Below are positions 1-44,605 of a stretch of DNA of 44,605 nucleotides, in pieces. Every line of letters starts with the position of its first letter. Position 1 is the first letter of the stretch. Source of the DNA: Pseudomonadota bacterium (GTDB lineage Bacteria; Pseudomonadota; Gammaproteobacteria; Burkholderiales; Burkholderiaceae_C). The position numbers and the translations under genes were made by a program. The notes beneath the pieces are model-generated. The model saw only the letters and a list, made by a program, of their open reading frames with translations. It was not told the origin of the DNA and did no database searches. The stretch spans positions 1 through 44,605 of the forward strand of contig JAJZAQ010000021.1 in the NCBI GenBank assembly GCA_021799355.1, read 5' to 3'.

Positions 1-21
1 GGTCAGGTGATCGATCAGCAC
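1..21 (-). CDS. bioF: Probable start of bioF (8-amino-7-oxononanoate synthase), cut by window edge
   Basis: Only seven codons are visible: GTG start at base 21 reading VLIDHLT on the minus strand. An AAGGA ribosome-binding site lies seven bases before the GTG. The frame overlaps the 3' end of bioA. Known: bioF commonly follows bioA in biotin operons and many BioF proteins begin with a similar short hydrophobic/DHL stretch. The identity is therefore an inference from context and a few residues. Confidence 0.35.
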
Positions 22-1369
22 CGGAGTTTCCTTGCTGCAGGACGTCGTCGAGAGTGGCACGCAGGCGCTGACCCAGCCAATCGGCCAGCGCGGCATCGAT
101 GACGTAAGGTGGCATGAGATAGACCGTGCGGCCGATCGGGCGGATGAGCAGCCCGTGCTCGCGGCCGGCGGCGTGGAAACGCTCGGCAAAGCGCTCGCCG
201 GCGATGTCTTCGCGCACGTCGAAGGCCCAGATCATGCCGAGATGCCGCCAATGCTCCAGGCGCGGGTCGGCGTGCAGCGGGGCGAGGGCGCGGTTGAGCC
301 ACTCGGCGCGGCGGCGGTTGGTGCCGAGCACGTCGTCCTGGTCGAAGCGGTCGAGCACGGCGAGCGCGGCGCGGCAGGCCAGGGCGTTGCCGGTGTATGA
401 GTGCGAATGCAAAAAACCGCGGGCGATGTCGTCGTCGAGAAACGCGGCGTAAAGCGGCTGGCGCGACAGCACGACCGACAGCGGCAGATAGCCGCCGGTG
501 ATGCCCTTGGACAGGCATAGCAGATCAGGCCAGACCGGCGGCTGCTGCGGTAGCGCGGCCTGCTCGAACGCGAAGAACGTGCCGGTGCGGCCGCAGCCGA
601 CGGCGATTTCGTCGGCGATCAGCAGCACCTCGTACTCATCGCACAGCGCGCGGGCCTCGCGCAGATAGAGCGGGTGGTACATCGCCATGCCGGTGGCCGC
701 CTGCACCAGAGGTTCGACGATGAGCGCGGCGATGCGCGATGCGTGCGACGCGAACAACGCGCGCAGATCGTCGATGGCCCGGCGCGCGACGTCGGCAGCG
801 GTCTCCCCCGGTCGCGCCTGGCGTGCGTCCGGCGAGGCGACCTGGTGCACACGCAGCAGCAGCGGGTCGTAGGCGTCGCGAAACAGGGTGACGTCGGTGA
901 CTGCCAGCGCGCCGAGGGTTTCGCCGTGGTAGCTGCGTCGCAGGCAGACGAACTCCTGCTTCTGGCCCCGCCCGCGGTTGCGCCAGTACTGAAAACTCAT
1001 TTTCAGCGCGATTTCCACCGCCGAGGCGCCATCGCTGGCGTAAAACGCGTGGCCGAGCACGCCGCCGGTGCGTTGCGACAGGCGTTCGGCGAGTTCCACC
1101 GCCGGGGCATGCGTGCAGCCGGCGAGCATGACGTGCGGCAGACGGTCGAGTTGATCCTTGATCGCGGCATTGATGCGCGCGTCGGCGTGGCCGAACAGAT
1201 TGACCCACCACGAACTGTTGGCGTCGAAATAGCGCCGTCCCGACTCGTCGAACAGCCACGGGCCATCGCCGCGCACCATGCCCAGCGGCGGCACGTGCGC
1301 GGCGCGCTGCATTTGGGTGCAGGGATGCCAGACGGCTTGCAGACTGCGTTGGGCGAGAGTAGACGGCAT
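1..1369 (-). CDS. bioA: Adenosylmethionine-8-amino-7-oxononanoate aminotransferase, 3' end cut
   Basis: BioA transfers the amino group of S-adenosylmethionine to KAPA, giving DAPA in biotin synthesis; it is a cytosolic PLP enzyme. The frame starts at ATG 1369 (MPSTLAQRSLQAVWHPCTQM) and stays open to the left edge for 456 codons, so only a few residues can be missing. Visible family marks are WHPCTQM near the N-terminus, WLFDESGRRYFDANSSWWVN, HAFYASDGASAVE, RRSYHGETLGA, the catalytic lysine in LSKGITGGYLPLS and LHSHSYTGNALAC. The probable bioF start overlaps its end, suggesting translational coupling. Confidence 0.93.
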   Translation of the reverse strand, partial: MPSTLAQRSLQAVWHPCTQMQRAAHVPPLGMVRGDGPWLFDESGRRYFDANSSWWVNLFGHADARINAAIKDQLDRLPHVMLAGCTHAPAVELAERLSQRTGGVLGHAFYASDGASAVEIALKMSFQYWRNRGRGQKQEFVCLRRSYHGETLGALAVTDVTLFRDAYDPLLLRVHQVASPDARQARPGETAADVARRAIDDLRALFASHASRIAALIVEPLVQAATGMAMYHPLYLREARALCDEYEVLLIADEIAVGCGRTGTFFAFEQAALPQQPPVWPDLLCLSKGITGGYLPLSVVLSRQPLYAAFLDDDIARGFLHSHSYTGNALACRAALAVLDRFDQDDVLGTNRRRAEWLNRALAPLHADPRLEHWRHLGMIWAFDVREDIAGERFAERFHAAGREHGLLIRPIGRTVYLMPPYVIDAALADWLGQRLRATLDDVLQQGNSGADRSPD

Positions 1370-1474
1370 GCGGCAACGACGTGGCAGCGGCCGTGCCCGC
1401 GCTGCGGCGCCCTCAGGCGGCAGTCTGAGGAGGGGAGGGCGCGGCCGCAAAGCCGCGCATCTTACACCGCAGGC

Positions 1475-2260
1475 TCAGCCGCCGAGGAAATGGCGGGCGT
1501 AGCGCGGGTTGACCTGGCTCAAGCGCAGCAGGACAGGGAAATCGGCGACGCCAAAATCCGGGTCCCACGCCGGAGCGCCGCAGACTTTGGCGCCGACGCG
1601 CAAATACCCCTTGAGCAAGGCGGGCGGCTCGACCGCAAGATCCTGGCGTAGATGGTGCACAGGCAGAGCCAGTCGCGGGTGCACGCGGTCTTCGATCGCT
1701 GCCAGATGCGTGCGTTGCAGCTGCGCCCACAGGCTGGCGACGGTGTGGCCGCCGCAGTGCATCGACATGCTGGCACAGCCGATGAGTGCATCCAGACCGT
1801 GGCGCTGCATATACCCGGCGATGCCGCTCCACAGCGCCAGGATGGCTGCGCCGTTGCGGTAGTCGCGGTGCACGCAGGAGCGCCCGATTTCGAGCAGCCG
1901 CGGTTTGAGGTGGTACAGCCGGGTGAGGTCGAACTCGGTTTCGGTGTAGAGCGTGCCCACGCGGCGCGCCTGGTGCGGTGGCAGCGCACGGTAGGTGCCG
2001 ATGAGCCGTCCGTCGGCGTCGCGCACCAGCAGGTGATCGCAGTACGGGTCGAACAGGTCGATGTCCAGCCCCGGCTCGGGCGTGCGGATTTGCGCTCCCA
2101 TTTCCTCGACGAACACTTTGTAGCGCAGGCGCTGCGCCTCGCGGACTTCGTCGGCGTGCCGGGCCCACGACACGGTCAGCGCGGCGGAGGGCTGCTGCAC
2201 CGGCGCGACGGCGGCAGCAGGCTGCCGCGGCGGCAAGCGCAGGGATTGATCGTCGAACAT
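1475..2260 (-). CDS. olsB: OlsB-like ornithine N-acyltransferase (GNAT superfamily)
   Basis: The 261-residue protein matches the hemolysin-like acyltransferase family that moves a 3-hydroxyacyl group from acyl carrier protein onto ornithine, the first step of ornithine-lipid synthesis at the inner membrane. Seen: RLRYKVFVEEMGA, DPYCDHLLVRD, GTYRALPP, the family hallmark EIGRSCVHRDYRNG and CASMSMHCGGH. Length agrees with OlsB (about 250-300). The start at 2260 follows a good GGAG site (AAAAAGGAGAAAGC). A candidate Pho box (2301-2344) lies 40 bp upstream; OlsB is phosphate-regulated in several proteobacteria. The acceptor amine cannot be proved from sequence. Confidence 0.85.
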   Translation of the reverse strand: MFDDQSLRLPPRQPAAAVAPVQQPSAALTVSWARHADEVREAQRLRYKVFVEEMGAQIRTPEPGLDIDLFDPYCDHLLVRDADGRLIGTYRALPPHQARRVGTLYTETEFDLTRLYHLKPRLLEIGRSCVHRDYRNGAAILALWSGIAGYMQRHGLDALIGCASMSMHCGGHTVASLWAQLQRTHLAAIEDRVHPRLALPVHHLRQDLAVEPPALLKGYLRVGAKVCGAPAWDPDFGVADFPVLLRLSQVNPRYARHFLGG

Positions 2261-2300
2261 GCTTTCTCCTTTTTCAACGCCTCGGAGAAAGATAAAAATG

Positions 2301-2344
2301 TGGCGTGTCAGTTCGGTGACGTTTCAGTGAATTTGAGATGACAG
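2301..2344 (-). promoter_or_regulatory. Candidate Pho box array of four 11-bp units ahead of olsB
   Basis: On the minus strand four units follow each other with exactly 11-bp spacing: CTGTCATCTCA, AATTCACTGAA, ACGTCACCGAA and CTGACACGCCA. The shared core is (G/T)(T/A)CA(C/T) at unit positions 3-7. Known: PhoB binds 11-bp direct repeats led by CTGTCA(C/T). A TATCTT hexamer lies 6 bases beyond the last unit and may be the -10. The first unit is the best and the second the weakest. PhoB control is an inference. Confidence 0.5.
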
Positions 2345-2364
2345 TACCGCTGGCGACACCGGCC

Positions 2365-2856
2365 TCAGCCGGCGAGCAGATCGGCGCTGATGCAGGCGCG
2401 CAGGCTGCGCTGCACGCCGCCGTCGCGGTTGCGCTCGACGGCCCAGAGCAGGCCGCTTTTGCGCAGCGAGAATTGCTGGTCGCAGCCGGTGATCCAGTGC
2501 AGCCCGGCGCGTCCCAGCGTCGGCTGGTGGCCCACCAGGATCAAAGCCCCGCCGTCGCGTGGAAACTCGGCAACCACGGCCAGGATCTCGGCCATGCTGG
2601 CATCGGGCCGCAGCCGCTGATCGATGCCCGGGTAGTCGCTCAGATGTTGCGCCGTCTGCCGGGTGCGCTGCGCCGGGCTGGCAATCACCGTCCACGGCTT
2701 GGGCAACTGCGACTTGATCCATCCAGCCACCAGGGCGGCATCGCGCCGGCCTTGCTTGGTGAGCGCGCGGCGCAAGTCGGCATCGCCTCCCTGGGGCGCT
2801 TCGGGGAGGTCTTCCGCTTCGGCGTGGCGCCAGAAAATGACATGGAAATTCGGCAT
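2365..2856 (-). CDS. sixA: SixA-type phosphohistidine phosphatase
   Basis: A 163-residue histidine-phosphatase-superfamily protein. The start is taken at ATG 2856 (MPNFHVIFWRHAEAEDL) because the RHA catalytic motif then sits near the N-terminus as in the family; the frame is open further upstream but the extra residues look non-conserved. Visible motifs: WRHAEAE (phospho-acceptor His), LTKQGRRDAA, SPAQRTRQTAQ (second arginine) and ILVGHQPTLG (second catalytic His). SixA removes phosphate from histidine phosphotransfer proteins such as the nitrogen-type PTS protein. It is monocistronic or read with olsB downstream; the Pho box lies between them. Confidence 0.85.
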   Translation of the reverse strand: MPNFHVIFWRHAEAEDLPEAPQGGDADLRRALTKQGRRDAALVAGWIKSQLPKPWTVIASPAQRTRQTAQHLSDYPGIDQRLRPDASMAEILAVVAEFPRDGGALILVGHQPTLGRAGLHWITGCDQQFSLRKSGLLWAVERNRDGGVQRSLRACISADLLAG

Positions 2857-2963
2857 GTTAGGCAAAACCTTTCGAGCGGGATCGGAAGTTTTGCACAGAA
2901 TACACGAGTCCGATGTCAGTTTGCCGTCAGGCGCGCGGCACCCCGGCACCCCGCGAACCGTCC

Positions 2964-4301
2964 TCAGTGACGGGATTCGCGGTCGTCAGCACCTGCCGGG
3001 GTGGCGTCGATCGGCACCTGCGGTTTGCGTTGCACCAGGACTTTGTCGATGCGTTTGCCGTCCATGTCGACGATCTCGAAGGTCCAGCCGCCCCAGTGCA
3101 CCACGTCGCCGGTCACCGGCAGCCGCGCCAGCAGCAGCATGAGCATGCCGGCCAGGGTGTTGTAGCGGTGTTTGTCCTCGTCGGGAAGGTGGGCGAGGTC
3201 GAGCCGCGCTTTGAGGTCATCGACGGTGATCAGCCCGTCCATCAGCCACGAGCCGTCTTCGCGCTGGATGGCCCAGGGTTCTTCCGAGGGATGCGATTTG
3301 AATTCGCCGGCGATGGCTTCCATCAGATCCTGCACGGTGACGATCCCCATGGTCTGGCCATATTCGTCGATGACCAGCGCGGTGTGTTCCGGGCTCTGGC
3401 GGAAGGTTTGCAGCAGTTCCAGCCCGGTGAGACTTTCCGGGACGAAGGTGGCGGGAATCGCCGCCTTGCTCAGATCGTCGATGCCTTCGCGGCGTATGAA
3501 GCGGCCGAGCAATTCCTTGGTCGACACCAGGCCGATGACTTCCTCCAGCCCGCGGCGCACCAGCGGAAAGCGCGAATGCGTCGACTGCGCGATTTTGTTC
3601 AGGTTTTCGCTCAGCGGCTGTTCGACGTCGAGGTATTCGATTTCGTTGCGCGGCGTCATCAGCGAGGCGATCTGCCGGTCGTCGAGACGGAAGACGTTGC
3701 GCACCATTTCGTGCTCCTGCTCCTCGATCACCCCGGCGTCCGAGCCTTCTTCCAGCACTTCGTTGATTTCCGCCTCGGTCATCTGCGGCGCGGTGTCGTG
3801 GCGCACGCGCATCAGCGTCAACAGCAGATCGGTGGAAATCGACAGCAGCTTGACAAAGGGTGAGGCGGCGCGGGCGATCCAGGTCATCGGCCGCGCCATG
3901 ACCATGGCAATGCGCTCCGGCGCCAGTTGACCCAGGCGTTTGGGCACCAGCTCGCCGATGACGATGGAGGCGAAGGTGATAAGGACGACGACGATGGCCG
4001 TCGCCGTGGCGCTTGCCAGGCGGGGAAGCATGCCCAGTGAAATCAGCCAGTCGGCCACCGGTTCGGAAAACGCCGCTTCGCCCAGAATGCCGTTGAGCAC
4101 ACTGATCGACGTGATGCCGATCTGCACCGTGGACAGCAGCCGGGTGGGTTGTTCGGACAATTGCAGCGCGGTGCGGGCGCGATCGTTGCCGGTTTCCGCC
4201 AGCGCCGTCAGCCGGGCGCGGCGCGCCGTCACCAGCGCGATTTCGGACATGGCGAACAGGCCGTTGAGCAGGATCAGACCGAACAGGATGAGCACTTCCA
4301 T
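2964..4301 (-). CDS. CorC/HlyC (CNNM-type) inner-membrane protein with CBS pair
   Basis: The 445-residue protein has an N-terminal DUF21/CNNM membrane domain (about residues 1-190: MEVLILFGLILLNGLFAMSE, SIVIGELVPKRLGQ), then two CBS domains (about 205-330: MTPRNEIEYLDV, ALVIDEYGQTMGIVTVQDLM) and a C-terminal CorC_HlyC transporter-associated domain (about 350-430). The start MEVLILFG at 4301 follows GGAGG. Members are linked to Mg2+/Co2+ efflux or are annotated as hemolysin-like without proven haemolysis. It is divergent from the metC-like gene. Family is certain; transported ion is not. Confidence 0.9.
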   Translation of the reverse strand: MEVLILFGLILLNGLFAMSEIALVTARRARLTALAETGNDRARTALQLSEQPTRLLSTVQIGITSISVLNGILGEAAFSEPVADWLISLGMLPRLASATATAIVVVLITFASIVIGELVPKRLGQLAPERIAMVMARPMTWIARAASPFVKLLSISTDLLLTLMRVRHDTAPQMTEAEINEVLEEGSDAGVIEEQEHEMVRNVFRLDDRQIASLMTPRNEIEYLDVEQPLSENLNKIAQSTHSRFPLVRRGLEEVIGLVSTKELLGRFIRREGIDDLSKAAIPATFVPESLTGLELLQTFRQSPEHTALVIDEYGQTMGIVTVQDLMEAIAGEFKSHPSEEPWAIQREDGSWLMDGLITVDDLKARLDLAHLPDEDKHRYNTLAGMLMLLLARLPVTGDVVHWGGWTFEIVDMDGKRIDKVLVQRKPQVPIDATPAGADDRESRH

Positions 4302-4601
4302 CACATCGCCTCCGCGAGGAATGCACACTGCCGCTGCGGCACAGGCGTCGCGGCCAGACCGGCGCCGCACCTTGTTTGCGGCGTGCAGGGCACGGATGAG
4401 AGGGGGCGCCAGACAGGCGCGGGAATCTCGGCGGCGGTCACCGCCAGGCCGGCCGGGCCGGGCAACAACGGTTCGGGGTCAGGGTCCAAGGAGAGGTCGG
4501 CGGAACGTCCTGGCGAGCCGGTCTATGCTGTGGGTCGCAAGCGCGGGGTTCGCCCACCGCGTCGATGCCCAACACGATCGAAACCGGACGAAGGCCATTC
4601 C
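4302..4601. other. Divergent intergenic region between corC-like gene and metC-like gene
   Basis: About 300 bases without a convincing gene. The SD of the corC-like gene lies at its left edge. Towards metC a TATGCT hexamer near 4522 could be a -10. I looked for a SAM- or SAH-type riboswitch ahead of the methionine-pathway gene and saw no recognisable conserved core. Nothing else is supported. Confidence 0.5.
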
Positions 4602-5825
4602 ATGTCGAGTCAAGAACAGGGTCAATTAGACCAAAAACCCCCGGCTGCGCCACAAGTGCAACAACTTGCCACCCGCTTGCAGCACCACCCGTATGCGCCG
4701 CCTGCGGGATTCGCCGCGGTGCAGCCGGGCGTGCACCACGCCTCCACCGTGTTGTTTCCGAACGTGGCGGCGATGCGCGCACGCGACTGGCGCAGCAAGG
4801 CCGGTTATACCTACGGCCTGCACGGCACGCCGACCACCTTCACCCTGGAAGAACGCATCGCTACGCTCGACGGCGGACTGCACTGCATTCTCTGTCCCTC
4901 CGGGCTGTCGGCGATTGCATTGATCGACCTGGCCCTGCTGCAGCAGGGCGACACCGTCCTGCTGCCGGAAAACGTTTACGGCCCCAGTCGCGAACTGACG
5001 GAAAAATTCCTCGGCGCCTGGGGCATCGGCCACGCGTTGTACGACCCGCTGTGCAGCGCCGCCGATCTGGCCGCGCTGATCACGCCGCGCACCCGACTGC
5101 TCTGGCTGGAGGCGCCCGGCTCGGTGACCATGGAAATGCCTGATTTGCGCGGCCTGGTGGCCGCCGCCCGCGCCCACGGCGTGACCACGGCGATCGATGC
5201 CACGTGGGCCGCGGGCATTGCGCTGCGCCCGTTCGACCTCGGCATCGACGTGGTGATGCAGGCACTGACCAAATACCAGAGCGGCGGCGCCGACGTGCTC
5301 ATGGGCAGCGTCACCACGCGCGACGCGGCGCTGCACGAACGGCTGCTGCTGGCACATATGCGGCTGGGCCTGGGTGTCGGTGGCGACGACGCCGCGCGCG
5401 TGCTGCGCGGCCTGCACACGCTGGAGCTGCGCTATCACGCCCACGATCGGGCCGCGCGGCGCATCGCCACCTGGTTGCAGTCGCAGCCAGAGGTGGCGCA
5501 GGTCTTGCACCCGGCCTTGCCCGGCAGCCCCGGACACGCCGTGTGGAAAGCCGAGTGCAGCGCCGCTGCCGGACTGTTCAGCGTGGTGTTCGACCCGCGC
5601 TACACCCCGGAGCAGGTGGACGGGTTCGTCGACGCCTTGCGTCTGTTCAAAATCGGCTACTCGTGGGGCGGGCCGGTCAGCCTTGCCGTGCCTTACGACG
5701 TCAGCGCCATGCGTCCGCGCGGTCGCTGGCCGCACCCCGGCGCGCTGGTGCGGCTGGCCATCGGGCTGGAAGACGCCGACGATCTGATCGCCGATTTGCA
5801 GCAGGCGCTGGCGACGCTGGGCTGA
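4602..5825 (+). CDS. metC: Cystathionine beta-lyase (Cys/Met metabolism PLP enzyme)
   Basis: A 407-residue PLP enzyme of the trans-sulfuration family. Cystathionine beta-lyase cleaves cystathionine to homocysteine, pyruvate and ammonia in methionine synthesis. Seen: YGLHGTPTTFTLEERIATLD, PSGLSAIALIDLALL, AIDATWAAG and the Schiff-base lysine K224 in ALTKYQSGGADVLMGSV, then SWGGPVSL and VRLAIGLEDADDLI near the end. The start is ATG 4602 (MSSQEQG). The overall pattern is closer to MetC than to MetB or MetZ, but substrate choice in this family cannot be fully settled from motifs. It converges with the DUF2214-like gene. Confidence 0.85.
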   Translation: MSSQEQGQLDQKPPAAPQVQQLATRLQHHPYAPPAGFAAVQPGVHHASTVLFPNVAAMRARDWRSKAGYTYGLHGTPTTFTLEERIATLDGGLHCILCPSGLSAIALIDLALLQQGDTVLLPENVYGPSRELTEKFLGAWGIGHALYDPLCSAADLAALITPRTRLLWLEAPGSVTMEMPDLRGLVAAARAHGVTTAIDATWAAGIALRPFDLGIDVVMQALTKYQSGGADVLMGSVTTRDAALHERLLLAHMRLGLGVGGDDAARVLRGLHTLELRYHAHDRAARRIATWLQSQPEVAQVLHPALPGSPGHAVWKAECSAAAGLFSVVFDPRYTPEQVDGFVDALRLFKIGYSWGGPVSLAVPYDVSAMRPRGRWPHPGALVRLAIGLEDADDLIADLQQALATLG

Positions 5826-5854
5826 GCCTGGTCTCAGCCGAAACCGTGGCTGAG
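5820..5854. terminator. Possible bidirectional hairpin between convergent genes
   Basis: GGCTGAG (5820-5826), CTCAGCC (5833-5839) and GGCTGAG (5848-5854) allow two mutually exclusive 7-bp stems at the junction of the convergent metC and DUF2214-like genes. No U-tract follows on either side, so intrinsic termination is uncertain. Confidence 0.3.
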
Positions 5855-6286
5855 CAGCGTGGCCAGCAAGGGGATGATGACCATCACGTGCGACTGGGCC
5901 ATCAGCCACCGGCGCTCCTGCCGTACCTGCTGCTGCGGCGGTGTCCAGTCAGCGGCCGCATGGCTGCTGCGCGCCCAGACGGCCAGACGGCGGGACGACG
6001 GCCAGGACATCGCCGCCATCAGCGCCAACAGCCCGATCTTCGCCCACAGCAGAGGATTGTGCAGCAGCCACTGGGGCCCTTTGATCCCCCATAGCACCAA
6101 GGCCACGCCGCTGGCGACTACGGCGGCGAAGCTGGCCCAGACCCAGACATCCAGCCGCCGCAGCCTGGCGATGACGGCGGCATCGACGCCGCCAGCGCGT
6201 GTCAGGCTGGTTTTGGCGGTGAGAAAGACCGCCAGCCCGAGCATGGCCGAGAGATGGACATATAGCAGCAGGGCATCGGTGAGCAT
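5834..6286 (-). CDS. DUF2214-like four-helix membrane protein
   Basis: A 150-residue integral membrane protein with hydrophobic segments near residues 3-25, 48-66, 82-97 and 128-147, matching the DUF2214 small membrane family in length and pattern (YVHLSAMLGLAVFLTAKTSL; LLWAKIGLLALMAAMSW). Function is unknown. It ends 9 bases from the metC-like stop and its start lies 10 bases after the stop of nsrR on the same strand, so the two are probably cotranscribed. Nitric-oxide-responsive control through NsrR is therefore possible but not shown. Confidence 0.65.
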   Translation of the reverse strand: MLTDALLLYVHLSAMLGLAVFLTAKTSLTRAGGVDAAVIARLRRLDVWVWASFAAVVASGVALVLWGIKGPQWLLHNPLLWAKIGLLALMAAMSWPSSRRLAVWARSSHAAADWTPPQQQVRQERRWLMAQSHVMVIIPLLATLLSHGFG

Positions 6287-6295
6287 GGCGTTCGT

Positions 6296-6757
6296 TCAGG
6301 ATTTGTCCTGAGTCAAAAAAATCTGTGCCCCACGGCGGCCGATGAACTGCTGCAGTGGGGGATGGAGGCAATCGGCCAGGGTGGCCGTGTTGAGCCTGGC
6401 ATAAAACGCTTCGGCGGCTTCCAGCAGCAATGGGCGCAACAGGCAAACGGGGGTGAGATTGCACTGTCCGCCATCGTCACGCAGGCATTCGACCAGGCCC
6501 TGACCGTCTTCGAGCCAGCGCACCAGATTTCCAAGAAGAATTTCTTCTGCCGGTTTGGACAGCCGCACCCCACCGCCGGCGCCGCGCTGCACGTGGACAT
6601 ATCCTCCGGCCGACAGGCGCTGCAGGATTTTCACCAGATGTTCGCGTGAAACATAAAGAATCTCTGCTATCTCTCTGCTGTTAAGGATTTTTTCTGGGCT
6701 AGAGGCCAGCACCATCAGCGCGCGCAGACCGTAATCGGTGAATTGGGTCAGTTTCAC
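6296..6757 (-). CDS. nsrR: NsrR-like Rrf2 family nitric-oxide-sensing repressor
   Basis: A 153-residue Rrf2 regulator: winged helix at the N-terminus (MKLTQFTDYGLRALMVLA; SREIAEILYVSREHLVKILQ), then three cysteines, C91, C99 and C105, in VECLRDDGGQC and NLTPVC, the Fe-S ligand region. The glycine-rich wing QRGAGGGVRLSK is typical. NsrR binds an Fe-S cluster that reacts with NO and then releases its operators. The Cys spacing here is 7 and 5 residues between cysteines, slightly longer than in E. coli NsrR. The adjacent palindrome and divergent truncated haemoglobin support NsrR over other Rrf2 types. Confidence 0.82.
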   Translation of the reverse strand: MKLTQFTDYGLRALMVLASSPEKILNSREIAEILYVSREHLVKILQRLSAGGYVHVQRGAGGGVRLSKPAEEILLGNLVRWLEDGQGLVECLRDDGGQCNLTPVCLLRPLLLEAAEAFYARLNTATLADCLHPPLQQFIGRRGAQIFLTQDKS

Positions 6758-6790
6758 TTGGTGACTTGTCCGGGTCGATGAAGCGGTTTA

Positions 6791-6813
6791 TAGTGGAATT
6801 TCAAAATCCACAA
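6791..6813. promoter_or_regulatory. Candidate NsrR operator
   Basis: A near-perfect palindrome of 9-1-9 form, GTGGAATTT-C-AAAATCCAC (8 of 9 pairs), extended to 11-1-11 with 9 of 11 pairs at 6791-6813. NsrR sites are 11-1-11 with AT-rich inner ATTT/AAAT, as here. It lies 33 bases from nsrR and 11 bases from the globin start, placing it to repress both genes. Confidence 0.55.
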
Positions 6814-6824
6814 ATGACGAGGGT

Positions 6825-7382
6825 ATGCAGCATCCTACACCGCAACCGCCTGCCGCCGGGCACGACGGCGACAGCACCACGCGGCACGCGCTCGACACGT
6901 CGGCCGCGAATGTCCCGCCAGAGCCACGCCGCGCTGCACTGGCTGCTGCCCTGCGGCAGCGCACCGGACTAGATGAAGACGTATTACGCCGCATGGTGGA
7001 GAGTTTCTACGCGCAAGTCCGGCTTGATCCCGATCTAGGGCCGATCTTCGCCGCGCACGTTGCCGACTGGCCGGCGCACTACGCCGTGATGGTCGATTTC
7101 TGGGCCTCCGTGGCGCTGCTGGCTGGACGCTATCACCGCAATGCGCTGCGCGCGCACAAACCGCTGGGTCTGCGCAGCGAGCACTTCGACCGCTGGCTGC
7201 AGCTGTTCGACGCCACACTGCAGCAGCACGTTACGCCGCAGGCACGCAGCCATCTGCTGGACATCGCCCGGCGCATCGCCGGCACGTTGCGCCAGCGCCT
7301 GTGTCCGGCGGTGACGCCTGCACACCAGAACGGCGGTTTACACGCCATTACAAACGATACACATGCTGCCGGGAGCGCTTGA
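6825..7382 (+). CDS. Group III truncated haemoglobin
   Basis: A 185-residue protein whose core (about residues 40-165) has the truncated-haemoglobin pattern: LDEDVLRRMVESFYAQVR, DPDLGPIFAAHVADWPAHY, FWASVALLAGRYHRNALRAH and PLGLRSEHFDRWLQLF. The proximal haem histidine is probably in ALRAHKPLGL; a YHRN element precedes it, as in group III globins. These proteins bind O2/NO and act in NO detoxification or signalling. The first 35 residues are not conserved-looking and the GAGG lies only a few bases from ATG 6825, so a downstream start is possible. Divergent from nsrR and sharing its palindrome. Confidence 0.8.
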   Translation: MQHPTPQPPAAGHDGDSTTRHALDTSAANVPPEPRRAALAAALRQRTGLDEDVLRRMVESFYAQVRLDPDLGPIFAAHVADWPAHYAVMVDFWASVALLAGRYHRNALRAHKPLGLRSEHFDRWLQLFDATLQQHVTPQARSHLLDIARRIAGTLRQRLCPAVTPAHQNGGLHAITNDTHAAGSA

Positions 7383-7431
7383 TCTGACGCAATCCGGTAT
7401 ATCAGTGAACGCTTATCTTTGAACCGCGAAA

Positions 7432-7448
7432 TGCGACGTTTTGTCGCA
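7432..7448. promoter_or_regulatory. Palindrome upstream of ba3 oxidase operon, RegA/PrrA-like
   Basis: TGCGAC-GTTTT-GTCGCA is a perfect 6-bp inverted repeat 23 bases before the first gene of the oxidase operon. GCG(G/A)C-N3-5-GTCGC resembles sites of the redox response regulators RegA/PrrA, which control terminal oxidases. Regulator assignment is inferred. Confidence 0.35.
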
Positions 7449-7471
7449 GCACATCCCGAGGAGAGCAAACC

Positions 7472-7666
7472 ATGCCTGAAGAGCGACCTTACGTGCCCAT
7501 GCCCGTGACCGGAGCAGGGGGGAGAGACATGGCGCAGTCCGAACTGCGCGCGCCTGACCTGAAGTATGCCCGGCCGATGGGGGCCTGGGTGATCGTTGCT
7601 GCGCTGTTCATCGTGGTCGTCGGTCTATGGGCCATGGTTGCGGCGTATTTCTCCATGCATGCCTGA
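7472..7666 (+). CDS. Small single-span membrane protein, probable oxidase subunit IIa-like
   Basis: A 64-residue protein with one transmembrane helix (about residues 37-61, GAWVIVAALFIVVVGLWAMV). The start at 7472 has a GAGGAG site 7 bases upstream; an internal ATG at 7529 is possible but lacks one. It sits 8 bases before the ba3 oxidase subunit II gene. Known: some ba3 oxidases (Thermus type) have a one-helix subunit IIa encoded just before subunit II. That role is inferred from size and position; no diagnostic motif is visible. Confidence 0.6.
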   Translation: MPEERPYVPMPVTGAGGRDMAQSELRAPDLKYARPMGAWVIVAALFIVVVGLWAMVAAYFSMHA

Positions 7667-7674
7667 GACACGCC

Positions 7675-8211
7675 ATGACGACTTCCACACCTGACGCTTT
7701 TGAAGATCAGTTCCACCACGTCGCGCTGCGCCACGAACGGGTCTGGGTGTTCATCGCGGTGACACTGATCGCGGTGCTGTTTCTGGTCGCCGTGTGGTTC
7801 GTGGTGCACGACTACGGGCTGGTGGCCAAGACCACGCAGTTCTACTCCAACCCGAACACGCCCAGCCAGCTCGCCGAATTCCAGGGTTCCGGGGTGAAGC
7901 AGACCGGGCCGAACAGCTACGACGTGTACGAAATCGGCCGTGCCTGGAGCTGGACCCCCGGCACGGGCACGCCGCTGACTCTGCCAGTCGGCGCGCACGT
8001 GACGTTTTACGTCACCAGCGGTGACGTGCTCCACGGCTTCGAAGTGCAGGGCACGAGCATCAACCTCACCGCGATTCCCGGCGTGGTCGGCCATGTCAGC
8101 TACACCTTCGACAAGCCCGGCACGTTCTACATCATCTGCAATGAATATTGCGGCGCGGGCCACCAGGCCATGATCGGCAAGATCATCATCACCGGAGCGA
8201 AACAATCATGA
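7675..8211 (+). CDS. cbaB: ba3-type cytochrome c oxidase subunit II (CuA)
   Basis: A 178-residue subunit II with a single N-terminal membrane helix (about residues 22-43) and a cupredoxin CuA domain. Metal ligands are visible: H in DVLHGFEV, the CxxxC in NEYCGAGHQAM with its first Cys in IICNEY, then H and M of GHQAM. It accepts electrons from cytochrome c or another periplasmic donor. The start ATG 7675 is chosen because the extension upstream runs into the previous gene. It overlaps the subunit I gene by four bases (ATGA), so the two are translationally coupled. Confidence 0.93.
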   Translation: MTTSTPDAFEDQFHHVALRHERVWVFIAVTLIAVLFLVAVWFVVHDYGLVAKTTQFYSNPNTPSQLAEFQGSGVKQTGPNSYDVYEIGRAWSWTPGTGTPLTLPVGAHVTFYVTSGDVLHGFEVQGTSINLTAIPGVVGHVSYTFDKPGTFYIICNEYCGAGHQAMIGKIIITGAKQS

Positions 8212-9911
8212 GCGCAGTCCTGAGCAACAACGCCCCGCGCGCCCTGGCGGTTCCGACCGCGGGAGAAATCGCGGGTGAGAAAAAGATGCTGTTGACTTTC
8301 TGGGTCACCGGCTTCGTCGCGCTGGCCGTGGGCATCGCCATTGGCGCGCTGCAAAGCACCAACTACGCCGGCCTCAACCTCTATCCCTATTTGCAGCCCT
8401 TTCTCAAGTCGTACTACCAGGGGCTGACGTTCCACGGCGTGCTCAACGCCTATGTGTTCACCTTCTTCACCATTTCCGGCTGGCTGATGTACCTGCCGGC
8501 GCGCGAACTCAAGCTCAAGCCGAACATGGGCCTGGCCTGGTTCACCTACGCGCTGATGCTGCTGGGCACGCTGATGGCGGCTTACGGCATGTTCGACAAC
8601 TCGTCGAGCGTGCTGTACACCATGTACGCGCCGCTCAAGGGCAGCGCCTGGTTCTATCTGGGTGTCACCCTGGTGGTGGTGGCGAGCATCCTGCCGCTGA
8701 TCGTCGTGCTGGAGATGCGCGCGCGCTGGAAACGCGCCAACCCGGGCCAGGTGACTCCGCTGGTCACCTACATGAGCGCGACGACGCTGCTCATGTGGCT
8801 GCTGGCGGCGCTGGGTGCCGGAACCGAGGCAGTTTTCCTGCTCGACCCGTGGTCGCTCGGCCTGACCAACACCATCGACCCGCTGCTGGCGCGCACGCTG
8901 TTCTGGTGGACCGGCCACCCGATCGTGTACTACTGGCTGATGCCGGGTTACGTGTCGATCTATGCGCTGCTGCCGCGGCAGGCGGGGGGCAAGCTGATTT
9001 CCGACCCGCTGGCCCGGCTGGCCTTCCTGCTGCTGTTCGTGTTCTCGCTGCCGGTGGGAACGCACCATCAGTACACCGACCCCGGGATTTCGCCGGTGCT
9101 CAAAGGCATCGTCACCGCGCTGACGCTGTCGGTGGCCATTCCCAGCCTGATCACCGCGTTCACCATCGCCCTCAGCCTGGAGTACGCCGGGCGTCGCCGC
9201 GGCGGCACCGGGCTGATGGGGTGGTGGGGCAAACTGCCGTGGAAAGACCCGTCGGTCGCCGCGCAGGTGCTGGCGCTGGTGGCTTTCATCTTCGGCGGCG
9301 CCGGGGGCATCGTCAACGCCAGCTGGCAGCTCGACAACGTGGTGCACAACACGCTGTGGGTTCCGGCGCACTTTCACCTCACCGTGGGCATGATGACCAC
9401 GCTGGTCTTCATGGGGGTGAGCTTCTGGCTGCTGCCACACCTCACCGGCCGCAAGCTGTCCAACCCGAAACTGGCGCTGACCGGCGCGTGGCTGTGGTTC
9501 ATCGGTCTGATGACCTGGGGTCTGGCCGGGCACTGGGCGGGAATGGACGGCGTGCCGCGCCGCGCCTGGGTGGCGGCGCTGCCACACGACCAGTACATGC
9601 AGCTCTACGGCACCGTGCATCCGGCGCTGATTCTGGTGGGCATAGGCGGCGGCATCGCCACGCTCGGCGCCATCCTCTACTACATCGTGTTTTTCGGCAC
9701 GCTGTTCGGCAAAAAAGAGGCTGGGGCGATGGTGGAGATTCCGTTCACCGAGTTCATCACCCCGGCTGAAGGATCGGCGCTGGCGCGGGTGGCCGAGCCG
9801 CTCGGGCTGTGGACGCTGATCACCTTCATCATCACCTTGGCGGTCTACATCCCGGTGTTCTGGCCGATGTTGACCAATCCGATCCACGCCCCGGGCTTCG
9901 TGCTCTGGTGA
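8208..9911 (+). CDS. cbaA: ba3-type cytochrome c oxidase subunit I (haem-copper oxidase B family)
   Basis: A 567-residue, roughly 13-helix protein. Seen: haem ligand H in LTFHGVLNAYVF (about residue 75), CuB histidine in WWTGHPIVYYWLMPGYVS (about 236), the paired histidines GTHHQYTDPG (about 285) and the two haem histidines of VPAHFHLTVGM (about 388). The HPIVYYW form and lack of the A-type proton-path residues fit the B family (ba3/cbaA). It reduces O2 to water and pumps protons with high oxygen affinity. Followed by Sco and CtaG assembly genes in the same operon. Confidence 0.95.
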   Translation: MSAVLSNNAPRALAVPTAGEIAGEKKMLLTFWVTGFVALAVGIAIGALQSTNYAGLNLYPYLQPFLKSYYQGLTFHGVLNAYVFTFFTISGWLMYLPARELKLKPNMGLAWFTYALMLLGTLMAAYGMFDNSSSVLYTMYAPLKGSAWFYLGVTLVVVASILPLIVVLEMRARWKRANPGQVTPLVTYMSATTLLMWLLAALGAGTEAVFLLDPWSLGLTNTIDPLLARTLFWWTGHPIVYYWLMPGYVSIYALLPRQAGGKLISDPLARLAFLLLFVFSLPVGTHHQYTDPGISPVLKGIVTALTLSVAIPSLITAFTIALSLEYAGRRRGGTGLMGWWGKLPWKDPSVAAQVLALVAFIFGGAGGIVNASWQLDNVVHNTLWVPAHFHLTVGMMTTLVFMGVSFWLLPHLTGRKLSNPKLALTGAWLWFIGLMTWGLAGHWAGMDGVPRRAWVAALPHDQYMQLYGTVHPALILVGIGGGIATLGAILYYIVFFGTLFGKKEAGAMVEIPFTEFITPAEGSALARVAEPLGLWTLITFIITLAVYIPVFWPMLTNPIHAPGFVLW

Positions 9912-9915
9912 TCGG

Positions 9916-10584
9916 ATGCGCGATGGTGCCCGCCCGGACCCTGCAGCCGCTGACGTACTCGTGCGGCGCGGAAGCTGGAAGGCGTCCGCGCTGCGCGCGG
10001 CCGTCGTCTCGCTGCTGCTGCTGGGCACGCTGTACGTCTGGTCGCGGCTGCAGCAACCGGGCGACAGCCTGCACGGCACCCCGCTGGAGCACGTCCCCGC
10101 GCCGGCTTTCGACGGCCTGGTCGACACCCGGGGCAGGGCATTCGACTGGCAGCGGCAGCGCGGCGACGCCGTGCTCGTGTTCTTCGGCTACACGCATTGT
10201 CCGGATGTCTGCCCCATCACCCTGGCGGCGCTGGCGCAGAGCCTGCAGCGTTTGGGCCCGCTGCGCCAGCGGGTACGCGTGGTCTTCGTCACCCTCGACC
10301 CTGTGCGTGACACGGCCCCGGTGCTGCGGGCGTACCTCGACGCCTTTTTGCCCGATGCCGTTGGCCTGCGTGGCAGCCTGGCTGCGGTCAGCACGGCGGC
10401 GCGGCAATGGGGTGTCACCTGGCGGCGGATCGACACCGCCAACGGCAACTACTGGCTCGACCACACGGCCGCTGTCACCCTGGTCGGGCCACACGGCCAC
10501 CTGGTCGCCCGCTACGGCTACGCCCAGCTCACCGACCCGGGCTGGCTGGCTGGCGATTTGCGCACCCTGCTGGAGCGGCGATGA
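9916..10584 (+). CDS. Sco1/SenC/PrrC-type copper chaperone for CuA assembly
   Basis: A 222-residue membrane-anchored thioredoxin-fold protein: N-terminal anchor near residues 27-43 (AAVVSLLLLGTLYVW), copper motif CPDVCP at about 95-100 within FFGYTHCPDVCPIT, FVTLDPVRDT and the third Cu ligand His in YWLDHTAAV (about residue 180). Sco proteins deliver copper to the CuA site of subunit II. Starts 4 bases after the subunit I stop and overlaps the next gene by ATGA. No obvious anomaly. Confidence 0.92.
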   Translation: MRDGARPDPAAADVLVRRGSWKASALRAAVVSLLLLGTLYVWSRLQQPGDSLHGTPLEHVPAPAFDGLVDTRGRAFDWQRQRGDAVLVFFGYTHCPDVCPITLAALAQSLQRLGPLRQRVRVVFVTLDPVRDTAPVLRAYLDAFLPDAVGLRGSLAAVSTAARQWGVTWRRIDTANGNYWLDHTAAVTLVGPHGHLVARYGYAQLTDPGWLAGDLRTLLERR

Positions 10585-11333
10585 ACGGCAGCAGCTGGCC
10601 GCTGGCGGTATGGGCAGGATGGTTTGCGCTGTCGGGCGTGCTACTCGCGGGATACGGCGTCGTCGCAGTGCGCCGGCGCTGGGCGTGGTGGCGGCTGGCG
10701 GCTTTTGCCCTCGGTGTGGCCTTGACCCTGCTGTCGGCCTGGGGACTGAACAACCCGCTGGCGTCGATGACCGGGTACACCATCGCGCTGATGACCATGG
10801 GGCAGATCGTTTCGCCGCTGCTGCTGGCAGGCTTTCCGCCCGCGGTGCGCGCGCAGTGGCGGGCCGCGCCCAACACCTGGTGGAGCAACTGGCTACTCGA
10901 CGCCTGGGTGGCTGCGGCGGTGTTCGTCATCATCACCCTGGGAGTCAATCTGCCGGGGGTGTTCAATACCGCGCTGGCCGATGCGCTGTTTTCCGGGCCG
11001 ATCGGCCTGTTTCTGCTGCTGTCCGGGCTGATGTTTTGGGCGCAGTTGCTGCCGGGCAGCACGGCCATCGGCACACGCTGGATCGCCGGCATCTACGGCT
11101 GGCTGGGCAGCCTGCCGATGATGATCATCGCCGCGGTGTGGGTGTGGAGCGGCCAAGTGCTCTATACCCCGTACCTCGACGTGCTGTGTCTGTGGAATCT
11201 CAGCCCGCTGGCCGACCAGCACTACGCCGGGCTGGTGATGTTCGTCGCCGGACTGCCGCTGCAGCTACGGGCGGCCTGGCTGCTCATCATGCCCGCCGAT
11301 CTCCACACCGACACCCGTGGTTTGCAGGGGTGA
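10581..11333 (+). CDS. ctaG: CtaG_Cox11-like (caa3_CtaG) oxidase assembly membrane protein
   Basis: A 250-residue protein with six to seven hydrophobic helices and the caa3_CtaG family pattern (NNPLASMTGYTIALMTMGQIV, PLLLAGFP, DQHYAGLVMFVAGLPLQL). Members support assembly of the CuB centre in haem-copper oxidases. The start ATG 10581 overlaps the Sco stop (ATGA). Position directly after sco in the ba3 operon supports the role. Not to be confused with the soluble-domain Cox11 type CtaG. Confidence 0.82.
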   Translation: MNGSSWPLAVWAGWFALSGVLLAGYGVVAVRRRWAWWRLAAFALGVALTLLSAWGLNNPLASMTGYTIALMTMGQIVSPLLLAGFPPAVRAQWRAAPNTWWSNWLLDAWVAAAVFVIITLGVNLPGVFNTALADALFSGPIGLFLLLSGLMFWAQLLPGSTAIGTRWIAGIYGWLGSLPMMIIAAVWVWSGQVLYTPYLDVLCLWNLSPLADQHYAGLVMFVAGLPLQLRAAWLLIMPADLHTDTRGLQG

Positions 11334-11492
11334 GCAGATGAGCACTGCGTCGATGCGCCCCATCGTTGTCCTGGCACCGCCACCGCCGCGCGCGCCGGCG
11401 TCACCTTCCCGGTGCGTGCCGCCGGCACCCAGGTTTTTGTCACATTTCGTCTCGCTTCGCTCGTTTTGAGCGCACTCCTTTGCGGATTTCCC

Positions 11493-11837
11493 ATGAAACT
11501 TCGACCGATCCCTGTTCTGCTGATGTCTTTGTTGTTCACCGCCGGCGCGCAGGCGCAGACGCTCACCGGCAACGCCGCCGCCGGCAAAGCCGAAAGCGTG
11601 ATGTGCGAAGGCTGCCACAACGCGCATGGTGGATTCAAAACCGATTTCCCGGAGGTGTACCGTGCGCCGATGCTCAACGGCCAAAACGCCGCGTACATCG
11701 CCCAGGCCCTGCAGGATTACCGCAGCGGGGTGCGGCGCAACCCGACGATGAAGGCGGTTGCCGACATCCTCACCCCGGCGCAAATCGCCAATTTGTCGGC
11801 GTATTACGCCGTGCCGAAAAACCAAAGTGTGAAGTGA
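11493..11837 (+). CDS. Small periplasmic monohaem cytochrome c
   Basis: A 114-residue precursor with a signal peptide (MKLRPIPVLLMSLLFTAGAQAQ) and one haem site, CEGCH; axial methionine probably in PTMKAV or APMLNGQ. Class I cytochrome c (c4/c5-like half). It lies in the oxidase operon and is a plausible electron donor to CuA. Start ATG 11493 is chosen for the signal peptide. The 159 bases before it hold no convincing gene; a 43-codon frame from 11339 is not believed. Confidence 0.85.
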   Translation: MKLRPIPVLLMSLLFTAGAQAQTLTGNAAAGKAESVMCEGCHNAHGGFKTDFPEVYRAPMLNGQNAAYIAQALQDYRSGVRRNPTMKAVADILTPAQIANLSAYYAVPKNQSVK

Positions 11838-11847
11838 GGAGATGCCG

Positions 11848-12225
11848 ATGAAACGACTCAGCCCCAGATTGACCCCCATCCTGTCCGCCGCCGCGGCGTT
11901 GTTCGCCCTGACCACCACGGCACATGCCGCGGACATCAAGAAAGGCGAGGATTTGGTGAACAAGGGCGGGTGCATCGCCTGCCACGGCGCCGGGCTGGAC
12001 AAGCCGATCGCGCCGAACTACCCCAAGCTCGCCGGGCAGTACCAGAGCTATCTGTTCCACGCGCTGCAGCAATACCAGGCCAAGCACCAGACACCGCTGT
12101 ACGGGCGCAACAACCCGATCATGAGCGGCATCGTCGCGCAGTACAACAAGCAGGATCTGGAAGACATCGCCGCGTACATCGCCAGCCTCAAGGGCGATCT
12201 GTACGTCCGCGACGAAATGCACTGA
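11848..12225 (+). CDS. Small periplasmic monohaem cytochrome c
   Basis: A 125-residue precursor: signal peptide MKRLSPRLTPILSAAAALFA with cleavage after AHA, one haem motif CIACH, then LAGQYQSYLFHALQQYQ and NNPIMSGI with the likely axial Met. Of two close ATGs (11842 and 11848) the second is preferred, because GAGGAG directly abuts the first and is six bases from the second. Starts 10 bases after the previous cytochrome. Probable electron carrier to the ba3 oxidase; the two genes may have arisen by duplication. Confidence 0.87.
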   Translation: MKRLSPRLTPILSAAAALFALTTTAHAADIKKGEDLVNKGGCIACHGAGLDKPIAPNYPKLAGQYQSYLFHALQQYQAKHQTPLYGRNNPIMSGIVAQYNKQDLEDIAAYIASLKGDLYVRDEMH

Positions 12226-12240
12226 ACAGCGCAGGCCTCA

Positions 12241-12275
12241 AACAAAAGCCCGGTATCGCCCGGGCTTTTTGTTTG
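12241..12275 (+). terminator. Rho-independent terminator of oxidase operon
   Basis: AAAGCCCGG and CCGGGCTTT form a strong stem around a short loop, ending in TTTTTGTTT. It lies 16 bases after the last cytochrome stop. The A-run on the other side means it could also serve the converging small membrane protein gene. Confidence 0.85.
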
Positions 12276-12315
12276 GCGCCGCGCGGCTGCGGCGGCCTGC
12301 TTCGGGCGGTCAGCT

Positions 12316-12615
12316 TCAGGCGGTCAATTCGGCGATGATGCGGTAAAGCAGCCGCACGGTGAGAATCACGTACACCGCACCGAACAAAAAGATCAGCGAC
12401 ACGATCATGCGGATCGAATCCGCCGGCAGGGCGCTGAAAAACGGCGACACCAAGTACCCGGCGGTGAACAGCGCGATGAGCAGGGTGAGCATTTTCCAGG
12501 CCTTGCCGACCTGCCCGCCGGGAATTTTGCTGCGAAGCAGCAAAATGTCCACCAGGCCGTAGATCATGATGGCGATGCCCGCGGCGTTGATGAAAAAAGC
12601 GGTGTCGATCTGCAC
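12316..12615 (-). CDS. Unknown three-helix membrane protein
   Basis: A 99-residue protein with hydrophobic segments near residues 8-25 (INAAGIAIMIYGLVDILLL), 36-54 and 70-92 (MIVSLIFLFGAVYVILTVRLL). The start is taken as GTG 12615 because CAGGAGAC lies seven to eight bases upstream; the frame is open upstream but would need a long non-conserved leader. I do not recognise the family. It converges with the oxidase operon over the terminator and has no close partner on its own strand. Confidence 0.65.
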   Translation of the reverse strand: MQIDTAFFINAAGIAIMIYGLVDILLLRSKIPGGQVGKAWKMLTLLIALFTAGYLVSPFFSALPADSIRMIVSLIFLFGAVYVILTVRLLYRIIAELTA

Positions 12616-12828
12616 GGTTTGTCTCCTGTTCTGTTGGCGGGGGCCGGGCGCAACCCCCCGGTCGATGTGCGCAGCACGGCGTGCGGCCCCTTTCCTGCTG
12701 ACACTGGTTGACATTGTTGTGAAGCCGGTTGCGTGCGGGGCTCAGGGTCAACCCGGACAGCCGGCAATCAGCAAGGCAAAATGTGAAATAAGTCGCAAAT
12801 TGGGCGTTCAGCCCGATGCGGCAACGCG

Positions 12829-13701
<873 letters not shown>

Positions 13702-13711
13702 GGCGGCGGTT

Positions 13712-14266
13712 TCAGGCGGGCGGCGCGGCGCGCAGGCCGCGGCGTTGCAGCAAATCGCCGACCTGCGCCGACATCACCAGCGCATCCTCGCGGCAGGGGC
13801 GGCCCTGGGCATCGACCGCCGGGTAATAGTCGCGCCGCCGGGTGATGGGGTAAAAGCCGTAGCGTTCATAAATGCGCACGGCGTGGACATTGCTCGGCCG
13901 CACTTCCAGCCAGAGCAGCAGCGCGCCGCCGGCCTGGCTGAGCAGGGTCACGGTGTCGAGCAGCAGCAGGCTCAGGCCCTGTCCCTGCGCTTGCGGGGCG
14001 ACCGCGATGTTCAGCAGGTGCATTTCCTCCACCCCCGGCATGGCGACGAAATAGCCGCACACCGCGCCCTGCGCGTCGGTGAGCACCTGGGCGTGGTACT
14101 GCGCGGAGAGCGAGTCGGCGAAATTGCCGCGGCTCCACGGAAAGGCGTAAACCGCGGTTTCGATGCGCGCCACGGCGTCCAGATCGGCGAGCTGCATCGG
14201 CCGCAGCAGGTGCGCCCCAGCCGCCGCCGCGGCATCCGGAGCTTGCGGACGCACGCGCGCGTTCAT
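13712..14266 (-). CDS. rimI: Ribosomal protein S18 alanine N-acetyltransferase (RimI)
   Basis: A 184-residue GNAT enzyme. Seen: LRPMQLADLDAVARIETAVY, the RimI hallmark FPWSRGNFADSL, the acetyl-CoA loop region VAPQAQGQGLSLLLLD and the C-terminal YERYGFYPITRRRDYYP. It acetylates the N-terminus of S18 and other proteins. The ATG at 14266 overlaps the stop of tsaB by four bases (ATGA). Lies between tsaB and the uracil-DNA glycosylase gene. Confidence 0.92.
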   Translation of the reverse strand: MNARVRPQAPDAAAAAGAHLLRPMQLADLDAVARIETAVYAFPWSRGNFADSLSAQYHAQVLTDAQGAVCGYFVAMPGVEEMHLLNIAVAPQAQGQGLSLLLLDTVTLLSQAGGALLLWLEVRPSNVHAVRIYERYGFYPITRRRDYYPAVDAQGRPCREDALVMSAQVGDLLQRRGLRAAPPA

Positions 14267-15093
14267 GTGCGGGCGACGCGGCTGAGTTCGCGCTCCGCAG
14301 TGGTTTGCGCCACTTTGTCGCGCACGTACACCGGCTGCGCCTGCGCAGCGGCCACCGTCTGCCCGCGGGCGTGCTGCTGCAGCGCCAGGCGGGCCACGGC
14401 AGCGGCCGACGGTGTGCAATCGACGGCACGCAGCACCGCACGCTGCAGCGCCGACAGCCGCGGGTTCTGCCCGGCCAGACAGGCAAACGCCGCGGACAGG
14501 CCGTCGGCATGTTCTGCCCACGCGTTGCCGCAGGCCAGCAGCCGCGGCAGCGCGCCGGTTTGCAGATGTTCGGGCAGGTCCGCGAGGACTTCGGCCCAGG
14601 CGAGCACGGCCGATTCCGGGGGGTGCACTGCCGGCGGGTGCAGGCTGTGCCAGCCGTCGCTGTCGGCGCGGAACATTTCCCAGTACAGCTCGCCCATGCG
14701 CGCGTCGTTGGCCACCAGCGCGACGCTGCCAGGCTGCGCCTCCACCGGGTCGGGCAGCGCGCTGCCGTCGGACTGCAGCAGTGGGAACGCGGTTTCGGCC
14801 TGCGCCTGCAGCGTGTCCACCCGCGCCACCGGCAGCCCCAGCGCATACGCCAGCCCCTGGGCGACTGCGGCGGCGGTGCGCAGGCCGGTGAACGCGCCGG
14901 GGCCGGCGCCCATGCCGATGAGCTGCACATCGGCAAAGCGCAGCCCGGCGGCGTCGAGCAACTCGGCGCACAACGGCAGCAGGCGCTGCGAGGCGCGCGC
15001 GCCGCCCGGTTCGTCGCGGCTGCGGCAGACGCCGCCTGCGCCCAGGCAGACGCTCAAGGCTTCGGTGCTGGTGTCGAAAGCGAGGACGTGCAT
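14263..15093 (-). CDS. tsaB: tRNA threonylcarbamoyladenosine biosynthesis protein TsaB
   Basis: A 276-residue ASKHA-fold protein: N-terminal MHVLAFDTSTEALSVCL and the phosphate-binding region GMGAGPGAFTGLRTAAAVAQGLA (about residues 59-81), both hallmarks of TsaB. It partners TsaD and TsaE in making t6A at position 37 of tRNAs reading ANN codons. Length is slightly above the usual 230 residues. Divergent from proC by 43 bases; overlaps rimI. Confidence 0.93.
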   Translation of the reverse strand: MHVLAFDTSTEALSVCLGAGGVCRSRDEPGGARASQRLLPLCAELLDAAGLRFADVQLIGMGAGPGAFTGLRTAAAVAQGLAYALGLPVARVDTLQAQAETAFPLLQSDGSALPDPVEAQPGSVALVANDARMGELYWEMFRADSDGWHSLHPPAVHPPESAVLAWAEVLADLPEHLQTGALPRLLACGNAWAEHADGLSAAFACLAGQNPRLSALQRAVLRAVDCTPSAAAVARLALQQHARGQTVAAAQAQPVYVRDKVAQTTAERELSRVART

Positions 15094-15136
15094 GGTGTTG
15101 CGATTATCGGTGAAGCGCTGCGTTCATAATGTCGGC

Positions 15137-15994
15137 ATGAACTCCACCATGACGTCTTCCCCTACCTCGTCCTTCGAATGGCCGATCACCGCGTTCATCG
15201 GCGGTGGCAATATGAGCAGCGCCTTGCTCGGCGGGCTGCTCGGCGCGGCGGTGGATGGCGCGCGGCTGCTCGTGGTCGAGCCGCTGGCGCCGCAGCGGCA
15301 GCGGCTGCAGCAGCGATTCCCTGCGCTGCAGGTGCTGGCCGAGGCCGGCCCGGCGCTGCGCGCGGCGCAGGCGGTGGTGTGGGCGGTCAAGCCGCAGCAG
15401 TTCGCGCAGGCCGCGGCGCAGGTGCGGCCGCATCTGACGGACGCGCTGCACGTGAGCATCATGGCCGGCGTGCGCTGCGGCGCCATCGCGCGGCAGACGG
15501 GGGCGCAGCGTCTGGTGCGCACCATGCCCAACACACCGGCGTTGATCGGCCAGGGCATCACAGGCCTGTTCGCCAGCGCGCATGCCAGCGCGCAAGACCG
15601 CGCCGTGGCCGACGCCCTGCTCGCCCCGGCGGGGCGGCGGGTGTGGGTCGAGCGCGAAGACCTGCTCGACGCCGTGACCGCGGTCTCCGGCTCCGGGCCG
15701 GCGTATGCGTTTTATCTGGCCGAGGCCATGACCCGCGCCGGCGAAGAGCTCGGGCTGAGCGCGGCGCAGGCGCGTGAGCTGACGCTGGCCACGCTGGCCG
15801 GCGCCGCGGCGCTGGCGCAGGACAGCAGCGAGCCGCTGGCCACACTGCGCGCCAACGTCACGAGCAAGGGCGGCACCACCGCGGCGGCGCTGGAGGTGTT
15901 CGACCAGGCCGACATGCAGGGCATCATCGACCGCGCACTGCACGCCGCGGCGCGCCGTGCCCGCGAACTCGGCGACGCGCTCGACGCGGTCTGA
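15137..15994 (+). CDS. proC: Pyrroline-5-carboxylate reductase
   Basis: A 285-residue enzyme that reduces pyrroline-5-carboxylate to proline with NAD(P)H. Seen: Rossmann loop ITAFIGGGNMSSALLGGLL, AVKPQQFA, RTMPNTPALIGQGITG, the signature VSGSGPAYAFYLAEAM and VTSKGGTTAAAL. Start ATG 15137 (MNSTMTSSPTSSFEW); a later ATG at 15149 is possible. Stands alone between divergent tsaB and the converging HAD gene. Confidence 0.95.
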   Translation: MNSTMTSSPTSSFEWPITAFIGGGNMSSALLGGLLGAAVDGARLLVVEPLAPQRQRLQQRFPALQVLAEAGPALRAAQAVVWAVKPQQFAQAAAQVRPHLTDALHVSIMAGVRCGAIARQTGAQRLVRTMPNTPALIGQGITGLFASAHASAQDRAVADALLAPAGRRVWVEREDLLDAVTAVSGSGPAYAFYLAEAMTRAGEELGLSAAQARELTLATLAGAAALAQDSSEPLATLRANVTSKGGTTAAALEVFDQADMQGIIDRALHAAARRARELGDALDAV

Positions 15995-16026
15995 GAAGGG
16001 TGTGACCGAACCTTCTGCGCGCGCCC

Positions 16027-16740
16027 TTACGGCTGCCGCTGCAACGCACGCAGGCTGTGGATGCGCGCGGCGACGAAGGCCGGGCGGCCGTGCAGCCCGG
16101 TGCGCTCCATCGGCAGGTCGCGCTGCCGGCGCACCGCGCGCCGGGCGTAGCGCACCATCCAGGCCCCGCGTAGCCCGATGCGCCGCGCCGTCTGCAAATG
16201 GCCCGGTGTGTCCTCGACCAGCAGGCATTGCGCCGGCCGCAGGCGGCGACGCGCCAGCACGTGGCGCAGCATGCGTGCATCCGGCTTGGGGCGCAGGCGG
16301 TGGAACATCCACATGTCCTCGACGGCGATCAGGCCGTCGATCAGCCGCCACAGCCGCAGCCGCTTGAGCACACGCCGCGCATAGTCGCGCGGGGCGTTGG
16401 TCAAGACCAGTTTGCGCCCCGGCAGCCGCGCCAGCGCGGCGCGCTCGCTGGCGTCGCAGCGCAACATGCGGTGCAGGTGCGGAAACTCGTGCGTCTCGCG
16501 CAGGAACTGCGCGGCATCCACGCCGTGCTCGTGCATCAGCCCGAGCAGCGTGGCGCCATAGCGCTGCCAGAAATGCGCGCGGATGCGGTTGGCCTCCTGC
16601 CGGTCCACGCCGAGATGGCGCTCGATGAACGCCGTCATTTCGGCGTTCATCAGCGGGAACACCCGCCACGAGGCATCGTGCAGGGTGTTGTCGAGGTCGA
16701 GCAGCCAGACGCGCTGCCGGGCCTGCGGCTCACGCGGCAT
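16027..16740 (-). CDS. HAD-superfamily pyrimidine 5'-nucleotidase-like hydrolase
   Basis: A 237-residue HAD phosphatase: motif I LLDLDNTLHDAS (about residues 13-24), motif II LVLTNAPRDYA, the lysine/motif III region and motif IV LLVEDTPGHLQTA. The cap lies between motifs I and II as in the pyrimidine 5'-nucleotidase (YjjG/SDT1-like) subgroup common in betaproteobacteria near argB. Start ATG 16740 overlaps the upstream PP-loop gene by 11 bases, so the pair is probably coexpressed. Substrate unknown. Confidence 0.85.
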   Translation of the reverse strand: MPREPQARQRVWLLDLDNTLHDASWRVFPLMNAEMTAFIERHLGVDRQEANRIRAHFWQRYGATLLGLMHEHGVDAAQFLRETHEFPHLHRMLRCDASERAALARLPGRKLVLTNAPRDYARRVLKRLRLWRLIDGLIAVEDMWMFHRLRPKPDARMLRHVLARRRLRPAQCLLVEDTPGHLQTARRIGLRGAWMVRYARRAVRRQRDLPMERTGLHGRPAFVAARIHSLRALQRQP

Positions 16741-17413
16741 CGCCCGGCTCCAGTGTGGCAAAGCCATAGCGCAGCCCGCCCAGTCGCGGCGGCGCGGTCC
16801 ACGGCGTGCAGCCGCTGACGTGGTGGGCCACCGGGTGCGAGAACGCCGGGCCATCGTAAACGAAGGTGTGGAACTCGCCATTTTCGCCGCAGGCATCGAC
16901 TCCGGGGGGCAGGCTGGCGACGAAGGCGGCGTCGAACTCGCGGCCGCAGAAGCGGTCGTCGAGCCAGCGGCTGTCGACGCAGACCACGCGGGCACGCCAG
17001 CCCTGGGCGAAAAAGGTGTCGACCAGCGCACGCCGGTCGCTGCCCCACAGCGGCAGACAGGCGCGCAATCCGGCGCGGGCGCAGACCCGCTCTTCCCAGT
17101 CGCGGTGCGGCTGCAGGTCGATGTCGCCGAACACCGCGACCTGCGCTCCGCGCGCGGCCAGCGCCTGCAATTGCGCGACGAACACGGCTTCGTAATCGTC
17201 CCAACTCGCCGCAGCCGTCACCAGCTCGATGCCCAGCGCATCGGCCTGGGCCTGCACCAGCGCCAGCGGTACGCCGTGGCTGCGCAGCCGCTGGCCGCTT
17301 TGTTCGAGCATGGCCAGCAGCCAGCGCACCTCCAGCCCGGCGGCGCGGGCGCGGTGCACGGCGAGCATCGAGTCCTTGCCGCCGCTGAACGAGGCCAGGG
17401 CGGGCTGGTTCAA
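16730..17413 (-). CDS. Dph6-like PP-loop ATPase (diphthine-ammonia ligase family)
   Basis: A 227-residue protein with the ATP-pyrophosphatase loop [15 protein letters not shown] at residues 8-22 and the family pattern [20 protein letters not shown] and [17 protein letters not shown]. In eukaryotes and archaea this family amidates diphthine, but bacteria lack diphthamide, so the bacterial role is unknown; ATP-dependent amidation is inferred. The start is taken as TTG 17413, overlapping the argB stop, because no ATG or GTG in frame keeps the PP-loop near the N-terminus. Coupled to argB upstream and HAD downstream. Confidence 0.8.
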
Positions 17414-18324
17414 TGCGAGCGGATCATGGTGCCAAACGCCTGTTCGGTCAAGACTTCGAGCAGGATGGCATGCGGGATGCGGCCGTCGACGATGTGCACG
17501 GTGTTCACCCCCGACTTGGCCGCCTCCAGCGCGGAGGAAATCTTCGGCAGCATGCCGCCGGAGATGGTGCCGTCGGCGAACATGGCGTCGATTTCGCTGG
17601 CCGTCAGATCGGTGAGCAGTTCGCCCTTTTTGTTGAGCACGCCGGGGGTGTTGGTCAGCAGCAGCAGCTTTTCCGCGCGCAGCACTTCGGCGAGCTTGCC
17701 GGCGACGACGTCGGCGTTGATGTTGAACGCGGCGTTGTCTTCGCCAAAGCCGATGGGAGAAATCACCGGAATGAACTGGTCGTCCTGCAGCGCCTTGACC
17801 ACCGAGGGGTCGATGGCGACGACTTCCCCCACCTGGCCGACGTCGATCTCGGCGTCGGGGTTGTCGCGGTCGCGCATGCGCAGCTTGCGGGCGCGGATCA
17901 GCCCGCCGTCGCGTCCGGTCAGGCCGACTGCCTTGCCGCCGGCGTGGTTGATCAGGCCGACGATGTCCTGCTGCACCTGCCCGGCCAGCACCCACTCGAC
18001 CACTTCCATGGTCTCGGCGTCGGTCACGCGCATGCCCTGGATGAAGGTGCCTTTTTTGCCGATGCGGCCCAGCGCCTCGTCGATTTGCGGGCCACCGCCA
18101 TGCACCACCACCGGGTTCATGCCGACGAGCTTGAGCAGCACCACGTCTTCGGCGAAGTCCTGTTGCAGCTCGGGGTCGGTCATGGCGTTGCCGCCATATT
18201 TGATGACCAGGGTTTTACCGTGGAATTTGCGGATGTAGGGCAGGGCCTGGGCGAGGATCTCGGCCTGCTCGCGCGGGGCGATGTGCGACAGATCGGGAGG
18301 GGAGAGGGGAGTGTGGGCGCTCAT
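17410..18324 (-). CDS. argB: Acetylglutamate kinase
   Basis: A 304-residue amino-acid kinase that phosphorylates N-acetylglutamate in arginine synthesis. Seen: [71 protein letters not shown] and [17 protein letters not shown]. Start is set at ATG 18324 (MSAHTPL); another ATG at 18354 is in frame. A TTGACG at 18374-18379 (minus strand) may be its -35. The Tn7-like left end lies 199 bases upstream of the start, on the 5' side of argB, so this promoter remains on the chromosomal side. Confidence 0.95.
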
Positions 18325-18522
18325 GGGATGGGCAGGCGTGCGGGGTAAAAACAAAAGCGGTGGTGTTGCGCTGCGTCAATTCTAGGCAAACGCTGAAGAT
18401 CAATCGCTGCGCGGGCGGACTGCGGCGTTGCGCGCTGCCCGCCTGCGCGGCGATCTCATGGACATGCCGCGCATCCAGTGCGGCGTGCGCCGGGCCGCCC
18501 GCGGGTCACGGGCCGGCGGTGC
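18325..18522. other. argB upstream region up to the transposon end
   Basis: No gene is supported. It contains a possible argB promoter (TTGACG at 18374-18379). The five bases beside the transposon tip, GGTGC (18518-18522), would be the target duplication if the element still has both copies. Confidence 0.5.
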
Positions 18523-18680
18523 TGTGCGCGGGGAATAGAGTCGCTTACCGCGCACGCACTAGGGCCTTGATTTTTCGTCGTCGCATGTTGCCGCCGCGCG
18601 GCCTGTCGCCAACTGCCGCAGCTCAGTCATGCTCTGGGGCACACGCCCCAGAGCATTCGCGCAAACAAAGTCGCTTACCA
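18523..18680 (+). repeat. Tn7-like left end with two TnsB-type binding motifs
   Basis: The tip TGTGCGCGGGGAATAG followed by AGTCGCTTACC (18539-18549) aligns without gaps to the Tn7 tip (TGTGGGCGGACAATAA followed by AGTCTTAAACT) at about two thirds of positions. The same 11-mer AGTCGCTTACC recurs at 18669-18679, again preceded by an A-rich stretch (CAAACAA). Tn7 ends carry several such TnsB sites. A third copy was not found with confidence. Confidence 0.75.
18629..18656. repeat. Perfect 12-bp stem hairpin inside the left end
   Basis: ATGCTCTGGGGC, loop ACAC, then GCCCCAGAGCAT. It lies between the two TnsB-type motifs and downstream of the copABI operon. No U-tract follows on either strand, so it is not a classical terminator. 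Confidence 0.85.
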
Positions 18681-18823
18681 GCGTCTGGACCGGTCGGGGG
18701 TGGGCTTGCTGCAGCGTGGCCATCGGCGAGTGCGAAGATGACTCAGCGTCCGTGGATACGTTCCTGGATCGCCTGATGAAGTGAGCCATCGCGCACATCT
18801 CCCGGCCGTCGGGTCCGCCCGAC

Positions 18824-19402
18824 TCAGTCGACGATGAAGCGTCCGACCATGCCCCGCTGCATGTGTCCGGGCATGGTGCAGGCGAAGGGCACCGTGCCGG
18901 GCCGTCCGAAGCGCCAGATCAACTCGCCTTGGCCCTGCGGCGCCACGGCCACCATGTTGGGCTCCTTCCCGTTGGGCATGTCGGGCATCGCGGCCATCAT
19001 CTTCGCGTGCTCCTCGAGCTCGGACTGGATGCCGATGGTGAGTTCATGGCGCGTCCTGCCCTGGTTGACGACGACGATGCGCACCGTCTCGCCCTGCTTG
19101 ACGTGCACCACGTCAGGTGTGAAGCGCATCTGGTCGTCGGCCAGGATGCGGATCGTCTGGCTCACGGCGGAAGCCGTGCCCGGTCCGCCCACGCTCGCCG
19201 GGTTGCCGGGGTCCGCGGGTGTCGGCATCGTCCGCCCCTGAGGCATCGAGGCCATGCCCGGCATGGATGCCATTCCCGGCATCGAGCCCATGCCCGGCAT
19301 CGAGGCCATCGGCGTCGGGGCGGGTGCGGACCAGGCGCTCGCGCAGAGACCGCCAAGGGCCAGGGTCGCCAGAACAGTCTTGATCTTGAACATGCAGTGC
19401 AT
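18824..19402 (-). CDS. copI: CopI-like periplasmic cupredoxin
   Basis: A 192-residue precursor with a signal peptide (MFKIKTVLATLALGGLCASAW), then a Met-rich tract with SMPGM repeats (about residues 35-55) and a C-terminal plastocyanin-like domain. Type 1 copper ligands are visible: His in TRHELTIG and Cys-His-Met in FACTMPGHMQRGMVG. CopI proteins protect against periplasmic Cu(I) in betaproteobacteria. Start is ATG 19402 or 19393; both keep the signal peptide. Last gene of copABI, 23 bases after copB, and the cargo gene nearest the left end. Confidence 0.85.
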   Translation of the reverse strand: MHCMFKIKTVLATLALGGLCASAWSAPAPTPMASMPGMGSMPGMASMPGMASMPQGRTMPTPADPGNPASVGGPGTASAVSQTIRILADDQMRFTPDVVHVKQGETVRIVVVNQGRTRHELTIGIQSELEEHAKMMAAMPDMPNGKEPNMVAVAPQGQGELIWRFGRPGTVPFACTMPGHMQRGMVGRFIVD

Positions 19403-19425
19403 CCAGAAGGTGGGTTGAAGAAACA

Positions 19426-20568
19426 TCAGAACCAGAAATGCACACCGGCAACCACGTCGGTGGTGTCGCGGCGCTCGCCCGCCGCCTGGGCGAAGTCACC
19501 GGTGCGCCCGAAGCGTCCGCTCCACTCCACGCCGATGTAGGGCGAGAACTGACGCGAGATGTCGTAGCGCAGGCGTAGGCCGGCGGTGGCATCGGACAGG
19601 CCGCTGCCGATGCCGCGCGCCGGATCGTCCTTGCCGTAGGCGTTGAGCTCGACCTGCGGTTGCAGCACCACGCGCTGGGTCAGCAGCAATTCGTAGCTGG
19701 CGCTCAGGCGCAAGGCACTGCGCCCCTGGTCGCCCAGGTAGCCGGTGGCCTCGACGTTGAACCAGTACGGCGCCAGGCCTTGCACTCCGAAGGCCAGCCA
19801 GTTGCGGTCGGGGCCGCCGCCGTTGTCGTGGCGCACGCCGAGCTGCGAGTCCCAATAGGCCGCGATGGCGTGGCCCCACAGCAGTTCGGTGCGCGCATCC
19901 TGCAGGCGCCCCTGCGAGACCTGCCCCTCGGCCTTGAGCACCGCGCGGTTGAAATCGCGCCCGTACCAGGCCTGCACGTCGTAGGTGGTCCAGTTGCCCG
20001 AATCGTGGCTGTAGGCGCGCTCCAGACGGTCCACCAGCACGGAGCCGAAACTCTCCTGGTCCGCCAGGCGCGGCGGCTTCACGCCGGCCGGGATGTACGG
20101 GCCCGTCGTCAGCGTGTAGCCGCCCGAATCGGCATTCGCCGTACGAGGGCCCGTGGCTGCGGCGGCCGAAGCCGGTCCCGCAGGCATCGACATGCCCGGC
20201 ATATTCATTCCGGGCATGGCCTTCGCCGACGCGGGCGCACCGGCCGGGGCGCCGGAGCCGGCCGGCGCCTGCTTCGCGGGCATGTCCATGCCCTGCATGC
20301 CCTGCATGCCTGCCATGGACCTCGCAGCTGCCGAAGCGGCGGCAGCGGGTGCCGCCGGGCTGGCTGCGGGCATCGACATGCCCGGCATGCTCATGCCGGC
20401 CATGGAAGCGCCCGGGGCAGACGCGGGCCTGGCCGGCTTCGCGGCGGCGGGGCTGGCCGACATGGCCATGCCCTGCATGTCCATCGCATGCGCCGACACC
20501 GGAATCGCGGCCCCGATGGCGGCCGCAAGGATGCTGGCATGGATCGTCGTGTGGATCGTCTTGTGCAT
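19426..20568 (-). CDS. copB: CopB outer-membrane copper-resistance protein
   Basis: A 380-residue precursor: signal peptide, then a long Met/Ala/Pro-rich region (about residues 28-140) with repeated GMSMPGM-like motifs, then a C-terminal beta-barrel domain typical of CopB (YDVQAWYGRDFNRAVLKAEG, AYWDSQLGVRHD, NWLAFGVQGLAPYWF, VEWSGRFGRTGDFA, terminal aromatic HFWF). It exports or binds copper at the outer membrane. Start ATG 20568 follows GAGGAAACGAAC. Lies 10 bases after copA. The Met-rich domain is longer than in many homologues. Confidence 0.92.
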   Translation of the reverse strand: MHKTIHTTIHASILAAAIGAAIPVSAHAMDMQGMAMSASPAAAKPARPASAPGASMAGMSMPGMSMPAASPAAPAAAASAAARSMAGMQGMQGMDMPAKQAPAGSGAPAGAPASAKAMPGMNMPGMSMPAGPASAAAATGPRTANADSGGYTLTTGPYIPAGVKPPRLADQESFGSVLVDRLERAYSHDSGNWTTYDVQAWYGRDFNRAVLKAEGQVSQGRLQDARTELLWGHAIAAYWDSQLGVRHDNGGGPDRNWLAFGVQGLAPYWFNVEATGYLGDQGRSALRLSASYELLLTQRVVLQPQVELNAYGKDDPARGIGSGLSDATAGLRLRYDISRQFSPYIGVEWSGRFGRTGDFAQAAGERRDTTDVVAGVHFWF

Positions 20569-20578
20569 GTTCGTTTCC

Positions 20579-22309
20579 TCAGGCCACCAGGATCTCGCGG
20601 AACATGCCCGCATCCATGTGCATCATCAGATGGCAGTGCCAGGCCCAGCGCCCCACGGCGTCGGCGCTGACTCGGTAGCTGATCTGCTGCGCCGGCTGCA
20701 CCGGTACCGTGTGCTTGCGCACCAGGAAGTGCCCGTTCGGGTCCTCGACCTCGCTCCACATGCCGTGCATGTGCATCGGGTGGGTCATCATGGTGTCGTT
20801 GACCAGCGTGACGCGCAGGCGCTCGCCGTGGTGGAACAGGATCGGCGCGGAGTCGCCGAAGGTCACCCCGTCGATGGACCAGACGTAGCGCTCCATGTTG
20901 CCGGTGAGGTGGAACTCCAGCGCGCGCCCCGGCTCGCGCGCATCGAGCGGGCCGCCCACGGTGTGCAGGTCCGCCAGCGTGAGCACGCGCCGTCCGTTGC
21001 CGCGCAGCCCCACGCCGGGGTCGTCGAGGTTGGTGCGCGGATGGTCGACGCGGGCGTCCACGCCGGGACCGTACTCGCTGGGTGCGTGGCGCACCGCAGG
21101 CGAGGAACCCATGTCCATGCCCGGCATGGAACCCATGCCCGCCATGCCGGACATCGACGACATACCCATGTCCAGCATGGTCAGGTTCTGGCGCGGGTCC
21201 ATCGGCGGCACCGGCGCGCTCAGGCCCGGGCGCGCCGCCAGCGTACCGCGCGCGTAGCCGGTGCGGTCCATGCTTTGCGCGAAGATCGTATATGCATCGT
21301 CGGTAGGGCGCACCAGCACGTCGTAGGTCTCGCCGGGACCGAAGCGGAACTCGTCGACCGTCACCGGCTCGACGTCCTGCCCGTCGGTAGACACCACGGT
21401 GAGCTTCAGGCCCGGGATGCGCACGTCGTAGAAGGTGTCGCCGGCGCCGTTGATGAAGCGCAGGCGCGCCACCTTGCCGGGATGCACGCGTGCCGTCCAG
21501 TTGCCGGCCGGCGTGGTGCCGTTGGCCAGGTAGGTCAGCGTGGCCCCCGACAGGTCGGACAGGTCGCCCCAGCTCATGCGCATCTGCTGCCACATGGCGC
21601 GCTTGTCCAGCGCCGCGCGCAGGCCATTGCGCTTGACGTCCTCGAAGAAATCCACCGCCGTGGGTTCGTGGTAGTTGTCGAAACCGCTGTCGGCCTTGAG
21701 CTTGGCCAGCACGCGCATGGGGTCTTCGTCCATCCAGTCGGACAGCAGCACGACGTGGTCGCTGTCGGCCTGCACCGTGTGGCCGTGGGCGGGATCGATG
21801 ACGATCGCGCCGTACAGCCCGGTCTGCTCCTGCATGCCGGCGTGCGAGTGGTACCAGAAGGTTCCCGACTGCTGGACCTTGAACCGGTAGACGAAGGTCT
21901 GTCCGGGAGCGATGCCGGCGAAGCTCAAGCCCGGCACGCCGTCCATCTGGTAGGGCACGAGCATGCCGTGCCAATGGATCGCCGTCATGCGCGACATGCG
22001 GTTGGTGACGCGAATGGTCACCGTGTCGCCTTCGCGCCAGCGCAGCGTGGGCCCCGGCAGCGAGCCGTTGACGGTGGTGGCCATGCGCGCACGCCCGGTG
22101 AAGTTCACCGGGGTCTCGGCGATCACCAGGTCGAATTCGGTGCCGCGAAGCTCCGGGGCGCTGCCCGTGTGCGTGGCCGCAGGCCGGCCCTGGGCCTGCG
22201 CGGCCAACGTGGGCAGGCCGAGCAGCACGCCGCCGGCAGCCAGGCCCTGGACGAAGCGGCGCCGGGCGATTCCAGCCCCACGGAGCGCATCTGGGAATGA
22301 GCGTTGCAT
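20579..22309 (-). CDS. copA: CopA periplasmic multicopper oxidase
   Basis: A 576-residue multicopper oxidase exported by Tat (IARRRFVQGLAAGGVLLGLP). Copper motifs: IHWHGMLVP, FWYHSHAGMQ, HPMHMHGMW and, at the C-terminus, WAWHCHLMMHMDAGM. A Met-rich loop, MGMSSMSGMAGMGSMPGMDM (about residues 368-387), resembles the copper-binding repeats of CopA from plasmid-borne resistance systems. It oxidises Cu(I) and binds extra copper. Start 22309 follows GAGGA. First gene of copABI; a 26-bp CopR-type element lies 120 bp upstream. Confidence 0.96.
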   Translation of the reverse strand: MQRSFPDALRGAGIARRRFVQGLAAGGVLLGLPTLAAQAQGRPAATHTGSAPELRGTEFDLVIAETPVNFTGRARMATTVNGSLPGPTLRWREGDTVTIRVTNRMSRMTAIHWHGMLVPYQMDGVPGLSFAGIAPGQTFVYRFKVQQSGTFWYHSHAGMQEQTGLYGAIVIDPAHGHTVQADSDHVVLLSDWMDEDPMRVLAKLKADSGFDNYHEPTAVDFFEDVKRNGLRAALDKRAMWQQMRMSWGDLSDLSGATLTYLANGTTPAGNWTARVHPGKVARLRFINGAGDTFYDVRIPGLKLTVVSTDGQDVEPVTVDEFRFGPGETYDVLVRPTDDAYTIFAQSMDRTGYARGTLAARPGLSAPVPPMDPRQNLTMLDMGMSSMSGMAGMGSMPGMDMGSSPAVRHAPSEYGPGVDARVDHPRTNLDDPGVGLRGNGRRVLTLADLHTVGGPLDAREPGRALEFHLTGNMERYVWSIDGVTFGDSAPILFHHGERLRVTLVNDTMMTHPMHMHGMWSEVEDPNGHFLVRKHTVPVQPAQQISYRVSADAVGRWAWHCHLMMHMDAGMFREILVA

Positions 22310-22428
22310 GGATTCCTCGATTTTTGAAGGAATTCGCCGCGCGGCAAGGTCGTGCCACGCGGACCGTTGTGGAGCGGACGCTGTCCGCCCCGAGCAACGC
22401 ATGCTAGAAACGCCATACTTTCCGGAGC

Positions 22429-22458
22429 ATGACCGACAGATGACAGTTTTGTCATCTG
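22429..22458 (-). promoter_or_regulatory. CopR/CusR-type box ahead of copABI
   Basis: Contains a perfect 9-bp palindrome CAGATGACA-N4-TGTCATCTG (22437-22458), i.e. TGAC-N6-GTCA as in CusR boxes, and an extra GTCAT (minus strand, 22429-22433) exactly 11 bases after the GTCAT of the palindrome. Best copy of the island's repeated element. Confidence 0.8.
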
Positions 22459-22486
22459 CGGCGTCCCGGATGTCATGCCGCTCGGA

Positions 22487-24070
22487 TCAACTCGACGGAG
22501 GTCTTGCGACGACGATCGCCGGCGGCAGGCACAAGCCCGAATCCTTGCAGGCTTGCACCCGCACCCGCACCTGCACAGCGCGGAAGTCGGTCAGCCCCGG
22601 CAGGTCGATCCTTGTCCCGTTCTCGTAGACCAGGATGGTTTGCCCTTCGATGCGCATGCCGATGTTCTGGCCCGGCGGATAGCGCGGAGTGATCGGCAGC
22701 GCACGCCCCGCACGAAAGACGGTCACGCTGGCCGGGATCAGGTACGGCGTAGAGGGCGGGTTGGAATACACGTGCCATCCTCGCGCGATGTCGAGCGTCA
22801 CCAGCGCCCCGGCCGGCGTCGAGGTCACGCGGGCGCCCACCTCGTCCGCCGAGTCGCGCGGTGCGCCGGCGTAGGTGGACGCGATCGAGGTGGGCAGTTC
22901 GTGCAGGCGGCCGATCAACGCGCCGCTGGTGAACAGGCCGGAGAAATGGCCTACCTCCCGGCCCCGGCTGTCGAGCACCGCCAGGAACGGCAGCCCTGCT
23001 CCGCCATAACGCGTGAGCAGTTGCTGCAACGCGGGGTCCGGATGGGTCAGGTCGGCCTGAAACGCGACCGCGCCGGATTCACGCACCGCCTTCAACACCG
23101 CGGGGTCGCGGTAGACCGTGCGTTCCATGACCCGGCAGTTCAGGCACCATGCCGCGGTGAACTCGACCAGCGCCGGCCGGTGCAGCGCGGAGATCTGCGC
23201 CACGGCGTCGGCGCGAAGCGGTTGCCACGGCATGCCCTGCCCCGCCACGGGCCAGACTCCGGAGCCGAAGTAGGCGAGCACCAGCGCCGGCACCGCCGCG
23301 AGCGCCGCCGCCCACCGGCTGCGCCGGTCGCGGGTACGCGTCGCGACGAACAGGACCCACACCGCCAGCGCGGCGAGCCAGAGCAGCCACAGCGCATTGC
23401 CCAGCCATCCCGGCAGCAGGCTTTGCACGAAGAACAGCGCGGCCGCGAGCAGCAGCCAGCCGAAGCTGTGCCGAACCACCTCGGTCCATGCACCGGCCCG
23501 CGGCAGGCGCTGCAACCAGGAAGGGCGAAGCAGCAGCAGCACGTACGGCAGGGCCATGCCCAGGCCGATGGCCACGAACAGGGTGACGATGTCGAGCGTG
23601 GGCCGGGTCAGCGCGAACACCAGTACACCGCCCAGCAGCGGTCCGGTGCACGGAGTCGACAGGATGCCCCCGGCCATGCCCGATGCGAAGGGCTCGAAAT
23701 AGCGCGTGCCTCCCAGCTGTGCCAGCCCGCCGGGGATCGGTAGCGAGCGCCCGCTGAAACTGGCCGCCGCGAGCAGGACAAGCATCAGCACCAGCCCCGC
23801 CAGCACCCAGCGTGACTGGAACAGCACGCCCCATTGCAGGTGCGCGAGCGCGGTGAGCAGCCCGAGAGCTGCGAAAAACGAAACCGAACCCAGGGTGAAC
23901 AAGACCGCCGACAGGGCCCGCGAACCGGCCGCGTCGCCCGCCTCGCGCAGGATGGTGCGCACCTTGATGGGAACCGCCGGAAGCACGCACGGCGTAAGGT
24001 TGAGCAGCGCGCCGGCGGCCATCGCGAGCCAGGCCTCGATCCAGAAAGTGGAGTTCATCATCGTGTTCAC
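22487..24070 (-). CDS. Permuted DsbD-type thiol:disulfide interchange protein
   Basis: A 527-residue protein with domains in the order beta-gamma-alpha rather than alpha-beta-gamma. Residues 1-270 form the DsbD membrane domain with the paired cysteines C28 (LTPCVLPAVP) and C141 (STPCTGPLLG). Residues 285-395 form a thioredoxin domain with the active site AAWCLNCRVM (C309, C312). Residues 410-520 resemble the DsbD N-terminal domain (GWHVYSNPP; the C-x5-C pair ACKDSGLCLPP, C508 and C514). DsbD carries electrons from cytosolic thioredoxin to periplasmic thiol proteins. All six cysteines are kept. Overlaps the tlpA-like gene by four bases; last gene of the long operon. Confidence 0.88.
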   Translation of the reverse strand: MNTMMNSTFWIEAWLAMAAGALLNLTPCVLPAVPIKVRTILREAGDAAGSRALSAVLFTLGSVSFFAALGLLTALAHLQWGVLFQSRWVLAGLVLMLVLLAAASFSGRSLPIPGGLAQLGGTRYFEPFASGMAGGILSTPCTGPLLGGVLVFALTRPTLDIVTLFVAIGLGMALPYVLLLLRPSWLQRLPRAGAWTEVVRHSFGWLLLAAALFFVQSLLPGWLGNALWLLWLAALAVWVLFVATRTRDRRSRWAAALAAVPALVLAYFGSGVWPVAGQGMPWQPLRADAVAQISALHRPALVEFTAAWCLNCRVMERTVYRDPAVLKAVRESGAVAFQADLTHPDPALQQLLTRYGGAGLPFLAVLDSRGREVGHFSGLFTSGALIGRLHELPTSIASTYAGAPRDSADEVGARVTSTPAGALVTLDIARGWHVYSNPPSTPYLIPASVTVFRAGRALPITPRYPPGQNIGMRIEGQTILVYENGTRIDLPGLTDFRAVQVRVRVQACKDSGLCLPPAIVVARPPSS

Positions 24071-24576
24071 GCCGGGCGCGCCAGTTCGTCGCGGATCAGG
24101 GCATCCAGTGTGCCGAAATCCGGACGGCCGAGAATGCGCTTGACCACGTGGCCCCGCTTATCCACCAGGAAGGTCGTGGGAGTCATGCGTACGTCGTAGA
24201 ACGCCTTCGCCACCTGACCGCTTTTGTCCAATGCGACCTGGAACGGCAGATGCCTCGTGCGGCTGTAGTCTGCCACGTAGCCGGCGGGGTCGTAGCTCAT
24301 CGCCACGGCAATGAATTCGAACTCCTTGCCGCGAAAGCGTTGGTAGGTCTGGATCATCTGCGGCATCTCCGCGATGCACGTGGCGCAGCTCGTGGCCCAG
24401 AAATCCACCACGTAGACCTTGCCGCGCAGTTGGCGCGTACTCAGCGTACGCCCCGAAAGCAGCGAGAACGTCGCGCGCGGGGCACGCGGGCTGTCGGTCA
24501 GGAAGAAGTAGGACGCTGCCGCAGCCATGGCCACCACCATGGCGCCGGCAGCCGCCCAGCGAATTGGGATACGCAT
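24067..24576 (-). CDS. TlpA/ResA-like membrane-anchored thioredoxin
   Basis: A 169-residue protein with an N-terminal anchor (residues 8-26) and a thioredoxin domain with active site FWATSCATCIAEMP (C64, C67) and cis-Pro region MTPTTFLVDKRG. Such proteins reduce periplasmic disulfides using electrons from DsbD. The start ATG 24576 follows GAGGCG and gives a clean anchor. It overlaps the permuted DsbD gene (ATGA), which suggests they work as a pair keeping copper-oxidised thiols reduced. Confidence 0.9.
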   Translation of the reverse strand: MRIPIRWAAAGAMVVAMAAAASYFFLTDSPRAPRATFSLLSGRTLSTRQLRGKVYVVDFWATSCATCIAEMPQMIQTYQRFRGKEFEFIAVAMSYDPAGYVADYSRTRHLPFQVALDKSGQVAKAFYDVRMTPTTFLVDKRGHVVKRILGRPDFGTLDALIRDELARPA

Positions 24577-24693
24577 GGAAACGCCTCTATCGGTTGTCGT
24601 CCGGGAGCCAGCGGGTGCGGAACCCGCGGAGTCCCCGGTCATCGGCAATCGGATGGGCACGAGGGCCCAACACCGTGTTCGGGAAACGCCGCT

Positions 24694-25077
24694 TCAGGCC
24701 CTGGGGGGACGGTAGAGTGTGTCGATGCGCACCGCCGGCAGCCAACGTACCGCCCGCGGGCGCAAGCTCCCGCGCCGCCTTGGGAAGAGCAGAGCCATCG
24801 GGGCGGGCGCGGCGGCCAGCGTGAGGGCGCCGGTTACATGGCACGCGTGCTGCGCCACGCCATGCGCGGCGGCCATCGAAGCGTGAGGGCCCACGCGGGT
24901 GATGGCCTGGAACCGCACAGGCTGCGCGGTGCGTGGCGCGAACACCGCCGCACCCCGCACGACGCTCGCCCGCGGACAGGCATGTCCGGCCGGGGCAGCC
25001 CCCGCGAGCGCGCCGCCGCCGCTCGTCGACACGGCGACGAGCACGAGCGCCAGCAGGAAGTCACGCAGCAGCTTCAT
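24694..25077 (-). CDS. Small secreted protein of unknown function
   Basis: A 127-residue precursor with a signal peptide (MKLLRDFLLALVLVAVSTSGGG). The mature part is rich in Ala, Arg and Pro and holds two cysteines (GHACPRAS and QHACHVTG) and several histidines; it ends VRIDTLYRPPRA. The C-terminal R-x-D-x-L-Y-R-P-P pattern recalls small proteins found beside metal-resistance genes, but I cannot name the family. It sits 76 bases after the channel gene and 117 bases before the tlpA-like gene. Confidence 0.6.
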   Translation of the reverse strand: MKLLRDFLLALVLVAVSTSGGGALAGAAPAGHACPRASVVRGAAVFAPRTAQPVRFQAITRVGPHASMAAAHGVAQHACHVTGALTLAAAPAPMALLFPRRRGSLRPRAVRWLPAVRIDTLYRPPRA

Positions 25078-25153
25078 GGGATCTAGGCGAGCGACAATCG
25101 CATTCTATCCAGGCCCGGCGCGGCAACGAAAGCCCCGTGACACCGTTGCACGG

Positions 25154-26011
25154 TTACACCTTGGAATCGTCGTGCACGGAGTGCAGCCCCTTGGGGCCGG
25201 ACCCGTCGGGTCGCCGGCTGCTCATCTCGATACGCCATTGGCGCAGTTCATCGCGCACGGCCTCCACCTCGCAATGCAGGGCGTGCCGGGCGCGTTTTTC
25301 CGCCTGGCCGACAAAAAGCGCCGCGATTCCGCCGGTGATCAGCGAAAACACGGCGTACCCGACCACCACGTCGAGCGCGGCCAGGACCTTGGCAGCCGCG
25401 CTGGTCGGCACGATGTCGCCATAGCCCACGGTGGCCGCCGTCGTGAATGCCAGCCATACGCCTTGTCCATAGCTGTGCACGGTGGGTTCGATGCGATAAA
25501 AGCCCGCTGCCGCCAGCAGCACCGCGCCGGCACCCAGCAGCGAGGCAAAGGGGATCACGCTTCGCGAGAATGCGGCGCGCACATGTCCGAGCAGCCAGGC
25601 GAACACGAGGGCGACGTAGATCAGGTGCAGCAGGTGCGCGAACGCCATCGCATGAACCCTCGCGCCCCACAGCACCAGGCCCGAGGATGCGACGATGAGC
25701 AGCTTGAGCCAGTTTGCCCGCAGGTACCGCTCGGATTTGCGACACAGGGCCACCATCCATGCCATCTCGATCGCGAAAGCGGCGAGTATGAAGCCATCGA
25801 TGCGAGGCCCCCAGAGCGCAAGGGCGGCGCTGCGCTGAAGGTCTTCCAGGTAGAACGAGACCATGGCCAGCAAGGCGATGCCGGCCATCCACGGGGCCGT
25901 CGCGCGTCCCAGCGCGCGCACTGCCCTGCTTTCCCCGGCAGGCACCTTGTTGAAGCCGATCCACGAGCGCCGGGCCTTCACGATATCCGAGGGCAAGCTA
26001 TGCCACCTCAC
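25154..26011 (-). CDS. Two-pore-helix potassium-channel-like protein
   Basis: A 285-residue protein with about six membrane helices and the K+ selectivity filter TTAATVGYGDIVPTSAAAK near the C-terminal third, followed by a last helix (VVGYAVFSLITGGIAALFV) and a charged tail. The layout matches voltage-gated-like bacterial channels without an obvious S4 arginine ladder. Start GTG 26011 overlaps the DUF3141 stop by 14 bases, so it is translated with that gene. A K+ channel inside a copper operon is unusual; it might offset charge movement during stress, which is only a guess. Confidence 0.82.
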   Translation of the reverse strand: MRWHSLPSDIVKARRSWIGFNKVPAGESRAVRALGRATAPWMAGIALLAMVSFYLEDLQRSAALALWGPRIDGFILAAFAIEMAWMVALCRKSERYLRANWLKLLIVASSGLVLWGARVHAMAFAHLLHLIYVALVFAWLLGHVRAAFSRSVIPFASLLGAGAVLLAAAGFYRIEPTVHSYGQGVWLAFTTAATVGYGDIVPTSAAAKVLAALDVVVGYAVFSLITGGIAALFVGQAEKRARHALHCEVEAVRDELRQWRIEMSSRRPDGSGPKGLHSVHDDSKV

Positions 26012-27881
26012 CGTGCTCGCCGTTGCGGCGGGTGCGCCTCGCCGGTGCCGCGGCCTTGGCCGCGGTGGCGCTGGCCGGCGTTCCGGTCGGGGCGAACAAC
26101 GCCGCGAAGCTGCGCTCCTGGAGCGTGTCCCGGGCCACGCGCCATGTCCGGATCACCTCGCTGACCTGCCTCATCGCCGCGCGTTCGGCGCTCAGCCAGG
26201 GATGCTCGGGCGCAAGTGCCTTGCGCTGCTGGCGAAGTTCCCGCGCCCACGGCTCGAGCCAGGCCATCCATGGCAGGAATCGCGCGGACAGCCCGTAGCG
26301 ACTCGTGCGCATCGGATGCAGACGTTGCATCAGTTCACTGCTCCAGGGGTTGGCCAGGGCGCGTACCCAGGGACTGAAGCATTCGCGATACAGGGTTTCA
26401 TGGAATTCGGACCACGCACGCACCTGCCGGAATTCGTCCGGCGCTCCAGAAAACTTCAGGTCGGAAACCTCACGCGGCTCGAAGTGCACGGAATAGGACG
26501 GTCGGCGCGCATCCGCATCGCCCGAGGGGTTGTCGATACGCATCTCGTACAGGCCCGGCTCCAGCTCCTCGACCTGCTTCAGGCTCTCCAGAATGGCGCG
26601 ATGCTCCAGGCGCGCGACTTGGGCGGAGACGAAGATCCCCAGGTGGCCGACATGCGGGTTGGTCAGGTAGACGATGCGCTGGCCGGCGGCCTTGAGCTCG
26701 GCCGTGTTCCTGTACACCGCGGCGATCCATCCCAGCGCCTGGTGCGGCGGCGTGATGTTGTCCCCCCATGAAGCGAAGATGACCAGCGGGTTGCGCACCT
26801 GGCGCAGATCCGCGTAGCAGCATTCGCACACGCGGAAGGTGCCCTGCTCGACGCGGTCGCCTATGAACAGGTTTTCGACGATGGCCAGGATCTCCTCCCG
26901 GCTGAGCAGGTAGAAGCCGCTCCACCAGCGTTCGAATTGCAGGAAGCGGTCTCGCTCGGCATCCACGTCGGTGAAGAGTCCGGCATACTTGTCCCAGACG
27001 GCTTCGGGTTTGAGGTTCTCGAAGTTGGCGACCAGCCAGGCCCCGTCGAAGCGCCCATCCCCGAGGTCGGCCAGCCAGTGCACCAGCCAGGCGCCGCCCG
27101 TGAAGCCCGCGGCCGTGCGCATGGGGTTGATTCCTGGCTCGCCGGCCCAGTACGACAGCGGGGAGCCGTTGAGCACCGCCGGTCCGCTCAGGCCCTGGCA
27201 GTCGGCCGCCAGCAGCGCGACGGCCCATCCGGCCTGGCAATTGCCGTACAGCACCGGCTGCTTGCCCGGATGCCGCGCCGCGACATGTTCGACAAAGCGC
27301 CGCAGCGCGTGCAGCACGTCCGCCAGGGTCTGTCCCGCGCATGGTTCGGGAAAGAACGTCACGAAGTACACGGGATGGCCCTCGCGCATGGCCATGCCGA
27401 TCTCCGAATCGCGCTTGAAGCCGCCAATTCCTGGGCCATGCCCGGCTCGCGGATCGAGCACGATCACGGGGGGCCTGTTCGCAGCGTCGACGCACTCCTC
27501 GCAGCGCGAATCGCCGATGCGCGTGATGCGCAGCAGGGCGTAGTTGACCGGCCGATCGAAATGCCGGGCATCGAGCAGGGTCTCGTAGTCGAAGTCCAGC
27601 AGCGGCGGCTTGCCCGCGCGCTCATGCTCGATCATGTCGTCGGCGCGCTGGCGCAGCGTGTCCCAGAACAACACCCAGCGCTCGCACACATCGCGGGCGT
27701 AGTCGAGGGTATCGGCAGCGGACGGCACACGCCCGACGGGAGCCGTGCGCGCAGGGACTGCGGACACCGCGGGTGGCGTGCGCACCGTGCGCGCACCGAG
27801 CGCGGAACCCGTGGCGGCCATGTCGGTCCGGGCAGCGGACGCCGTCCGGCGGGATGTCGTGGATCGAGTGGTGTGGGGCAT
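25998..27881 (-). CDS. DUF3141 (PHA-synthase-like alpha/beta hydrolase) protein
   Basis: A 627-residue protein of the DUF3141 family, related to the PhaC alpha/beta hydrolases. Seen: PVIVLDPRAGHGPGIGGFKRD (about 139-159), FFPEPCAGQTLADV, the nucleophile-elbow-like GNCQAGWAVALLAAD in which Cys takes the nucleophile place as in PHA synthases, and NPHVGHLGIFVSAQV with the likely catalytic His. The C-terminal 80 residues are helical and basic. Function is unproven; a role in poly-3-hydroxyalkanoate or other ester metabolism is inferred. It lies 16 bases after the DUF5676 gene and overlaps the channel gene. Confidence 0.82.
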   Translation of the reverse strand: MPHTTRSTTSRRTASAARTDMAATGSALGARTVRTPPAVSAVPARTAPVGRVPSAADTLDYARDVCERWVLFWDTLRQRADDMIEHERAGKPPLLDFDYETLLDARHFDRPVNYALLRITRIGDSRCEECVDAANRPPVIVLDPRAGHGPGIGGFKRDSEIGMAMREGHPVYFVTFFPEPCAGQTLADVLHALRRFVEHVAARHPGKQPVLYGNCQAGWAVALLAADCQGLSGPAVLNGSPLSYWAGEPGINPMRTAAGFTGGAWLVHWLADLGDGRFDGAWLVANFENLKPEAVWDKYAGLFTDVDAERDRFLQFERWWSGFYLLSREEILAIVENLFIGDRVEQGTFRVCECCYADLRQVRNPLVIFASWGDNITPPHQALGWIAAVYRNTAELKAAGQRIVYLTNPHVGHLGIFVSAQVARLEHRAILESLKQVEELEPGLYEMRIDNPSGDADARRPSYSVHFEPREVSDLKFSGAPDEFRQVRAWSEFHETLYRECFSPWVRALANPWSSELMQRLHPMRTSRYGLSARFLPWMAWLEPWARELRQQRKALAPEHPWLSAERAAMRQVSEVIRTWRVARDTLQERSFAALFAPTGTPASATAAKAAAPARRTRRNGEHGEVA

Positions 27882-27897
27882 GACGAGGCGGCCGGCT

Positions 27898-28326
27898 TCA
27901 ACCAGCCATGGCGGACGAGAAGTAGTTGTACAAGGGCCCGAAGATCAGCGCGACGTACCAGCCGTAGGCCACGCTCTCGAGTACCCCAAGCAGGAAGCTG
28001 CCCCAGCTGAGCCAGGTGAAGCCCGGCAGCAGCGGCATCCACACCTTGGCCATGGCCTGCGCGGGAAACAACAGGTCGAAGCCCACACAGGCCACGAAGG
28101 TCAACGCCAGGAACAGCCCGAGGCTCATGCCCAGTGCGACCACGGGCAGGCGTGCGGGCCGCGAAACACGGGCCGGGACGCTCAGGCCTGCTTCACCGGG
28201 TGGGGCCGCCGGCATGTCGGGCGGCTGACGCTTGGGACTGCGGCCCATCACGTGGGCGCCGCAGCCGAAGCGCATGAGCAGCACGAAGAATCCTGCGACC
28301 AGCAAGTAATAGAGCCACGAAGCCAT
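27898..28326 (-). CDS. DUF5676-like small membrane protein with extra N-terminal helix
   Basis: A 142-residue protein in two parts: an N-terminal helix, MASWLYYLLVAGFFVLLMRF, followed by a GCGAHVMG segment, and a C-terminal two-helix domain (LGLFLALTFVACVGFDLL, then WLSWGSFLLGVLESVAYGWY ending PLYNYF) that matches the DUF5676 pattern as I recall it. Both parts are usually found as separate small proteins near heavy-metal genes, so this may be a fusion. Start ATG 28326 follows AAAGGAG. Role unknown. Confidence 0.65.
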   Translation of the reverse strand: MASWLYYLLVAGFFVLLMRFGCGAHVMGRSPKRQPPDMPAAPPGEAGLSVPARVSRPARLPVVALGMSLGLFLALTFVACVGFDLLFPAQAMAKVWMPLLPGFTWLSWGSFLLGVLESVAYGWYVALIFGPLYNYFSSAMAG

Positions 28327-28342
28327 GATCAACGCACTCCTT

Positions 28343-29620
28343 TCACGAAGCCTCGACGCGCGCAGGCGTGCGCGGTCTCCAGTACAGCCAAGCGCCCGCG
28401 GATCCGCCCAGCAGCAAGATCGCGGCCGCGACGAACGGCGCTTCGGGACGCAAGGTGAACAGCCCACCCGAGACGAAGGCACCCAGCGCCTGCCCCAGGT
28501 TGCCCGCAGCGGCCAGGCGGCCGAGCTTGACGCCCTTGGCCCCGGGGTCATGGTCCAGCAAGGCGTAGGCCAGCGAAGGCGCGACCAGGCCGATGCTCAG
28601 CGCGACCGCCGCGACCGTCATGCCCAGCGAAAGCATGCTCGGCATGCGTGGCGCCGCCAGCATGAAGCCCGCGCCGACCGCCAACACGGCGGCCATCCAG
28701 CGACGCTCGAAGCGTTCGCGCAGCGGGCCCCAGGCGAGCAGCCCCTGGGCTACCAGCATGAAGCCGCTGCACGCGACGAACAACAAGGCGACGGCTCCGA
28801 CGGCTGCTCCCAGGCGCATCGCGCCAAGCAGGTTGAAGCCGGTCTCGAAGCTGCCGACGGCATAGGCGGCGAGGCCTGCCAGGATCATGCTGGTCCATGC
28901 GAAACGCCGGTCGCGCACGGCCGACGTGGTGCCCGCCTCCTCGATGGCCTGCGGCCCCGGCGCGCGCAGGCTCCACGCCAGCAGGGGCAGGAGCACGACC
29001 CCCAGCACGGCCACGACCGCCAGGGGCAGTTTCACCATCCAGGGCATGGCCTGCGTGCTCATGCCCATCACCGGCCCGGCCAACCATGTTCCGACCAACG
29101 GGCCGGTGACGAAGCCGATGAAGCTGGCGCTGGCCAGCAGGGCGAATCGGCGATTGCGCGCCGGGCGGTCGCTGACGTCGGCCAGATAGGCCTGCGCCGC
29201 CGGGATCACCGCGGCGGCACCCACGCCCGACAGGATTCGGGCCGTGTAGGCCTGCGCCAGGCTCGCGGCCAGGGCGGAGCCGAACATGCCGGCGAGGTAG
29301 ACGGCGAATCCGCCCATCAGTACCAGGCGCCGACCGTGGCGATCCGAAAGTCGCCCCCACCACGCCGCGCTGGCGAACAAGGCCAGGGTATAGGCTCCGC
29401 TGAGCAGCCCCACGTTACCTGCGATCTCGGTCGTGCTTCCCGGCGCGACGTAGCTGCGCAGATAGAGGGGCAGCAGGGGCATCCACGCGCTATATCCGAG
29501 CGCCTGCACGAAAGCGGCGGCCAACAGCACGGCCAGGGCCATGCGGCTCACGCTGTGGCCGCTGGCTCGCCGGATGTCGCCCCGGGAAGCGGCGCCTGCA
29601 CGGAAGCTGGGGTTTCTCAT
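28343..29620 (-). CDS. Major facilitator superfamily transporter
   Basis: A 425-residue carrier with about 12 membrane helices. The loop between helices 2 and 3 carries the MFS signature AAWWGRLSDRHGRRLVLMGG; later ARILSGVGAAAVIPAAQAYL and PARNRRFALLASASFIGFVTGPLVG fit the drug-proton antiporter (TetA-like) group. Start ATG 29620 lies 7 bases after the YHS gene stop. Substrate unknown; efflux of copper complexes or a siderophore-like chelator is possible but not shown. Confidence 0.85.
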   Translation of the reverse strand: MRNPSFRAGAASRGDIRRASGHSVSRMALAVLLAAAFVQALGYSAWMPLLPLYLRSYVAPGSTTEIAGNVGLLSGAYTLALFASAAWWGRLSDRHGRRLVLMGGFAVYLAGMFGSALAASLAQAYTARILSGVGAAAVIPAAQAYLADVSDRPARNRRFALLASASFIGFVTGPLVGTWLAGPVMGMSTQAMPWMVKLPLAVVAVLGVVLLPLLAWSLRAPGPQAIEEAGTTSAVRDRRFAWTSMILAGLAAYAVGSFETGFNLLGAMRLGAAVGAVALLFVACSGFMLVAQGLLAWGPLRERFERRWMAAVLAVGAGFMLAAPRMPSMLSLGMTVAAVALSIGLVAPSLAYALLDHDPGAKGVKLGRLAAAGNLGQALGAFVSGGLFTLRPEAPFVAAAILLLGGSAGAWLYWRPRTPARVEAS

Positions 29621-29627
29621 CGCCGGC

Positions 29628-29846
29628 CTACTTGCAGCAGCCGTGCCCCGAGTGTCCGGCGTGCCCGCTGCCGCCCGCCTGCGCGGCTGCGGGCTGTGCC
29701 GCCTGCACGTAGCGTGCAGGATCCTGGCGGAACTTGTCGCGGCACGACGCCGAGCACAGGTAGTAGGTCTGGCCGCCGTGATGCTCGGTGGCGAAGGCCG
29801 CGGTGGAATCGATATCCATGCCGCAAACCGGATCCTTGGTCTTCAT
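29628..29846 (-). CDS. YHS-domain metal-binding protein
   Basis: A 72-residue cytoplasmic protein: MKTKDPVCGMDID (YHS motif with Cys), YYLCSASCRDKF and a His/Cys tail GHAGHSGHGCCK. YHS proteins bind copper or other soft metals. The start at 29846 is fixed by AAGGAG six bases upstream; an in-frame ATG at 29873 would lengthen it. Shared operon with the MFS carrier 7 bases downstream. Confidence 0.85.
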   Translation of the reverse strand: MKTKDPVCGMDIDSTAAFATEHHGGQTYYLCSASCRDKFRQDPARYVQAAQPAAAQAGGSGHAGHSGHGCCK

Positions 29847-29955
29847 CTCGTACTCCTTGGTGAGTTCATGCATCGCGCCTGAAGGCCGGCGCCCCGCCGT
29901 GGCCTGCCCGGGTGCGCTTGCCGCTTGCCGCCCCGGTGCGGCCCATTCCGATCCC

Positions 29956-30324
29956 TCAGCAACCGCCGTGGCGGTGAGACTGGAGCTGCTGCGCCTGCGG
30001 CAGCGCGAACTGCCCGGGAGAGGCTTCGAAGCGGTCGCGGTTCTCGCGTGATTCGAAGTACACGGGCACGCCGCGATACACCGTACTGACCGCGGTGGAT
30101 GGGTCCACCGGGCGGCCGCTCACCGGATCGACGGCCTGCGCCTGCATCGGCGCCGAGCCATGGTCGTGCGGCGAAGCGCCGCCAGGGCCCCCGCCCTGCC
30201 CGCCTCCGTGCCCCCCGTGACCGCCGCCCCCCATGCCGCAGCCCATGCCGCCACCGCGCATCATGAAGAAGATCACTCCCGCACCGAGCAGCACGAAGAG
30301 CCAGTTCTGTTCAAGCCATTGCAT
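29956..30324 (-). CDS. Membrane-anchored YHS-like protein with Gly/Met/His-rich linker
   Basis: A 122-residue protein: one N-terminal membrane helix (WLFVLLGAGVIFFMMR), a GGGMGCGMGGGGHGGHGGG linker with Cys, Met and His that could bind Cu, then a YHS-type domain (QAVDPVSGRPVDPSTA, RGVPVYFESRENRDRFEA) and a terminal HRHGGC. In this copy the usual CGM of YHS is replaced by SGR, so the domain lacks its Cys. Start 30324 follows GGAGG. First gene of the nine-gene run that ends with DsbD; a weak CopR-type box lies 91 bases upstream. Confidence 0.8.
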   Translation of the reverse strand: MQWLEQNWLFVLLGAGVIFFMMRGGGMGCGMGGGGHGGHGGGQGGGPGGASPHDHGSAPMQAQAVDPVSGRPVDPSTAVSTVYRGVPVYFESRENRDRFEASPGQFALPQAQQLQSHRHGGC

Positions 30325-30414
30325 TTCGACCTCCATTCGGTTGTAGCGCTCCGCCCCCCTGCGGGCGACCCGCGCAAGCCTGGCGTTCTTGCGATCCACT
30401 CTAGGCCGCGGCTG

Positions 30415-30440
30415 CGAACGCGAAGATGACGTGCGGGTTA
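30415..30440 (-). promoter_or_regulatory. Weak CopR-type box ahead of the YHS-to-DsbD operon
   Basis: TGAC-N6-GTTA on the plus strand (30427-30440), one mismatch from TGAC-N6-GTCA. The third element present in other copies is poorly kept here. It lies 103 bases from the start of the operon, the same distance range as the other five boxes. Confidence 0.4.
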
Positions 30441-30453
30441 CGTTTTGGTCAGA

Positions 30454-32121
30454 TCAGAGCACCGTGAACTGCCCCATCATTCCGTTGCCCTCGTGCTCGA
30501 GGATGTGGCAGTGGTACATGTAGGGATGCGCCTCGTCGGCCCGCTGCGTGAAACGCATGGCCAGGCGCACCGTCTCGCCGCCGCGCACGAGCACCGTGTC
30601 CTTGCGGCCGCGCTCCCACTCGGGCGGGCTCGCGCCATCGCGCGACAACACCTGGTACGACACGCCATGCACATGGATCGGGTGCGCCATGTGGGCCTCG
30701 TTGCGCAGTTCCCAGATCTCCACGTCGCCCAGTCGAACGCGCTGGTCGATCCGGTTCATTTGCATGAATTGATCGTTGATCGAAAACAGGTTCTGGCCGC
30801 CCACGCCGAGGCTCATGCCGCCCGGGCCCGAATCGATCGGGGCGCCGCGGTCCACGTTACGCGGCCCACCCATCATCGAGCCCATGCGCATGCCCTGGAG
30901 CGTGAAGCGCCGAACCCTGGCCGCCGCGACGGCAAGCGGATCGATCTCGGCCAGCTTCGCGGGAACGCCGGATTTCGCCCCGCTGGGCGCGCCGACGCGT
31001 AGCTGCAACAAGTCGATGGTGCTCTGGTCCCAGGCGTCGGAGTCCATCGGCGAACCAGTGAGGGCATCGACCACCTCGGCGGAGCGGCTCTGCAGCACCA
31101 GTTGCCTGCCCTGATCTCCGGACAGATCGACGACGATCTCGGCCCGCTCACCCGGCGCGAGAAGCAGGCGCCGGGTCGCCGCGGGACGAGCCAGCAGTCC
31201 GGCATCGGAGGCGACGACCTGGAAAGCTCGTCCGTCGTCGAAGGCGAAGTTGTAGATGCGGGCGTTGGAGCCGTTGAGCAGACGCAGGCGGACGTGTTGC
31301 GCCGGCACCGCGACATAGGGCTGCTCACACCCGTTGACCAGGAAGCGATCGCCCTTCATACCCATCAGGTCGTGCATGCTGGTCATGTAGAGCAGCGTGC
31401 CGTCGGCCGCGATGCGGCGATCCTGGACGATCACCGGGATGTCGTCGACTCCCCACGTATGCGGCAGCCCGAGGCGGCGATCCACACCGTCATCGACCAG
31501 CAAGAGCCCGGCCAAGCCCGAATATGCCTGCGCACCGGTGCGCGTATCGGGGTGGGGATGAAACCACAAGGTCGCGCCAGGTTGGTCGAGCGTGAAACCG
31601 ACCCGCTGCGTCCCTCCCGCCTGTATCGGACTGTGCGGGCCTCCGTCGGCGGCCCCCGGCACGATGGCGCCATGCCAATGCAAGGTCGTCGACTGCGCAA
31701 GCCCATTGCGCACCTCCACGCGCACCGGCTGTGCGCGAGGAACGACCAAGGCGGGACCGAGCATGGAGCCGTTGTAACCCCAGGTCGGAGTCCGCACCCC
31801 GGCAACCAGTTCGCTGACGCCCGCCTGTGCGCTCAACGCAAAGTGCAGCACGCCGTCGCGCCTGTCACCGCGCAGTTGCGGCGGATTCGGAAGGGATAGC
31901 TGAAAAGGCCGAGCAGGAAGCAGTGCGGCGCCTGCCTGCGCGTTCATCATGGGGCCCATCCGACCCAGCCCTTGCGAAGCTGCGGCGCGCATAAGCAGCG
32001 CTGGAGCCACCAGCATGCCCGATGCAAGCACCAGCCCGCGGCGCCTTGCATCGACAGTGCCAGTCCTCGGGGGCAGAACGCTCGCGCTGCTCGCGAGACG
32101 CGACGTATTCCAGGATTTCAT
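30454..32121 (-). CDS. CueO-like multicopper oxidase
   Basis: A 555-residue three-cupredoxin-domain oxidase with an RRR-containing Tat-like leader (ARRRGLVLASGMLVAPALL). Copper motifs: TTLHWHGAIV, LWFHPHPD, HPIHVHGVSY and MYHCHILEHEGNGMMG near the C-terminus. A stretch MRMGSMMGG (about 410-418) may be a methionine-rich substrate site. It oxidises periplasmic Cu(I). It differs clearly from CopA at 20579-22309, so the island has two oxidases of different subfamilies. Separate transcription unit with its own CopR-type box. Confidence 0.93.
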   Translation of the reverse strand: MKSWNTSRLASSASVLPPRTGTVDARRRGLVLASGMLVAPALLMRAAASQGLGRMGPMMNAQAGAALLPARPFQLSLPNPPQLRGDRRDGVLHFALSAQAGVSELVAGVRTPTWGYNGSMLGPALVVPRAQPVRVEVRNGLAQSTTLHWHGAIVPGAADGGPHSPIQAGGTQRVGFTLDQPGATLWFHPHPDTRTGAQAYSGLAGLLLVDDGVDRRLGLPHTWGVDDIPVIVQDRRIAADGTLLYMTSMHDLMGMKGDRFLVNGCEQPYVAVPAQHVRLRLLNGSNARIYNFAFDDGRAFQVVASDAGLLARPAATRRLLLAPGERAEIVVDLSGDQGRQLVLQSRSAEVVDALTGSPMDSDAWDQSTIDLLQLRVGAPSGAKSGVPAKLAEIDPLAVAAARVRRFTLQGMRMGSMMGGPRNVDRGAPIDSGPGGMSLGVGGQNLFSINDQFMQMNRIDQRVRLGDVEIWELRNEAHMAHPIHVHGVSYQVLSRDGASPPEWERGRKDTVLVRGGETVRLAMRFTQRADEAHPYMYHCHILEHEGNGMMGQFTVL

Positions 32122-32226
32122 GGGACAACACCTTTGGGTGAGAGACTTGGATCGCGTCGGTCATGAAGCGCGCCATGCGCGCATCCGACCTACGAAACGA
32201 GCCTATGCCTCCGGTGCTGTCGACTC

Positions 32227-32252
32227 GATGACGGCTGCGTGAGATTGCTGTC
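32227..32252 (-). promoter_or_regulatory. CopR-type box ahead of the multicopper oxidase
   Basis: Minus strand: TGAC-AGCAAT-CTCA (one mismatch in the second half-site), then GTCAT exactly 11 bases on. It lies 105 bases from the oxidase start. Same architecture as the copA element. Confidence 0.65.
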
Positions 32253-32353
32253 ATCTTCAGGCCGCGTCGGCGCATCACCTGCCGCGGCTGCGATTCAACG
32301 CGTCCCCCACAGGGCCGCGCCGTCGTCAGGCCGACCAAACTCGCCCGAGCGAC

Positions 32354-32749
32354 TCAGCCGCGCAGCGACTCGGCCACGCGCTGCAACCTCGAACGAACCT
32401 CCCTACCCAGGTTCTCGATTTCCGGCCGGGCGACCATGCCCAGCACCGCCTGCGGATCCATGAACACGACATGGACCGTTGCATCGGGTTCCTCCCGCAC
32501 GAGCACATTACAGGGAAGCAAGGCGCCGATGTCCGGGTCGGCCTGCAGGGCCTGGTGCGCGAAATGAGGGTTGCAGGCTCCGAGAATCAGGTACGGGCGC
32601 TGCTCCACGCCGAGCTTGGCCTTGAGCGTGGCCTGCACGTCGATCGTGGTCAGCACGCCGAAACCCTCCTGCTTGAGCGCGTCGGTGACGGCCTGCACGG
32701 TGGACTCGAAGCCCTTCGGGCTCTGGACGCTGAAAACGTAGGAACTCAT
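32354..32749 (-). CDS. DUF302 domain protein
   Basis: A 131-residue soluble protein with the DUF302 pattern: KGFESTVQAVTDALKQEGFGVLTTIDVQATLKAKL, then YLILGACNPHFAHQAL and LLPCNVLVRE. DUF302 proteins are common beside metal ATPases and related genes; the conserved Cys (GACNP and LPCNV) could bind metal. Function unknown. The start at 32749 follows AGGAGAGTGTC. It lies 62 bases after the Cu-ATPase stop and is probably cotranscribed with it. Confidence 0.88.
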   Translation of the reverse strand: MSSYVFSVQSPKGFESTVQAVTDALKQEGFGVLTTIDVQATLKAKLGVEQRPYLILGACNPHFAHQALQADPDIGALLPCNVLVREEPDATVHVVFMDPQAVLGMVARPEIENLGREVRSRLQRVAESLRG

Positions 32750-32811
32750 GACACTCTCCTCGTATGGGCCGGGATGGACGCATGCATGTTGCCGATTCGC
32801 CCCTCGCGGCC

Positions 32812-35184
<2,373 letters not shown>

Positions 35185-35483
35185 CGTGTTCCCTCCTGAT
35201 CGGGATCGCGTCGACCCTCGCGCATCCAGGCGGCGCGGGGTCCGCGATCGCAGGCTCGCCCGGAGCCTCGACTCCTTTGCTGACCATCTACAGTCTAGAC
35301 ATTCATTTCCATCGGGCACATGACCGCGCGATGACGATCCTGTCATGTTCGAGGGCCCGCGGCCTCGAGGCCGGCCTGACATGGATTTCCGCTGCTTCAA
35401 GTCAAAGATCATCCCGTCGATCACGGCTACGGTTTGCTGCGGCGAACCGACGCCGCACGCCACACCTATTCGAGAACCTGATC
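35185..35483. other. Divergent promoter region between Cu-ATPase and dsbA-like gene
   Basis: No gene is supported in these 299 bases. The only clear element is the CopR-type box at 35320-35345; it is placed to control either or both flanking genes. The dsbA-like gene has only a weak ribosome-binding site. Confidence 0.6.
35320..35345. promoter_or_regulatory. CopR-type box between Cu-ATPase and dsbA-like gene
   Basis: Plus strand ATGAC-GATCCT-GTCAT gives a perfect TGAC-N6-GTCA palindrome (35332-35345), and the third ATGAC sits at 35320-35324, 11 bases from the palindrome's ATGAC. It is 136 bases from the ATPase start and 138 from the dsbA-like start. Confidence 0.75.
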
Positions 35484-36152
35484 ATGAATGGACATCCGAT
35501 ACAACGCCTCCTCGCCCTGCTCACCATGCTTCTCGCGATCGCCGTGGGCGCCACGATCACGCAAGCCGCCGCCCCCTTCCAGAGGGGCACGGGCTACAAC
35601 GAGCTGTCCGCGCGCCAGCCGGTGGGGCACCCGGGCAAGGTCGTGGTCACGGAGTTCTTCTGGTACAACTGCCCGCACTGCAATGCACTCGAGCCCGAAC
35701 TCGACGCGTGGGTCCGCAGGCAGCCGGCCTACGTGGTGGTCGAACGCGTTCCAGTGGCCTTCACGGCGAAGTTCATCCCGCAGCAAAAGCTCTACTACAC
35801 GCTGCTCGCGCTGGGCAAGGTGGACAGCCTGCAGGGTGCCATCTTCCAGGCCATTCATGAACAGCACATCGCGCTGAACACTCCGGACCAGATGGCCACG
35901 TGGCTGGCCGCGCACGGCATCGCCAGGCAGACCTTCCTGGCGACCTTCAACTCCTTCGGCGTGGCCATGCAGGCCCGACGCGCCACGCAGATGATGAACG
36001 ACTATGGCATCGACGGCGTGCCGACCATGGCGGTGGAAGGCACCTACGAGGTCTCGGCCGACCTTCCGCAGACCCCGACCGACGAGCGCATCCTGCAAGC
36101 CGTCGATTACCTCGTGGGCCGAGTCCACGCGCAGCAGGCCAGCGCGAGGTAA
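35484..36152 (+). CDS. DsbA-like periplasmic thiol:disulfide oxidoreductase
   Basis: A 222-residue precursor: signal peptide (LLALLTMLLAIAVGATITQAAA), active site FFWYNCPHCNALEPEL (C63, C66, the CPHC typical of DsbA) and cis-Pro loop GVPTMAVEGTYEV. DsbA introduces disulfides into periplasmic proteins. Start ATG 35484; ribosome-binding site weak. The only plus-strand cargo gene besides copRS, divergent from the Cu-ATPase, and it may serve disulfide repair under copper stress together with the DsbD/TlpA pair. Confidence 0.9.
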   Translation: MNGHPIQRLLALLTMLLAIAVGATITQAAAPFQRGTGYNELSARQPVGHPGKVVVTEFFWYNCPHCNALEPELDAWVRRQPAYVVVERVPVAFTAKFIPQQKLYYTLLALGKVDSLQGAIFQAIHEQHIALNTPDQMATWLAAHGIARQTFLATFNSFGVAMQARRATQMMNDYGIDGVPTMAVEGTYEVSADLPQTPTDERILQAVDYLVGRVHAQQASAR

Positions 36153-36193
36153 CCGCGGCCGTCGGGCGGCCGGTGCCCCGGCGAGGGCACCGC

Positions 36194-36212
36194 GCAGCGG
36201 CTACGCCGCTGC
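36194..36212. terminator. Hairpin between convergent dsbA-like gene and small periplasmic gene
   Basis: GCAGCGGC-TAC-GCCGCTGC, a perfect 8-bp stem overlapping the last codons of the minus-strand gene. No U-tract, so termination is uncertain. Confidence 0.3.
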
Positions 36213-36662
36213 CGTGCGCGCCATGATCCAGTTGCCTGAAAAGCCCGTGACGGTAACTCTCTGCCCCGGTTCCAGGCAAGGATGCTGCATCATCGCGTGG
36301 GTATGAAGCACCAGGATGCGCATGCCGTTGTCGAGGTCGATCCCGTTGTGGCAATGGCTCAGGCCCCGAGCGTCGGGCGCGCAGTTCGTGTCGCTGGTCA
36401 CGGTCCCGCGCAGCGTCGCTCCGCGCGGCAGTTCGATGCCGCCGATGATCTGCAGCAGGGACAGGCCCCCTTGGCCATTGTCGGCCCAGCTTCGTATCGG
36501 CGCGCCGGCCGGAATGCGCGGTTCATCGGGCACCGCGAGCTGCGTGGCCCGGGCGTGGGACACCCAGAACAGCGCCCCGCCCACGACGCCGGCCAGAGCC
36601 AGCGTCGCGGCGACACGGCGTACCGAGACGAGGGAAAGGCTTCGTGAGGCTTGCATGGTCAT
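36201..36662 (-). CDS. Periplasmic His/Met/Cys-rich protein of unknown function
   Basis: A 153-residue protein with an N-terminal signal or anchor (VAATLALAGVVGGALFWVSHA, about residues 16-36). The second half contains likely metal ligands: CAPDARGLSHCHNGIDLDNG and HTHAMMQHPCLEPGQ, followed by RVTVTGFSGNWIM. I do not recognise a family. GGAG lies four bases before ATG 36662 and ten before ATG 36656, so the start is ambiguous. Preceded by its own CopR-type box and converging with the dsbA-like gene, which points to copper binding in the periplasm. Confidence 0.75.
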   Translation of the reverse strand: MTMQASRSLSLVSVRRVAATLALAGVVGGALFWVSHARATQLAVPDEPRIPAGAPIRSWADNGQGGLSLLQIIGGIELPRGATLRGTVTSDTNCAPDARGLSHCHNGIDLDNGMRILVLHTHAMMQHPCLEPGQRVTVTGFSGNWIMARTAAA

Positions 36663-36746
36663 CGATCTCCGGGCGAATGAGGGATGCGAACAGGCGCGCT
36701 GCGCCTGCGTTTCCAGACATGATCGCGCTCGGTTCCCGACACGCCG

Positions 36747-36772
36747 ATGACCGTGCGATGACAATTGCGTCA
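36747..36772 (-). promoter_or_regulatory. CopR-type box ahead of the His/Met/Cys-rich gene
   Basis: Plus strand TGAC-AATTGC-GTCA (36759-36772) is a perfect half-site pair; ATGAC at 36747-36751 is the third element at 11-bp phase. It lies 84 bases from ATG 36662. Confidence 0.7.
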
Positions 36773-36822
36773 GATTCGCGCGGCACCTGCCGTACCGAGG
36801 CCGGGCAAGCCGCGTGCCGGCA

Positions 36823-37503
36823 TCACCGGATGATGAACCGGCCGACCATGCCCTTCTCGGCATGCTCAGGTGTCGGGCACACGTACCAGTACGTTCCCGG
36901 CTCGCCGGCGACGAAACTGGTGGAAAGCGCCGCATAGCTTGCAGCCTGCAGGCGACTGTCGCTGCGCCACGGCAGCAAGGGCTCGAGTTGCACCAGCCCC
37001 GGTCCGGTCGCCATCATGGACATATAGGGATAGGGCGGCGGAACCGGAGTGATGATCAACCCGTGTTCCATGTTGCGGCCATAGTCCATGTTGACCAGGT
37101 CGATGCGCACGGTGGCACCGCGAGGAACCACCAGCGTCGGGTTGGTCAATCCGGCCACCTCGAAGGTCTGGTCCGGGTGGCCGGGCTGCACGGCGACCAT
37201 CGCGATGCGCACGTCACGGCCGCTGTAGGTCACTGTATTGGTGCGGGCATCCACCCGGGCACCCTGCGCGCTGCCTGCCAGGAAGTCACGCACCTTCGCG
37301 TAATCCAGCACCGCCCCGCCCCAGCCGGGCTCGACGGGCCGGTCGGACTGGGCGAAACCCATCATGCCGCCGCCCATCATGCCGCCGTAAGCTCCGTAAC
37401 CTCCACCGGCCATTTGCGCCTGGGCGCTGGTGCCCCAGGCCGCGGCCAGCAGGGCCGCCATCATGAAGGCGCCGCGCGCGCGGCGCCTGACCGTCGGTTT
37501 CAT
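36823..37503 (-). CDS. rus: Rusticyanin-like blue copper protein
   Basis: A 226-residue precursor: signal peptide (FMMAALLAAAWGTSAQAQ), a short Gly/Met-rich segment (GGMMGGGMMG), then a rusticyanin-type cupredoxin from about residue 60. Family-like stretches are RTNTVTYSGRDVRIAMVAVQ, TFEVAGLTNPTLVVPRGATV and TYWYVCPTPEHAEKGMVGRF. Type 1 ligands: H147 (MEHGLI), C209, H214 and M219. In Acidithiobacillus rusticyanin carries electrons during iron oxidation; here, in a copper island, it could bind or shuttle Cu. Start 37503 follows AGGAG. Confidence 0.88.
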   Translation of the reverse strand: MKPTVRRRARGAFMMAALLAAAWGTSAQAQMAGGGYGAYGGMMGGGMMGFAQSDRPVEPGWGGAVLDYAKVRDFLAGSAQGARVDARTNTVTYSGRDVRIAMVAVQPGHPDQTFEVAGLTNPTLVVPRGATVRIDLVNMDYGRNMEHGLIITPVPPPYPYMSMMATGPGLVQLEPLLPWRSDSRLQAASYAALSTSFVAGEPGTYWYVCPTPEHAEKGMVGRFIIR

Positions 37504-37626
37504 CGCATACTCCTGTTTGGCGAGTTCCGTCAGGCGCCCCGAAGGGCGCCGGGGCTCGCCGAGGTTCCGCCGGGCCGGCAAGCGGGGATTTCGGTTCCTC
37601 ACGCAGGCCACCCGGCGGGACTGGAC

Positions 37627-38388
37627 TCAAGGCGCGTCGCCGAGGCTGTCGCGCTGCTGCGGCGTCAGCACCGCGTCGATCTGCCTGGCCGCCTCGAGAC
37701 GGTTGCGCAGCATCTGCAGTCGCACGTTCGACAGCGCAGTGGCGCGCTTCATGATCGCGTCGACATCGAGCTTGTTGCCGACGGCCTGCCCCCAGGACTC
37801 GAACATGACCTTCTGCATGGACTGCATCAGCGGCCACTGCTTGTCGAACAAGGCCTTCTCGATACCCACGAGCTTCGTGCGCTGCGCGTCACTGAGCTGG
37901 GGATTCACGCCCCATCCGCCGTAGCCGCCGAAGCCGCCCATCATGCCGGGACCGTAGCCACCGTAGCCCGCCATCATCCCCGGACCGAAGCCGCCATAGC
38001 CCCCGAAGCCGCCCATCATGCCGGGGCCATAGCCGCCGTAGCCCCGCATCATGCCGGGGCCGAATCCGCCATAGCCGCCATAGCCGCCCATCATCCCGGG
38101 GCCGAAGCCACCGTAGCCGCCGTAGCCGCCATGCGCCCATCCCCGCGGGTGCGGACCCACGGCGCCGCGCTGCCAGGCACCGCCCGCGTAGCCCGGACCA
38201 TAGCCGCCCATCATGCCCGGGCCCATGCCGTAACCGTAGCCGTAGCCCGGGCCGTAGGCATCGGACCGCGCGGTCGTCGCGGGAGCGCTGGCCGTGCCTG
38301 CCGCCAGGGCAGGAAGCGCGGCCGCGCCGAGGATCATCACCGGCGCGGCCACCAGGCCGAGCGCCAGACGCTTGTTCCACTTGATCAT
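37627..38388 (-). CDS. Spy/CpxP-like periplasmic protein with GPGMM/GGYGG repeats
   Basis: A 253-residue precursor: signal peptide (MIKWNKRLALGLVAAPVMIL), a long low-complexity domain (about residues 44-160) with six GPGMM motifs separated by GGYGG/GGFGG runs, and a helical C-terminal part with the LSDAQRTKLVGIEKAL and LTPQQRDSL elements typical of Spy/CpxP/LTXXQ proteins. Spy-like proteins are periplasmic chaperones; the Met pairs suggest Cu(I) binding. Start ATG 38388 follows AAAGGAG. Between the SHOCT gene and rus in one operon. Confidence 0.8.
   Translation of the reverse strand: MIKWNKRLALGLVAAPVMILGAAALPALAAGTASAPATTARSDAYGPGYGYGYGMGPGMMGGYGPGYAGGAWQRGAVGPHPRGWAHGGYGGYGGFGPGMMGGYGGYGGFGPGMMRGYGGYGPGMMGGFGGYGGFGPGMMAGYGGYGPGMMGGFGGYGGWGVNPQLSDAQRTKLVGIEKALFDKQWPLMQSMQKVMFESWGQAVGNKLDVDAIMKRATALSNVRLQMLRNRLEAARQIDAVLTPQQRDSLGDAP
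37909..38259. repeat. Degenerate tandem repeats encoding GPGMM/GGYGG
   Basis: Repeat units of roughly 33-57 bases built on CCCATCATGCC and CCGTAGCC-like blocks (plus strand), giving GFGPGMMGGYGGY-type peptide repeats. Copy number could vary in frame. Confidence 0.85.
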
Positions 38389-38419
38389 GATTCGCTCCTT
38401 TGCGAACAGAAAATTCGAT

Positions 38420-38689
38420 TCAATGCAGGTCCAGGTCGGCGCGCCGACGTTTGTACTCGTCGGCGTCGATCTCGTCCCGCGCATAACGCTCGTCCAGGAT
38501 GGCTCGTGCCGAGGATCCCGGGACCTTCGGCGTGGCGTGATGCCCACGCATGCCGACGAACACGTCGCGCAGCAGGCCCACCACGAGCGCCACGACCACG
38601 ATGACCAGCAACAGCATGAAGACCCATCCGAAGCCGCCCATCATCCCGTAGCCCCATCCCCATCCACCGGGTTGTCCGTACCACATCAT
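38420..38689 (-). CDS. Small SHOCT-domain membrane protein
   Basis: An 89-residue protein: Met/Trp/Gly-rich N-terminus (MMWYGQPGGWGWGYGMMGG), one membrane helix (WVFMLLLVIVVVALVVGLL) and a C-terminal SHOCT domain (ARAILDERYARDEIDADEYKRRRADL). SHOCT proteins of this size often sit in metal-resistance loci; function unknown. Start 38689 follows AGGAGAGCGAC. First gene of the SHOCT-Spy-rus operon and divergent from copRS. Confidence 0.88.
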   Translation of the reverse strand: MMWYGQPGGWGWGYGMMGGFGWVFMLLLVIVVVALVVGLLRDVFVGMRGHHATPKVPGSSARAILDERYARDEIDADEYKRRRADLDLH

Positions 38690-38796
38690 GTCGCTCTCCT
38701 TTCGGTCGGTTCGCGTCCGACGTTCGCGGCGAGTTGCCTTGCGCGCTACCACCGGATGCTTGATACCTACATTAGTATCCGGGGCCTGTCCCCCGG

Positions 38797-38822
38797 ATGA
38801 CCCGTCGATTACATTGATGTCA
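38797..38822. promoter_or_regulatory. CopR-type box between copRS and the SHOCT operon
   Basis: Minus strand TGAC-ATCAAT-GTAA (one mismatch), then GTCAT 11 bases on. It is 62 bases from copR and 108 from the SHOCT gene, so CopR may regulate both its own operon and the divergent one. Confidence 0.65.
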
Positions 38823-38883
38823 TCTTGTGGTCATGCCTGCGCAAGCATGCACTGGCTAGAGTGTGGGTAAGGACGGTACGGTG

Positions 38884-39570
38884 ATGAAACTGCTCGTGAT
38901 CGAAGACGAGGCCAAGACGGCCGACTACCTGCGCCAGGGCCTGAGCGAGGCTGGCTTCGTCGTCGATCTCGCGCGCAACGGCCTGGACGGACACCATCTG
39001 GCGATGACCGGCGACCACGACCTGATCGTGCTCGACGTGATGCTTCCCGACGTCGACGGCTGGCGCATCCTGCACGCGCTGCGCGAAGCCGGGCGCGACG
39101 TGCCGGTGCTGTTCCTGACTGCGCGCGACAGCGTCGAGGACCGCGTCAAGGGGCTGGAGCTCGGCGCCGACGACTATCTGGTCAAGCCCTTCGCCTTCAC
39201 CGAGTTGCTGGCGCGCGTGCGCACGCTGCTGCGCCGCGGCCGCAGCCCCGCGCAGGCGGAGAGGCTTCAGGTGGCCGACCTGGTGCTCGACCTGCCGCGG
39301 CGGCGCGCCAGCCGCGGCGGCACGCGCATCGCCCTGAGCAACAAGGAATTCGCGCTGCTCGAGCTGCTGGTGCGGCGCCAGGGCGAGGTCCTGCCGCGTT
39401 CGCTGATCGCCTCGCAGGTCTGGGACATGAACTTCGACAGCGACACCAACGTCATCGACGTGGCCATCCGGCGCCTGCGCGCGAAGGTCGACGACGCTTT
39501 CTCACCCAAGCTGATCCGCACCGTGCGCGGCATGGGCTACACGCTGGACCTGCCCGATGCCGATGATTGA
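38884..39570 (+). CDS. copR: CopR/CusR-like response regulator
   Basis: A 228-residue OmpR-type regulator: receiver domain ([20 protein letters not shown]; phospho-Asp in [14 protein letters not shown]; conserved Lys in [15 protein letters not shown]) and a winged-helix DNA-binding domain (about residues 130-225: [45 protein letters not shown]). It is the likely binder of the 26-bp elements. Start ATG 38884, one codon after an in-frame GTG. Overlaps copS by 14 bases. Confidence 0.93.
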
Positions 39571-40993
39571 GCCGGGCGCGCCCCGCATCGGGCGCCGCGC
39601 ACACCGCCCGGCGTCGCTGGCGCTGCGCGTGACGGCCTGGGTCGGCCTTGCGACCACGCTGACCTTCCTGGTCGCCGCGTGGGCGCTGGAAGTGTCGATC
39701 GAAGCGCATTTCGCGGGCCAGGACCTGGCACAGCTTCGTCCGGTGGCGCAGACCCTGCGCCTGGCCCTCGACGACGCGGCTGCCGGCGCCGGACGCGAGG
39801 CCCTGCGACAGCGTTTCGCCGAGACCATCGCGGACCACCACGAGGTGTACTTCCGGGTCGAGGGTGCCGACGGTCGGGTGCTGTACGACGCGACGCCGGC
39901 AGGCCTCGCCGCACGCGCGCATGCCGACCCCGCCGTGCCGCACCTGGACGCCAGCGCGCTGCGCATCTGGACCACCGGCGGGCGCAGCTACCGCGGCGCG
40001 GTGCTGCGCGTCGACCACGACACAGTCATCCTGGCCATCGCCATCGACTATCACCTTCACTACCTGGCCGCGTTGCGCCGCGCGCTCTGGCTGGGCATGC
40101 TGGCGGCCAGTGCCTTCAGCGTGCTGGTGGCCTGGCTGGCCGTGCGCCAGGGACATGCGCCGATCCGGCGCATCGGCGCACGCATGCGCGAGGTCAGCTC
40201 GGAGCGCCTGGACGTGCGCCTCGACCCGGACAAGGTACCGGTCGAACTGGCCGATCTCGTCGCCTCCTTCAACGCGATGCTTGAGCGCATCGGACAGAGT
40301 TTCGAGCGCCTGTCGAATTTCTCTGCGGACATCGCGCACGAGCTGCGCACCCCCGTCACCAACCTGCGCACGCAGACCCAGGTCGCTCTCTCCCGCGCAC
40401 GCAGCGCCGACGACTACCGCGAGATCCTCTACTCCAACCTCGAGGAGTACGAGCGCATGAGCGCGATGATCGGCGACATGCTGTTCCTCGCCCAGGCCGA
40501 GCACCAGTTGATCCGGCCCGAGCAGTCCGAGGTGGACCTGGGTGCCGAGGTCGGCGAGCTGTTCGAGTACTTCGAAGCCTGGGCCGAGGACCGCGGAGTC
40601 GGGCTGCAAGCCGTCGGCGAGGCCCCACGGATCCTCGGCGACCGCGCGATGCTGCGACGGGCGCTGTCGAACCTGCTGTCCAACGCGATTCGCCACACCG
40701 CGGCTGGAGCCACGGTCACCGTGCGATTCGAAAGCGATCCCTTCGACTGGCTGGAAGTCTGCGTCGAGAATCCGGGCGCTGACATTGCCGCCGAGCACCT
40801 GCCCCACCTGTTCGACCGCTTCTACCGCGTCGACCCTTCGCGCCAGCGCAACGGCGAGGGCGCCGGCCTGGGGCTGGCGATCGTCAAGTCGATCGCCGAA
40901 GCCCACGGTGGAAGCGTGGGCGCCATGTCCACCGGAGGCCACACGCGCTTCTGCATGCGTCTGCCAGCGCCCGCGTCGAAAACATCGCATTGA
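39557..40993 (+). CDS. copS: CopS/CusS-like heavy-metal sensor histidine kinase
   Basis: A 478-residue kinase: N-terminal helix, periplasmic sensor domain (about residues 50-170) with several His but no long Met runs, second helix ([19 protein letters not shown]), HAMP linker ([20 protein letters not shown]), H box [17 protein letters not shown] box [15 protein letters not shown] and G boxes [20 protein letters not shown]. Pairs with CopR. Last cargo gene before the tns genes, converging with tnsE. Confidence 0.93.
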
Positions 40994-41140
40994 CGCTTCC
41001 AAGGCGCTTCCCGGCTACGATCCTTCATCAAGTAGGCAGCGCAGCAACAGCGACGCCCTGGTTGAATACTCTGGCTCGAAACGGGACCGACACCATGCTC
41101 CCTGCGAGTCCCGCAGTCGGTATTCCTGATTGGCGATCAG

Positions 41141-42030
41141 TCAGGGGGCGATGATCTCCCGGCACACGCGACGGCTGAGGCCTTCGATGAAAGCACTCTC
41201 CCAGATTCGGCGCGTGTCGACTGCCAGACGTTCGGTTGAGGATCGGAAATCCATTCCGGAGGGTGAGGACATCGTAGGATTTTCCCCCTTCTTCTCATGA
41301 GAGCACCCTCGATCGGAAGGGAGAAGCGGATCCTTGAAGATGCCAAGCGTGAGACGAGAATGCCACGCTGCAGCCGCACACCAACGCCCCACGCCACCAT
41401 GGATGCCCTTGGCAACCGAAGGTTCAAGACCCCCGCGTTGGCATAGGTCAAGACACTGGCCCAGGATTCACGCGCATCCGAACACTGCGCGAGCCAGCTC
41501 AAGCGCCTGAGATTGGCACCCCTCGCACGAGCAAACGGTCCACACGCGTCGAGAGTCAGTTCGTCGTGCCCGCATGAGCGGCTGAGGAAGAGTTCGATGG
41601 AAGCTGGGGTAAGCAACGCGTCCAGCGCATCGGCACTCCAGAGCCATAGTTCTCGTAGGAGTAGCGCTGCGGGGAGGTATGCCGTGCCGCCGCTCCCCTC
41701 GGCAACGAAGACAACGTGGCGTGATGAACTTGCGTATGGCACGGTCCGCCGGAACTCCCCCCCGGGCGGCCGCCTGAGCGATAGCATCCGGGAGAGATCA
41801 TCGACCTCGATTCGAATGATCTCCCACGGCGCGCCAGAAAACGTGCCCCCCACGTTGTCGAAAGCCTGCGACCTGGTCAGCAACAACGACGCGCCGGTCT
41901 GTTCTATCGCCGTTTCGTGGTCGTGCCGCACGACCGTCTCCAGGCGCAGGCCGTGATGCGTCCGCCTCCATCCGTTGATCCACGCAATGCGCGGCTCGCT
42001 CGGGTTCAGACCCGCATCAATCGCCGTCAT
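41141..42030 (-). pseudogene. tnsE: Degenerate tnsE-like gene (frameshift and probable internal deletion)
   Basis: From ATG 42030 (overlapping the tnsD stop by 14 bases) about 230 codons resemble the N-terminal part of Tn7 TnsE: a segment AYLPAALLLRELWLWSADAL recalls the helical stretch after the TnsE beta-rich domain. Beyond about 41340 the original frame becomes rich in AGA/AGG and Ser/Arg, while the -1/+2 frame gives natural-looking protein ending ESAFIEGLSRRVCREIIAP at 41141, similar to the Tn7 TnsE tail (MEGWAERVVREQ). The total of about 296 codons is far below the 538 of Tn7 TnsE. A sequencing error could explain the shift but not the missing length. Confidence 0.55.
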
Positions 42031-43687
42031 TCGTGTCACCCTGTATCCGAGAAAGTTCGACCCGCGCTCGCGCGATGGCCAGCAGCGCGCAGCCCCCGTC
42101 GGCCAAACGCGACGGATCGATGCGTGCCTCCCAGAACGCCTTCGAGCTTGTGATCGCCGCTGCATCCGCGTGCTCGGCAAGCACCCTTGCCAGTCGGCGA
42201 ACCTGAAAGGCCTCGACGGACTCGCACACCTCACCGAGCACCTCCATGGTCCGCGGCAACTTGTCCGCCCGATGGGCGACCAATGCTGTGGCATCCAGGC
42301 ACCCCAAGATGTGACGCCGCGATACACGCCGCAGCGGTACCTGCTCCCGGATAGCCCGTGCCTGCTCCCTGACGAGTCCGCAGAGCCTCGCATCCCGAGC
42401 GGGCCAATCCACCCGAGGACGGCTCTGCGATGCTGCAGGCCCTCCAGCACGAAATTCCCGCAGCCACGCTGGGTCATGACGATACAGCCGCGCATAGAGC
42501 GCGGGCTGCATCTGTCGCAGCCTCTTCTTCCCGAGTCCCGGGTGTTCGTTCGCCAGACGAGTCCAAGCTTCGCGATCCGCGGACTCAACTCTTGTTACGC
42601 CGCCTGCGTGCGCCTCCGTCGGATCGACCAGGCGCTTCGCGGTTTTCCAGTCGACGTCCAGGGCCTGCGCGATCGCGTGCGTCGTAAAGCCTTGCCTAGC
42701 CATCAGGGCTGCCTCATGCCGCAGCGAAGGATCCCGGCAAAGGCCCCACCTCCGCCCAACTGGCCGGTCGTCTTCCAGTGGGTCCTGTTCGATCTCGCCG
42801 CATTCCTCGAGAAAAACCTCCATGAAAACATGCCGGTACGGGTGCATCGCACGTCTGGGCCTACGCAGCACCTCCTCCAGCCACTGCAGCGGATCGCGTC
42901 CCTTCTCCGTCCGGAACGACGCTTCTGCGAGATCTACACCACAGCATCTCCGGACCGTCTCGCGCAGCCGGTCAGCCGATCCCTTCTTGCGCGTGAATCC
43001 TCGGCTCGCGAGGGCGCCTGTGTAGTCAGGCAACGCGTCCGTGCTTCGAGGCGCCAGTTGCAAAAGCAAGGCCGAGCGCATGGCAATCCGCTGCGCGAAT
43101 TCGCTTCGCTGCAGCGTCCCGGCAAGGGCGTGGAGATGGGCGTGAGCCAAATCCTGGGGAGCTGCCACGTATTCATGCCGACCTGCCGGACGGAACGCCA
43201 CGTTCGTCTCCTGAAGCACCACTCCGTGACCGTCGCAAACCAGCACGCCAGGCAACTGGTGGCTACGGTGCCAGTAGGCCTCGCCGTACCGCGCGCGATC
43301 CTCCTCGTAGCACTGCAGACACAGCCTGAACCGCTTGGGGCTCAGGGCCGAGCCCGCGCAGACGCCCAGGCGGACCTGATTGAAGCCGCCGCGCTCGCAC
43401 ATGGACGCGAGGACAGCTTGCCGAACTTTCTGTCCCTGAAAATATGTGTAGTAGCCCAGCAACGTATGCCGCGCGGCGATGTCCTCCGCGCTCAGCCCCC
43501 AAGCGTCGAAGGTCCTCTCGGTCAGCGCTGCGAGGTTGCTTGGGAGGTCCGGCACGGCAATCACCGCCCGGTTCCCGAAGAGCGGCAGCAGCAACTGCGT
43601 CGGGCTCCAGTAGCCGTAGTGGTAGGCCGTGCGAGCGATGACGCTGTACAGGAGCTCGTCGGGATAGGGCCTAGGCAAAACTCGCAT
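42017..43687 (-). CDS. tnsD: TnsD/TniQ family target-selection protein
   Basis: A 556-residue protein. The N-terminal TniQ domain is clear: MRVLPRPYPDELLYSVIART, then a zinc site with C123 and C126 (RLCLQCYEEDRARYG, AYWHRSHQLPGVLVCDGHG with C151 and H154). The rest (about residues 230-556) is helix-rich and probably recognises the attachment site. In Tn7, TnsD binds the target DNA and recruits TnsC. Start ATG 43687 overlaps the tnsC stop by 17 bases; an ATG at 43726 is also in frame. Length exceeds the 508 of Tn7 TnsD. Confidence 0.92.
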   Translation of the reverse strand: MRVLPRPYPDELLYSVIARTAYHYGYWSPTQLLLPLFGNRAVIAVPDLPSNLAALTERTFDAWGLSAEDIAARHTLLGYYTYFQGQKVRQAVLASMCERGGFNQVRLGVCAGSALSPKRFRLCLQCYEEDRARYGEAYWHRSHQLPGVLVCDGHGVVLQETNVAFRPAGRHEYVAAPQDLAHAHLHALAGTLQRSEFAQRIAMRSALLLQLAPRSTDALPDYTGALASRGFTRKKGSADRLRETVRRCCGVDLAEASFRTEKGRDPLQWLEEVLRRPRRAMHPYRHVFMEVFLEECGEIEQDPLEDDRPVGRRWGLCRDPSLRHEAALMARQGFTTHAIAQALDVDWKTAKRLVDPTEAHAGGVTRVESADREAWTRLANEHPGLGKKRLRQMQPALYARLYRHDPAWLREFRAGGPAASQSRPRVDWPARDARLCGLVREQARAIREQVPLRRVSRRHILGCLDATALVAHRADKLPRTMEVLGEVCESVEAFQVRRLARVLAEHADAAAITSSKAFWEARIDPSRLADGGCALLAIARARVELSRIQGDTNDGD

Positions 43688-44605
43688 CGCTGCCTCCGTC
43701 ACCCCGGCGCTTGAAGTACTCGGCAAGTGCGTCCTCCGTGAGCTTCCTGTGCGACTTGTGATCGGCCGTGAGCACGCTCTCGACCAAGGCCTTCGCGTCG
43801 CCGCCTGAAAGCCCCAATGCGGACTGAATCTTCGCCGCGGCTCGCCCTACCATGCTCACGCCCGGACTGTCTGGCGTCATCGAGACCGCCTCCTGGGGAA
43901 TGAGCATGTGCCGATGCTGGATCAGCTCATCGACGTCGTAGGAGCCCAGATCCGGAAACTTCTGCATGCGCAGCGGCTGCCCGGACCGAAGCGCGCAAAG
44001 CGGCGGTTGGAGGAACTCGAAGTCCTTGCGCGCGACATCACGAAACATCTTCGCGGTAAGCGTCTCCTTGCCGTGCCCGAGGGCGTGCAACTGGCAGACG
44101 AGAAACATGTCGACGATGAAGGCCACGATTCCCTGGGTCTCCTCGTAGACCACTGCGCGGAATTCTTCGGTCAGCTCGCCGGGTTCGCGCAGCCATTGGT
44201 AGCTCCATAGCTGCTCGATGAGCAGATCGAACTCAGGGCCTCGGGCCAGGGGCGTCCAGGTCGCACTGCCCATGACGCCAACTCGTCGGGTATGGCGTAC
44301 GTCGAGCTGCCAGACGTCCCGCGCCTTGAAGGTGCCGAGGATGAACACCGGAAGCTTGAGCTCGTTGATGAGCTCCTGGAACCAGTTCAGCAGCTCCTCG
44401 CGCCCGCCGCTTTTGCGCACGCTGACGTTTTGTAGTTCATCGACGACCAGCAGGCCCAGGCAATGCGCCCGGGCCAACTGCATGACTCGGGCCATGAGAT
44501 CGTCCACGGTCACGTTCTTTGTCGTCCGCGGTGTATGCGAGGTTCCCAGCACGGCGTCGAACGCCCGCAAGATGTTGAGAGCAAGCTCCTTGACGCTGAG
44601 ATCGG
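43671..44605 (-). CDS. tnsC: TnsC-like AAA+ transposition regulator, N-terminus outside window
   Basis: The last 311 codons are visible. Seen: GTSHTPRTTKNVTVDDLMARV, Walker B LGLLVVDELQNVSVRKSGG, sensor region FILGTFKARDVWQLDVRHTRRVGV and the basic/acidic C-terminal part ending DASFA. The Walker A loop must lie beyond 44605. TnsC links target complexes to the TnsAB transposase. It is followed by tnsD with an overlap, as in a tnsABCD operon; tnsB would precede it outside the window. Confidence 0.9.
   Translation of the reverse strand, partial: DLSVKELALNILRAFDAVLGTSHTPRTTKNVTVDDLMARVMQLARAHCLGLLVVDELQNVSVRKSGGREELLNWFQELINELKLPVFILGTFKARDVWQLDVRHTRRVGVMGSATWTPLARGPEFDLLIEQLWSYQWLREPGELTEEFRAVVYEETQGIVAFIVDMFLVCQLHALGHGKETLTAKMFRDVARKDFEFLQPPLCALRSGQPLRMQKFPDLGSYDVDELIQHRHMLIPQEAVSMTPDSPGVSMVGRAAAKIQSALGLSGGDAKALVESVLTADHKSHRKLTEDALAEYFKRRGDGGSDASFA

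Follow-up and report, generated by a model that had tools for sequence, protein, structure and literature searches.

The DNA stretch analysed here, the window, comprises 44,605 nucleotides and is the whole of contig C62; it is best explained by a Tn7-like element that has entered the attTn7 site of a Thiomonas genome, a short way downstream of glmS. The left end lies on this contig and the right end on another contig of the same assembly (C55), and the probability that these are the ends of one element at that site is put at about 0.86. The ends, their sites, the duplication between which the element lies, the order of genes and the position of glmS can be read in the nucleotide sequence itself, while the assignment of both ends to one element would follow from their orientation, the duplication and the synteny within the genus, the middle being unassembled. 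The absence of tnsA, tnsB and this middle from the assembly counts against one intact element. The genome and the relatives called same-genus below belong presumably to Thiomonas. With its copper cargo it is an ordinary attTn7 insertion, of a kind already known, and this member is new.

By analogy with Tn7, from which the binding, activity and mobility of the element would be deduced, TnsD bound at the 3' end of glmS would bring in TnsC, and the joining of the ends by TnsA together with TnsB, about 23 bp beyond the stop of glmS, would create the 5-bp duplication GGTGC. The right end, having four TnsB-type sites of which the innermost is weak, faces glmS; the left end, starting at 18523 and having two detectable sites, is distal and faces argB. 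Between the left end and the tns operon lies the cargo, in which copper-resistance genes abound. For a Thiomonas metal-resistance island the outer boundary is thereby fixed to the base, and attTn7 beside glmS is indicated as an island site in this genus. The locus is also a clean case in which a tip was read from the raw sequence and then confirmed by a predicted duplication on another contig.

Inverted tips and the pentamer GGTGC

The outermost base of the element is 18523, at which the left tip TGTGCGCGGGGAATAGAGTCGCTTACC begins; on inspection of the window, 18523-18549 reads TGTGCGCGGGGAATAG followed by AGTCGCTTACC, and this tip on the plus strand includes the outermost TnsB-type site (18533-18549). 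The pentamer GGTGC at 18518-18522 stands directly outside it. The glmS gene of the same genome (G000) occupies 1870-3702 of C55 on the minus strand, and outward from its stop follow 18 nt, a second GGTGC (1844-1848) and the inverted right tip at 1843, which is 23 bp past the stop. Both tips begin with TGT and are oppositely oriented, and the coincidence of one pentamer directly outside both has a chance of about 1 in 500 at this base composition. Behind the C55 tip there are three strong TnsB-type sites and a weak fourth (score 10.7), so that the arrays count four sites at the right end and two at the left. Thus, the duplication GGTGC predicted in the initial annotation, as well as the inverted tip with further AGTCGCTTACC-like sites to be sought there, were both found, side by side and on another contig of the same genome.

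The right ends were compared with those of outside relatives. One scan of the tnsC piece against the genome contigs gave three loci, L085 (97% identity), L086 (96%) and L087 (83%); L086 begins inside tnsC, and the comparison of right ends is that with L085 and L087 only. Both of these extend past tnsA to glmS and have TGTGCGCGGGAAATAAAGTCG shortly after glmS, with the distance from the right tip to the glmS stop being 25 bp in L085 and 24 bp in L087. Past the tip, each of them contains four sites, the first at 10 bp, with the spacings 19, 20 and 34 that are found also on C55. Differing arrays, with tips TGTTCC... and repeated AAAGTCGCAAACA or AAAGTCGAAAACG, are present past glmS in L090 (G005), L092 (G012) and L093 (G006), and resemble the right ends of further Tn7-type elements; apparent ends of this sort occur in three of the nine other same-genus glmS flanks. 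About 0.6 kb inward of the C55 right tip lies a Mutator-family insertion sequence, with its transposase gene at L099:1-1178, which runs off the contig end and, as a guess, may have caused the assembly break.

The main doubt concerns a tandem, of which C62 and C55 would hold the outer ends instead of the two ends of one element; at least two Tn7-like elements would then sit at attTn7, with the left end at argB owned by an older and the right end at glmS by a newer insertion. This doubt arises because each further insertion at a given site duplicates the same pentamer again, and GGTGC would stand at both outer ends anyway; the unassembled middle leaves room for such an arrangement, to which the apparent right ends of other Tn7-type elements at glmS in the genus also lend some weight. 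Between the two tips of this genome 20 of 27 positions are identical, which is below the agreement of the left tip with the tips of L085 (22) and L087 (23) and speaks for a tandem. However, the assembly yielded a single tnsC piece and a single tnsD, and an inner tip was found neither in the window nor in the first 8 kb of C55, the genome-wide search for it having been made with the 11-mer only. A tandem is, on this evidence, considered unlikely.

Neighbourhoods of argB and glmS in the genus

The distal neighbour outside the element is argB (17410-18324, minus strand; amino-acid kinase family by Pfam AA_kinase), whose start codon ends at 18324 and is separated from the tip by 198 bases. The argB locus was obtained from 11 of the 12 same-genus relatives searched, and in all 11 the similarity to the window past argB stops within 18326-18386, with CAATTCTAGG (18377-18386) kept in 10 of them. 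A comparison with relatives' argB loci had been proposed in the initial annotation as a check of the insertion, and it turned out accordingly: the sequence 18523-18700 occurs in none of the 11 loci, within a coverage of up to about 1.5 kb beyond argB. For the flank 18387-18522, other loci offered no convincing match, the best among the matches listed having an E value of 0.004 over 23 bases.

One gene, apparently the same, follows next after argB in 11/11 relatives and is assigned to DUF1345 by a Pfam match of one copy. No ortholog of it was found in this assembly, and neither was one of the 11.85-kb argB-glmS interval of G002, for which G000 gave 20 short matches of at most 91.5 bits, taken for paralogues; an old deletion or assembly gaps must therefore be assumed. 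In four relatives argB and glmS are located on one contig, at distances of 12.3 (G002), 14.0 (G008), 32.1 (G005) and 43.1 kb (G006), and their relative orientation in all four is the one implied by the join of C62 to C55.

From the window alone, where argB stands beside the left end and a fifth gene takes the tnsE position, it might be supposed that the element came to argB via a TnsE-type or other untargeted route and that glmS is irrelevant. This is strongly disfavoured, and very improbable in our estimation, by the C55 right tip of this genome, which has the same GGTGC and lies 23 bp from the stop of glmS, and by both relatives that reach the right end, which are also at glmS. The location by argB given in the initial annotation is right insofar as argB adjoins the tip, but argB is only the distal neighbour, and the target would be glmS with its attTn7.

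Terminal sites of the left end

The 11-mer AGTCGCTTACC is repeated exactly at 18669-18679, 130 bp further in, as had been noticed initially, and the copy falls into the second left-end TnsB-type site AAACAAAGTCGCTTACC (18663-18679, plus strand). For the ranking of such sites, a 17-base motif was derived from 11 right-end sites (four of L085, four of L087 and three of C55, the weak fourth C55 site being excluded), with the left end held out. Among about 89,000 window positions, 18663 scored the first (29.0) and 18533 the second (19.5), followed by a third position with 12.8. In the background of 444,090 bases of other loci, from which eight loci with known ends were excluded, one place reached 25.7 (L006:740) and the next 17.0; the score of the tip site is not unique alone, because L006:740 exceeds it. 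The outermost left site is offset from its tip by 10 bp, in the same way as at the right ends, and the left tip has 2 mismatches in 21 to the right tips of L085 and L087, the next-best place in the window having 7. The scan of 18523-18900 with the right-end motif gave no third site. The interval between the two left-end sites contains, at 18629-18656, an inverted repeat with perfect 12-bp arms and a 4-nt loop.

The tip and the repeat alone are weak evidence, since the loose 11-mer is near expectation and the alignment to Tn7 is tied. With up to two mismatches, the 11-mer has 10 sites in the window against 6.46 expected, a number reached in 11 of 100 shuffles, and with up to one mismatch it has 19 places genome-wide, fewer than the reversed control (41). 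The exact 11-mer is found at three places in the genome, one of them within an apparently unrelated gene on C89, and this copy was rejected as a transposon end for its position in a putative coding gene; the place C19:38, though near a contig end, lies in a putative 23S rRNA and was likewise rejected. The initial annotation had leaned on a gap-free match of about two thirds of positions with the left tip of Tn7; this match was reproduced (17/27), but it is equalled at window 43137, is by itself at chance level and proves nothing alone. That all this is a chance resemblance and no transposon end lies at 18523, as the tied alignment and the loose matches near or below controls might suggest, is of negligible probability, because the match to the relatives' tips, the site offset, the two top ranks of the held-out motif and the second GGTGC at the other end raise the site above chance and confirm the left end first proposed at this base.

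Transposition genes, cargo and related elements

The contig stops at 44605 inside tnsC, of which the C-terminal part is left (43671-44603, minus strand; relatives in L085-L087), and it is adjoined by tnsD (42017-43726, minus strand) with TniQ and TnsD domains and a match to Tn7 TnsD (1e-27). TnsD was found in 51 of 399 family genomes, with 38% identity for the best match outside this genome; for TnsC, 464 plasmid records were retrieved, every one below 60% identity. The missing genes can be followed in the relatives: the best match of L087 TnsB is the Tn7 TnsB structure (4e-80), that of the full-length L087 TnsC is the Tn7 TnsC structure (4.6e-74), and a TnsA domain was detected in L085 and L087. 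The tnsB frame of L085 has no Pfam match, and its DNA aligns to L087 at 75% across the region. Neither tnsA nor tnsB is present in this assembly, in which the L085 stretch spanning both was matched only at its tnsC end. The sole Mu-transpos_C (TnsB-family) match in the genome, on C19, was rejected as the TnsB of the element, being located in an apparent Mu-type phage with a MuB-like gene adjacent. This apparent phage (L023, C19:44000-63000) encodes MuA- and MuB-like genes.

The initial annotation had placed tnsC, tnsD and tnsE on the other side of the cargo, and the partial tnsC and tnsD are indeed there, but the "tnsE" is not established, having no family match. The fifth gene in that position (41137-42030, minus strand; 297 aa) overlaps the end of tnsD and is conserved in L085 and L086, with a C-terminal extension in the window copy relative to L085. 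It looks like a real gene by this conservation and by the pattern of changes relative to L085, which number 33, 16 and 89 at codon positions 1, 2 and 3. No match was found for it in Pfam, NCBIfam or PDB (the last searched with the L085 copy); its predicted structure was set aside for the mean pLDDT of 33.5. A 23% alignment was obtained to the first 244 residues of a 535-aa post-tnsD gene in L117, which is itself without a TnsE match, and by this alignment and by position only the fifth gene may be called TnsE-like. Among 398 genomes of the phylum it occurs in this one and one other, and in no plasmid record when queried with the L085 copy. Target selectors have been surveyed (PMC10293859); it is doubtful, though conceivable, that the fifth gene is a new short one. 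It would then correspond to the N-terminal half of a protein as long as TnsE, kept as a gene of its own and coupled behind tnsD, and the element would have a left end with two TnsB sites instead of three.

Insertion at attTn7 is described as taking place about 20 bp downstream of glmS with a 5-bp duplication (PMC2918618), and Tn7 as having three left and four right sites (PMC8649781). The element resembles Tn7 in the TGT start of the tips, the 5-bp duplication, the four right-end sites, the right end facing glmS at 23-25 bp past its stop, the tnsA-tnsB-tnsC-tnsD order, complete only in L085 and L087, and the cargo between the tnsE position and the left end. It differs in the site sequence, which is close to AAATAAAGTCGCT(G/T)AC(C/T), in the two left-end sites found instead of three, in the fifth gene unrecognisable as TnsE, and in the copper-rich cargo. 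Tn5468 of Acidithiobacillus ferrooxidans, likened here by its description, is a Tn7-like element with tnsABCDorf5, one copy of which is associated with glmSU (PMC2621215). Published work already covers attTn7 insertions of Tn7-like elements, their metal cargo and copper-carrying members among them (PMC2918618, PMC8649781, PMC6211086, PMC2621215, PMC3384475), and in the literature searched no paper was found that brings Thiomonas, Tn7 and glmS together.

The cargo was annotated by Pfam on selected reading frames. Inward from the left end, the minus strand encodes a cupredoxin-like gene, copB and a multicopper oxidase (18824-22402), then DsbD-like, ion channel, DUF3141, DUF5676 and MFS transporter genes (22487-29620), and a second multicopper oxidase, a DUF302 frame and a heavy-metal P-type ATPase (30454-35463), while the plus strand (35076-40993) carries a DsbA-like gene (35076-36152) and a CusR/CusS-type two-component pair (38863-40993). 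Copper genes are prominent among these, namely copB, the two multicopper oxidases, the cupredoxin-like gene, the P-type ATPase and the CusS-type pair. When 24,978 of the element's 26,083 bases in the window were searched against plasmids, pieces turned up in 144 records, none of which covered 80%. A Pseudomonas syringae element reportedly combines Tn7-like genes with copper-resistance cargo. The same combination is described for the enterobacterial pco/sil element, of which two chromosomal examples lie 300 kb from glmS (PMC6211086), as against 23 bp here.
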